From assembly GCA_003024785.1 (NCBI GenBank), contig PUQB01000089.1:554584-618583 (forward strand): 64,000 nucleotides of DNA, in the 5' to 3' direction. The position numbers were made by a program, and so were the translations under genes. The DNA comes from Selaginella tamariscina (taxonomy: Eukaryota; Streptophyta; Lycopodiopsida; Selaginellales; Selaginellaceae). Below, piece by piece: positions 1 to 64,000 of the stretch. Position 1 is the stretch's first letter. Each line of letters begins with the position of its first letter. The notes under the pieces were generated by a model. The model had not been told where the DNA came from and made no database searches. It saw only the letters and a program-made list of their open reading frames with translations.

Positions 1-142
1 TACGTATTAAGGTTCAAACTTATATATCTAATTATACATGAGGAAAATACACATATCGTGTATATACATGAACTAATATATTGGATATATTTAACTTGGA
101 GGAGGAGATCGAATTGGCTGAAGTATGTATAGCTATATGTAA

Positions 143-174
<32 letters not shown>

Positions 175-516
175 TCAAATATATGTAAACAATTTTAATG
201 TATGGGCAAAATATAATTTATAATTTTAAAAATATTTATATTTACCCTATTGTAATTTAAAATATATATAATATATATATATATAAAGTGTTTATAAGTG
301 TAGATAAAGAATGTATGTTCCGTCGGGATATAATATACATATATATAAGGAATGTGTATTCCACTATAAGAAATATTTATTATATAGCATTAACATTTCT
401 ATAGACTATCTGTTTTGATACGCGTTTTGAACATTCTAAAACACCAAAATGAATATGTTTGATATTATTATAAATCCTGTATTTAAAATTTGGTATTAAT
501 AAAGATAACCATTTAC

Positions 517-650
517 CTGAAGGCAAAAAGCAACTACTGATGTAACCAACCAGCACAAGTATCTTTTGGTATAAACATATATATTACATTTTATATATAT
601 TGTACTTATCACTTACTTTACAATAACCACCACGAGTAGCAATATTTTCA
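517..650 (-). pseudogene. Remnant of an LRR-hydrolase gene (left arm copy)
   Basis: Two short exon remnants are recognisable by comparison with the better copy at 44136-44744. One, ending at about 617, keeps the residues ATRGGYCK and a GTAAGT donor, corresponding to AATHGGYFK at the end of the exon at 44136-44219. The other, ending at 517, corresponds to the exon end with AFCPQ before a GTAAAT donor, the same donor that opens the giant intron at 44745. The exon encoding the catalytic GDSMG motif is missing between them. A deleted, non-functional remnant of this gene family is the simplest reading. Confidence 0.65.
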
Positions 651-1932
651 TATATATTTAGTCATCACTACCTCTTACGTTTGGTGTTTACCATAACTAG
701 TTTTAAAAATAAAAACAGGAATTAAAATATAATGTAAACAATGAAATAGCTACAAAGAATTAAGAATTAAATGATAAATTTATAAATTTAATCCCAATTC
801 AAATTTAAAATTTAATGGGTTTAAAATTTAAAACGCCGTTGGATTGAGTTTACAAATTAAATTTTTGATAAAATTTAAGATGGGTGTTGATTCGATCATT
901 TAAGATTTAATACGATCCTCGAATAAAATTTAATATGGTTATTAATATGACAGGTTTAAGATTTAAAATGGTCATGATAAGGATTTAAGAAGATGACTGT
1001 TGGGAAGGGCATTGATTTCACAAACACATGCATACACTCGCACACACATTAAATAAACTTATTATATAAGATTCGACAGTGGAGATTAAATTGTTCATGG
1101 ACATTGATAAATACATTGTTTTACAATAGAAATTCAATTGTTTATGACCATTATAAGGTCATTCACATTCACTTGATAATTTTAAATGGAAAATATGTAC
1201 AAGACTTCATTAAATGTGTAATTATATACTTAAAAGCAATACATGTATATGTAATGTAATCTTACTTACAATATTTTAATATGCTAAGTATATGCTATAA
1301 ACATGCTGACTATCCGAATCTGTCGAATATTCTCTTATATGTCTGCTGTATCCAAGAATGTGGATTCTTTTATAGAATATATAATAAAGAATGAGTTGAA
1401 AGTATTGAACATGTCAATGTGGACAAATCTCTCCCTGCAATGCCATCCAAGGGCGATCTAGCTCTTCGCCGCAAACGCTTGATAATTTAAAGAAATATAA
1501 TCTATTTTTCAGTAAAAAAATCTAATACTTTTTATGTTATATTCTTCAATCGTTGCTAATTAATCTTCTGCCTCTTGGCTTTAGCTTTCTCGTTTAAATG
1601 TGAATATCATGCCATCTATTTTGTGTGCTTAGGAATTCTTAAAAACCGTTATTTAGGAATTCATCTGCTATATCCCTCCCAAGGAATCCGCTCCTTCTCT
1701 ATATGCATACACAATTTTTTCACTTTATAAAGCATAAGATTTATGGAGGGACTATAAGTTAGATCTTGAGCAGCTAAGCTAGATTCCCCATAGAAGTCAA
1801 CTTTGAAGCACTGTACAATGTACTATTTTAATATATTGGATTAATTGCATAAAAATCATTTTCACGCCACAAACATTCGTATAAATTTCAAATTATAATT
1901 AGTAATTACAACAAAATAAAATTATTTTTAAG
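650..1932. other. AT-rich non-coding part of the left arm
   Basis: No gene is visible. The stretch 760-990 is built of loosely repeated words such as AAATTTAAAATTTAA and TTTAAGATTTAA, giving local direct and inverted similarity. The same words occur in mirrored order at about 38160-38400 in the right arm. The rest is unremarkable AT-rich sequence. Confidence 0.6.
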
Positions 1933-2642
1933 TTAAACCACCGTATTATGGAGTTTATTGAATAGAGTTGATGCTTCTCTGCTCAAGTTTTGGTCATTAG
2001 AAAATGCCATCCTCGTTAAGATATCCATAAAACACAAATTACTTTTAACAATGCTAATGTCACCTGGCATATTATTTAGCATAATTAAGCACTGAGTTTG
2101 TTCTTCCACAGTTAATCCCAGAAATCTCTGTAATAAAAAATCAATAAAGAATATGTCCTCTTTTTTATCGTAGACTTCATAGAAATACTCCTGGATTAAA
2201 AATTTGCAATGGGAAGCTGCAAGTTGCTTCATAACAATGCTCCGGAAGATTAGCATAATATTGAAAATGAGGGACTCCATAGCGAACAAGAAATAACTTA
2301 AAATGATACAGTACACAACATTGGTGTTTTCAGTTGATGAAGATATAATTATAACAAAATCGAAGGCCTGATATCGCAGAAGAGAATACAACAGACTGGA
2401 AAGACCCAAGAAAATGTTGAATGGTGATGCAAAATTGTGAATATTTTTGTGATCCTTATTTTGAGGCTGATTAACATGAAAGGAATCCCCCAGAAATCAA
2501 ATGGATTCAGGCCTGCTACGGTGGCATATGTGCCCAACATGATTACTCCCCACTGGATTATACAATTAGATAGAATGAATCTCAACTCTGCTGCTTTTGC
2601 CAATAGAATTGCATTTTGTTTGACAGTGTTGGCAAAATCCAT
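1933..2642 (-). CDS. Unrecognised multi-pass membrane protein, left arm copy (possibly broken)
   Basis: I do not recognise this family. Starting at the ATG at 2642, the product begins MDFANTVKQNAILLAKAAE and continues through hydrophobic stretches (around WGVIMLGTYATVAGL and FWGIPFMLISL). A second reading frame then carries more membrane-like sequence (FNIFLGLSSLLYSLLRY, then VVYCIILSYFLFAMESLIF) and a soluble tail with EEYFYEV-like acidic and EEQTQCLIMLNNMPGD segments, ending at 1933-1935. The change of frame falls near 2440, in a run of A where the two inverted-repeat copies differ in length, so a one-base indel is more likely than an intron; no clean splice pair was seen. Conservation of the tail between the arms (positions 37063-37446) supports past coding function. 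Role unknown. Confidence 0.5.
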
Positions 2643-2675
2643 TTGTGTGTATGAATGAAAGTGAAACACCTGTAT

Positions 2676-4649
2676 ATATATATGTGTGTGTGTGTGTGTG
2701 TGCGCGCGCGCGCAAGGAAATGCTAAGTTGCAATGAGTCTTATTTAAATATAATATAAAATTTATTTTAATATAAGGAGATCCTAGTTTGAGATACATCT
2801 TACAAACCCTTTACAAGTACTCCCGCCTACCAATGTATTATATTCTGTAATACACCTCTTTGTTTTTGGGCACCCACCCCTTATTTTATATATATTTTGA
2901 ATATTTAAATAGAAAAAAATTTAAGATTTATATATTTTATTGATACATATGATTATTATAGTACTTTAAATCATGCAAACTATAGAAGCTTGCCTTTACA
3001 CTCTCATTTGCTATTGGAAGCTTTCAAAGTATATATATATATTCATGCAATATACAAAGACACATGTTAAGTACAGTATATACTAAGATTTATAAATTGC
3101 TTAGTCAAGGTTGCCACTAGTATGTGATGCTATTCAGACTCTACAACGCCCCAACCGCATTCTAGAGATTGACTTCATCGACTTTGTCCGGGCATTCTGA
3201 ACAACCATTTGTAATTGTTAAGTACATAGTTTATAGTGTTTTGTTAATCAATAGTGATTTTAAATAAGATAAATTAAATTAATAAAAAGAGAATGTCCAA
3301 AATAGCAAAGGGATGGGCAGGGCTCTTAATTCCATCAAATTGAAAGGCATTTGAAAGAGGCACCTTGCATAGAAGGATTAAATATAAAATTAAGCCTTTG
3401 AAAGAAAGAATAAAAAACCTTTTTACCCTTCAAGCCTTTTAAGAAGGGCCGAAAGGGCTTCAAATCAATGCACTAGGATGGGTGTCCACGTAACAGGCCC
3501 CTAAAACAATTATGGTACGGTTTTTTTTAGACAGCTTCAGTGTATAACAAAGTCCTAACCACTATTGTAACTCACGGGGACAAATTGAAAATTTCCAGTT
3601 AAAAAAAATCACAAGTAGTGACAAAGCCATTACAAGAGTCAAGTATTTTTAACACCGGAGAGTTTTCGATCCTGGTGACGTGTACTAAGCTCATCCAGTT
3701 AGGATCTGAACTGGCGAAACGGCCTTGTGATTAACAGAGGTGTAGGATTGAATCAATATTTTTTTAGGGTTTATATTAGTTAAACTTAATTAGATTAAAT
3801 TTAATTTAGCTTAATTAATTAAGTTAAACACATATGCATATATGCATACATACATTATTGTTTATTAGTCACGAGAAATACCTGTAATATGCGTGTGGCT
3901 GTGTTGTGTGCATTGTGAAAACAAGAACATTGATAAGTTGTAATAGCATAATGGGCCACAAAGCTGGGCTAAGAAGTTGAGATCAATGAAATGGGGAGGG
4001 TGGCTATAGCAAGTTAGCATTTTCTAAGGTTAAAAAAGCCAAAAGGAGGATGAGCAAGAAGAGAAGGTAAGTAATCTTCAAGATGAAAAGCAAAAGAGCA
4101 AACACAGGAGGAAATTTTCATTTGAGTGAAGAAAAAATGGCATTGGCTGGAATTTAATGAAGAAAGAGGTCAAATTGATTTTGTTTTGACTTTTAAAGTA
4201 TAACCTAAAAACACATGAATTGCAACTGTCATTATGTAGATTTAACAAGAATTGTAAGAGTCCTTTTATTACATCAAGCTCAACAAATATGAAAACTTTT
4301 AGTTTTCATGCCCATAAAAGCACTTACATTCTATATACAAGGCTAAAGTCAAATATGGTGCTTAAGCCTTCATTATTATTACAACTCAACGATATTTTAA
4401 GATTACATAGAAGGGAATTTTGAGTTTATTTAGGATTATTTACTGTATTGCACAAGGAGTTCTTCCTTTGCAAAAATATCTAACACTAATGGAACTTTAG
4501 AGATTAAATAGTGGAATTTCCTAAAATATATGTGGATGAAATGGCTTGTTCAAAATTCATCTCATTCATTAACAAGGTAAGACATCATAACCAAGTTTAA
4601 GTAGAAATATTTAATTTTTAATGCTGGTGCTCTTATATCAAATCTTAGT
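2676..4649. other. Non-coding spacer with a TG/CG microsatellite
   Basis: Begins with an alternating TATATG-TGTGTG-CGCGCG tract at about 2679-2715. The rest is AT-rich and I see no gene with supported coding sequence; short open frames near 4220-4423 have no recognisable similarity. Poly-T and T-rich runs and a TTAATTAAGTT-like palindromic patch near 3776-3835 are the only features. It may include the eroded 5' part of the hAT-type element that becomes recognisable from 4650. Confidence 0.5.
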
Positions 4650-5057
4650 GAAAATCAGATCAAGCCCATTTTTTGGCATAATGTGGATGAGAGCACAAAC
4701 GTCAGGTAATCTTTTAATTTTTTGTTCTAAATTATAACAAACTTATTCTTATAGCACAATAAAACACCTTATTTTCTGTTTTGTTTATATTTCTAAAGGC
4801 AGAGTTAAGACGTCTTATTTAGGAATTGCAGTTGTAACAGACAGCAGTGTAAATACAATCACAAAGACAAAGATAACCCTAGCTTGTCTATAAGAATGGG
4901 GTCTTGACGTGCATAAATTAATGGAATTTGACTTAGATGGTTGCAGTGTCATGGTTGGATCGAGGACAAGGTATTAGCCAGGCTAAAGGAGGTTAATCCT
5001 TACATTACTTTAGTGCATTACCTAGCTCATAGAGTGAATCTATGTGTAGAAGATGTT
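4650..5057 (+). pseudogene. Decayed hAT-type (DUF4371-like) transposase fragment
   Basis: Translation gives pieces typical of the RNase-H-fold core of hAT-like transposases related to ZNF862/DUF4371 proteins: WHNVDESTNV (about 4671-4704, the D-E-S-T signature), then GRVKTSYLGIAVVTDSS (from about 4798), DLDGCSVMVGSRT (about 4930-4970) and ARLKEVNPYITLVHYLAHR (from about 4977, the conserved xHxxAHR region). A GTAATC donor follows DESTNV and an acceptor TTCTAAAG precedes GRVKT, so this may have been an intron. The frame has an in-frame stop after ITLACL and a one-base shift near GSRT, so it is dead. LTR-A begins directly at 5058, immediately after the last recognisable codons, so it probably cut the transposase. 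No terminal inverted repeats were identified. Confidence 0.6.
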
Positions 5058-7550
5058 TGTCAGAGTTTTAACCCAGAGGGCTAACACGTGGCTGTTAAGG
5101 TTAATTCCTTGTGTAAGCAACGCTAAGTCTTCTAAGATGACCCTAAGAGTTTAACTCAGATGCTTAGTTAAACATAAGACTTAGAGTCCTATCCTAAGCG
5201 CCTTAGAATGACCATCCCACGAACCCTAGAGGATATCCCGAGTAGACTTTAGGATCTTACCCCAATAGACCTAGACATGTTCATGCCCTAACTCCACTAA
5301 GGAGATGTGTCTCACACATGCCCTCGTGACAGAGTTAAGGCATCGTCACTTACCCCTTGAGGAATCACCCTCATCTGGGAGTACAACCCCTTTAGGGTGA
5401 CAAGGGGTACCTTGAACCACGACTAACCCTTAAGGGTTGGAGTGGCTAAGTCCTAGACTTATAATACTTAGTGAGGACATGAGTGTGCACCGTAGGCGAA
5501 CACAAATGTTCTGATAAGCAAACTCCCTAAGGCTAGGTTTGGATAACCCTAAGTACATGACCTTGTGAGTGTTTCATGATAGGGCTTCTGCTAGTGAGCT
5601 TAATTTGTTCGACTCTTAGTTCCTAAGGAGAACACTTTCTAACCAAGTGTGCCAAAGCACACCTAGTTACAAGACCTAACCTCCCTTGAGTGGATGCCTA
5701 AAGTTTAACACCCTAGTGAGAGTACAAGCATGCCTATTTACTAGAGTATCCAACCCCTTGGTGACAAACCCATGACACGACCCTAAAGGGCATGCCTCGG
5801 GCATTGTATCATGTGACGTTTAGCCCAATGTCACATCTCCATGTGACACTACCTTTCACGATGTAAGCTATCATGCCATAGCCCTTAGATTCAAGAGTTG
5901 CACCAAGTATCACAAACGTGGTTCCTAAATGCCAACTCTAGAACCCCTTAGTGAACCCTCAAGAACTGGGTAATGTGAACCTGTCAAGAAGATCCCACGC
6001 CCACAGTTGGGCAAGGACACGAATGTGCCTTGCTTGACCATGAGTGCTATACCTAGCTTGACATGGAGGAGGAGGCTGGAGACAAGCTTAAACCTTTACC
6101 TCTTGGAACGTGCATTCCGACAAGACTTTCCAGGCATGGATTCGCCAATGTTAAGGGTCAGCTACCCCGAAGGTGGGACGATCCGAGTAGACTTTAGGAT
6201 CTTACCCCAAAAGACCTAGATAGACTCATGCCCCAATCCTACTAATGAAACATACCTTGCACATACGTGACAGAGCCAAGACATTGTGACTTACCCCTTG
6301 AGGAATCACCCTCAATGGGGAGTATAACCCCTTTAGGGTGATAAGGGGTGCCATGAACCACGACTAACCCTTAAGGGTTTAAGTGGTTAAATTATACCTT
6401 AGTCCTAGGGCTAATACTTAATGAGGACACGAATGTGCATCATAGGCAAATGCGAGTGTTCTGCTAAGCAAACTCTCCAAGGTTAGATTTGGGTAACCCT
6501 AAGTATACAACTTCACAAGTGCCTCATAAAAGGGCTCTTACTAATGAGCTTAAATTATTCAACCCCTCGATCCCAAGGAGAACACCCCTAGCCAAGTGTG
6601 TAAATAGCACACTTAGTTATGAGACCTAATTTCTCTTGAGCCAATGCCCAACCCTCATGTGAACACAAGTACACCTTCTTACTAAACTATCCAACCCCTC
6701 GGTGTTAACCCCATGACAACCCCAAAAGGTGTGCCTTAGGTGTTATACTATGTGACATCTAGCTTAGTGTCACAATTTCATGTGACTCTGTTTCTTAGAT
6801 GTGGGTTATCATGCCATAGCCCCTTAGATTTAAGAGTTGCACCAGGTGCCATGAATATGGCTCTTTAATGGCAACTTTAAATTCCCTTTGTGATCCTTCA
6901 GGAACTCAGTAAGGAAAACTTGACATGGAGGAGGAGGTTGAAGACAAGCCTCAACCTTTGACATTTGAAATGTGCACTTTGACAAGACCTTCCAAGCATG
7001 GTTGTGCCTTAACAACACAAGCTAGAGCTTGTGCCAGTAAAAGAATAACGAGCTCTGCCATGAACTTAGGAACTCTCCTACATATACCCTACCTTATTTA
7101 TGTGATGAAACTCACCCCCTCTTTCTATATGTGTAAGTGGGTTGGCACGAAATGCCAGCCCTTAGTTAAACAAGATGAGTTTCAATTAACCTAATTCCTA
7201 CCCCTAAACCCTACTTGAGGGGGTGGGGATTTTAAGATGTGGGTTAGGGAAACCTTAGGGTTAGGTCAACCCTATGGGTGTTCCTAACCCTTTTTGACAT
7301 GTTGAACTCATATGTGTTAACTAATAAACCTTACTAGCACGTCAAAATTGGGGAAGAGTTTTCTAAAAGGTAAGTGCTACCTTTGCCTAAAGTTTTTTGA
7401 GACATTTAGTGATAGCTAATCGAATTACCCTAAACACCTAAGTGCACTAAGCGGGGTTGTTTCTCACTACATCTAGGGTCCATTAACATAGTACAATAAG
7501 TAAAAATGATCAACGTCCAAAGTAAAAAAGTCATAATAAAAACTATAACA
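5058..7550 (-). mobile_element. LTR-A copies, two fused partial LTRs
   Basis: Starts TGTCAGAGTTTTAACCC and ends AAAACTATAACA, the shared ends of the LTR-A family. Inside, the sequence runs through the family consensus to about 6180 and then jumps back: the words GAGTAGACTTTAGGATCTTA near 5240 recur near 6186. The block is therefore two partial LTRs in direct orientation, either a tandem duplication or an unequal recombination product. Orientation is inferred from the primer site next to the copy at 30897, which makes the family read on the minus strand here. A CACGTGGC G-box word lies at 5085-5092. No target duplication is seen, as expected for a chimera. Open frames inside it are not supported as genes. 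Confidence 0.75.
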
Positions 7551-7964
7551 CACTCTCTGCTTTTAAAATTGTCAACGTCCTCGTTGATGTCCAACTTCAA
7601 GACTAGATAATGTTAGAGAAAATGAACCAAAACTAACATATCACTTTATACGGAGTTAGCAAAAAGTTCACATAATTTTATTACCCCCTTACATTACGTG
7701 AAACCAAGTACTTCAAAATTGTCATTTACTAAGTCATAAACTTAGTTGCCGGAGGCATCACATGCGACATAAAGTCACATAGAGACCTTTGCATGTATAC
7801 AAAGTCTGTCACCCAATGCAGACAACATAATAGTTAATTTCTTTAGTTAACTAGAATTTATATTGGAAGCTTTTAGTTAATGTCGAATGCTGGCCCCTAA
7901 GTTAACAAGAAAAAAGCCTTGCCTTATTCCTTAACTTTTAAACACACTTGACGATCATGTCCTT

Positions 7965-9532
7965 TGTCAGAGTTTTAACCCAAAGGGCTAACACGTGACA
8001 ACACATGGCTGCCAAGTGGCCATTTGGCATCATCACCCTATGTGAGCAACACTAAGTCTTCCAAGATAACCCTAAGAGTCTGACTCAGGGGCCCAATTAG
8101 GCAAAAGACTTTAGAGTCCTACCCTAAGTCCCTTAGAATGACCCCCTAGAGGATAACTTGAGTAGACTTTAGGATCCTGTCTTAGTAGACTTAGACAGGC
8201 TCATGCCCTAACCTCACAAAGGAGATGTGTCTCACACATACCCTCGTGACAGAGATAAGGCATTGTCACTTACCCCTTGAGGAATCACCCTCATCCGGGA
8301 GTACAACCCCTTTAGGGCGACAAGGGGTACCCTGAACCATGACTAACCCCTAAAGGTTTGAGTAACCAAGTCATACCCTAGACCTAGGGCTAGTACTTAG
8401 TGAGGACACGAGTGTGCGCTGTAGGTGGACATGAGTGTTTTGCTAAGTAAACTCCCTAAGGCTAAGTTTAGATAATCCTAAGTACATGACCTTGCGAGTG
8501 CTTCACGAAAAGGCTCTTACTAACAAGCTTAGGTTATTCAACCAAGGAGGACACTCCCCTAGCTAAGCACAAGCATGTCTGTTTGTCAAGTATCCAACCC
8601 CTTGGCGGCAAGCCCATGACACAACCTCAAAGGGCGTGCCTCGGGTGTTGTATCGTGTGACGTTTAGCCCAGTGTCACATCTCCATGTGACACTGCCTTC
8701 CTCGATGTGGGCTATCATGCCATAGCCCTTTGTTTCAAGAGATGCACCAAGTGCCACAAACACCCACAGTTGGTCAAGGACATGGACGTGCCTTGCTTGG
8801 CCATGAGTGTTACACCTAGCTTGACGTGGAGGAGTAAGTTGGAGACAAGCCTCAACCTCTACCTCTTAGAACGTGCATCCCGACAAGACCTTCCAGGCAT
8901 GGATTTGCCAACGTTAAGGGTAAGTTACCATGAAGGTGGGACGTACCCCTGTCGTTTGGAAGTTAGGGTGGCACAATAGAGGGTTGTGCCTTGAAGACAC
9001 AAGTTAGAGCTTGCACTGGGAGAAGAGTAACGAGCTCAGTCATGAACCCAGGAACCCTCACTCCTACATACTCTACCTTATTTATGTGACGGACCCCCCT
9101 CCCCCCTTTTTTCCTATATGTGTAAGTGGGATGGCACTAAATTAGCTAGCCCCTTATTAAGTTAATGAGAGTGTTTAACTTAGCTAACTCTAACCCTAAA
9201 ACCCTACCCAAGGGGGTGGGGGTTTTTAGGGCGTGGGTTAGGGCAACCCTAGGTTAGGTCAGTCCTAGGGGTGTTCCTAACCCTATTTAACATGCCAAAC
9301 TCATCTTACTAGGACATTAAAATCGGGGGTGGGTTTTCTAGAAGGTAAGTGCTACCTTCGCTTAGAGTTTCTCGCGACATCTAAAGATAGCTGGCTGGAC
9401 TACCCCTAAACACCTAAGTGCACTAAGTGGGGCTGTTTCTCTCACTACATCTAGGGTCCGTCAACATAGTACAATAGGTAACAATAGTCAACGTCCAAAG
9501 TAAAGGGTCAAGTTATAGTAAAAACTATGACA
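7965..9532 (-). mobile_element. LTR-A copy, probable solo LTR
   Basis: Near-complete family member of about 1.57 kb, from TGTCAGAG to ACTATGACA. It carries the family landmarks in order: the CCCTTGAGGAATCACCCTCAT block near 8276, the TGTCACATCTCCATGTGACA palindrome near 8671, the CTTATTTATGTGACGGACC plus C-run near 9076-9105, telomere-like CCCTAA words and the CACTAAGTGGGGCTGTTTCTC block near 9420. No adjacent internal region was recognised. It faces the copy at 9755-11420 across a 222-bp spacer, forming a large palindrome. Confidence 0.8.
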
Positions 9533-9754
9533 TCGTCAAGCACACAATAAGCAATTTGAGCCAGAACCTAATGCCTTCACATTTCTTTTGATTTTTCAAT
9601 AGTTCCACATCCCCATGTTACGATATTATAGCCTCACATTTCTGCATTCCTAGGTGTTTTTCATTACCCCTTTACATAAGGGCCTACTACTATACCTATC
9701 CATACTACGTAAGACTAGGTATGAGATATTTTATTGGAATCACGCTACAAGAGT

Positions 9755-11420
9755 TGTTATAGTTTTCGACCCTTTACTTTGGATGTTGACTGTTGTTACC
9801 TACTGTAATGTGTTGATGGACCCTAGATGTAGTAAGAAACATGCCTACATAGTGCACTTGGGTATTTGGTGATGGTCCAACCGGGTGTCATTAGGTATTT
9901 GTAAGAAACTCTAAGCGAAGCTAGAACTTACCTTATAGAAACCCACCCCCAATTTTGACGTCCTAGTTAGGTTGATTGGTTAATGTAGATGAGTTTGGCG
10001 TATTTAGTAGGGTTAGGAACAACCCTAGGGTTGCCCTAACCCACGCCCTAAAAACCCCCCACCCCCCTTGGGTAGGGTTTTAGGGTTAGAGTTAGGCTAA
10101 GTTAAACACTCTCTCATTAACTTAATAAGGGGCTAGCTAAATTAGTGCCAGCCCACATACACATTCAAGAAAAGAGGGGGGGGGGGCTCCATCACATAAA
10201 ATAAGGTAGAGTATGTAGGAGTGGGGTTCCTGGGTTCATGACCGAGAGATAGTTACTCTTCTCCCGGTGCAAGCTCTAGCTTGTGTCGTCAAGGCACAAC
10301 CCTTTGTTGTGCCGCCTAACTTCCAGATGATAGGGGTATGTCCCACCTTCAGGGTAGCTTACCCTTAATGTTGGCAAATCATGCCTAGGAGGTCTTGTGG
10401 GAATGCACGTTCCAAGAGGCAGAGGTTGAGGCTTGTCTCCAGCCTCCTCCTCCACGTTAAGATAAGAGCAACACTCACAGCTAAGCAGGGCACGTTCGTG
10501 TCCTTGTCCAATTGTGGTTGTGGGTTCTTGATTGATAGGGTTTCCTTATTGAGTCCTGAGGGATAATTGAGGGGTTCTAGAGTTGGCATTTAGGAGCCAC
10601 ATTTGTGGCACTTGGTGCAACTCTTGAATCTTAGGACTATGGCATGATAGCCCACAATGGGGAAGGTAGTGTCACATGGAGATGTGACACTGGGCTAGAC
10701 ATCACGATACAACGCCTGAGGCACACCCTTTGGGGTTGTGTTGTGGGCTTGTTACCAAGGGGTTGGATACTCTAGCAAACAGACGTGCTTGTGCTCGCAC
10801 TAGGGTGCTAAGCCTTGGGCATTTGCTCAAGGGAGGTTAGGTCTTGTAACTAGGTGTGCTTAGGCACATTTGGCTAGGGGAGTGTCCTCCTTGGAATCCA
10901 GGGGTTGAACAACTAAGCTTGTTAGTAAGAGCCTTTTCGTGAAGCACTCGCAAGGTCATGTATTTAGGGTTATCCAAACTTAGCCTTAGGGAGTTTGCTT
11001 AGTAAAACACTCGTGTCTGCCTATGGCGCACACTCGTGTCCTCACTAAATATTAGCCCTAGGTCTAGGGTATGACTTGGCCACTCAAACCCTTAGGGGTT
11101 AGTCATGGTTCAGGGTACCCTTGTCGCCCTAAAAGGGTTGTACTCCCGAATGAGGGTGATTCCTCAAGGGGTAAGTGACAATGCCTTGTCTCTGTCACGG
11201 GGGTATGTGTGAGACACATCTCCTTTGCGGGGTTAGGGAATGAGCATGTCTAGGTCTACTGGAACAGGATCCTAAAGTCTATTTAGGTTATCCTCTAGGG
11301 TTCAGGGGATGGTTATTCTAAGGGACTTAGGGTAGGACTCTAAGTCTTCTGCCTAATTGGGATGGCCACTTGGCAGCCATGTGTTGCCACATGTTAGCCT
11401 TTTAGGTCAAAACTCTAATA
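9755..11420 (+). mobile_element. LTR-A copy in inverted orientation, probable solo LTR
   Basis: Reverse-complement member of the family: begins TGTTATAGTTTTCGACCC and ends near AAAACTCTAATA, which corresponds to the family end AAAACTCTGACA. In this orientation the family reads 5' to 3' on the plus strand: a G-run at about 10178-10187 is followed by ACATAAAATAAGGTAGAG, a plausible TATA-like core, then a long transcribed-looking R/U5 part. Its left end lies 222 bp from the end of 7965-9532. Confidence 0.78.
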
Positions 11421-12569
11421 AGAGTACTATTTTTAAAATCTTGTTTTTTGTAGACATGTCAATCTGACTAGAGGCAGTTTAGAGGCGCATGGCTGTAACA
11501 TATATACAACAAGGTTATACCAACATGCCATTCACTTGGTATATCATTGACATAAATTCATTCATGATGGAAATAAATTCAGGTTAAATCTACAACCAAG
11601 TGTCATAGCACTACCATTCATCTTTTGCAACTAGCTTTGTACTATTTCATAACACTAACCAATTATTTAAAGACTAGATAAGCTAACATACCTTTCTTTA
11701 TCAACCTAATGTGGAAACCAAGAAATTCAACTTATATCCAGTGCCTCAACCGGCAATATCTAGATATCACATGTCTTAACTAACCCATTTCTATTGTACT
11801 CATCCCTCAAAAAGCACAACCACTAGGTTCATTTAATAATTCCTAACTCCTTATCCCACTAAGCTCAAAATACTTAATTTCAAAACTTCTCACAATAAGA
11901 GCCTCGCAATATAGCACATTTTTGAACTTATATTCACTTCTAATTCTCAAACTAATTATGTAAATGTTTTCCCCCCTAAAGTTATGAAGTACAATTTATC
12001 CGCTAATACCAGCAATTAATGTTTGACAAGCAACTTTAAATTAATCCTTAATCCATAAATAGTTGTAAATTTTTATATTAATACACTCGAATTAATAATG
12101 ATTACCTAATGCTCAAATCTCAAGTTTTCCTACTAATTGTTACATTAGTAGATATGACTTTATAATCATATTAATTTAGTGAAATGCAAGAACTGTAACA
12201 TGGACTTTAGACTTAGTTGATATGAATTGAACATTAGCTTTGAGATGAAAATGATAATGTTACGACAATATTTCGAGAACTATTCAGAAACTAAGAAGAA
12301 TCATGAACTAATGTCTAGTTCATCCAATTGATTTAGTAAGATATCAACCCCACATTAATATTATCATGACACTGAAATGTCATCTTAACTTCACATTTCA
12401 ATTATATCTCATATATTACTTAAACATGAGTAAAATATCTAGTTCAATACATCGAATTAAGATACACCACTCATTTTGGACACCTAACAATCCCATAAAG
12501 CACCACATTGCTTAATTAACTTAAAACTCCTCATTTCTTAACTAGTTTGAAGATGGCACTTCAAAGCTA
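11421..12569. other. Non-coding AT-rich spacer
   Basis: No open reading frame with recognisable content and no repeat with matching ends was found between the inverted LTR-A copy and the target duplication of the chromovirus element. It may be eroded internal sequence of an older transposon, but nothing supports a specific call. Confidence 0.4.
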
Positions 12570-12574
12570 CAACT

Positions 12575-13023
12575 TGTCACGACCCGATACATGATGCAGG
12601 ATACATGATACAGGTTACAGGATATGCCTATAAGATATACCTACAGGATATGCTTGCAAATATTCTTACAGGATATTCTACAGGATATACCTACAGATAT
12701 GCCTAGAGGATATTCTATAGGATATGCCTATAGGATATACTACAGATATGCCTAAGGATAAGGGTCACTATTTTTAGCTCATGACCAGATTAGCTTGGAG
12801 TTGTGAGTATAAAAGCTCCGACCTAATTGTTGTACAATCAGTTACTATCAACACCAGTCTTTCTATAATCAATCTTGTCTTGTCTTGCTCCTTGCCTCCT
12901 GCTCTTGTCTTGTTCCTGGTTCCTATTCCTTCTGCTCCTGTCCTGCTCCTTGTCCTGCTTCTGAGTCAAGCTTCCTTGTTTCGGAATCCTGCTCACTTCC
13001 TTGTTCCTGGATCGTGCTTGACA
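12575..13023 (+). repeat. 5' LTR of the chromovirus element
   Basis: The U3 part is filled with a degenerate tandem repeat based on ACAGGATATGCCT (about 12590-12760). A TATA box TATAAAAG lies at 12808-12815. It is followed by a pyrimidine-rich R/U5 dense in TCCTG words. The LTR ends CTTGACA at 13023; the following bases (GTTTGATAGTAACTG) should hold the primer site, but I cannot assign a tRNA. Confidence 0.9.
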
Positions 13024-13161
13024 GTTTGATAGTAACTGCTTTCATAGCTTTCGATTTCAGCTACTTTTTTTCCTTGATTCTTCTCCTTCGTTTTCCTCCT
13101 TTTTTCTTTCATAGATCATGGCCGATTTTGAGCAATTTCAACGAGCACCAAATATTGCTTC

Positions 13162-14010
13162 ATGAGCTGGCCACTTTGCGCCAAGTGGTCACAGATCTGC
13201 AAGGTTCCACCAACGCGGCGCATGCAGCTGCTGATGCATCCTCCAAGGCTGCTGCAGGCTCTCTCTCAAGCATCCGTGGTTTCCTCTCCATCGAACACTT
13301 CTTCGGAGCCGAAGATCAGCATGCCGGAAAAGTTCAATGGCAATCGTGCCGATTTTCAAGGGTTCCTGAATCAGATCAGGCTTTTGATCCGCATGCAACC
13401 ACGCCGCTACTCGACTGATGCACAAAAGGTTGGCCTTTTGGCATCCCTACTAGTTGGATCTCCACGGGCTTGGGTTGCCCCTTTGCTGGAGCGTGACGAC
13501 CCATTGATGGAAGACTTTGAAGGTTTCGTGGCTGCCTTTGAAGCTTGCTTTGGAGATCCCGATAAGTACCGTTCCGCATGCACGAAGTTACGAAAGCTCA
13601 CACAAGGATCTCGACCAGCTTCCGTCTATGCATCCGAATTTCAGCAACTTTGCACGAACATTCCATGGGACGAGACTGCATTGATTGAACACTTCGTTTT
13701 GGGTTGAGGGATGACGTGAAGGACCTTCTCCTTACGTTACCGGATGCCCAAACATTAGCGGAGATCATGCAACAGGCCGTTCGCTGACAACCGCTTGTTC
13801 GAGCGTCGTCAGGAAAAATCCCGTCAGCAGTTCCTGCAAACCAATCCTGCAGCTGTGGTACATACTTTGACACCTTCTGGAGTAGTTCCTATGGAGGTTG
13901 AGAAATACAAGCGTGGCTCACTTTCGCTGCTGAGAAGCAACGTCACGCAGTGAGAATCTATGTTTGTATTGTGGTGAAGCAGGACACAAGGCGGCGGAAT
14001 GTCCTATTAA
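13162..14010 (+). pseudogene. Gag region of the chromovirus element
   Basis: Encodes a retrotransposon Gag of the type seen in sushi-like chromoviruses: MPEKFNGNRADFQGFLNQ, then a helical capsid-like domain with LLASLLVGSPRAWVAPLLE and AFEACFGDPDKYRSACTKL. A CCHC knuckle with CLYCGEAGHKAAEC lies at about 13960-14000. The order capsid-like domain then knuckle is normal for the family. The region is part of a broken fossil element and is not expected to make a working protein. Confidence 0.8.
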
Positions 14011-14189
14011 AGCCAGGAAGTTCAAGACGCGTGAAGTTGAAGCTGAAGTTCAGTCGGAAAACTTCAATGTTCACTTCGTCTAGGAGCCACGAAGTTGGAC
14101 GTAGGTGCAGGCTCCATTGGTGCTGCTCATACCATTCCATCACTCAAGTTTCCTGTACACATTCATCTCAATAATCGAGAGCTCAAGGA

Positions 14190-14340
14190 GTTTGCCCTGT
14201 TAACACTGGTGCAAATGCATGCTTCATGGATGACACTTTTGCAACTCAACATGGCATTCCGGTGGTGAAGTTGAAGCGTGCAGTTCCTGTAGAGGTGGCC
14301 GATGGTCGTCTGATTGCTTCTGGCCAGTTACCCATGCTAC
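14190..14340 (+). pseudogene. Protease region of the chromovirus element
   Basis: A short aspartic-protease-like stretch containing TGANACFMDDTFA and a downstream VADGRLIASGQ segment is visible between the Gag knuckle and the RT region, the usual place for protease. The remainder up to the RT is a low-complexity Ser/Pro-rich spacer. Fossil, broken. Confidence 0.55.
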
Positions 14341-14584
14341 CAAACCTCTCTCTTGCAGTCATGGCGCATTCAACTGTTCGATTTCCTTCAACTTGATCAA
14401 GACTCGGTCGACTCCCATCATTTTGGGCATGCCATGGTTCGTTGTTGCAAATCCTCAGATCGACTGGAGGTCTAGGACGCTCACGTTTTCCTCTCCGGCA
14501 ACCAGGATCAATCCTGTACCTTCCTGTGGCAGGATACATCCTTAGTGTCTGAGGCAGTACAAGCTACAGGATTGACCGTGCCTT

Positions 14585-14830
14585 CCTGTATCAGTGTTGA
14601 AGACTCCTCTCGACAGGATTCACCTCATGTCAGTTCCTCAGCACATCCGCAGGCTCTCTCCACTCCTGTAAGTTCGCGGATTCCTGTACAGGGTTCTTCC
14701 AATCCTGTATCAGTGTCGAAGGTTCCTCCTCAACAGGATCCACCTCCTATTGGTTCGTCAGCACACTCACAGGCTCTCCTCACTCCTGTGCATCCACGGA
14801 CTTCTGTACAGGATTCTTCCAATCCTGTAC
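14585..14830 (+). repeat. Direct repeat of about 120 bp, two units
   Basis: Words CCTGTATCAGTGT(T/C)GAAG, TCAGCACA and CAGGCTCTC recur with a 119-120 bp period (starts at 14585 and 14704, with a third partial start at 14824). The repeat encodes the Ser/Pro-rich linker between protease and RT of the chromovirus element. The same TCCTGT/ACAGGA words dominate the LTRs. Confidence 0.75.
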
Positions 14831-15179
14831 ACTTGTCAACATCCACACATGTTTTCCCAATCCTGCCTTTTTCATTACTCTTCTTTGTTCCACCCCCAAG
14901 ATCCTTCCTCTTTTTCAATCACAGCTCCCTCCTTCTCCTCTCCGAGTTCTTACCACTACCATGCATGAACTTGCCACTGATCCTGCTCCTTTTCATCTTT
15001 TTGCCTTCCAAGTAACTCCTATGTCCTCTTTTACTTTCCTGTATCTGACTCCCTGTTTTTAATCTCCTTCTCCTGTTCCTTCTTCTTCTCTTCCTTCTTC
15101 CCTGCCATCTAAGTATCACTCCTTTCAGAATGTTTTTGACAAGCATAAAGCTGTAGTTCTTCCTGTTCACAGGTCCTAC

Positions 15180-15626
15180 GATTGTCCTATCGATCTTGTG
15201 GAAGGAAAGACTCCACCATTCGGACCAATTTATGCACTATCACCTACAAATTGGAGGTTCTTCGTCAGTACATCGAGGAAAACTTGGCATCCGGCTTCAT
15301 TTGTCACTCAAAGTCCCTTACAGGAGCACCTATCTTCTTTGTCAAGAAGAAAGATGGGAGTTTACGTTTGGTTGTGGACTACAGAGGTTTGAATCAAGTC
15401 ACCATTTGGAACCGGTACCTGTTCCCATTGATCTCGAACTTCTCGATCGGCTGCAAGGAGCAAAGGTGTTCACGAAGATCAACTTACGAGGGGCTTACAA
15501 TCTTGTACGGATTCGTCTAGGCGATGAGTGGAAGACTACCTTTCGTACAAGGTATAGACACTTCAAGTACATGGTGATGCCTTTCGGACTTACCAATGCC
15601 CTAGCCGTGTTCCAACACATGGTGAA
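15180..15626 (+). pseudogene. Reverse transcriptase, N-terminal part (chromovirus element)
   Basis: Contains the fingers and palm motifs of a Ty3 [23 protein letters not shown] (about 15322-15384), RGAYNLVRI-like motif A region (about 15487) and [10 protein letters not shown] (about 15570-15600). The domain is cut at 15626 by the nested element and its downstream half resumes at 24849. Broken fossil. Confidence 0.85.
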
Positions 15627-16232
15627 TGTTAGGATCATAGTTAGACATTGATAGAATTTCTCGTTATTTTATGGGCAATATAATGGGAAAATATCAAAAA
15701 CAATATATATTGTGGAAAACCGAGAGTGGGAAGGATATATCGGAGTACGAGTTACTAATGTAATACCGCAATACGAGTCAACACCGCAATACGATACCAG
15801 CAAAGTACGGCATGTTTGGATAAGGATAAGGAGTTACAATAATTGAATGGATAAGGTTGAGAGGCAGTTGCGATAATTGCTAGTACGGACCTAGAGTATG
15901 GGTATAAATAGATCAGATTAGGACTAGAAGGGGATCCTGAGTATACTGTTATTTTATACCATGTGCCGTGCGCAGACATAATATAAGTTTCCTTTCTCTC
16001 TCTATACTTCTAACTCTTACTCGTATTTCTGTTTTATGTATACTATTTCTCTCTTCTAGTACTGTGACAAGATCCACAGTACTGCTGCCTGCTATACACC
16101 TTGCCATCCTTATCCTTTTCCTGACCTTTTAATGTCTGATTTCTTCTCTATCTTATTCCAGTAAACCCTTAATACGGGTTTATTGACTACAATCTTACTT
16201 ATGTACGGAGGGTAGGATTTTACGGTTCAACA
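15627..16232 (+). repeat. 5' LTR of the nested Ty3 element
   Basis: 606 bp, TG...CA ends. TATA box TATAAATA at 15903-15910 is followed by a CT-rich leader (TTTCCTTTCTCTCTC near 15989), so the transcription start is probably about 15930-15940. The preceding GTGAA belongs to the RT region of the host chromovirus. Confidence 0.92.
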
Positions 16233-16859
16233 TATGGCGACCACGGAAGGATGGTCGTGTTAGTAGGTAACTGATAATGTGTTTGTAGAATGTATCAGGA
16301 TGGGTAGGCCGATACCCAATGGAGTTGTGACAGAAGGAAAAAGATTGAGGTTAGGCGAGAGTCCTTAATACGATCAGCACAGCTATTGCGGGAATGGAAG
16401 ACAGTGCACCGAAGACTGCATGAGAATGGACTTGCAGCATATAGTAGTAAGTGAATGGATGATTATCGACGTATTCTTGCAGAACGCCAAAAGATATGAA
16501 GAAATTAAGTAGAGACAGCAAAGAGAGCTGAGGAGCAATATTTACGACGACAAGCAGTAATAGAAACATGGAAGAATTGAAGAGCATGAGGAATAGAGAA
16601 GAAAGGAACAAGTTGAAGCTCGAGGACAAGAGCAACAAACGACGAAGTACAATGAGGTTACAGAAGAAAAGGATACTAATCAGGGGAATGATGATCATGA
16701 TCCACGAATATCAACACGAGGAAACTGGGAACTATTATCAGTGGAAGTACCAGACGAGATGGGAACATGTGGTGGTAACGGGTAACGGAGAATTAGGGTT
16801 CGATTCCGGAGAGGGAGCTGAGAAACGGCTACCACATTAACAATTACGAGGAAGGTTGT

Positions 16860-18030
16860 ACCATCTACTTTTTCAGGTCTTGAAAATGAAGATACGAATT
16901 GGCATATTCAGCAGTTTGAGAAGGCGTGTGAAGCCAACAAATCAAGGATGAAGATGAGAAACTACGAATATTTCCATTTATGTTAAAGGGAGATGCTAGC
17001 GATTGGTATTACGAAAATGCTAACACAATTGATAAGTACAACGTATTACTTGCATTATTCAGGAATTATTATGTACGAAAATATCGGAAGCAAGACCCGA
17101 CAATGTAGTTGCAGGAAATACGTAGGGATTTACTGAGGCAGTGGAGGATTACACTTGACAATTCTGGAGATTATACAATCGCTGCGAGGTCGGAGATGTC
17201 AATGATAAATTGGCAAAGAAATGGTATATAAATGGACTACGGGACAACTTACAGCTTCAAGTACGACTGATAAGGCCGCTTGACTTAGGAGAAGCAATAA
17301 AAGAAGTAGAACAACTTGAAGTGTTGATACTCCAAAATATGTAGATGAGGATGAACGAGAATTAAGAAGACAATACCGGAAGGAGAGCAAAATACGCTTC
17401 TGAATGTAAAATACCCAAGTGCCAGATGTGTGGAGGAATAGGCCATGAAGTGAGACAATGTCAGAACATGGGACGTACTGACAATTTTCCACCACCACCC
17501 AGATGGAACAACAACCGGAATGCTAACCCATACGATTATCCACAACCACGAAATGCTAATTCATACGACTATCCATAAAGGTCGTATAATGGGGAATGCA
17601 GAAATGGCAATGGAAAAAGATTTCCCATGAAATTTGGAGCATTCTATCGACAAAGTAATAATACGGAGGTACCACGTAGAGGACAACCTTTGTTACCAGC
17701 CCCGGCACAGACAGGACCACCGTTATTGGCCCCAATACCACCTCCACCAGCATTACGAGGTCAGAATTTAATGTGACATGTTTTAGTTGTGGAGAAAAAG
17801 GACATTATTCTACTGAATGTAATAGACTCAACAGTATATGCTGTTACACATGTGGTGAGATGGAACATTATTCACCAGAATGTTGCAACGCGAATTCATA
17901 CCGGAACATCTTCCACTAAACCAGCAACACGGAGAATTGAAGTTCAACAAGAGAATGATTTAGCAGATGACCATCATGAACAAAATTACGAGTGCAAATG
18001 GGAGCAAGATGCAAAACTACCCTCAACTGA
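16860..18030 (+). pseudogene. Gag region of the nested Ty3 element
   Basis: A capsid-like region around 16880-17330 is followed by knuckle motifs: CQMCGGIGHEVRQC (about 17419-17460), then CFSCGEKGHYSTEC (about 17779-17820) and CYTCGEMEHYSPEC (about 17839-17882). Several CCHC knuckles in series fit nucleic-acid binding by Gag. The frame is broken; fossil. Confidence 0.75.
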
Positions 18031-18064
18031 GACGTATGCGATAACATGAGCCAAGCGAGTACGG

Positions 18065-18739
18065 ATGGAACCAAGCAAAGAGGAGCTAATACACAAGAAT
18101 TGGGAGAAAGAAAAGGCTACAGTACAGCGAGTAACTGATCAAATTCAGAAAATACAACAAGAGGGAAATCAAGACTCTATGACTAATGAAATGAGCATGC
18201 ATTCACAGCAATCCACATCAACAGTACCACTTGGAGATCGCATTGTTGCTGTGATTCTGCAACAACCTCTACAATTAACTATAAGGGAGTTATTGACATT
18301 AGCACCATTTTTGCGAACGCAGATAACAAATGCTTTGGACATGAGTAATATTCAAACCAATACAAGCCAAGTAGGAGTAAATACAATAGAAGTTCTTATA
18401 AATGAGAAGGACTGGGATGAAGAGGTACCAATGATTACGGCTCAGATTGGCAAAAACAATATTCAGAATATACCTATTGATGGAGGTTCAGGAGTGAACA
18501 TAATTGAAGAGCAGACTTGCAAACAATTGGGTCTTGGGCCTATTGAAAATGCACCCTTCTTGGTACGGATGGTTGATCAGAGGAAAGTAAGACCCATTGG
18601 TATAATCAGATCTGTATGTATGGAAATTGTAGGAATCAGGTTTAAGGTGTCTTTGGTCGTACTACGTATTGCAGATGAGCAAACCATATCAGATATTACT
18701 AGGAAGACCATGGTTAAGAGATGCAAAAGTATGACATAA
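18065..18739 (+). pseudogene. Protease region of the nested Ty3 element
   Basis: A Gln/Glu-rich N-terminal stretch leads into an aspartic-protease-like domain: VPMITAQIGKNNIQNIPID, then the active-site-like DGGSGVNII (about 18481-18507) and a second strand set with VRPIGIIRSVCMEI. Plant Tat-type elements typically show this G-S-G context. Part of a broken fossil element. Confidence 0.75.
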
Positions 18740-19229
18740 TTGGGAGCACAACAAAATGGTACTTTATAAAAGTGAACAAGAAGCAGTTGTTCGAACACAG
18801 CAGAAAAAGCCAATCGGACGACTGACCTGACCATTACAAATGGAGGATTTTGATTGGCATTACGGCTTGAACAAGGAAGAAGAAAAACTCCTATTCGAAA
18901 GTAATCTAGACCTCATAAAGATAGCACAAGCAGATTTATACCAGATGACGCCGGAAGAAGAAAACTTGAAAAAGGTGACTACTAGTGATCAACAACAGTA
19001 ACATATGGATACTCTTGGACTGATGGATAAGTTTAAACAACCTCTGCAACAATAGTTACAATTTGAGACAGAGCAAGAACAGAGAATACGGACTCAACAA
19101 AATTAAAAATTACGACAAATGAGAAGATTGAAGAAGTTGAAATTAAAACAAGTGAATATAGACCATGAAAAGTACGAATAGTAGTTGATCTTGAGCCGGA
19201 ATACTGAAACAGCTGATAGCGGTATTATG

Positions 19230-19990
19230 TCAAAATGCAGATGTTTTTGCATGGAGTTACAAAGATCTCAAGGGAGTTCCACCTACAATTTGTACTCATA
19301 AGATAGAACTATTACCACATGCAGTCCCTAGGAAATAGCAAGCATACCAAATGAATCCAACATTTTTGGCAAAAGTTAGAGAAGAAGTGGACAAGTTATT
19401 ACAGGTTGGATTCATATATCTAATTGAAAACCTGCAATGGTTATCACCAATTGTCGTAATCCCAAAGAAGAATGACAAATTACGTATCTGTGACAATTAT
19501 AAGAAATTGAATGATGTAACGAAGCGGGATACGTACCCAATACCATTTACCGAAGAATTATTGGATACAGTAGCAGGACACGAAATGTACTCCTTTCTAG
19601 ACAGATTTTCAAGATATAATTAAGTACAAGTAGATTCAGAGGATCAACTGAAAACGGCATTCATTAGTCCTTGGGGTACATATGCGTATCGCGTTATGCC
19701 TTTTGGGCTATGCAATGCACCATTTACCTTCCAACGTTTGGTTAGTGAAACATTCCGAGATTATTTGACCACGTTTATGAAAGTTTTTTTGGATGATTTT
19801 AGCATTTATGGAGCACAAGACAAACACCTGGATTGTCTAACGAAGTGTTTTGGAAAATGCCGGTCAAATAATATAGCTCTTTAATCGAGAAAAATGCGTG
19901 TTTTCCGTAAGATCAGGAATTTTGCTTGGGCATATTATATGCAAGGATGGAATAATGGTGGATTAAGATAAAATCAAGGTCATACAAACA
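19230..19990 (+). pseudogene. Reverse transcriptase region of the nested Ty3 element
   Basis: Visible motifs in order: WSYKDLKGVP (about 19254), the palm region with IVVIPKKNDKLRICDNYKKL (about 19450-19509), DTYPIPFTEELLD, FLDRFSRYN, MPFGLCNAPFTFQRL (about 19696-19740) and VFLDDFSIYG (about 19783-19812) with the YxDD-type site. Sequence style is that of non-chromoviral plant Ty3 elements. Broken fossil. Confidence 0.88.
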
Positions 19991-20099
19991 ATGCAACCTC
20001 TTAAAGACGTAAGCGGAGTACGACGGCTTCTTGGGAAAATGGGATATCATTGAAGATTTATCAAAAATTACGCAGCAATAGCAAAGTCATTAACTATGC

Positions 20100-20620
20100 T
20101 TTTGAGGAAAACGCAACCATTCAAATGGGATGCACAATATGAACAGAGTTTCAATACATTAAAGCAGGCATTAATAAAGGCTCCTATTTAGCGAGTCCAA
20201 ATTGGCAAGAGGAGTTTCATGTACAAGTGGACGCATCATCATACGCTATTGGATGCATATTAACGCAAACCCAGAAAGTGGAAAAAGATCGACCATTATA
20301 TTACGCAAGTCGCGGTTAGCACCTGCAGAAGAAAATTATACGACTACGGAAAAGGAGGCACTCGAAATGGTTTATGCAGCTAAGAAATTTCGGCATTATT
20401 GCTAGCAAACAAAGTCAAGTTCATTGTCGATCATCAAGCTTTGACACATTTGTTAAGCAAGACTAAGCTCGAAGGAAGATTAGTACGTTGGTTTTTATTA
20501 TTGCAGGAGTTCGACTTTCAAATCATTCACAAACCAGGCAAATTACACCAACAAGCAGATTTCCTAAGTCGTATTACGAATGAAGAAGAAGGTGTTGGAG
20601 TGAATGATGAACTACCAGAT
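20100..20620 (+). pseudogene. RNase H region of the nested Ty3 element
   Basis: Shows the family landmarks after RT: VDASSYAIG-like DAS motif (about 20227), APAEENYTTTEKEALEMVYA (about 20320-20379), KFIVDHQALTHLL (about 20411) and HKPGKLHQQADFLSR (about 20528-20572). Broken fossil. Confidence 0.82.
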
Positions 20621-20819
20621 GCTAACTTATTTCATACAACAAGAACAACAACCAAAAAGTGGAATTACAAAGGATATCTTGAATACTTTTTAACTACTGG
20701 AACAACCAGATAAGTACGAACAACACAACAACGCAAACAACTCGTATTACGATGTAAGCCATACTGCATGGTGTCAGGTATACTATATAAAAGGGCAAAG
20801 ATGAAGTTTTAAGGAGATG

Positions 20820-21830
20820 TGTGCCAATGGAAGAAGTTCAGACCGTATTACGGGAAGCTCATTCAGGGGAACATGGTGGACATTTTGCAGGAACGTTAAC
20901 AGCACAAAAAATATTACAGTCTGGATTATGGTGGCCACGTTATTCAAGGATGCTATCGAATATTGTCAAAAATGTTTGAAGTGCAACGAACATCAACCAG
21001 CTCCACACCATCAAGTTCAACCATTACATCCAACGGAACCATTAGCTCCATTTATGAAATGGGGAATGGATTTTATGGGACCAATCAATCCTAAAAGCAG
21101 CAAGAGGAATCAGTATATATTAGTACTATGGATTATGTTACTAAATGGGCAGAAGCTATGCATTACGGGATTGCCGAGCAACATGTAGCTAAGTTTATCT
21201 ACGAGAATATCGTAGTACGATTTGGTGCTCCAATGGAACTTATCAGTGACCAAGGAACTCATTTCGTCAACAACGTCATCAAAGTACTTTGCAACGAATA
21301 TTTAGTAAAGCATTACGTCTACACTATTATCCACAAGGAAATGGACAAGAAGAGGCTACTAACAAAATACTGAAGACCGTATTAACCAAGATAGTAAACA
21401 CAATCGCAAAAACTGGGATGAAAAACTTCCATCAGCATTATGGGCATACCTACTACGTATAAAGTGGCGACAAAGTTTACTCCATTTCAACTTACATACG
21501 GATTAAAGCTATTAGCCTATAGAGTATATCATTCCATCATTGCAATGTCACTCGAATACGGCATTGGGGAAGCAGAGCAAGTTAAACAACGACTACTACA
21601 ACTCGAAAAACTCGATGAGAAACGACAACAAGCAGTTTTTAACATACAAGCAATACAAACATATTAAGGCGTGGCATGACCGATTACAACGAGTACAACA
21701 ACGACCCATATTCCGAGTCAAAGAAATGGTATGGCATTATCAAGGGAATCTTCGACCTATTGGTCATAAATTCAAGTCCAAATGGTATGGACCATATATT
21801 ATTACCAACATATGAGACAACAACCGTTGG
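20820..21830 (+). pseudogene. Integrase region of the nested Ty3 element
   Basis: The zinc-binding part includes YCQKCLKCNEHQ (about 20961-20996). The core begins KWGMDFMGPINPKS (about 21058), continues DYVTKWAEAM and FGAPMELISDQGTHFVNNV (about 21221-21277), carrying two catalytic Asp positions. The C-terminal part ends near FKSKWYGPYIIT (about 21772-21807) with no chromodomain, which fits the non-chromoviral assignment. Broken fossil. Confidence 0.85.
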
Positions 21831-22299
21831 ACGCTACAACACGAGTCATACTTACAACAAATACGAATCGTATACGGAAATATACATTTAACAAGCCACA
21901 TGAAGATCTGATAATGAACCGGAGTATGATTTGCACAATTCGGCGGATCCAGAAACATCTGCACTAAATAGTGGTTCAGAATACGATCAAAACCGTAAGT
22001 TGGAGCAAGACATGGAAAAGCATGTGGCCACCTGGCGTGTGGACGTCAGCAGAATCTTCTGGAAACATCAACAAGATCACCCACACAAGCGAATATCAGA
22101 ATCCAAGGAATCGGGAAGTCCGAGGAATGCAAAATCCAATGATGAGATATTCCCTGCCAAATCTATCGAAAACCAAGGTATTCACACACCCAACCAATCT
22201 GATATCGACACGTGGACAGCTACGCAAAAACTGACAGACCATAAATTCTCTGAGTATAAGATAGGGGCACTCCTCCGCCGACAACACACATTAGGGTTT

Positions 22300-24207
22300 C
22301 TGAATTCTTCTTTAGTTTCTTCCTCCATCTTTAAATCTTTTGTCTTTTTCTTCCTTCATTCGGCGGGTGCATATGGAATCGATGGACGAGTATATGGATA
22401 CGAGGAGTACTTTGGCAACAGGGGTCAATACGGCGTCTCAATTAGAACCGGTGGTTTCAATTCCTCTTACGTTAGTCCTTTATTGTATTGTCCGTCCGGC
22501 ACCAACACTCATCTGGACATACGAGAATGGATTCAGAGGATGCAATTAGAGCGATATTTTGAAACGTTTGTACACAAATGGTTGGATCAGCACGGTGAAC
22601 ACTTAGTTGACAAGGCGATCAAGGCATACCTACCACAATACAAGGCTCTACAACTACAGGGGCACATTTGCATTCACAAGTAAGCTTATTCGAGATGTCT
22701 TTGAATTCCAAGAGCCAAACATCTCCTATGATCCAATTCCACAAGTCAACACATACGTCCATCACTACACCGATAATCTGGACAAGTTTCGCTAGAAGCA
22801 GAAACAGCGAATGCAGCACCAACATCAATTCTCCACGAACCTCATAAGAGTCGTATTAAGGCTATCACCATTGCGTTCGCTTTCCGCAAAACACCGGCAG
22901 AATTCAATAAGGAGATCAAGTATGTATATCATCTATCTGAACAAAGACAGAAACCAGATTGGGGGAGCTAGTCGTAGTAGGACTACAACGTGAGCTGAAC
23001 ACTCTGCACAACCCCAAAAGCAAGGACAAGGAGACATCCGTATTTCCGGTGCTTCATCACATTTTGACAACTCTCAACATTACGTATGTGGATTTAGCAC
23101 CCACAGGTACACCGGCACTCACAACAAGGATGGGCTTTGGTTAGGTCTTACCAATCAGTACCCAAATAATGTTTTCGACGTCCGTAATTTGGATGTGCCA
23201 CTACCAACTAAGCCGAAGAAACGACCACGTAAGCAAGCAAAGAAGCCAGAGGAGCCGCAGTCAAAGGAACTCGAAATCATACTCGAGTTTGTGGACGAGG
23301 AAGAAGACGATGATCGAGTATTGCAGAGGAGACCTTTACCTCGAGGAGACCAACGGAGGATGCGGAACAAGCCTACGGCATCAACTTCTGTACCACACAC
23401 GGAGTGTGAAGACACAGCACTACCAGATCTTAGTCAGCCCATAGCACCAACTTCAACGACACATATGGAGTGCGGGGATTCGGCGCCATTCAACAATATG
23501 GGTCCTACCGTAGTTTTGTCACCACCATCAGTTCAACATCAAACCATGGCAAGTACATCTTCTCATATCATACCACCACAGGTAGTACCTCCAGCACAGC
23601 AAGTACGGGAGTCAGCACTACGGCAGTCAGGACAAGAACCAGATTCAGCAAAACTGACACCTGGACAATTGCCAAGAACGACATCCACAATAAGAGCAGC
23701 ACCAGCAGCAGCCCTATTCACCAATACAACAGATGGGACATCACGCTTCAGATCGTTAGGAGCGAGACATTTCAAGGGGTTCGAAGCGTACTCATGATCA
23801 GATTGCTTCACCCGGACTACCACCGCAGGACCCACCACAGGATACAACTCTCGAAGGTCAGCTTTCTCACCTTCGCAGTTGTTGATTCTATTATGCAGCA
23901 GGTAGCACTTCAACGAGTAGATGCTACTTTCAGTCAGCAGCTTCATGACCACTGTAATGCGATTGATAAGCAGTTCTTGGAACAATCAAACATCATAAAG
24001 CGTCTATATGACCAGAACAAGGTACTCATGGATATTGTACACACACTAGCTGACCAAGTCCATAATATCCATGAGAAGATGAGCGAGTTTAACCAGGCAG
24101 CTACTCCAACATCAGATGATGCGGACGAAGTACATAAGTTACGCGAGGAGAACCTCAAGCTGAAGAACTTCGTCGCTTCTATGTGCGGAAGTGCGGGCAC
24201 ATCGTAA
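22300..24207 (+). pseudogene. Extra coding region downstream of integrase (nested Ty3 element)
   Basis: About 1.9 kb between integrase and the 3' LTR retains coding character in segments. These are a 5' part with MDEYMDTRS and TNTHLDIREWIQRMQLERYF, a basic stretch PTKPKKRPRKQAKKPEEPQ (about 23200-23258), a Ser/Thr/Pro/Gln-rich middle and a C-terminal coiled-coil-like part (HDHCNAIDKQFLEQSNIIKR near 23945, then EVHKLREENLKLKNF near 24127). Extra ORFs at this position are known in Tat/Athila-type plant elements. No envelope-type signal peptide or membrane anchor is evident. Origin and role unknown; broken fossil. Confidence 0.65.
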
Positions 24208-24246
24208 GGTTGCATTGGGGTGATGCAACACTTCTAGTCTGGGGGA

Positions 24247-24843
24247 TGTTAGGATCATAGTTAGACATTGATAGAATTTCTTGTTATTTTATGGGCAATA
24301 TAATGGGAAAATATCAAAAACAATATATATTGTGGAGAACCGAGAGTGGGAAGGATATATCGGAGTACAAGTTACTAACGTAATACCGCAATATGAGTAA
24401 ACACCACAATACGATACCAGCGGAGTACGACATGTTTGGATAAGGATAAGAAGGAGTTACAGTAATTGAATGGATAATGTTGAGAGGCAGTTGTGATAAT
24501 TGCTAGTACGAGACCTAGAGTACGGGTATAAATAGATCAGATTAGGACTAGAAGGGGATCCCAAGTATATTGTTATTTTGTACCATGTGCCGTGCGCGGA
24601 CATAATATAAGTTTTCTTTCTCTCTCTATACGTCTAACTCTTACTCGTATTTCTGTTTTATGTATACTATTTCTCTCTTCTAGTACTGTGACGGGATCCA
24701 CAGTACTGCTGCCTGCTATACACCTTGCCATCTTTATCCTTTTCCTGACCTTTTGATGTCTGATTTCTTCTCTATCTTATTCCGATAGACCCTTAATACG
24801 GGTTTATCGACGGCAATCTTACCTAGGATTTTACGGTTCAACA
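24247..24843 (+). repeat. 3' LTR of the nested Ty3 element
   Basis: 597 bp match to 15627-16232 with TATAAATA at 24527-24534. The 5' LTR has a short stretch (TTATGTACGGAGGG near 16199) lacking here, and several 1-3 bp indels separate the two. Followed by GTGAA. Confidence 0.92.
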
Positions 24844-24848
24844 GTGAA

Positions 24849-25640
24849 TGACATCTTTCGGACTTCTTGGACCAATTTGTGGTAATCTACCTCGATGACA
24901 TTTTGATTTTCTTCAAGGACCAGGCGGCTCATGACAAGCATGTACGACTAGTCCTACAGAGGCTTCGTGAGCATGGCCTATATGCAAAGTTGAAGAAGTA
25001 TTTCTTCGACAGGGATACTGTGAAGTTCTTGGGCTATATCGTCTCTCTTGCTGGCGTTTCCATGGACATGCACAAGGTGAAGACTATCGCGGAGTGGGAG
25101 AGGCCCAAGTCTGTATGAAACGTACAATGTTTCCTTGGCTTTACAACCTTCTACAAGCGTTTCATACAAGACTTCTCCAAGCATGTACTTCCACTCACGG
25201 AACTCACCAAGCGCACAGGAGTGTTCTCTTGGTCCGACAAGGCGGAACATGCATTCATAACACTCACGACAGCTCCGATTTTAGTACATCTTGATTCTTC
25301 TCGTCCCTTCTTTGTTGAAGCAGATGCCTCAGATTTTATAGTAGGATCTGTTCTATTACAAGTTGGAAAAGACAAGTTGCTTCATCATGTAGCTGTTCAC
25401 TCTCGTAAATTCCTTTCGGCGGAGATCAATTACGAGATTCATAACAAGGAACTCAAGGCCATTGTGGATTCGTTTTCGAGGAGTGGCAGCATTTCCTGGA
25501 AGGTGTTGCGCATCCTGTATAAGTTCTTACGGATCACAAGAACCTAGAGTATTTTCAAACGGCTCGAGTTCTCAGTCGGCAACAGGCTAGGTGGGCAGAG
25601 TTCTTATCACATTTTGATTTCGTCATCATCTACAGGCCTG
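24849..25640 (+). pseudogene. Reverse transcriptase C-terminal part and RNase H (chromovirus element)
   Basis: Resumes with FVVIYLDDILIF (the YxDD catalytic motif) and HVRLVLQRLREHGLYAKLKK, then the connection region. RNase H follows with PFFVEADASDFIVGSVLLQ near 25300-25360 and EINYEIHNKELKAIV near 25424. The region lies directly after the nested element and its GTGAA duplication. Broken fossil. Confidence 0.85.
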
Positions 25641-26031
25641 GTTTTCGAAATGGCAAGGCGGATGCATTGTCTAGGCGCTTTTACCTTGCACCAACCTCGG
25701 GCGATCCTGCATATGACTGTCAAAAGCAAGTGTTGTTGGGTCCTAATTGACTTCGGCTTGCAGCACTACAAGTTCATCAGGCTCTAGCAGATTCCACACT
25801 CCTACAGGACATCCGTTTATAGTTGGCTACAGACGATTTGGCAAGGAATGTGTTTCACACATTAGTCCTAACATCGCAAGTTCCTCTTCCTCCAGTTCCC
25901 GTACAGACTACAAGTTGTTTGCCATATAGGACGGACTCTTGTACTGGGAAGGTCTCATGTACGTTCCTGTTGGTGTTTGCAGGACTCGTGTGGTACAGGA
26001 TTGTCATGATACCTCTACATGACATTTTGGT

Positions 26032-27120
26032 GTGGCCAAGACAGTTGAGTTGGTGACTCGCAACTATTGGTGGCCTGGGTTGCGAGGTTTTGTGGACAAG
26101 TTTATACGAAGTTGTGACACCTGCAATAGGTCAAAGATGCCTTGTCATGTGCCCTGTGGTCTTCTTCGTCCTCTTCATGTTCCTTCTGCTCCTTGGAGAT
26201 TCATTTCTATGGATTTCCTCACAGATCTTCCTCCTTCTCATGGATTTGATGTAGTTCTTGTGGTGATTGACCATTTCACCAAACAGGCTCATTTCCTACC
26301 ATGTCACAAGACTACTACAGGAAGACAACCGCTAAGTTGGTGATTCGTAAAGTATTCTGACACCATGGTCTTCGTGAGAGCATTGTTTCTGATCGAGGCC
26401 CACAATTCATGTCCAAGTTTTTGGCGAGAACTTCTCTGGAGTCTACAGGTTAAAGCAGACCTTTCTTCAGGATACATCCACAAACTGATGGCAGTCAGAA
26501 TGCACGATTCAGACCTTGGAGCAATATCTTTGCTGCTTCATCAGTTACCAACAGGACAACTGGTTGGACCTTCTTCCTACCATCCACGTTTTGACTTTGC
26601 TCCTCCTGTTTCTCCTTCTTCCGCTCCTGCAGTACAGGATCGTCTCCAGCATCTTCGTCAAGTACATGAGGATCTCCGGATTCATCTTTAGCAGGCACAT
26701 GAACGGTACAAGCGTCATGCTAATGCTCATCGTCAACCGACACCTGCATATAAGATTTTGATCTCATGTGGCTTCTTTGTCGGCATATTCGCACCAACAG
26801 ACCTTCTTTTAAGTTGGATTTTCAACGATTGGCCCTTACAGGATTGTGACTGAGGTCAATCCTATAGCTTTCTAACTCGAGTTACCATCTACAGTGAAAC
26901 TTTATCTTGTGTTTCACACCTCTTTGTTGGAGCCGTATCATCCTTTTCTCTTCCTAGTCGTGCTTCTTCTCCTCCCCCTCCTCTTCATCGCCGCCAACTT
27001 CAATACTTGGTGGATTGGAAAGGTTATTTGCCTACCGATCGCACTTGCCTACTGATCCAACTTACTCCATGCTTCTTTCAAAGTTGTTGCTTTCCATCAG
27101 CGTTATCCTGTAAACCAGGT
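26032..27120 (+). pseudogene. Integrase and chromodomain region (chromovirus element)
   Basis: The zinc-binding part reads NYWWPGLRGFVDKFIRSCDTC with the following CNRSK (about 26060-26135). The catalytic core begins PWRFISMDFLTDLPPS (about 26195) and continues VVIDHFTKQAHFLPCHK. Near the end, YLVDWKGYLPTDR (about 27004-27042) is a classic chromodomain core, which in chromoviruses targets integration to marked chromatin. The region is broken in several places and is a fossil. Confidence 0.8.
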
Positions 27121-27157
27121 CCCAAGACTCGTGGAACTCGTCCTTAGGAGGAGGTGT

Positions 27158-27607
27158 TGTCACAACCCAATACAGGATGCAGAATACATGATATGGGTTA
27201 TAGGATATGCTTAAGGATATACCTACAGGATATGCCTGCAGGATATTCCTACAGGATATACCTATAGGATATTCCTATAGGATATGCCTATAGGATATAC
27301 TGCAAATATTCCTAGAGGATAAGGGTCACTTTTTTTAGCTCATGACCAGATTAGATTCATGACCAAATTAGCTTGGAGTTGTGAGTATAAAAGTTCCGAC
27401 CTAATTGTTGTACAATCAATTACTATCAACACCAGTCTTTCTACGATCAATCTTATCTTGTCTTGCTTCTTGCCTCTTACTCTTGTCTTGTTCCTGGTTC
27501 CTAGTTCCTGTCCTGCTCCCTATCCTGTTCCTTGTCTTGCTTCTGAGTCAAACTTCCTTATTCTCGGCATCTTGCTCACTTCCTTATTCCTGGATCGTGG
27601 CTTGACA
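27158..27607 (+). repeat. 3' LTR of the chromovirus element
   Basis: Matches 12575-13023 over its full length, including the GGATATGCCT tandem part (about 27195-27320) and TATAAAAG at 27386-27393. A purine run AGGAGGAGG just upstream (27147-27154) is a plausible polypurine tract. The downstream flank CAACT completes the target duplication. Confidence 0.9.
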
Positions 27608-27612
27608 CAACT

Positions 27613-28843
27613 AAAGTACTATTTTATCGAAGTGTTAAACTCAAATCCCTCCTTTTGATTCTTTTTATCATATGATTATGGCCACTTCATGGGATTATAA
27701 CTAAGTCTCAATATTGAGTGCTCCAATCTCAATATTCAACAAATATTATACTGTACTTGCAAATTTATTTATAACCAATCTTGTCTAGAGTATATATCTC
27801 AACATATGAGGTGATCGCAAACCTAGATACCGAACCATACGCTAAGGACCCTGAATCACAATCATCAAAAGGAACAATATTGTACTTACACGAATATTAA
27901 TTTAAACTCAAAGAACACTGTTAAAGGTAAAATGTTAGAAGCATAGGACATCCTATGGTGGAGAGAATAAGGGTAGGAAGGTCTGTAGGAAACATGGAAG
28001 GAAAGGCTATAAATGAAGAAATCTCTTACTGAGAGGAAAAAGAAAGGGAAAAAAAAAAGGGGAAAAGGAAGTCTTTGAAAGGAAAAGGATGACGTGACGA
28101 GAGGAAGAGTAGTTAAGGGTAATTAGGCAAGGGAGAAGGGGTCTCCACACGAAGGTCCAACAAGAAAGGTCGAAGTTCCAATAGGAAAAAGAGTCTCCAC
28201 GCTTTGTTCTCTTGTTTCATGCTAAAAATGAAGGTGCATATTAATGAATGGATCTAACAAGGCAATAGCCAAAATCTGTTTTGCTCTTGACTTCGAAGAC
28301 TAATCATTATGGCATTGGGAGAAGGTGATCTGATATATATATATATTTAAGAGTTGATAGAAGGAAAATGTATAGCCTTTCTAGACAGAGAAAGGAAACA
28401 ATTGAATAAGAAAAGGGAGTTTTCCTGGTTAACAAACACCATAAAACCTTGAGTCAAGAAAAGTCCCACTTTATGATATTTCAAAGGATTAAAGATACAT
28501 ACTTTTATGATATCTGAGTGCCCACATTTTGACCATGATGTTGAGTTAAGAAACCGACTTCTGAATTACAATATTTGACTCCAAGATGAAGTTGAAACCA
28601 AAAACTAATTCCAACTTTTAAATCCCACTAGATATCGACTTTTCTAAAGAGGTATATGCACCAAACCTCCAAAATGAATATTTGATTGTTTTTGGCTCAT
28701 TGAGTCCTCCAAAGATAACTTATCAAACCAACAAATTTTCTTACTTAGTTGATTAGCAAAGTGAAGAATCTTAATTGATGCTCTTGTTAACCAAAGAATC
28801 ACCTTATTTAAAAGCTTATCTCCATAATATAAACAACACTTTA
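27613..28843. other. Non-coding spacer
   Basis: No gene recognised. Contains a purine-rich stretch of AGGAAA/GAAAGG words (about 27950-28150) and a short AT microsatellite near 28335. Nothing indicates which element it came from. Confidence 0.4.
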
Positions 28844-29850
28844 TGTCAGAGTTTACCTGGTGCCACAAAGGCGGCTTGCCAGGTGCCAACCCTAGAATCC
28901 CCTCTCTGGAACCCACGGAATCTGGTAAAGTAACCCGTATTAGGAACCCAACCCTTAGGAACTTAAACCCTAACTGACCAAGTCACGAACGAGACTCACC
29001 TTGTGAATCATGATGCACGGACTAGCCGAGTTATAGGTGTTGTTCCTAGCTTGGCGTGGTTGAGGCGGCCGGAGCAAGGCCTCAACACTAGTTCTGCGGA
29101 ACGTGAACTCGGGCAATACCTTTGAGCTTGCGAGCAGGTTTTTGGACCAAGGAATCTGGCTAACTCCTTGGAAGTGACGTGCCCTTGTCTCAAAGGCAAG
29201 ATCCTGCCAACGATAAGGATAGTCTAACCCTAGGGTGGGTTGTACCCCTGTCGTGTGGAAGTTTGGGCGGCACAACAGAGGGTTGCACCTTGACGACACA
29301 AGCAGCTTGCACCAGGTAGGAGGTTAACGAGCTCTCTTTTGAACCCAGGAAGCCTCACTACATATACTCTACCTTATTTATGTGACGGACCCCCCCCCCC
29401 CCCCCCCCCTGTTTACCTATTGAGTAAGTGGGCTGGCACGGAAATGCCAGCCCTTAAAGAAAATGGTTGTCCTAACCTAACCCTAAACCTAACCCCTAGG
29501 GGGGTATTAGGGCGTGGGGTTAGGGCAACCCTAGGGTTAGGGCAACCCTAGGGTTAGGTCAACCCTTGGGGTGTCCCTAACCCTTTTGACAAGCTATACT
29601 TTATGGAAAAACCCTAACCTGGAACGTCAAAATGCGAGCAAAACGGGGGAGAGTTTTCTAGACGGTAAGTTCTAGCTTCACCTAGAGTTTCCTGCAAATA
29701 CCTAATGACACCCGGCCGGACCATCACCAGATACCCAAGTGCACTAAGTGGGCCTGTTTCCTACTACATCTAGGGTTCGTCACACAACTCGGTAGGTAAC
29801 AACAGTCAAACCTCAAAGTAAAGGGTTGAGTCATAGTAAAAACTATGACA
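28844..29850 (-). repeat. LTR-A copy, shortened variant
   Basis: About 1.0 kb from TGTCAGAGTTTACC to AACTATGACA. Much of the middle of the family consensus is missing. It carries a 20-base C homopolymer (29390-29409) and the densest telomere-like part of the family (29465-29585). Confidence 0.7.
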
Positions 29851-30881
29851 CTTTAGATTTTAAGCTTAAAGAGTTAATAATGGAAATGTAGAAGTGTTCA
29901 TCGAACACCTTCACTATGTCAGTCCTTCATTACTCAATAAACTAGAAATGTAAACATATGTTTTCACTATTTATGTTTCTAGTAAATCATGCCATCTACT
30001 TTACAAACTACACTTATAGGAATGCAGTATTAAATCCCTCCACTGCTAAGAGCTATCATTCTATCTCATTCTCATGATCCAATTAGTCAAGTTAATTAAC
30101 TTGAATACAGAGTGTGTGCTTACAACTAACTAAGGTTTTCAAGTTATACTTGTCCAAATCAAATGACTTAAACTTCATATTGTAAATATCAAACCATATT
30201 TTAATTATATTGCACCTTTGAATTAACTACTTAACATATTAATCATATGTTAACACCAGACTTTCGTCGTACTATAACTTCAACATCATAATTGCTTCTT
30301 AAGTTACACTCTTAAAACATGTGCTATAGTGAGCACTCATTTCGCACTTTTTATCAAAATGTAGTGTTCACTCTTATATTTGATATGCCCCTTTTTCTAA
30401 AATTAAAGACACATTTTCTCCATTTGAACACTATTGCCACCGTGATATTGAATCTTGACCTAAGTCAAAACTCAATGGACATTGTCCATTCTCAAATCAT
30501 GTGTTATCTCAATTTCATGTACTTTAAAGAAAAAAGAATTTTTTTTAATAATGTGCAGACTTAGCATATCACATAATTTATTTCACAAGACTTAGTTTGA
30601 ACAAAATAACTCGCCATGTCGTATGGTAAAGTAACTTGGACAACTATAAAGTAAAGTAGCATAGCATACAACTTAAAAGTTATCTTCCAAGTGCTACCTT
30701 CGACATTAAAATCCATAACCCATACCCACTTACTAATTAAGTATTTATATATCTCAAGACCAACTCTCTGCACAGAATTTAGACGTGTTAGCCGAAAGTG
30801 ATAGAGTACTTCACGAATTTAAAACTAATTAAACCCTAAAATACACTACACTTTAAGTAGTCCTACTGACATCAGAGAATA
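29851..30881 (-). other. Interior of the LTR-A element, no genes
   Basis: AT-rich sequence with no recognisable retroelement protein on either strand. The open frames here lack any known motif. It lies between the putative 3' LTR and the primer site. Confidence 0.5.
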
Positions 30882-30894
30882 GGCTTTGATACCA
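30882..30894 (-). other. Primer-binding site, initiator Met tRNA type
   Basis: The minus strand reads TGGTATCAAAGCC, two bases from the LTR end at 30897. This is close to the common plant retrotransposon primer site TGGTATCAGAGCC. It gives LTR-A its identity as an LTR and its orientation. Confidence 0.8.
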
Positions 30895-30896
30895 AT

Positions 30897-31945
30897 TGTC
30901 AGAGTTTTAACCTAAAGGATTAACACGGGGCAACACATGGCTGCCAAGTGGCCTTTCAGTGTCAATTCCATGTGTAAGCAACACCAAGTCTTCCAAAACA
31001 ACCCCTAAAGCCTAACTTAGATGCCCAAATAGGCACAAGACTTAAGGTTCTACCCTAAGTCCTCTAGAATGACTATCGGATAATCTGAGTAAACTTTAGG
31101 ATCTTGCCCCAACCAAAAAAAGACCTAGACAAACTCATGCCCCAACCCCTCTAAGGAGACATACCTTGCACATACCCTTATGAGAGAGCCAAGGCGTCGC
31201 GACTTACCTCTTGAAGAATCACCTTCATCGAGGAGTACAACCCTTTTAGGGTGACAAGGGGTGCCCTGAATCATGACTAACCCTTAAGGGTTTAAGTGAT
31301 TAAGTTATACCTTAGTCCTAGGGCTAGTACTTAGTGAGGACATGAGTGTGCATCATAAGTTTAAATAACCCTAAGTACACAACATCATAAGTGCCTTACA
31401 AAAGGGCTCCTACTAATAAGCTTAGGTTGTCCAAGGAGAACACCCTCTAGCCAAGTGTGCAAATAACTTAGTTACGAGACCTAACCTCCCTTGAGCCGAT
31501 GCTCAAGGCTTAGCACCCTCATGTGAGCACAAGTACACCTTACTAGAGTCAGCGTTAACCCCATGAGACAATCCCAAAAGGTGTGGCTTAAGCATTGTAT
31601 TGTGTGCCATATAGCCTAATGTCACATCTTCATGCGACACTATTTTCAAGATGTGGGTTATTATGCTATAGCCCCTTAGATTCAAGAGTTGCACCAGGTG
31701 TCATGAATATGGCTCTCTAATGCCAACTTTAAAACCCCTTTGTGATCCCTCAGGAACTCAGTAAAGAAAGTTCGACATAAAGGAGGAGGTTGAAGACAAG
31801 CCTCAACCTCTGACCTTGGACAAGCTTCAACCTTTAACCTTTAATAGAGGCTGGAGACAAGCCTCAACCTCTGACCTTTGGATAAGCCTCAACCTCTAAC
31901 CTTTAATAGAGGCTGGAGACAAGTCTCAACCTCTGACCTTTAATA
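30897..31945 (-). repeat. LTR-A copy, partial (inner end at the primer site)
   Basis: Follows the family from TGTCAGAGTTTTAACC to the segment with repeated CAAGCCTCAACCTCTGACC words. A GAGGCTGGAGACAAG(C/T)CTCAACC unit is repeated about three times at 31790-31940 before similarity stops in AT-rich sequence. Confidence 0.75.
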
Positions 31946-32134
31946 ATTTTAAATTAAATTAAATATATAAATTTTATTTATATTCTTTAATTTTATGAAT
32001 ATTTTTTTAAATTTATTCATTATATAAATTGTTAGTATATATATATATATTTTTTATTAAAATTAAGATTTGATATTCATGAATAGTAAAAATCATGGTT
32101 TAAGTCAAAAAAGTTAATCCATGTGAAAATCTGG

Positions 32135-33712
32135 AAGGGTCTAACTCAGAGGCCCAATTAGGCAGAAGACTTAGCGCCTACCCTAAGTCCCTTAGAATAA
32201 CCATCCCCTGAACCCTAGAGGATAACCTAAGTAGACTTTAGGATCCTGTTCTAGTAGACCTAGACAGGCTCATGCCTTAACCCACAAAGGAGATGTGTCT
32301 CATGCATACCCCCGTGACAAAGTCAAGGCATCGTCACTTACCCCTTGAGGAATCACCCTCATTCGGGAGTACAACCCTTTAGGACAACAAGGGGTACCCT
32401 GAACCATGATTAACCCCTAAGGGTTTGAGTGGCCAAGTCATACCTTAGACCTAGGGCTAATACTTGGTGAGGACACAAGTGTGCGCCGTAGGCGGACACG
32501 AGTGTTCTACTAAGCAAACTCCCTAAGGTTAAGTTTGGATAACTCTAAATACATGACCTTGCGAGTGCTTCACAAAAAGGCTCCTGCTAACAAGCTTAGG
32601 TTGTTCAGCCTCTGGATTCCAAAGAGAACACTCCCCTAGCCAAGTGTGCTAAAGCACACTAGTTACAAAACTAACCTCCCTTGAGCAGATGCCTAAGGCT
32701 TAGCACCTTAGTGCAAGCACAAGCATGTTTGTTTACTAAAGTATCCAATTCCTGTTTACTAAAGTATCCAATCCCTCGGGCGTTGTATCGTGTGACGTTT
32801 AGCCCAGTGTCACATTTCCATGTGACACTGCCCCCGATGTGGGCTATCATGCCATAGCCCTAAGATTCAAGAGTTGCACCAAGTGCCACAAACGTGGCTC
32901 CTAAATGCCAACTCTAGAACCCCTTAGTGAACCCTCAGGAACTAGGTAACATGAACCTATCAAACAAGATCCCATGCCCAGTTGGACAAGGACACAGATG
33001 TGCCTTGCTTGGCCATGAGTGCTACACCTAGCTTAATGTGGAGGAGAAGGCTGGAAACAAGCCTCTACCTTTGCCTCTTAGAACGTGCACCTCCTAGGCA
33101 TGGATTCGCCAATGTTAAGGGTAAACTACCCCGAAGGTGGGACGTACCCTTGTCATCTGGAAGTTAAGGCGGCACAATAAAGGGTTGTGCCTTGACAACA
33201 CAAGCTAGAGCTTGCACTGGGAGAAGAGTAACGAGCTCAATCATGAACCTATGAACCCTCACTCCTACATACTCTACCTTATTTATGTGATAGAGGCCCC
33301 CTACCCCCCAATCCCCATCCCCATCCCCCCCATTTTCCTGTTTACATAAGTGGGCTTGACGGAATCTCATTCCTAGAGGGAATATACTTGGTGAGCTATC
33401 CATCAACCCCTAAACCCTAACCTGTCAAACCTAAGGGTATTTTTAAACATATTTGACATGCTGAACTCACCAAAGCTAACTATTAACCCAACCGGGACAC
33501 AAAAAACTAAGGTAAGAGTTTTCTAAATGGAAGTGTTAGCTTTACCCAGATTTCTTACAAACACTTAATGACACCCAGCCGGCCCATCACTAGATATCCA
33601 AGTGCACTAAGCGGGCCTGTTTCTTATACACCTAGGGCTTATCAACATAATATATTAAGTAACAACAGTCAACGTTCAAAGTAAAAGATGAGTCATAGTA
33701 GAAACTATAACA
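32135..33712 (-). repeat. LTR-A copy, nearly full length
   Basis: Joins the family at GGTCTAACTCAGAGGCCCAATTAGG, lacking only the first roughly 110 bp, and ends GAAACTATAACA. It contains a short internal duplication, TGTTTACTAAAGTATCCAAT, near 32728-32773. The C-rich block is at about 33297-33332. Confidence 0.75.
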
Positions 33713-33719
33713 ACTATGA

Positions 33720-34198
33720 AGGAATACAAGGAATTTGCAAAAACTCCAAGAGCACAATCATAATGGAAGTAGAAGGAGTACTTATCATAATAAACATTAA
33801 GGGAGTTACATAATTAATTGGATATTAAGGACTAGGAGAAGTTACGAAAACTGCAAATACTAGACTGGAAGTATGGGTATAAATAAACATGAATAAGACT
33901 AGAAAGAGATTCCGAGTATACTGAATATTATATTATGTGAACATATTTAAGCTCTCATCTTACTTTCACTACATTTTTCTATTTGTTTCTTTGTTTTTAG
34001 TATATTTCTCTCTCTTCTCTATTGCAATGAAATTCTCAGTACTACTACATGTTATATATCTTATCATTCTTACTTTATTCCAACCTTGAAGTTTGATTTT
34101 TGTTTCATTACATATCACCTTATTCCGTTCAACCCTTACCATGGTGACGATGGTGACCACAACTACATACGAAGGCATATGAAAATTTTAGCTTAACA
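33720..34198 (+). repeat. Decayed solo LTR related to the nested Ty3 element
   Basis: Long-range similarity to the LTR at 15627-16232: TATGGGTATAAATAAACATGA (TATA box at about 33877-33884), TAGAAAGAGATTCCGAGTATACTG, TTTCTCTCTCTTCTCTA, CAGTACTACTACATGTTATAT, CCTTATTCCGTTCAACCCTTACC and a closing TTTTAGCTTAACA. Divergence is far greater than between the two LTRs of the nested element, so this is an older member. It abuts the end of LTR-A at 33712. No partner or interior is nearby. Confidence 0.65.
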
Positions 34199-34423
34199 CT
34201 TTTAAGCAGAGTGTATATATCCTTTATATTTAAAATATAAAAGTCAGAATTTATGTATGTGAATAAAGGTATATTTTAATTATATTTGGACTATCTTAAA
34301 AGTCACACTATAAATATCTCTAATAACTTTTAGAATATACCACGGTTAACCTCTATATATCTTAATTGCATTACAATACTCTATATATAAACACACACAC
34401 ACACACAATTTTATCTTGATAAA

Positions 34424-35260
34424 TAGATTTGGAAGCCTGGAAGACTAGATTTAAGTGATTGGTAAATTTAATTCATTTTGTTATTAATATAATATATTAA
34501 ATCTTATGTAGGCCTTATTGAAATAGCACCAGAAGTTTTCAAGCTTTTTGAACTCGTTGATGTTTGCTTCAGGCGACTCCATTACTAATCTTCCTGAAGA
34601 GATTCAAAACATTTAAAAGGCGTTTAAAATAATAATATAATAATAATAGATAATAATAGTGTTTTTTTTAGCTTGAAAGACTTGGCCTGCAAGAAATGAA
34701 ATTTGAAAATATAGGCAAACTATCAAACTTACAAGGACTTTGGCTTCAAGGCAATCTCTCTAGAGTCTCTTCCATCAGAAGTAATGTGTGTGTGGTGGGC
34801 GTGATGTGTTGTGTGTGTGTGGTGACACAAAGACATATATTCTGTTTTATAGATAGGCCAGCTTCGAACTTTAGCACTTGGAGGGAATATAATTAACATC
34901 GCTTCCACCAAGTTTAAACAAACTTAAAAGACTTCAGGTATTATTTAACTTTAAAAGTTTAAATATTGAGTTTTAACTGTTTATGCTTTTTTAAAAGTAG
35001 ATGTGTTCCGTAGCTTTTTAACAGTCTTGCACAACTTCCCCATGGTAAAACGGTTAAATTCTCAAAAATATTTATTTTTATGCGATATATATTATTTTAT
35101 TTTATTATTGTTAAATTAATACTTTTCCAGATTTTGTATCATAAGCTCCTGCTTTATATGGAAATTGTTGTCCTGAGAGTTTGCAATGTGCCATCTCTGG
35201 AAGATTTTGGTTTGAAAGGTGTGGTGTCATTAAAGCAATTCTCAGTTACAATTTAAGTTA
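34424..35260 (+). pseudogene. LRR-hydrolase gene fragment C
   Basis: Parallels the exons of the better copy at 42625-43690 in order. It has GGAAGACTAGATTTAAGTGATT (34437), the exon beginning GGCCTTATTGAAATAGCACC (34511), CTTGAAAGACTTGGCC (34673), a copy of the NIGKLSNLQGLWLQGNL exon (about 34705-34782), the ATAGGCCAGCTTCGAAC exon (34851), LNKLKRLQ with its donor (about 34914-34937), and degraded later exons to about 35260. Deletions and stops make it a pseudogene, and the hydrolase part is missing. Its LKRLQ and phase-0 exon junctions show the ancestral lengths of runs that are one base longer in the 42625 copy. Confidence 0.85.
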
Positions 35261-36727
35261 ATTAACTAGGTTTTATAATTTTTCCTGTGCAAAAACCTGT
35301 TTTTTAACGAGGAAATTATGAAATTTTGATTAAGAAGGCCCATACAATTCTAGTTGTAATGAGTAATTACATAAAATCCAGTATTTCTGATGTATATGAT
35401 TTTAATGTTGTTAATAATTATGTAAAAAATCTGAACTTATGTACATATTTTCAAATATATTCTAAAATACACGTTAACTCACTTTTAGTTTTTAGTCAGA
35501 TACTATTATACGGATGTGACGTGTACAATGAGCATTTTAAACTTCCTTGTGTTTAAAGATGACATAATGGAGGTTACCAAAATTAAACAGTAGGGCGCTG
35601 TAGGGCAAATAGATACAATAATACTTCTATTTGGTTTGGCTTCCATAAAACATGCAATCGGTTCAAAGTATACTGTGTCTCAACACACATTAGAGTTAGG
35701 AAATTTATATATAATTATAAAGTGTCCGAGTAAAAGTTATATCTAAGGTTGCTCTCTCTCACACTGGAATTTATGATGAATAATAATGTGTAGAGAGAGA
35801 ATAAATTTTATGACAATGGCATATTTTAATAACACGTGTGATGAAGTGACAGGTGTTGTTTTAACCGGCCTTTCGGAAATTTAAAATTACATTTTGGTAA
35901 TTCCTTAATGAACATTAAAACGTTTCAGAATAAATAGATTAAAAATTGTCCAAAAGAACATATTTTAAAAGATTTTCAAGGTCATTATAACAAATGAAAC
36001 AGTCTAAAAGAGCCGTATCACGTTTATTATTTTAATTAAGAACAACCCATGATTAAATATGACCAAGTCCATAATTTTGATCAGGAATATAAACGAGAAG
36101 TGTTACAAACCGTTGGGATTCCATATAATATTCAGTTATTATAACTTAATTTATTTTACTTAAAAGCAGGGCTTTCTCCGGTTTGCCTACACCTATCCCA
36201 CCGACGGAACGTCGGGCCCAGCGGCAGTTCATTAATTTGAAGGCTTTTTATTTAATCCTTTTATGCTAAAACTACCCGGCGCGCATGCTCTACAATGTAT
36301 ATAAATTAGGATATACTTATATTAAAATAAATTTAATATATTATATTTTAATAAATACGAAAGGACAACTGCTCAAATTCCGTGTAACTAGAATCTACTT
36401 ATATTAAAATAAATTAAGTATATTATATTTTTTAATAAATATAAATAAGAGGATGTCACTATTTATACATTGTAATAAAATGGGAATATTTATAGTCCAT
36501 TTCTTAATAATTAATAATTTTATTATTTAATTAATAATTTTTAATATAAAAATAATTTTTAAAATAATATATGTTTAAATAAAGAATATTCTTTAAATTG
36601 TATACTTAAAATATTAATAATTAATACATAAAAATTAAATTTTTTTTTTTATATCGTCATTTTCGTGTATTATTCCCATTTTAGTTATAACGTTCGTTAT
36701 TGCTTAAAACTTTTAAAGGGCACGTAT
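35261..36727. other. Non-coding AT-rich spacer
   Basis: No gene recognised. A GC-rich patch CCCACCGACGGAACGTCGGGCC (36197-36218) contains a CCGACGGAACGTCGG inverted repeat and stands out from its AT-rich surroundings. Two loosely related TACTTATATTAAAATAAATT units occur near 36315 and 36399. Confidence 0.45.
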
Positions 36728-36763
36728 ATTAGGTGTTTCACTTTCATTTATAAACACAAATTG

Positions 36764-37446
36764 GATTTGCAGACACTGTCAATTCTATTGGCAAAAGCAG
36801 CAGAGTTGAGATTCATTCTATCTAATTGTATAATCAGTGGGAGTAATCATGTTGGGCACTGGGGCATTCCTTTCATGTTAATCAGCCTCAAAATAAGGAT
36901 CACAAATAATATTCACAATTTTTGCATCACCATTCAACATTTTCTTGGGTCTTTCCAGTCTGTTGTATTCTCTTTCTGCGATTTCTGGCTTTCGATTTTG
37001 TTATAATTATATCTTCATCAACTGAAAACACCAATTTGTGTATTGTATCATTTTAAATTATCTTGTTCGCTATGGAGTCGCTCGTTTTCATTACTATGCT
37101 AATCTTCCGGAGCATTGTTATGAAGCAACTTGCAGCTTCACGTTGCAATTTAATTATGCAGGAGTATTTCTGTGAAGTCTACGCTGAAAAAGAGGACATA
37201 TTCTTTATTGATTTTTTATTACAGAGATTCCAAAAGGGATTAACTGTGGAAGAACAAAATCAGTGCTTAATTATGCTAAATAATATGCCAGGTGACATTA
37301 GCATTGTTAAAAGTAATTTGTGTTTTATGGACATCTTAACGAGGATGGCATTTTCTAACGACCAAAACTTGAATCAACTCTATTCAGTAAACTCCTTGAG
37401 GTTCATAATACGGTGGTTTAACTTAAATTTTGTTCATTTACTGTAA
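36764..37446 (+). CDS. Unrecognised multi-pass membrane protein, right arm copy (likely broken)
   Basis: Inverted duplicate of the gene at 1933-2642. The segment ILLAKAAELRFILSNCII is shared with the left copy, then a short deletion removes part of the first hydrophobic stretch present on the left. The second half, opening with FAMESLVFITMLIFRSIVM at about 37060, stays open to 37446 and matches the left copy well through EEQNQCLIMLNNMPGD and IVKSNLCFMDILTRMAFSN; the last residues diverge. The N-terminal methionine of the left copy is not kept. Comparing the copies suggests the left one is nearer the ancestral form. No domain is recognised; two to four membrane spans are plausible from composition alone. 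Confidence 0.45.
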
Positions 37447-38493
37447 TTACTAATTATAATTTGAAATGTATACGAATGTTTGTGGCGTGAAAATGATATT
37501 TTATGCAATTAATCCAAATATATATATCATTGTACAGTGCTTCAGAGTTGACTTCTATGGGGAATCTAGCATTAGCTGCTTTAAGATCTAGCTTATAGTC
37601 CCTCCATAAATCTCATGCTTTATAAATTGAACAAATTGTGTATGTGTTATAGCAATGCATATAGAGAAGGAGCGGATTCCTTGGGAGGGGATATAGCAGA
37701 TAAATTCCTAACTAACGGTTTTTAATTCACACAAAGAATGGAAAATAGATGGCATGATATTCACATTGAGAAAGCTAAAGCCAAGAAGCAGAAGATACAG
37801 CAGACCTATAAGAGAATATTCGACAGATTCGGATAGTCAGCATGTTATAGCATATACTTAGCATATTAAAATATTATAAGTTAAGATTACGTTACATATA
37901 CATGTAAAATATAACTTTGCTTTAAGTATATAGTTACACATTTAATGAAGTGATATGAGTCTTGTACATATTTTCCGTTTAAAATTATAAAGTGAGTGTG
38001 AGTGACCTTATAAGCAATTTAATTTCTTGTAAAAAATGTACACTATGTATTTATCAATGTCCATGAACAATTTAATCTCCACTATGGAATTTTATATAAT
38101 AAGTTTATTTAATGTATGTGCGAGTGTATGCATGTGTTTGTGAATCAATGCCCCTCTCAACAGTCATCTTCTTAAATCTCATATAATGGCCATTTTAAAT
38201 CTTAAATCTGTCATTGATAGTTATATTAAATTTTATTCCAAAGATCGTATTAAATCTTAAATCATCAATTAAACACCCATCTTAAATTTTATTTAATGAC
38301 TATTTTAACTTTTAAATTACAGTGGCCCAGTCCAATAGCCGTTCTAAATTTTAAACCCATTAAATTTTAAATTTGAATTGGGTTTTAAATTTATCATTTA
38401 ATTCTTAATTCTTTGTAGGTATTTCATTTTACAGTAGATTTTAATTCCTGTTTTTTTTTTTTTAACTAGTTATGTCAAACACCAAACTAAATA

Positions 38494-38640
38494 TATATGA
38501 AAATACAGCTACTCACGGTGGTTATTGCAAGGTAAGTGATAAGTATAATATATATAAAATGTAATATATACGTAGCTTTATACCAAAAGATACTTATGCT
38601 GGTTGGTTACATCAGTAATTGCTTTTTGCCTTCAAGTAAA
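38494..38640 (+). pseudogene. Remnant of an LRR-hydrolase gene (right arm copy)
   Basis: Inverted-repeat partner of the remnant at 517-650. It contains the words GCTACTCACGGTGGTTATTG followed by a GTAAGTG donor near 38532, and CAGTAATTGCTTTTTGCC near 38616-38633, both nearly identical to parts of the hydrolase exons at 44136-44219 and 44483-44744. The nucleophile-bearing part of the exon is absent and the second donor is no longer a clean GT site, so this is a broken fragment. It shows that the family was present at this locus before the inverted duplication. Confidence 0.65.
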
Positions 38641-39147
38641 TGGTTATCTTTATTAATACCAAATTTTTAAATATAATAATATCATACATTATTCATTTTG
38701 GTGTTTTAGAATGTTCAAAACGCGTATCAACACAGATACAGTCTATAGAAATATTAATGCTATATAATAAATATTTCTTATAGTGGACCTTATATATATG
38801 TATATTATATCCCGACGGAACATACATTCTTTATCTACACTTAAACACTTTATATATATATATCTGTCATTTTAAATTACAATACGGTGAATATAAAAAA
38901 AATATAAATTATATTTTGCCCATGCATTAAAATTGTTTACATATATTTGAATATATATATATATATATATATATTATATAATAATTACATATAGATATAC
39001 ATACTTCAGCCAATTCGATCTCCTCCAAGTTAAATATATCCAATATATTAGGTCATGTATATACACGATATGTGTATTTTCCTCATGTATAATTAGATAT
39101 ATATGTTTGAACCTTAATACGTACATATAGATGCACTTATTTATAAT

Positions 39148-39214
39148 GCTGTATAGCCAGGTAGAGTGTCAGTTCTGTAAATTAAAGGGCCGGAGTTTGA
39201 TTCTTAACGCGGAG
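39148..39214 (+). pseudogene. tRNA-like sequence, degraded
   Basis: Contains TATAGCC-AGGTAGAG (A-box-like), an anticodon-loop-like TTCTGTAAA and GGCCGGAGTTTGATTC (B-box-like) with tRNA spacing. Stems do not pair well. It lies 400 bp from a better tRNA-Thr-like sequence and may be a diverged copy or a tRNA-derived SINE head. Confidence 0.4.
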
Positions 39215-39553
39215 ATTAATAAGAGTCAATTTTGATTAGAAGAACGTATAATTTACATGTATATACAGCTGTGCATAGACATCGTATGAACATTTGTTTT
39301 AAAGAAGTACAAAGAGATTTTTTGTATGTATACTCTGAACTACGTGTATACATATATTCATATACACCCTCTTGAGGAAGATGTGTAGTCCTATATATAT
39401 GTATATGGAAAATAATGGTGATAAAACAAATATATATAATATAAAGCTTGGTAATCAATTATGTTATCAAAGATATAATGAAACCGTAGCACACCCTTCT
39501 ATTATTGCGTATATATCACATATTTGAGAGATATATACATACATTATGTAAAT

Positions 39554-39622
39554 GCCTTTATAGCTCAGTAGTAGAGCGCCAGCTTCGTAAGCTGGAGGCC
39601 TGGAGTTCGATTATGGGAAAGA
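39554..39622 (+). pseudogene. tRNA-Thr(CGU)-like sequence, 3' half degraded
   Basis: The 5' half is tRNA-perfect: acceptor GCCTTTA, D-arm TAGCTCAGTAGTAGAGC, anticodon arm CCAGC-TTCGTAA-GCTGG with anticodon CGT (Thr). The B-box GAGTTCGATTA is present, but the T-stem and the 3' acceptor strand do not pair, so this is probably a pseudogene or the head of a SINE. No poly-T terminator follows at once. Confidence 0.6.
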
Positions 39623-41696
39623 TTATGAATATAGTATACAATTTCTGTTGACTACTTAATTATGTCCACTATTTATATGTATTCTTCATGTATATAAATG
39701 TATCAGACATAAGGTATGGGAGATACTCGCATTGGCTATGTATAATTAAAACTCTTTCTGCATTATATATATATATATATATATGTATATAATATGCATT
39801 TATTAGTATTATGCGATATATAAGTGTGTACATTGCTAATTAAAGATGTACATGCATAATTAAAGAGAGAAGGCATAGACATGTGTATATCACAAATAGA
39901 CTAACTCAGTCTATTTTTTTTAATTTCAAAAACTTAACATTTAATAAGTTTATGTTTTTTTAAAAACTGAAAGTTTTTATTTTTATTATAGGCACAATAA
40001 TAAAATTTATTTTAATTCTTCATTTTTATCACTTTAAAAAGCATACAAAGATATTTTCACATCATTCAAAATTTATAAAAATATATCATTACATTTGTAT
40101 ATAGTTTTTATTTTAAAATTTTTTCTTTTCTTTCTTTTCTTTTCTTTCTTTCTTTCTTTTAAAAACTACTTATGTTGAAGCATATTAAGACAGGTTAGAA
40201 ATTAAATATAATCATGAATAAGTTATTATGAATTTAAAAAACCAAGAATACACACACATATATATATATTATACTACAGTCCAAAGTAAAACCATGCCAT
40301 TTATTATAAGCTGGAAAGTTTAAAGACATTGTTTCAAATCCTTTCTATCCAACAAGACCAGATCTGACTTTACAATTATTTAATATTCTTATAATATTTT
40401 AATTACTTATTTGTGCCTTATTCCTTTACATTTATTATATATTCAACATCTTCGATTGTGTGTAAGAATATATAATTTACTTTTTAATATATTTATTTCT
40501 CATAAATAATATTTTTACTAATGTATATAAAAATATATACATACATTGTTTCACACTTAAATGACATACACTGTTCATACAATGTTTAAAATTTGTTAGT
40601 TAGAATTAAGAACATTAAAGATAAGTTGTGGTTCAATTTTTGTGATATTCAATATACTAGTAATATGCTGTGTAAGGCTTGAAAACCGACGAAATATTAT
40701 TACAAATTCTGTAATTTAAAAAGTAAAATTCATAAATTAATCCTTTAGTGTCGTTAATCATAACTAACAGGTTAACCTTCATTGAACACTTTCAAACAAC
40801 AAGAAACACACTCATATAAATATATATACAGTATATGTATAAATGTCTGTGTTAGACATATAATCATAGAGACGTGTGTATGCATGTATTCATAGTGAAG
40901 AGAGGTGGTCACAACATGTATACATGTAAAAGTACATGGACGTTATACATTATACACATATCCAAGCAGGCATATGGTCACCCTTAACTTAACTTATTTA
41001 GTTTTAAGTAACTCTTAGCAATTCCTTAAAAAACTTAAGTGATTTTGAAGTGTGAAACATTTATTACTAATTCCCTGTATCTTTAAAAAATAAGTAAAAT
41101 GCTACAGTAATCCAGGTGTTGAAATTAATTAAGGAATCGATGTGAATGACATGCCTTAACTTAATATTCAAAATTAATGTCACTTTGTGTGAAAAGAAAT
41201 TACCCTGACCTCTTAAGTACACTCAAATACATAAATAAAGTTAAAAATGATCCTTAATATATTACGAAACGTTGGCACAATAGTAATAACTAACTAAAAT
41301 TATATAATATAAGTATAAAAAAATAATATCGTACCAATTGATTAACAAGTAAATTAAGTTCTTAAATTTCTTTTTCTTTGTGGACGGAGTGTGATTGGGT
41401 ATACAGTATCACATATATAACAGAACACACATATATCAACACCACACACACACACACAACCAGGACAAAAACAATATCAAAACATATCTAAAATTAAATT
41501 CATTTTTATTAAACAATAAATCTTTATAAGGAATTTTATTAATAACTTATTGTATAACAATGAACCTATTGTAAACAATCAATTCTTTGTTATGAGGTTT
41601 AAACGTTATGAGCAATATTATTAATTTATTAAAATTATAATTCTCAACCATATTAATTTATTTTTTTTAAAGAAATAGTTGGTATATACTAGATTA
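39623..41696. other. AT-rich non-coding region with microsatellites
   Basis: No gene seen. Contains AT dinucleotide runs near 39765-39785, a (CTTT)n/(CTTTT)n tract at about 40122-40161 and a short CA run near 41445. From about 41355 it begins the segment duplicated at 62470. Confidence 0.5.
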
Positions 41697-42083
41697 TTCT
41701 AGGTATAGACTTCAAAATTTGGCACTTGCAGGTAATTGAACAATGCTTCACCATGTTTAAACAAACTTAAGAAACTTCAGGTACAATTAAATAATGTCAA
41801 GTTTTAGCTTTTTATCTCCGCGTTCAATTTTCCAGTATATGTTTATTTCTTTTAATGTTAAACTAATATAAACTACTACTCAGAGAAAAAAGAGAGGTAT
41901 ATATGTACATTTAAATATATATATATAAATATATATAGCATACATACACGTACATAGGTAAAATACATGGACCTTTATACATTATACATGTATCCAAGCA
42001 CACGTAAAACTATATAAACAGACATATATATGTGTAACACTTATCCAAACAGATGTTTGTGTATTGTCATATGTTCCGGCAGA

Positions 42084-42118
<35 letters not shown>

Positions 42119-42790
42119 AAACACGCAGGCGTATGTATTTGAAGTTATAAACCATTAATCCAGCTAATTAATAAATAGCTTTATTAAAATGTAAAAAGCT
42201 TTAAATATACAAAAAAATATTTTCATTTAGAAGTGAGGGAGGCTCAATCAAAATAAATTGCACATTAGACCATTGATTTTTATGTTTTATGGATTTTATT
42301 CGTTAAATTAAAAGGTAAAATTTCACAGACATAAAGATAGTTATGAAGGTTAGCTTTAATATTAATTTTATTACTATTAAATCAGAATTCATATTTAGCA
42401 TCTTTATAGGTATACTAGATTCTCTTTATTTATCACAATGGTATAATTAACCATTATCTGGAATTGGGATTCCCCTGTTTCTAGCTAGTGGGCTGTGTAC
42501 AAAAGCCATCTTCTCGGCTCTGCAGACAACTACTACTGCAACTGGTATTCAGATTTTATAAATGTACTAGAAAATAAATAAATAAAAATAAATAATATAT
42601 ATATTATAGTATCTTGATAAACAGATTTGGAACCCGCATTTCTGTTGCAAATTGTACAGGAAGACTAGATTTAAGTGATTGTGGTAAATTTAATTCATTA
42701 ATATATATTTATAATAATATAAACATATTACATAATTTTGGTTCGTTTTTATTAAAAAAAATTGTAGGCCTTGTTGAAATACCACCGGAA
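41355..42790 (+). repeat. Direct duplication upstream of LRR-hydrolase genes, copy 1
   Basis: Shares a long collinear series of words with 62470-64000: GTGGACGGAGTGTGATTGGG, TATACAGTATCACATATATAAC, CAACCATATTA, TCCAAACAGATGTTTGTGTATT, CACGCAGGC, GCTAATTAATAAATAGC, TTCCCCTGTTTCTAGC, GGGCTGTGTACAAAAGCC and the first LRR exon. The copies lie 21.1 kb apart and mark a tandem duplication of the gene's 5' region. Confidence 0.88.
41697..41785 (+). pseudogene. Orphan decayed LRR exon
   Basis: Resembles the exon at 43180-43273: ACTTCAAAATTTGGCACTTGCAGG, then AACAAACTTAAGAAACTTCAG and a GTAC donor-like site. It sits upstream of the first recognised exon of the 42625 gene, so it is a relic of an earlier copy or of an internal exon duplication. 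A similar relic is at 62890-62965. Confidence 0.6.
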
Positions 42791-43857
42791 GTTTTCAAGC
42801 TCTCCGATGTCGTCGATCTTTCGCTCGCAGGCAACTCTATTAGTAATCTTCCAGAAGAGATTCAAAACCTTCAAAAAGGTGTCTAATATAATCATAATTA
42901 TAGTAATAATAATAATCATATTATATTATTTATTATTTACAAATTTTAAATGTTTCCAGCTTGAAAGACTTGGCCTTGCCGGAAATGCACTACGTACATT
43001 GCCTGAAAATATAGGCAAACTATCAAACTTACAAGGACTTTGGCTGCAAGGCAATCTTTTACAGTCTCTTCCATCAGAGGTAATGTGCGTGCGTGTCTTC
43101 CATCAGAGGTAATGTGCGTGCGTGCGTGCGTGCGTGCGTGCGTGTGTGACACAAAAGATACATATATTCTGTTTTATAGATAGGCCAACTTGAAGAGCTT
43201 CGAACTTTAGCATTTGCAGGGAATATATTAACATCGCTTCCACCAAGTTTAAACAAACTTAAAAAGACTTCAGGTATATAAACTTTAAAATAATTTAAAT
43301 ATCGAGTTTTAATTGTTTTCTTTTTTCTTTTTGAAAGTAGATTTTTTTCAGTAGCTGGTAACAATCTTGCAGAACTTCCCGATGGTAAAATAGTTATATA
43401 TAATATATTAATAATATTATTTTATTTTATTATTTTTTATATTAATAGTTTTCCAGATTTTGGATCTAATCTCCTAAGAGTGCTTGCTTTATATGGAAAT
43501 TTGTTGTCTCAGCTTTCCTGAGAGTTTTGCACACATGCCAGAGGTTTAAAAACACTATTTTTAATAAGGGGAATATGCTGAAATATTTACCACCTATGAA
43601 AGGCTTGGTCTCATTAAAGCAGTTACCAGTTGCAGACAATCAACTTAAGTCGTTACCTAATACAGGTTTACAATCTCTTAAAACTTTATCATTGTAAGAT
43701 ATTAATAAATATTTATAATATTTATTAAATAATAATATTTATCATTAAATATTTAATTCTAGATGATATATATTGTTTGTGAAGGTATGGAAATCAACTT
43801 AGTGAGCTTCCTAAAACAGTTGAAGACATGACAAGCCTCAAGAGTATGTGGTTGGAG
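42625..43857 (+). other. LRR-coding exon block of the LRR-hydrolase gene
   Basis: Eight exons encode consecutive repeats: RLDLSDCGLVEIPPEVFKL, VDLSLAGNSISNLPEEIQ, LERLGLAGNALRTLPENIGK, LQGLWLQGNLLQSLPSE, LRTLAFAGNILTSLPPSL, SVAGNNLAELPDG, LRVLALYGNLLSQL, LKQLPVADNQLKSLPN and YGNQLSELPKTVEDMTSLKS. The spacing is 23 residues, as in short LRRs. Intron positions vary relative to the repeat, so this is not a strict one-exon-per-repeat gene. The repeats lack a signal peptide or membrane anchor in the part seen, so an intracellular location is likelier. Confidence 0.8.
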
Positions 43858-44430
43858 GTACTCTCTTTCCTCTCTCTCTCTCTCTCTCTCTTCTCTCTCC
43901 ACACACACACACACACACACGCATGCACGCACACGCACACGCACACGCACGCACACAGTTGATAACATTATATTTGCAGGGAAATCCTTTTGAGATAGAA
44001 TGGTTACGACATTTGTCCTTACCGGATAACTTAAAAGCATTTGGATTGAGCTCGAACTGTGTAAGCAAAAAATTTAATAAATAACAAAATAATTAATAAA
44101 TAATATGTTTAATTAAAATCTGTTTTGTTAATCAGGCGATTGATACTTCTTGTAGAAGTGTTTACATATCACAAATTGCTGGAACCGGAAATGCAGCTAC
44201 TCATGGTGGTTATTTCAAAGTAAATGGTGAAAAACACACACACACATGCCACACGTATGCGTATATGTACATATATATCTTATGTTTTATAGCTGCAAAG
44301 ATATACTGAGAGAAGTCCATCAAGCAAAGAAGCTACAGTCGTAGTTGTTGCATTTGGAAGTGCTCCAGCTGTTCCTAACTGGTTACCTCTCTCTCCCTCT
44401 CTCTTACACACACACGCACACACACACACA

Positions 44431-44468
<38 letters not shown>

Positions 44469-46516
44469 TTGCATTTATATAGGGAGGACTGCTGAATAGA
44501 GTGAAGAAGGACATGGAATCAGATGGAATATTACCTGCATTTGATATACTATATGTGGTTGATAGCTGGAGATCATGGTACACTAAACAAAAGATTAAGG
44601 TTAAACATGGTAATTATTACAAAAATGAACTTGAAGCTGCTGTTAAACATTATAAAAGAGTTATTATGCTGGGAGATTCAATGGGAGCAAGTGCTGCACT
44701 CATTTTCACCCTTGGCTACCTCAGTAATTGCTTTTTGCCCTCAGGTAAATTATTATTAAATTACCTCCATTTTAAGCAATTATGTATATACATATGCCAT
44801 ATAAGACACATTGTGTATTGGAAGAATAATGTGGACAGTTTGGATTCTTATTTGAAACTTTAAATTTGGTTGTTGCAATACTTAGGAGTTGAATATGGGA
44901 GCGTAGGTAATGTACATTTAACAAAAGATTGACATCAATTTAGAAACAAGAGTAAATGAAGTAATGTCAGGTCTGTCCATTATATATCAAAATAGCTATA
45001 TATATTAATATGATACATATATATTCATTATTAATGTTAATGAAGCAAATTTTTAGACTTTAAAAATTCTTAAATACCATATGCAGTACAACATTATAAA
45101 GATTGATAACTTCATCCTTAACGAAGTAAACTTTATATTGTTGTGTTATATATATATATACATATATATAACTTTCTTGTTTTATTTTAACATTAATAAT
45201 TTGTGAAATGTAAATAACAATGCAACATTAAAGAATTTAAATTATTAATTGAATGTTATATTCTTAATCAATAATTTAGAAGTTTTACTTATTTATATAT
45301 TTATAAAATGTTTTGGTATTCTTTCATTATTAAGTGTTTATTTTATTATGTATGGAAATGCCTAGATAAGCATATTCATGTATATGCTACATTGTGTGTG
45401 TATACATGTGTGCACCTCTCTCTTATGTAATTTTACATGTATGATATGTTTTTTTTATATATGTAGACTTTTAAATATATGTATAAATTTAAAAATCTCT
45501 CTCTCTCTCTCACACACACACATACTATTCTTATAAACATACATAATATTTAATATTTATTTATATAATCTCATATATTTCTATAGTGATGAAAAGAAGC
45601 CAAATATAACTATATAAATAACTATACATGTGAAAGTAAAAAATGTATAAACCCCATGTTTAATTAATCATTCACATTGACCAACAAACTAAATAGTAGA
45701 ACTACTATGTATTTATTAATAAAGCATTTCTATATATTTGCTGTGCTTGTCTTTCCAATTGCAGAGTTAAAGTCTAGATTTTTTATTAATTTGAATTATG
45801 TGCAAGTAAGTTGCAAACTCAAATCTTAAGTCATGAATATCAATAGTTGTCACACATGTCTCATGCAACATAAGTTTCTTCAAAACCTTGTGAACAGATT
45901 TTAAATATTCTTGATACGTACTTGTTTTATATGTGATGTCACTAGTGCTAGCAATCTCATCCTATCTACTAACATATCTTTTAAAAGATTTGTGCTTTTA
46001 AGTTGATGAGAGAAGTGGCTTATATTCATTAAATTCAAGTTGATAAGCACTCACATATTGTGCAAGTTGGAAAACTAACAATTGCATACTAGGGTTATAC
46101 ATATAACAAGCTTGTGCCACTTTTTGAGTCACCCATTTTTCTTATGAAGATATTATTGATATAAACTTGTGATGTTCATAACTTTGACTTATTTGTAGCA
46201 TGGCCAAATTTAATGATTTTATCTTTTTAAGACTCAACTTTCGCAAAATGTTTCTACTTCTTATATTATAACAAGCTGTATAGTTCCTGAAAGGTACTCA
46301 ACATTCAAAGCATAAAATTGTTTTTATGAATGTTACTTTTGTGTCCCAACATGTCGACATGCTACACATAGTCATTTACAACAATGTGTTAATGGTATAA
46401 TGAAATTTTGGGACACTCGCGAGTGGTTATATGGTGTTGTTTTAATAAGATATTGGTATCAAGCTAGGAGCAAGTGAAGTAAAGCCAAGTGCATTTCATT
46501 ATCTCTCCCAATAGTT

Positions 46517-46558
<42 letters not shown>

Positions 46559-49500
46559 TAATTGATGTTAATGAAGCAAATTTTCACGCTTTGAAAATTT
46601 ATGAAGATTATATACACTGCAACATTATAAAGATTAGTAACCGCATCCATAATAAAGTAAATTTTCTATATACATGTCAATGCTGTCTTTATGTGATATT
46701 ATATATATATATAACTTCCTTATTTTAACATTAACAATTTATAAAATGCTAGTAGTGATGCAAAATTAAAGATTGTTTAATTGTACAAATTTTTATAATA
46801 AAAGAATTTATTTCAATTTACATCACCAATGATATAATTCAAAAATCTTTAAGAATATACCATTATTATTATTGGAAATTATAAGATTATGACATGGATA
46901 TTAAGAATTTTCCCATGGGATGTGCAATAAAACTGAAAAATATAATTATATGTACATTATGACATTCCTTATTTGATTTGTGTAATGACTTTCTTCAATA
47001 GAGAGGGTATATTACATTTATAGGCTTGGGTAAATACATGTGTAACATACCCTCATACAACATCACTAACATAAACAATAATGATGTAGAAGTATTCATT
47101 TTATTTTTTATTTATTTATTCTTAATCCCAAAATGATTTTAAGAATATCCTTGGCACCTAAGACAAATATTCATTTAGAATTTCTTTTATTATTTTCATT
47201 TGTTTATGTTTAATATATTATATAAACTTTAGAACGCTTATATATGTAAATACATGCATACTTACATAAATTTCTATAATATATTATATACCATATATAA
47301 AATAAGTGAAGATCTTATGATTTTCTTTTATAAATGATAATTAATATACTAATACAGTAAATGATTCTTTTACACTTACATAATGTAAATACATATATAA
47401 TTTATATATATGTATGTATGTATATATTTATTTTAATAAGATTTCGTCATAATTACATTTTTACTATGTTGAGTGTTAATATGAATCATTCATGCATGTT
47501 GAAATAAATTGTACATCCATTTTGTGATGCTTAATAACAATAAAGATATAATGTCTTCATGAATTTACTCTTATGTGTTTTAATTAGTTTCATATTAAGT
47601 TTTCTTAATATAAATTTATTATTGAGGTCATATTATATAAAACTATAAATAATTATTACATTCTTACTTCATTAATTTAATATTTTAATTGATAAAAACA
47701 TTATGCATGTTGCAATTTGTAATATCTTATTATCTTTACACTCAATTGTTAACGAGAGCTTAACTACAAAATAAAAAATTATAATTATTATAAAAAGTAA
47801 TATATTATACATAGTATACCAATATTATGTAAAAACTACTCTATTAAATATTATTAATAATACAAATATGAACATATACATTGTCAGAGTTTTAACCCAA
47901 AGGGCCAACACGTGGCGACACATGGCTACCAGGTGGCCATTTGGCGTCATCACCCTGTGTGAGCAACGTTAAGTTTCTCAGAACAACCCCAACGGCCCCT
48001 AGGGTTAGACTCTAATGCCCAAGTGGACAGGAGACTTAGGGTTTAGCCTAAGTCTCCCTAAAGTGTCTACCCCCAAAACCCTTGAGGGATAACCCTAGTT
48101 GATTTAGGGTTTAACCTAAGTCTCCCTAGAGTGTCTGCCCCCAAAACCCTTGAGGGATAACCCTAGTTGACTTAGGGTCTTGCCCTAGAAGACCTAGACA
48201 GGCTCATGCCCTAACCCCCATCAAGGAACATGTGTTCCACACATACCCCTAGACAGAGCTAAGGCATCGTCACTTACCCCTTGAGGAATCACCCTCATTC
48301 GGGAGTACAACCCCTTTAGGGCAACAAGGGGTACCCTGAACCACGATTAACCCCTAAGGGTTTGGTGGCCAAGTTATACCCTAGACCTAGAGCTAGTACT
48401 TAATGAGGACACGAGTGTGCGCCGTAGGCGAACACGAGTGTCTTGCTAAGCAAACTCCCTAAGGCTAGGTTTGGGATAACCCTAAGCACATGACCTTGCG
48501 AGTGCCTCACGAAAGGGCTCCTGCTAACATGTTTAGGTTGTTCAACCATTGAATTCCAAGGAGAACACTCCCTAGCTAAGTGTGCCAAAGCACACCTAGT
48601 TATGAGACTTAACCTCCCTTGAGCGGATGCCCAAGGCTTAGCACCCTAGTGCAAGCACAAGCATGTCTGTTTGCTAAAGTATCCAACCCTTGGCGACAAG
48701 CCCATGACATAACCCCAAAGGGTGTGCCTCATGTTGTACCATGTGACGTTTAGCCCAGTGTCACATCTCCATGTGACACTGCCTTCCCCGATGTGGGCTA
48801 TCATGCCATAGCCCTTAGATTCAAGAGTTGCACTAAGTACCACAAACGTGGCTCCTAAATGCCAACTCTAGAACCCCTCTATGAACCCTCAGGAACCAAG
48901 TAACATGAACATGTCAAACAAGATCCCACGCCCACAGTTGGACAAGGACACGGATGTGCCTTGCTGGCCGTGAGTGCTACACCTAGCTTGATGTGGAGGA
49001 GGAGGTTGGAGACAAGCCTCAACCTCTACCTCTTGGAATGTGCATTCCGACAAGACCTCCTAGGCATGGATTCGCCAACGTTAAGGGTAAGCTACCCCGA
49101 AGGTGGGACGTACCCCTGGCATCTGGAAGTTACGGCGGCACAACAGAGGGTTGTGCCTTGACGACATAAGCTAGAGCTTGCACCGGGAGAAGAGTAACGA
49201 GCTCAGTCATGAACCCAGGAACCCTCGCTCCTATATACTACCTTATTTATGTGACAGAGGCCCCCCCCCCTATTTTCCTGTTTACATAAGTGGGCTAGCA
49301 CTGAAATCTCATTCCCAGAGGGAACATACTTGGTGAGTTATCCATCAACCCCTAAACCCTAACCTGTCAAACCTAGGGTATTTCTAAGCATATCCGACAT
49401 GCCAAACTCACCGGAACTAGCCATTAATCCAACCGGGACACGAAAACGAGGGTAAGAGTTTTCTAGAAGGTAAGTGCTACCTTCGCTTAGAGTTTCTCGA

Positions 49501-52500
49501 GATATCTAAGGACAGCCGGCCGGACTACCCCTAAACACCTAAGTGCACTAAGCGGGGCTGTTTCTCACTACATCTAGGGCTTGTCAACATAGTACAGTAG
49601 GTAACAACAGTCAACGTCCAAAGTAAAGAGGAGTCATAATAAAAAACTATAACACACATGTATATGTGCACATGCATATGTTTATGTGGCATTTTATAAG
49701 CTTTTTACTTATTTTAGTATATTTTATCATTCTTAATCATTTATATTAAATATATTTAATTGTTTTATTATTATTATTATTATTTGTAATATGCATGTAA
49801 ATGATAGTAAAGAAGCTCTTTACTGATGTAATTAATTATAAATCAGCTTAAACTTTGATTTATAAGAATATATAAAAAATGTATTGTGTTTGGGTTGTGC
49901 AAAAGATTTAATAAAGATAAATAAATTGAACATATAAAAATTAGTCTTGGTTTCAATTTCAATCTATTACATATTATAAAGATTAATAATTATTCATAAT
50001 ATCTTCTTAATATTTAATTATTTTTCCTCATTTTTGAATTTGTATTTATAATAGTAATAAGCTTTAGAATTCACTTCCTCTTATTAATTTAAAAAAAAAA
50101 AAGAATTAATAAATAAATCAATATGGTGTTATATTGATAATTTAGAAACGTATTATAAATTGAGCTTTAACTTATTAAATATACACATAATCATATTAAT
50201 TAAAAACATAAAATTAAAAAGAAAAAAAGAAATAACATATACATGTATGTCTTATTAAACAAACATACATAGAGTGAATTAACTCATATGATTTTTTTAA
50301 GTTCCGAATGTAAAAAAAAAACCTTATGCTTATAACACACCTACACATAAACAAATTGAGATGTAGTCACTCACCTAATTTTATAAGCATTGAAATAAGC
50401 ATTTATTAAGTAATTTTTTTTTTTAATTTTTATTTTTGTTAAAATCGATATCAATTTTAGTATGTACATGCATATCTCCTTCCCCCTCTCCCCGGCTCCA
50501 GGGAGAGGGGAACTTTAATAACATATTTACTGAACTTTAATAACATATTTACATTTTAAATTTATTACATAACATATACTTACCTGCTGGAAAAAACCAC
50601 CAGTTTGTTCTTTGGACTGCTGAGTCTTCTCTTTCGTAGCCTGAGAAGCATTGCTTGCAGAATCCTTAGCATGGCCCATCTTCTCCTGAGCTGACCCTTT
50701 AACCTCCTAATTTTGAATTTTAAATAACATAGAAACAAAATTTGAGAGAGGTGTGAATACTAAATACGATCTTATTAGGTCTGACTGATACAGGGTATTT
50801 ATACTAAGTGTCTATGCTAGGATTAGGACTTTGGTACCAAATAAATCATGGTGCCCAGATTAGCCAGCCCCCAGATTAGCCAATGCCCATATTAGTGTGT
50901 ATGACTCCTAATGCCACTTGGCACCATCACGGCAGAGTATACGTGGCATATATACATAGTATATACCATGGAACCTTACATCATCCCCCTCTCTCAAGAC
51001 ATGGCTTCTACCTATCAAGGTGGTCCTCCTCCTTGGACGAGTGTCCGTTGGTGGAACGGTAGTAGCCGACACACATGAGCGACATGTTGTGACTCCCGAA
51101 CCCCATCACGCCGCTTCAAACGATACACTTGTGTTCCCAACTGTTCTTCAACACTCCAAGGCCCGACCCATCGCGGTTGAAGCCCTGCTGCGTGTGTTTG
51201 ATCTCCTAAACTTTGGAAACTTGACGAGAACCAAATCTCCCACTTGGTATTGAGGTGGCATTCGATGTCGTTGATTGTAAGTCCGACGCTGATACTCTTG
51301 TGCACGAGCTAACTGTTCTCCACCTTGAGCATACAACAAAGGAAGGACTTGGTTCAAATGCTCCAACCACATACGCCCATCCATATACGTGCTTCGTGAG
51401 GAGTGATGCCAACTGCTGGTGGTAATACAGGTTCACGACCATACAAAGCTTTGAATGGGGAAATCCCTGTTGACTTGTGAGGGGCTGAAACATAAGCAAA
51501 TTGGAGATATGGAAGCCACATATCCCAATCGTATGGTCAGGACGCACATACTTGGCAAGCATGACTTTGAAAGTTCTGTTCAACCGCTCTACCAAACCAT
51601 CAGTCTCAGGATGATAAGCTGAGGCAAAAGATTGTCGGATTGCAACCGTCGCATCAACAAAGCTACTGCTTCTGCTGCTGGGCCTGGTCCTTGATCCGAT
51701 AAAATTCGTTCGGGACAACCATGCCTCAGCACCACTTGAGCTAGTAGGAACTTGATGATGGAAGTTGCTGTAGCATCTGGCAACAGCACACACTTCTACC
51801 CACCGAGTCAAGTAATCAGAGCACACAATGATGTATCGATTACCGAACTGCGACACAGGGAATGGTCCCATGATGTCATACGCTACCAGCTCAAAGGGGC
51901 GAGAAACTCGAATTGGTTCCAGGGTTGCGCAGGAGGAAGTGTGGACACGTTATGCCGTTGACACTCCGGACACGTATGAATGTACTCATGTAGGTCTTGT
52001 CGCAATCGGGGCCAATACAAGTGCTGTCGAATCCTCTCAAGGCATCGTTGGAATCCCATGTGTCCGGACATCGGGTTGTCATGAAAGAACTGCAACCAGG
52101 AGTTAATGTAAACTGGTGGTGCCACCACACGACACTCGGAACCGTCTCCAACAAAGACAAGCAAGTCATCCATCAGTCTGAAAGATCGTGCATATGTGCG
52201 AAAGTTAAGATCCTCGCAGGGTACCTCACTACTCAAGACTTCACGCAACCTCCTGATCCATGGCTCCATCTTTTGAGCCTCCACAATGTCTTCCCGCCTC
52301 GGAAGTACGCGATCAGGAAGGGCATCCGGCAACAATGCTACAGGGGCTGCACTACCACAGGAGCTCGGGATAACGCATCCACATCCGCCATGCTAGACCC
52401 TGGGCGATGAACAACCCGAAAACGATACCCTTGCAAAATTAACGCCCAACGTGCAAGTCGTCCCGTCACATTCCTCCTCTTCATGATTGAGTTGACAGCA

Positions 52501-55500
52501 GCATGATCAGTTTCCAACAATGTGTTGGAGCCATGTAGATATGCATGGAACTTTTGAAAGGCCCATACGGCTGCCAGACATTCCTTGTCCGTGGTGGAAT
52601 AATTTTTCTCTGCCTCAGTAAGGCTCCGACTTGCATAAGCGATTGGGTACCGCTGACCATTGGGAGTCTCCTGCAACAGATCGGCCCCAACCCGACATCT
52701 GAAGCATCGGTCCGAAGAATAAAGGATTTGGCAAAGTCCGGATACCGCAACAAAGGTGGAGATCCTAGCAATGCCTTAACATCCTCGAACGCCTTCTGAC
52801 ACTTCTTGGACCACCGGAACTGAGCTCCTTGTTTTAACAATCCTCGCAATGGGGCTGTCAAATCTGAGAACCGCGGAACAAACCTCGCTAGGTATGTTGC
52901 CTTTCCCAAGAAACGCTGCAACTCCGCCACTGACTCAGGAGCAGGAAATTCTCGTACAGCTAGGGTCTTCTCGGGATCCGGTTTCACACCCTCTGCCGTG
53001 ATGATGAATCCTAAGTATTTCAAGGAGGTACATCCGAACTTGCACTTCTGCTCTTTCAACTTCAGCCCGTATTGCACCAATCGCTGCAGGACCCGCTCTA
53101 ACTGCTGAAGGTGCTCCTCCCACGTAGCAGAGTGAATAAGAAGGTCATCGATGTACGCACGTGCAAATTCTTCAAAGCCCTCCAATAGCTCATCCATCAT
53201 CCGCTGGAAGGTTGGGGCCCCGACCAACCCAAATGGCATGACTGTAAACTCGTACAAGCCGGATGGTGTTCGAAATGCTGTCTTTGCTGCATCTTCAGGA
53301 GCCATAGGGATCTGCCAATAGCCGGAAGCCATGTCAAGATAGTGAAGTACCGGCTATTCCCCAATGCATCGACCAAATCATCCACCCTTGGTAGTGGATA
53401 TGAATCTGGAACAGAAACATCGTTCAATGGCCTGAAATCAATAGTGAAACGTGTAGTCCCATCCGGCTTCGGAACTAGGTGTGGTTCTGCTGCCCATGGA
53501 CTTCGAGACTTACGTATCACCTTCAACTCTAGCATCTCCCTCACACAACGATTCAAGATATCCTTCTCCTTTGGAGATCGTCGCCTGAGCCCCATTCTGA
53601 TCGGGCGAGTTGTACCAGTCGGGATGTGATGCCGAGTAGTCAACAGGGGATTTGCATCTCCTACAATGGGTTTGAATAGGCTCGGATACCTCGCCAAAGC
53701 TCCTTGATGTCCTTAGCTCGTTGCTCTGGAGAAGGCTCTGCCTTAGGCGCCATCATGCCCTGCAATGTTGCCGCCATGCCATTCGGTGCATGTTCTGTAG
53801 CCTGCAATGGGGGGCATCCTGGGATAGACAACGTGCACATTTCAAAATCACATCTTGCCTTGACCGCACGAAGCCAATTGACACCGAGGATGATGTCATG
53901 GACTTGGCTCGGCATCACCCGCAACGGAAGTAGATGATGGTATCCTCCTAACACCACAGGCACATGTGCAATTCGATGTGATCTAGCAAAAGACTGCTTA
54001 TCAGCAAACACTACCTTCAAAGTTCGCTCAGCTGGTACTGTGTGCAAGTGCAAGGACTCCGCTACTGATCGATTGATAGAAGATATACTGGATCCGGAGT
54101 CCACCAGGACTGAAACAGGAGTTCCTTCTACCATGCCGGAGAACACAAACATAAAACGCTCAGTGTCCAGTAACTCACTCGAGACCCCTATGCCCGCACA
54201 AGCATGGAAGAACAAAGGTGCTTCGGGGAAGTGTCGACCATGCGCTGGAATCAAGTTCTTCAGAGGTGGTGCAATGTGCCTAGTGCATGGGTCCTCTGAC
54301 ACCCCATGCACTATGCCTCGTTTTCCGGCTGCGGAAGAGTCTCCACTTCTTCTGCAATCTCGATGGCAGCTACTTGATGTCGATTTGCACATGCTCGTGC
54401 AACATGTCCCCAACCTCGGCACTCATAGCACTGAATGTTCCGCCCACGACCACCACGACCACGACCACGACCACGCCGATCAGCAGCTTGGCCTGGGCCC
54501 CTCCTGCGGCCTGAGGACTGGTCCTCCATCTGAACAGCACCCACCTCCATCGGAACAGGATCGGATGTCCCAGGAATAGGTGCCGATACAGGATATACAC
54601 GTTGTGCTGCCCCCAATGAGTTCTCAAATCTGTGCAATCCGCAAGGCCTCCTCCACAGTCGAAGGACCAAAGCCCTCCACCAAGCCAGCCAAACAGGGCG
54701 AAGAGCTGGCCATAACAAGCCCAAACGTACCCGTTCTGTCATGCTTGGATCGCACGATTGACCAAGTTTCGAAACTTAATCCCGAATCGTTGGACGTCTC
54801 TCCCGACACTTGCTTCAAGTCATGGAGCTCACGAAAAGCTGCAGCAGAATCCTCGGGCTTACCAAAAGCTTGCTTGAAACGCTGGGATAAGAGTTCCAAT
54901 CTTGTCGATCAAGAACGGGGACACCATTGTACCATTGCAAGGCAAGTCCTTGCAAACACGTTGGGAACTCTCGCAACCGCTGGGAGTCAGACCATCCATG
55001 GTAATCAGCAATCCCTTGAAAATGTTCCCACCAATGGTACACGTCTGCTCCAACTCCCCCTTGAAGAATTCTGGACGAACACGTGGATTGGAACCCAAAA
55101 GGTGTGGATTGAACTCTGCGGCATACTAGCATTCTGCTGCATTCCTTGGTGAATTTCTCGCAGCAGAGCAGTCTGATTTGCCACGCTCAATTGCAGTGCA
55201 TCGAACAACTGCAACCACCTTTCTTCGGTTGCCATCACGACCAAGAACACAAGGGAAGAGGGAGACAAAAAAACTAAGCCGAAAAAGGACTACCCAACAT
55301 CTCCACCAATGAGAGAGGTGTGAATACTAAATACGATTCATTAGGTCTGGCTGATACAGGGTATTTATACTAAGTGTCTGTGCTAGGATTAGCACTCTTG
55401 GTACCAAGTAAATCATGGTGCCCAGATTAGCCAGCCCCCAGATTAGCCAATGCCCATATTAGTGTGTATGAATCCTAATGCCACTTGGCACCTCATGGCA

Positions 55501-58500
55501 GAGTATACGTGGCGTATATACATAGTATATACCATGGAACCTTACAAATTAATACATTTAAAATTGATATTAATAAAAAATTAAAAATTCACCTCTTTCT
55601 TCTGACCAGCCTCATCCATCTTCTCCTGAGCAGTTCCCTCCATCTCCTGATATAATATGTTACTTAATGACACATACTGCTCTCTCTCTCTTACACACGC
55701 ACGCACGCACGCACTAATTTTACCTCTTTGTTTTGTAATAAATTTATTAATATGTAATGCAACTACTCAGTAATGGTTGAAAACTTATTAAACAGGAATA
55801 TACAACTTACCTTGCCCACAATCAAATTTTAACCCGATATTGAACAGCCTTAAATTTAGGTGACAAATTAATTCTGGTTAGTTTTATTTTTTGTTAATAA
55901 ATTTAAAAAAAGAAAAAAACCATTTCAATGTTTTTATTTACATTGTTTTTTAAACATGCCCAAAAGTAACTATTCTACCCTACAAGAAAAACATTGGATG
56001 GTAGACAGAGACGATGCTTATGCCCAAACAAAATTTATTGGCTCGTAAAGACTCTAGTTACAAAGAATTATGGAAACAAGATATACTCCATAAAGCATAA
56101 AGCTAAACGGGATGCTTGAAGACGATGGAGAACAGCATGTTTCAATTGCAAGAGTACCAGAAATTTAAATGTAAATTTGTTTTTTTTTTTAATCTCTTCA
56201 TATTGCCTTTGGCCCAAGGTATCCTTCAGTCGTCGTTGTAGGGCGCTTGTGTAGAGTTAGTTACACTTTAATACGTTATTTCCAAGAAATAAAAGAAAGA
56301 GGAAAACAGAACAAAGTGATGGAGGCTCAGTCTGATCCATCTCCCAGTTCCAGCCACATTTTCTTGTTAAAACTAGGTTTCTATTAGCCATTATTAAATA
56401 CGTGGCAAAGCTAGAAATTCTAACCTAGCCCTCAATACACTTAAAAGCTGAGTACAGATAATCCACAAGCTTTTAAGAACATAATAATAATGAAATATTT
56501 ATATAGATCCGGTTCATAAACTTTTTCCCAACCTTTCGCAGCTTGAAGTAGTTGCTGAAATTATGCTGCACAATCTTCCCTCTCTTCTCATCGACTTGGA
56601 GCTCATCTTCCACCTTGAAGAATGCGTCGCACATCTTCTCCAGCTCAGCGGACACCCGTCCCTGTCCCTGATCTCAGGACAAAGAAGAGACTTTAGGCAA
56701 ATGACACCGTAAAATGAATGACATACCTGCAGGAATGGGAATCGTACACCCCGAAGAACGAGCACCTTTGAATCCTCAGTTATATCCACCTGAAAACAAC
56801 ACAGTAGAACCAACAGCAGTTTTGAATCGTGCTATACCTCATGCTCAACAGCTGCTTTCCCCTTGACGTGAAGGTACAAGCCGCACTCGTCCCAAGCTTG
56901 ATTTCCTCCTGCTTTGCCACAGTGGTCCGCTGCTTCTTGAGAGGCCTAAAAAACAACAGTCGCGATCGAGTGTAAACTCAAATCAAACTGACCTGCCCTC
57001 GTCAAAATGTTCCATGAGGCCGGGCTCCCAGAGCTCTTCAGCTTCATTCTCATCAGTAAGTTCGCCGAGCTCCCGGAGCTCTTCAGCTTCATCTCATCAG
57101 CAACCTTCGCTGCAGCTCTTTCCCGGGGAGGGCTGCAAAGAAAAGAATGACTGCAGCTGAGATACACGGGAGAGAAACAAGCTTACCCGTCATGCTTGAA
57201 AGTACTTGCCTGCTCGGGCCTGAAGTCCAAATAAAACATTTAAGTTTTGATTTAACACAATGACAACAAACATACTTGCTGGTCTCCGCCTCCGTGGACT
57301 TGCTTGTTTCTTCTTTTTCATTGACCTTCGGGGTCCTGGAAAAAACAAACTGAAGTTGGCACTGAGGCAAGAACACAAGCTTACCAGGAGGAAGACATGC
57401 TAAAATCTTTTCAGCTTTCACAGCATCGGCTTGCCTGTTTCGGATCTGGAACAGGCACAGCTCGCATCCGACCTGGATCCAGTTGGTACTTGCCATCCGG
57501 TCCTGGAACGAGCCAGGGCAACAGAACGTCGAACCCCGCTTGGTTTCTTTGCGGGATGATGGCAAACCCACAAAGAAAACAGAAGAGGAGAAGCTTCCTG
57601 CTTATTTCCTTCCTGTTGAAACATGAAACGGTTGAAAAAAATGAAGCCTTTGGCCGTCACCGTGCGGCTACAGAGCACCGACAGGAAGCTGCCCAGGGGC
57701 ACCGGTGGCTATACATCTCGTGCTGCCCAGACTGCTTGAGCCTGCAACAATGATGCATGGCCAGCACAGCAGCAGCAGCCTCCCCACAATCTCTCCTCGT
57801 GGCCCCTCCACAACAAAGGCTTGCTTCAATACCCCACCCATGCTTTGGAGAAGAAGAAGCAGCACCTCCACATTGGCCAAGATGTGACCCGCCGCCTCGC
57901 CCAGGATCGGCTCTATCACGTCAGCAGTGAAGATACGCTCCGAATCCCCACTTACGTGACTCACGCTGCGCATATGGCCAGCCACCATGTGTTGGGCGAG
58001 GTCCGCCCACGCAGCCACCTCCAACCCGGCCACCACCCGATGATGGCCGTTGCCATTGCCTCCGTGATCATGCTCTTTTCCAGAGACACCCCGTTCAACA
58101 GCTTCTGGCTGGCGAACTTCACTGCACCCTTCAGGGACGCATTGTTTCCAAGCAGAGCACGCCAGAGCGGGCGCCCCATCTTGAAGAGCTCCCTTATAAA
58201 GTCTTCCGAAACAGCAGCCACATCCTTCTGCTCCGACATCAGGCGCTTCAGCTTGTCCGGCTCCCTGTGCGCGCTTCCCACCATCCACACGGGCTGAAAA
58301 AACTTAGCCGCTGGATCCACACCCCGCGCGCTCGGATCGAACATTCTGTGTGGGAAAATAAGACCTAGCTTCCCTGCTGTGTCAGCCACCAGACCGAAGA
58401 GCTTCCTATGGTGGGGTATCGCCGAGAAAACCTCCTAAAAAGCCAAGAACGAACCTGGCTGCTCCTTGAACAAGGAGGCGGCTTCATCCAGACAGAAGAC

Positions 58501-59958
58501 GACCTTCCTTCCCGGTGTGAAGACTCCGCTCAGCTTGCCGTCAATCCATTGCCGCAGTTGATCAGGATTCCACTGCTCTCCGGGAGCAGGAGACTGGTGA
58601 GGCACTCTTCGAGTCACGTCCTCCTTGAGTTCCTTGTAACTGGTAACACAATGTCAGCCCAAAAGCTACAGGAATTCCACTTGAGATACCTCTGGGACAC
58701 CTCCTCGCGGAATGACTCCTGCGCCTCCTTCCACTTCTCCGGGTTTTGTCCCTCCTTGGGGAATGACGCCTGCGTCTCCCTCCACTTCCCCGGGCTTGCG
58801 TCCTTTATCTGCAAGAGGATGGCGGCCACCCATGCCGCAATGCAGCGGGGGTCGTTGGTATCGGAAGTCAGCACGTCGGCAACTGCACTTCGCCCGGGGA
58901 CGCCCGTCGCGCCGGGGCTCATAAACGAAACGTACGCGACGTGGAAGCCTTTGGTAGCCAGCTCCTGGATCGATCTCGACTTCCCCCAACCCGAACTCTG
59001 CAGCGCCATCGTCCAGGCGGCATGATGTGTGTCACGCGCCCACTCATTCATGTAGCCATCCACAACACCCCCGAGATAGTCCACAACACGCAGAGGATCT
59101 TCGTACATTAGGTTCCACCCTCGGGACAGGGCTTCCTTCACACTCCCTGCGACTTGTTGCTCCTCCACCGGAGGAGGACTCGGGGGAGTTACCAGCAGGA
59201 GAGGCTGCACCCTTGGTTCAGCTGCAGCGGCAGCTCTCATCACACGATCTGCCCATTCTTTGTTAGGTACTAGCATCGCAGCCTGCACCTCCACAATCGC
59301 TTTATCCAATGTCTCCGTCGCTCTTAGCACCTCAGCACTGCCCCCCCCTCCTCATCAATTCTAACAGTCCAATCGATCAACCAACGTCGAATGGATGCCG
59401 GCGGGGAATGGGGGCGGCTCAGGCGCAGAGTTGATCTCCTCCAGCGCTTGACGCAGGCGCGCCGGGAGTGCTGTGAATGGAGAGCGAGAGAGAGAGAGAT
59501 AATCAGTCAGTCGGAGCTAGAAGGTTCTAAGCGCATACCGCAGAGATAGACGTTTTGTTCGGGCAGAAACTTGCCGCAGCCATACTTCGCCTCCAGCTGC
59601 TCTGGCGTGAAGCTGCTTTCTTCAGGAGGGTGATCGTGCCGCAAGACTCTCACCATCTGCGAGAGGAAAACCTAGTAGAAGGAACTAGGGTAATTTCAAA
59701 CAGTGCGGGATGAATCGGAACCCACGTCAGGAAAGTGATGGCAGCATGTGGGCTGAGATGAGATTAGAGAATTGGGGCGGTGGCGGAGCGATCAGCTACC
59801 ATTCCCCGGGGAAAGAAAAGGGCGTCGTTTGGGTGATAATCCCAGACTCCACATCTTTTGGCCGGCCAAAGGACAGAACATGGACTCTGACCAACGACAG
59901 GAACCAGACTCCAAGTCCTAAGTTGGCCAACCTGCGCGCACGCCCGTGTGTGTGTTGT

Positions 59959-59998
<40 letters not shown>

Positions 59999-60044
59999 GG
60001 GGAAATGGAAAGAGAGAGAGAGAGAGGGGGGGAAATGGAAAGAG

Positions 60045-60083
<39 letters not shown>

Positions 60084-61627
60084 GAAATGGAAACTAATTT
60101 CAACCACAACGAGGATAGAGATTTCTTTAAACAATCGGTCTCTTCTGTGTTTGCTCATATGATACAATGTGTGTGTGTGTTGTTAAAATAATAAATCTGT
60201 ATTCTCGGCCGGTGCTGAAGGTTTCAACGATGGGCAAATGATTTCACTACGGACGGATGGTTACCACTCCCGCCTCACATGGATAACTACTCCAAGTGTA
60301 CATAGTCTTGCTAGTGATCGTGATATGCCCTATGGAAAATGACATAAGTAGTGGGAATGATATTACAAAAAAAGAAACAATATAAAATAAATAAAACAGT
60401 AAATCATAGTTGCCAACTGTTTCACAAAAAAGAAATTTAATTATATGTCCTTTGGAATTAAAATATTGTGGGTACATGTGTTTATTTGACAATAATATTC
60501 TTTATTAAATTGATAAGTGTCTTGTGTGAACAAGACTTTGAAACAGTAATTATGATTATTTATAAATAAATATCATGATTTGTCAAGAACTTGATATTAG
60601 GAGTATTGGATGACATTAACAAAAGAATTTAAAATAGTCATTTTCTTATAAATATTATGTTGAAACTTAAATGAGTGATAATGCAAATATACACCTAACA
60701 TAATGCTCATGGCCATAATAATTATAATGTGTTTAAATTTTTTGTTAAGTGGTAGTGTGGATTGACAATAATGAATTATATTGACATACAAGCCGTTAAA
60801 GCTAATGTAGTTTACCCAAAGCAACATTAAAAATTAATACAAAATTAATTTAATATCAAAGTCACCATGATTAATAATATAGAATATAATTATGATAGTG
60901 ATATTTGTGTTTAAAACATTAAAAACATTTTCGTGAAAGCAGCATTGGAATGCATGATTGATTTAAAGATATTACACTAAAACTTTTTAAAAAAATTTAA
61001 AAATGGTATATCCAATGTTAAACACTGTGGACTTAAAGTTAACTGAAATTTAAAAATACAAAAATGGTATGTCCATATATTTAAATAATGTAAATAATGC
61101 ATACATGTATACTTTAGCGGCATATTACGTAAAGAAAATCAGAAAGTATAAGAAATTAACACTCCATCTACTTAAGAATTTTTTTAATTTTTGTATTTTT
61201 TAAATTCTTTTTTAAATATTATTATAGATTAATTTATTAATTAGGTGGATTTGCAAGCATCATCCATAAGGCCTGGTGAAGAAAAGAAGTGGCTAGAAGA
61301 TTATAAAAAAGCTCTTATTGATGCTGTTCTTGTTACAAATGCGGAGATACAAATCCATTGTGGAAGTTGGTCACATGACTGTTATCAAGCACGATGTCTA
61401 CCAGAAAGAAAGGTAAACAAGTATATACACACACATGTACGTGTATACAGATATGTATATATGTATATAAAAAGTATTATTCAAGTATTTATTTGACTTT
61501 GAATATAAAATAACAGGTTAAATGTAAAGTTCATAATGTCAACAGTCATCCGCTAGCAAAGGAGATGGACTCCCGTGGTTTGCTCGTACCACTGGTGAAG
61601 ATGGAGATTACTCACGCCTTGTGTTAG
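42625..61627 (+). CDS. Leucine-rich repeat / serine-hydrolase-like protein (multi-exon, giant intron)
   Basis: Exons with GT-AG borders: 42625-42683, 42768-42878, 42960-43079, 43180-43273, 43341-43384, 43457-43543, about 43569-43693, 43785-43857, 43980-44060, 44136-44219, 44293-44381, 44483-44744, 61245-61412 and 61517-61627 (stop TAG). The N-terminal half is LRRs of the SDS22/plant-intracellular style (GNxLxxLPxxI). The C-terminal half is an alpha/beta-hydrolase-like domain with VVVVAFGSAPAVPNW, GDSMG (44672-44686, Ser nucleophile) and, after the giant intron, IHCGSWSHD and NVNSHPLAKEMDSRG, a plausible catalytic His region. The exon pair across 44745-61244 joins in phase 0 to read FCPQ-VDLQASSIRPG, which fits the hydrolase fold. 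The frame is disturbed by small length changes in the exons ending at 42878, 43273, 43384 and 43543 (one extra A or T in a run) and in the exon at 44483 (one G short at its start, two bases short before the PLATSV segment). The 5' end is not found. Function unknown; possibly an intracellular sensor with lipase or esterase-like output. Confidence 0.75.
43068..43145 (+). repeat. Duplicated splice donor with GCGT microsatellite
   Basis: The exon end and donor TCTTCCATCAGAGGTAATG occur twice, with GT at 43080 and again at 43109, followed by (GCGT)n to about 43143. Use of the second donor would add 29 bases and shift the frame. The duplication has the same GTGCGTGCGTG flank, so slippage in the microsatellite probably made it. 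Confidence 0.75.
43868..43958. repeat. CT/CA/GCAC microsatellite in an LRR intron
   Basis: A (CT)n run, then (CA)n, then GCACGCACACGCAC-type sequence between the exons ending at 43857 and starting at 43980. A similar (CT)n(CA)n tract fills the intron at about 44390-44468. Confidence 0.8.
43980..44744 (+). other. Hydrolase-domain exons upstream of the giant intron
   Basis: Four exons. The first closes the LRR domain (GNPFEIEWLRHLSLPDNLK, a typical LRR cap). The second reads AIDTSCRSVYISQIAGTGN and THGGYFK. The third gives LQRYTERSPSS and TVVVVAFGSAPAVPNW. The last carries DILYVVDSWRSWY, VIMLGDSMGASAALIF and, in a shifted frame, SPLATSVIAFCPQ. The GDSMGA nucleophile elbow sits after a predicted beta-strand as in alpha/beta hydrolases. 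Confidence 0.8.
45030..45235 (+). repeat. Direct repeat in the giant intron, copy 1
   Basis: Words AATGTTAATGAAGCAAATTTT, GCA(G/C)...AACATTATAAAGATT, AACTT(C/A)ATCC and TATATATATAACTT recur in order at 46555-46770. The copies are diverged, about 1.5 kb apart and non-coding. Confidence 0.7.
45236..46519. other. AT-rich intron sequence, possible decayed retroelement
   Basis: No gene supported. The stretch 45770-46460 is less AT-rich and has a TTGGTATCAAGCTAGG word at 46453-46468 resembling an initiator-tRNA primer site, so an eroded LTR element is possible. No LTR pair or domain was found. Confidence 0.35.
46555..46770 (+). repeat. Direct repeat in the giant intron, copy 2
   Basis: Second copy of the 45030-45235 repeat. 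It is preceded by a 36-bp TA dinucleotide run (46520-46555). Confidence 0.7.
46771..47881. other. AT-rich intron sequence
   Basis: Nothing recognised on either strand; AT-rich with scattered TATATA runs. Confidence 0.5.
47882..49654 (-). mobile_element. Solo LTR-A, full length
   Basis: The most complete family member here (1773 bp), TGTCAGAG to CTATAACA. Flanks TACAT (47877-47881) and CACAT (49655-49659) match at four of five positions, consistent with an aged target duplication around a solo LTR. It contains a short internal duplication (CTTAGGGTTTAGCCTAAGTC near 48029 and again near 48103), a CACGTGGC G-box at 47909-47916 and a C-run near 49259. It lies inside the giant intron in the opposite orientation to the host gene. 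Confidence 0.82.
49655..50583. other. AT-rich intron sequence
   Basis: No gene recognised. A CCTTCCCCCTCTCCCCGGCTCCAGGGAGAGGGG patch near 50481-50512 includes a CTCTCCC/GGGAGAG inverted repeat. Any further 3' exon of the LEA gene should lie here on the minus strand, but none is clear. Confidence 0.45.
50584..55646 (-). CDS. LEA-type (group 3 / LEA_4-like) protein, two exons seen, partial
   Basis: Exon 55646-55593 (18 codons) reads EMEGTAQEKMDEAGQKKE. Exon 50706-50584 (41 codons) reads EVKGSAQEKMGHAKDSAS and then NASQATKEKTQQSKEQTGGF with FQQ at its end. Both have AG/GT borders and phase 0, so they join cleanly. The Ala/Lys/Glu/Gln-rich, Gly-poor helical pattern with AQEKM and TKEKTQQSKEQTG motifs is that of plant late-embryogenesis-abundant proteins, which protect membranes and proteins in drying cells. 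The start and 3' end were not found. The intron between the exons holds a Ty3 element (50743-55546); without it the intron would be only about 80 bp. The gene may still be spliced or may be dead. It lies on the opposite strand inside the giant LRR-hydrolase intron. Confidence 0.7.
50743..50980 (-). repeat. 3' LTR of the Ty3 element in the LEA intron
   Basis: On the minus strand it runs TGTAAGG to CTCTCA with a TATAAATA box at 50803-50796. It contains the close duplication CCCAGATTAGCCA (twice, near 50858-50884). Confidence 0.9.
51015..52335 (-). pseudogene. Integrase region (Ty3 element in the LEA intron)
   Basis: Zinc-binding part H...GFQRCLERIRQHLYWPRLR and CPECQRHN (near 52090-51960), core opening MGPFPVSQFGNRYIIVCSDY (51871) then LTRWVEV, and FASAYHPETDGLVERLNR near 51620. 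The C-terminal tail ends about 51015 without a chromodomain. Broken fossil. Confidence 0.85.
52338..53620 (-). pseudogene. Reverse transcriptase and RNase H (Ty3 element in the LEA intron)
   Basis: Motifs in order: LVPKPDGTTRFTIDFRPLND, SYPLPRVDDLVDALGNSRYF, MPFGLVGAPTFQRMMDELLE, ARAYIDDLLIHS (YxDD, near 53155), then RNase H with FILRTDASDVGLGP (near 52710), AEKNYSTTDKECLAAVWAF and RVVHRPGSSMADVDALSR. Broken fossil. Confidence 0.9.
53850..54155 (-). pseudogene. Protease region (Ty3 element in the LEA intron)
   Basis: Aspartic protease signature VSVLVDSGSSISSINRSVAE, then VFADKQSFARSHRIAHVPV and HDIILGVNWLRAVKARCDF, the usual retropepsin layout with ILG near the end. Part of the broken element. 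Confidence 0.85.
54380..55240 (-). pseudogene. Gag region (Ty3 element in the LEA intron)
   Basis: Opens with MATEERWLQLFDALQLSV, followed by Gln-rich helices, a capsid-like part and a single CCHC knuckle CYECRGWGHVARAC near 54400-54440 in an Arg/Gly-rich context. Broken fossil. Confidence 0.75.
55310..55546 (-). repeat. 5' LTR of the Ty3 element in the LEA intron
   Basis: Matches 50743-50980, TATAAATA at 55369-55362. This TATA box would drive minus-strand transcription, the same direction as the LEA gene. Confidence 0.9.
55647..56472. other. Non-coding spacer between LEA exon and CRN-like gene
   Basis: No gene recognised. A CTCTCT then GCACGCACGCACG microsatellite lies at 55679-55713. Donor-like sites on the minus strand near 55729 and 55810 could belong to upstream LEA exons, but no convincing coding sequence adjoins them. 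Confidence 0.4.
56473..59656 (-). CDS. CRN (Crinkler)-like P-loop NTPase family protein, multi-exon, probably interrupted
   Basis: GC-rich gene (roughly 55% by eye) in a very AT-rich setting. Exon 59656-59539 starts MVRVLRHDHPPEESSFTPEQ. Exon 59470-58690 carries a Walker-A-like SSGWGKSRS (about 58980) and KGFHVAYVSFM. From 58639 come EDVTRRVPHQ and a Walker-B-like KVVFCLDEAASLF (about 58500). Further left are KLFGLVADTAGKLG, VSGDSERIF, EPILGEAAG and a RGEIVGRLLL-type segment. C-terminal exons 57335-57276, 57219-57187, 57132-56993, 56945-56838, 56789-56727 and 56667-56473 have clean borders and 45-60 bp introns, ending QGRVSAELEKMCDAFFKVED and NFSNYFKLRKVGKKF. From family memory these segments match the large CRN-type NTPases of fungi, oomycetes and some other eukaryotes; function in a plant is unknown. 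The frame is not continuous throughout: a few breaks or unresolved splice sites, treated as a fossil. Confidence 0.7.
59657..60170. other. Upstream region of the CRN-like gene with GA/TG microsatellite
   Basis: A moderately GC-rich leader (59657-59940) is followed by a (TG)n then (GA)n tract at 59946-60083. The leader should hold the minus-strand promoter of the CRN-like gene; no clear TATA box is evident. Open frames through the microsatellite are artefacts. Confidence 0.6.
60171..61244. other. AT-rich end of the giant intron
   Basis: No gene recognised. It ends in a T-rich run and the acceptor TTATTAATTAG before the exon at 61245. Confidence 0.5.
61245..61627 (+). other. Final hydrolase exons downstream of the giant intron
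   Basis: Exon 61245-61412 (56 codons) and exon 61517-61627 (36 codons and stop) have clean AG/GT borders and joined phase 0. They read VDLQASSIRPGEEKKWLEDY, EIQIHCGSWSHDCYQA and VKCKVHNVNSHPLAKEMDSR. From memory of similar proteins in other eukaryotes, these segments follow directly after the FCPQ strand, which argues that they belong to the exon ending at 44744 rather than to a separate gene. Confidence 0.75.
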
Positions 61628-62469
61628 TACTTGCTTTACATTCTTTTAGTGTGTGTGTGCATGTGAGCGTGTGCATGTGTGTGTGAAAGAGAGAGAGACA
61701 CTCATTATACATATATAATACATATTACTATACAAGTTTATCATTAGACTTTCTCACCTAAATAAGCATTAAGCTCACACATTTGTGTGGGTGCGTGTGT
61801 GCGTGTGTGAGAGAGAGAGAGAGCTCAAATAATGAGAGTCGTGGGGTTAACCTTGACTAGTATTTGTGATTTTTTGTAAAGGCAAATTTCATTATTAATA
61901 ATTAATAATTAATATTCTTAATGTATGTATATACAAAAATATAAGAGAGAAGGAGAAAGGTTTCACACATGAAAAGTGAATAAAACTTACATTTGTATTA
62001 AACTTTAAAAAAGATAATATAGAATTTTCAGTAGAATCATGTTGGTTTGCCTTTTGTAAAATAGAAATATAAATACACTTTATCTCTCTTGTACACATTT
62101 AATCACACACATAAGGAGAGTAAACAAAACTTATGTAAAAGAAAGTGTATTTATAGTTCTGTTTTATAAAAATAAATGAACGTGATTTCATGAAAAGCTA
62201 TCCCATGTTTTTAAAGTTTAATACACATGTAAATTTGTTTACTCTTTTTATGTTTCAGTATGTGTGTGAGAAAGAGAGTGTATAATATCATACATTATTC
62301 ATTTTGGTGTTTTAGAATGTTCAAAACGCGTATCAAAACAGATACAGTCTATAGAAATGTTAATTCAATATTTATTATATATAAGTTCTTTAAATAACAT
62401 GAAATTCAAAAAAATAAACAGCCCTTCACGAAGAAAGTATTATGATAATTATTATATTGTAATTGCTGT
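61628..62469. other. Spacer between tandem LRR-hydrolase genes
   Basis: Non-coding with (GT)n and (GA)n microsatellites near 61650-61700 and 61780-61825. The segment 62281-62390 (CATACATTATTCATTTTGGTG and GTTCAAAACGCGTATCAA) repeats 38680-38770 of the inverted-repeat arm. Confidence 0.6.
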
Positions 62470-64000
62470 TTCTTAAATTTCTTTGCTCTATGTTTTTCTG
62501 TGGACGGAGTGTGATTGGGTATACAGTATCACATATATAACAGAACATACATATATCCACACACGAACACACACACACACACACACATCTTGTATACCAG
62601 GACAAAAACAATATCAAATCATTATCTAAAATTAAATTCATTTTCATTAAAGAATAAATCTATAAATAATAGCGTTTCGAAACGTTATAAGGAATTTTAT
62701 TAATAACTTATTGTTTAAACAATGAACCTACTTCCTATGTTATGAGGTTTAAACGTTATGAGCAATATTATTAATTTATTAAAATTATAATTCTCAACCA
62801 TATTACTTTTTTTTAAAGAAATAGTTGGTATATACTATATCTATACACACGTATATACGTGTGTTTATAAATAGTGCATACACGCCCACACATTTCATTT
62901 CAAATTTGGCACTTTCAGGTAATAGAACAATGCTCCATGTATATACAAACTTAAGAACAATTAAATAATATCAAGTTTTAAATTTTATTTCTTAATAAAT
63001 TTCGTTCAATTTTCCAGTATATGTTTATTTCTTTTAATGTTAAACTACTACTCAGAGAAAGAGAGAGGTATGTACATTTAAACATATATAAATATATATG
63101 TGCATACATACACTTATATAGGTTAAATACCTGGACCTTTGTACATTATACATGTATCTAAGCACACGTAAAACTATATAGACAGACATACATATGTGTA
63201 ACACTTATCCAAACAGATGTTTGTGTATTGTCATATGTTCCAGCAGAACACGCACACACACACACACATGTGTGTGTGTGTGTATAACACGCAGGCATAT
63301 GTATTTGAAGTTATAACCATTAATCCAGCTAATTAATAAATAGCTTTATTAAAAATGTAAAAAGCTTTAAATATACAAAAAATAATTGTTTTAGTATATA
63401 TGAAGTGAGGCTCAATCAAAATTAAATTTGCTCATTAGACCATTGTATTTATATTTAAAGTCAAACTTTAATATTTATGTTTGGATTTTATTCGTTAAAT
63501 TAAAAAGTAGTATTTCATAAACACAAAGATAGTTATGGAGGTTATCTTTAATATTAATTTAATGCTCTTTAAAAAATAAACTACATATTACTATTCATAT
63601 TTAGCATCTTTATAGGTATATACTAGATTCTCTTTATTTAAATTTTATCATAATATAATTAACCATTACCTGTGGATATGGGCATTGAATTCCCCTGTTT
63701 CTAGCTTAGTGGGCTGTGTACAAAAGCCCATCTTCTGGCTCTGGACAACTAATACTGCAACTGGTATTCAGATTTTATAAATGTACGTAGAAGATAAATA
63801 AATAAATAAATAAAAATTTATATATATATATATATAAATTATTGATCTTGATAAACAGATTTAGAAGCCCGCATTTCTGTTGCAAATTGTACAGGAAGAC
63901 TAGATTTAAGTGATTGTGGTAAATTTGATTCATTATATATATATATATATAAACATAATTTTTTTTTATTAAAAATAAATAAATTTTAGGCCTTGTTGAA
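62470..64000 (+). repeat. Direct duplication upstream of LRR-hydrolase genes, copy 2
   Basis: Collinear with 41355-42790, with small indels and different microsatellite lengths (for example CACACACA/TGTGTGTG near 63250-63283). It includes an orphan LRR exon relic at about 62890-62965. Confidence 0.88.
63859..64000 (+). CDS. LRR-hydrolase gene, next tandem copy, first exons (runs off the window)
   Basis: Exon 63859-63918 encodes the VANCTGRLDLSDCG segment with a GTAAAT donor, and the next exon begins at 63990 with GGCCTTGTTGAA after a TTTTAG acceptor, both as in 42625-42778. The 5' part of the first exon has one base more than the 42625 copy (GAAGCCCGC versus GAACCCGC). The rest lies outside the window. 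This copy lets the break points of the other be tested. Confidence 0.75.

What the first reader, a model, noticed from the sequence alone, without database searches (positions are those of the whole stretch)
42625..61627. LRR plus serine-hydrolase gene family expanding in tandem
The window holds one long copy, the start of a second, and at least three fragments of a gene that couples LRRs to an alpha/beta-hydrolase-like domain with a GDSMG elbow. LRRs fused directly to such a hydrolase are not among the usual plant NLR or receptor-kinase designs. Local expansion and decay (birth and death) is the pattern of recognition genes, so a sensor whose output is a hydrolase is a testable idea.
Basis: partly seen in the sequence, partly recalled or inferred. 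Interest (0 to 1): 0.8.

Follow-up and report, generated by a model that had tools for sequence, protein, structure and literature searches.

The report
Ancient green-lineage LRR–hydrolase gene, decaying copy
The stretch holds a broken duplicate of an old plant and algal gene that joins a leucine-rich-repeat arm to a serine enzyme related to bacterial sugar-modifying enzymes; it does not look like an expanding immune gene.

Summary
One gene couples LRRs to an alpha/beta-hydrolase domain. The best match is a Selaginella moellendorffii protein (61% over 99% of a read-through query); 109 of 120 listed hits cover at least 90%. Named hits run from chlorophytes to a conifer; no flowering plant is named. 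The modelled S. moellendorffii protein (pLDDT 89) shows an LRR solenoid plus hydrolase fold; Ser467, Asp534, His556 are kept in 100, 99, 99 of 100 rows. The 61-kb pieces are the last exons of the 42.6-kb copy, behind a 16.5-kb intron holding a retrotransposon; the copy needs five frameshifts. A sister copy just outside the window is also interrupted. The hydrolase domain passes no Pfam cutoff, but is homologous to bacterial proteins, some in polysaccharide loci (hhalign 99.6%; shuffles at most 1%), and has Gln489 (100 of 100) where the capsule O-acetyltransferase CsaC has Gln138. The LRR concave face is conserved, unlike a pathogen sensor. Best reading: a conserved, possibly plastid, LRR-docked acyltransferase or esterase.

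The parts
42624..43693 (+). LRR exons (42624-42683, 42768-42880, 42960-43079, 43180-43273, 43352-43384, 43457-43693; the last corresponds to two exons of the sister copy), frame breaks near 42633, 43516 and 43547
   Evidence: spliced alignment to P0001; Pfam LRR_8/LRR_14 for the first part
43785..44219 (+). last LRR exons and linker (43785-43857, 43980-44060, 44136-44219)
   Evidence: spliced alignment to P0001
44293..44381 (+). hydrolase exon with VVVVAFGSAPAVPNW (strand and loop on the oxyanion side, inferred)
44483..44744 (+). hydrolase exon with nucleophile elbow GDSMG (Ser467 of P0001) and CPQ (Gln489); frame breaks at 44484 and 44702
44745..61244 (+). 16.5-kb intron (332 bases in the sister copy) holding a dispersed repeat near 48139-49657, an LTR retrotransposon and a GC-rich stretch
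50743..55546 (-). LTR retrotransposon inside that intron; ends 50743-50980 and 55310-55546 95.4% identical; reverse transcriptase on the minus strand
   Evidence: self-BLAST; PF00078 6e-27 and PF17919 5e-12
61245..61412 (+). hydrolase exon with GSWSHDCYQ (Asp534)
61517..61609 (+). last exon found, HNVNSHPLAKEMDSRG (His556; Arg557, 99 of 100 in the family, reads Pro here)
62899..63957 (+). start of a further copy: upstream region plus exon 1 (63858-63920); no later exon found up to the contig end
34511..35052 (+). decayed partial LRR copy (a fifth aligned exon at 35594-35704 is not trusted)

Best explanation
The gene is a conserved green-lineage protein in which a SHOC2-like LRR solenoid docks a conserved partner or substrate and holds it to a C-terminal alpha/beta-hydrolase-fold serine enzyme. 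The enzyme attacks an ester with Ser467 (base His556, acid Asp534), forms an acyl-serine, and passes the acyl group to a hydroxyl of a glycan or glycolipid (O-acyltransfer), or to water if no acceptor is bound. Gln489, at the end of the next strand, would hold the acyl-serine as Gln138 does in the capsule O-acetyltransferase CsaC. The protein probably works in the plastid. The copy in this window is a recently duplicated, decaying one. Shown by sequence or model: single gene, fold, triad and Gln conservation, bacterial homology, conserved LRR face, frame breaks in this assembly. Inferred: catalysis, acyl donor, glycan acceptor, plastid location.
Confidence: 0.48

Rival explanations
1. Same fold and triad, but a plain hydrolase: an LRR-docked esterase, lipase or thioesterase that cleaves a small ester or acyl protein, with no transfer to a glycan.
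For: The structure matches shown are mostly esterases, lipases and peptidases; Pfam leans weakly to Esterase PF00756 in 6 of 11 members (best E 0.0037; the first member scores 15.2 bits against a cutoff of 22); the bacterial profile also matches esterases in the PDB.
Against: Invariant PQ after the strand following the elbow, as in CsaC; three of four annotated bacterial neighbourhoods hold polysaccharide genes.
Confidence: 0.35
2. An immune-type sensor whose LRR recognises foreign ligands and whose output is a hydrolase.
For: Local duplicates and fragments in this genome.
Against: Concave LRR face conserved from algae to Selaginella; 26 of 29 named organisms have one row; no NB-ARC, TIR or kinase in six homologues; no PADLOC match of the hydrolase domain (0 of 11).
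Confidence: 0.06
3. A pseudoenzyme: the hydrolase fold is kept as a binding or dimer part and is not catalytic.
For: No activity is known; the domain carries further invariant residues outside the triad (P386, N387, D415, R418, W420).
Against: Ser, Asp and His kept in 100, 99 and 99 of 100 rows, in the order of the fold.
Confidence: 0.07
4. Two neighbouring genes, an LRR gene and a hydrolase gene, read as one.
For: Exons are small and the window copy is split by a 16.5-kb intron.
Against: Single proteins with both parts in many lineages; the exons follow one another in order in the sister copy over 2.8 kb.
Confidence: 0.01

Closest known systems
Uncharacterised LRR protein of Selaginella moellendorffii (LOC112341277, P0001) and its green-lineage relatives
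   Same: Whole architecture, 61% identity over 99% of the read-through query.
   Different: P0001 is listed as an unbroken protein; the window copy needs five frameshifts and has a retrotransposon in an intron.
CsaC (SacC), capsule polysaccharide O-acetyltransferase, PDB 6yuo (PMC7501274; passages and section 12 seen)
   Same: Hydrolase fold; Ser, Asp, His in the same order; Gln at the Gln138 place through the bacterial bridge.
   Different: His201 replaced by Gln537; about 17% identity in the structural alignment; no LRR part in the fold described; acceptor and donor of the plant enzyme unknown.
Asp2/Gap2, accessory Sec O-acetyltransferase (PMC5578698; passages seen)
   Same: Ser-Asp-His acetyltransferase on GlcNAc; a Gap123 complex chain among structure matches (that it is the Asp2-like subunit is my inference); PF16929 weak in 1 of 11 members (E 0.06).
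   Different: Not reached by sequence above cutoff; LRR not part of it as far as I recall.
Alphaproteobacterial proteins with this hydrolase domain (L043-L047, L051)
   Same: Homologous hydrolase domain (for L043-L047); two of five (L045, L046) are joined to another repeat type, TPR.
   Different: No LRR match in the five; 20-25% identity to the first of them.
SHOC2 and plant PIRL-type LRR proteins
   Same: LRR class; SHOC2 among the best PDB matches of the LRR part. PIRL is recalled, from no call.
   Different: No hydrolase domain (recalled).

Membership tests
alpha/beta-hydrolase fold superfamily | central sheet with nucleophile elbow GxSxG between a strand and a helix | tested here: met
   GDSMG, strand 460-466 then helix 468-475; 116 PDB chains at E<=0.001 for the domain model
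alpha/beta-hydrolase fold superfamily | Ser, then Asp, then His after successive strands, conserved | tested here: met
   S467 100, D534 99, H556 99 of 100 rows; after strands 460-466, 523-528, 546-550. Distances were not measured
alpha/beta-hydrolase fold superfamily | serine-dependent catalysis | not testable with these tools
   no assay
CsaC-type O-acetyltransferase | Gln at the Gln138 position beside the nucleophile | tested here: met
   Q489 100 of 100; aligned through bacterial profile A6. Geometry not measured
CsaC-type O-acetyltransferase | His201, three residues after the triad Asp | tested here: not met
   Gln537 in 99 of 100 rows, one gap
CsaC-type O-acetyltransferase | acceptor-placing Arg148 | tested here: inconclusive
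   R498 in 99 of 100 lies at a similar distance after the Gln, but no alignment covers it securely
CsaC-type O-acetyltransferase | acetyl-CoA-dependent O-acetylation of a polysaccharide | not testable with these tools
   no assay
Asp2 (PF16929) | match to the Pfam model | tested here: inconclusive
   1 of 11 members, E 0.06
plant NLR | NB-ARC domain | tested here: not met
   no match at E<=0.01 in P0001, P0010, P0042, P0069, P0083, P0119
LRR receptor kinase | protein kinase domain | tested here: not met
   no match at E<=0.01 in the same six proteins

The most novel reading that the evidence does not exclude
Green algae and non-flowering plants kept a plastid LRR-guided O-acyltransferase whose catalytic domain shares ancestry with bacterial polysaccharide-modifying enzymes and carries a glutamine-extended Ser-His-Asp triad like that of CsaC; flowering plants lost it. 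The LRR arm chooses the partner or acceptor, which makes it an unrecognised glycan or glycolipid acylation system of plants.
Probability: 0.27. Interest if true: 0.75.

Novelty: new variant of a known kind. Interest (0 to 1): 0.5.

Why it matters
A conserved protein family of algae, mosses, ferns, lycophytes and a conifer has a catalytic domain that passes no Pfam cutoff in the 11 members scanned, and five paper searches for the domain pair turned up no description, though four of them returned no paper at all and most subscription papers are not held. Its active site links it to bacterial sugar O-acetyltransferases, which gives a concrete substrate class to test in Marchantia, Physcomitrium or Chlamydomonas. 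If borne out it would take the glutamine-assisted triad to eukaryotes.

Tried and rejected
Immune-sensor reading: tested by LRR surface conservation, copy number and domain content, not supported. Separate fragments at 61 kb: rejected, they are the last exons of the same copy. The 880-aa open frame beside the C472 copy: best explained by a 2.5-kb run of N (C472:374545-377044). Prokaryote species set with plant patterns: 18 pattern matches, none a relative; a bacterial relative as query: 19 pattern matches, one relative, Aquicoccus; plant profile in 190 genomes of its class: 5 matched, Aquicoccus itself (G001) not. PDB by sequence with the plant profile: best E 0.25; with the consensus: none. 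NCBIfam: weak, 1-2 of 11 members per family. P0141, a HAD-hydrolase join in a metagenome, looks like an assembly chimera at the shared GDSMG word. Whether the frame breaks are real or assembly errors could not be decided: the sister copy also needs two frameshifts, both in exon 12, one at the same exon junction. Pairwise dN/dS (window against sister 0.44; hydrolase part 0.31 from about 18 changes) does not settle it. Mapping of the spliced model on C538/C1283 gave many exons that I do not trust outside the LRR part. CsaC was not fetched; it appears in tool tables, in one printed HMMER alignment and in the paper. Confidence was lowered by 0.02 and the novel case by 0.01 on rechecking, because other esterases score like CsaC.

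Full report
What is in the window. Translation and spliced alignment to the closest homologue (P0001, Selaginella moellendorffii) place a gene of at least 13 exons on the + strand at 42624-61609, covering P0001 residues 53-576. Eleven aligned exons lie at 42624-44744; the last two, 61245-61412 and 61517-61609, follow a 16.5-kb intron. The junction CPQ|VDLQ continues in the order seen in P0001, and in a sister copy the same intron is 332 bases. The intron holds an element whose two ends are 95.4% identical (50743-50980, 55310-55546) with a reverse transcriptase on the minus strand, a dispersed repeat and a GC-rich stretch.

State of the copies. The window copy needs five frameshifts. Of 86 sites at least 95% conserved in the family, 85 are covered and seven depart, Arg557 to Pro next to the catalytic His among them; in the sister 85 are covered and five depart. 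The sister, C1270:550064-547297 on the minus strand, 4.5 kb left of the window, aligns in 14 exons over P0001 53-576 but needs two frameshifts in exon 12, one at the same exon junction as in the window copy. A third locus, C472, carries exons 1-11 up to a run of N, and last exons of another copy 5.4 kb away. Older LRR remains lie on C538 and C1283, which are 98.3% identical to each other over 8.2 kb. In the window, exon 1 of a further copy stands at 63858-63920 and a decayed piece at 34511-35052. In the assembly (300.7 Mb, 1,391 contigs) the GDSMG exon is found at two places, a lower bound because of the run of N. Window and sister differ by dS 0.084 and dN 0.037 over 493 codons. Assembly error cannot be excluded for single frame breaks.

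The family. The hand-made read-through protein matches 544 proteins at E<=0.001; 120 are listed, 109 of them with at least 90% coverage, and 34 of the 120 rows name an organism in the part of the name shown. These are 29 organisms: Selaginella, a liverwort, mosses, ferns, Cryptomeria, Closterium strains and chlorophytes; further charophytes and a euglenid are known to me only from gene-name prefixes by recall. No flowering plant is named, so absence is suggested, not proven. Of the 29, 26 have one row; Closterium sp. Naga37s-1 has four, Cryptomeria and Sanguina two each. Rows are clusters at 90% identity.

Bridge to bacteria. I read five regions, leaving Acinetobacter aside: Paracoccus, Thioclava, Marinovum, Sinorhizobium (no listed genes) and Marinibacterium. 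Of the four annotated, three hold polysaccharide genes; Thioclava holds a sulfatase and a PAPS reductase. Two of the five proteins carry TPRs. The plant and bacterial profiles align over 178 columns (99.6%, E 2e-23); in a control one reversed and 20 shuffled bacterial profiles reach at most 1.0%, and the parts before the elbow and after CPQVD alone reach 61% and 91%. The bacterial profile finds CsaC in the PDB at E 9e-4, just below two esterase rows of like score, and lays CsaC Ser114 and Gln138 on GxSMG and PQ. The plant profile itself does not find CsaC by sequence. A cyanophage protein shows the same pair of motifs.

Mechanism. In CsaC, Ser114, His228 and Asp198 form the triad, and Gln138 lies within hydrogen-bond distance of the serine; Gln138Ala loses 96.8% of transfer, the exchange of His201 over 70%; the authors note Gln138 in several uncharacterised bacterial proteins (PMC7501274, section 12 and passages). 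The plant family keeps Ser467 and Gln489 in 100, Asp534 and His556 in 99 of 100 rows, but has Gln537 where CsaC has His201. Three of the five bacterial relatives have PQ, two PE. The plant protein may work like CsaC; it fails one defining feature and is not filed as a member. Asp2 acetylates GlcNAc with a Ser-Asp-His triad (PMC5578698, passages). Acyl transfer to a glycan is therefore the best single guess, simple ester hydrolysis the main rival.

LRR arm. Over 11 repeats in 100 rows, concave positions 3, 5, 7, 8 average 1.25 bits and convex positions 2.98 (44 against 77 sites). Without position 8 the values are 1.45 and 2.98. Residues specific to one or two repeats are kept: W137 94, H139 91, Q231 96, Y277 98, W298 96, E300 100 of 100; other concave positions vary more, for example 160 and 206. 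This points to a fixed partner on part of the face, not to a diversifying sensor. LRR and hydrolase parts are equally conserved (48 and 49% mean identity to P0001). N-terminal extensions, present in 23 of 24 rows I labelled, resemble transit peptides in part (18 of 23 with three or fewer acidic residues in the first 60); no predictor was run.

Literature. Searches returned no paper; one search listed seven, seen as listing only and judged off the point by title and start of abstract. These searches demanded several terms at once, and most subscription papers are not in that library, so a description may exist.

Noticed in passing
window 50743-55546: LTR retrotransposon, minus strand, ends 95.4% identical, reverse transcriptase and RNase H-like matches in one frame; two other frames scanned had no match; described only.
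   Followed up: partly
window 57089-59351: GC-rich stretch (0.57 at 58-60 kb) with minus-strand reading frames; the four scanned have no Pfam match at E<=0.01.
   Followed up: partly
window 5079-11361, 29194-33712, 48139-49657: A dispersed repeat family, about 73-91% identical among aligned pieces, on both strands.
   Followed up: no
window 1-2678 and 36725-39123: Inverted repeat, pieces 86-88% identical.
   Followed up: no
L041 and L042 (C538:829501-838500, C1283:41001-50000): 98.3% identical over 8.2 kb: duplicate haplotig or segmental duplication, carrying an old decayed LRR copy of this family.
   Followed up: partly
L048:3959-4561: Cyanophage S-H9-2 protein QPB08389.1 has a short relative of the hydrolase domain (GNSAGG, FQPQ).
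   Followed up: partly
P0141: Metagenome protein joining a HAD hydrolase to this domain at GDSMG; probably an assembly chimera.
   Followed up: partly
L051 and G001: Aquicoccus porphyridii: four places match the bacterial profile.
   Followed up: partly
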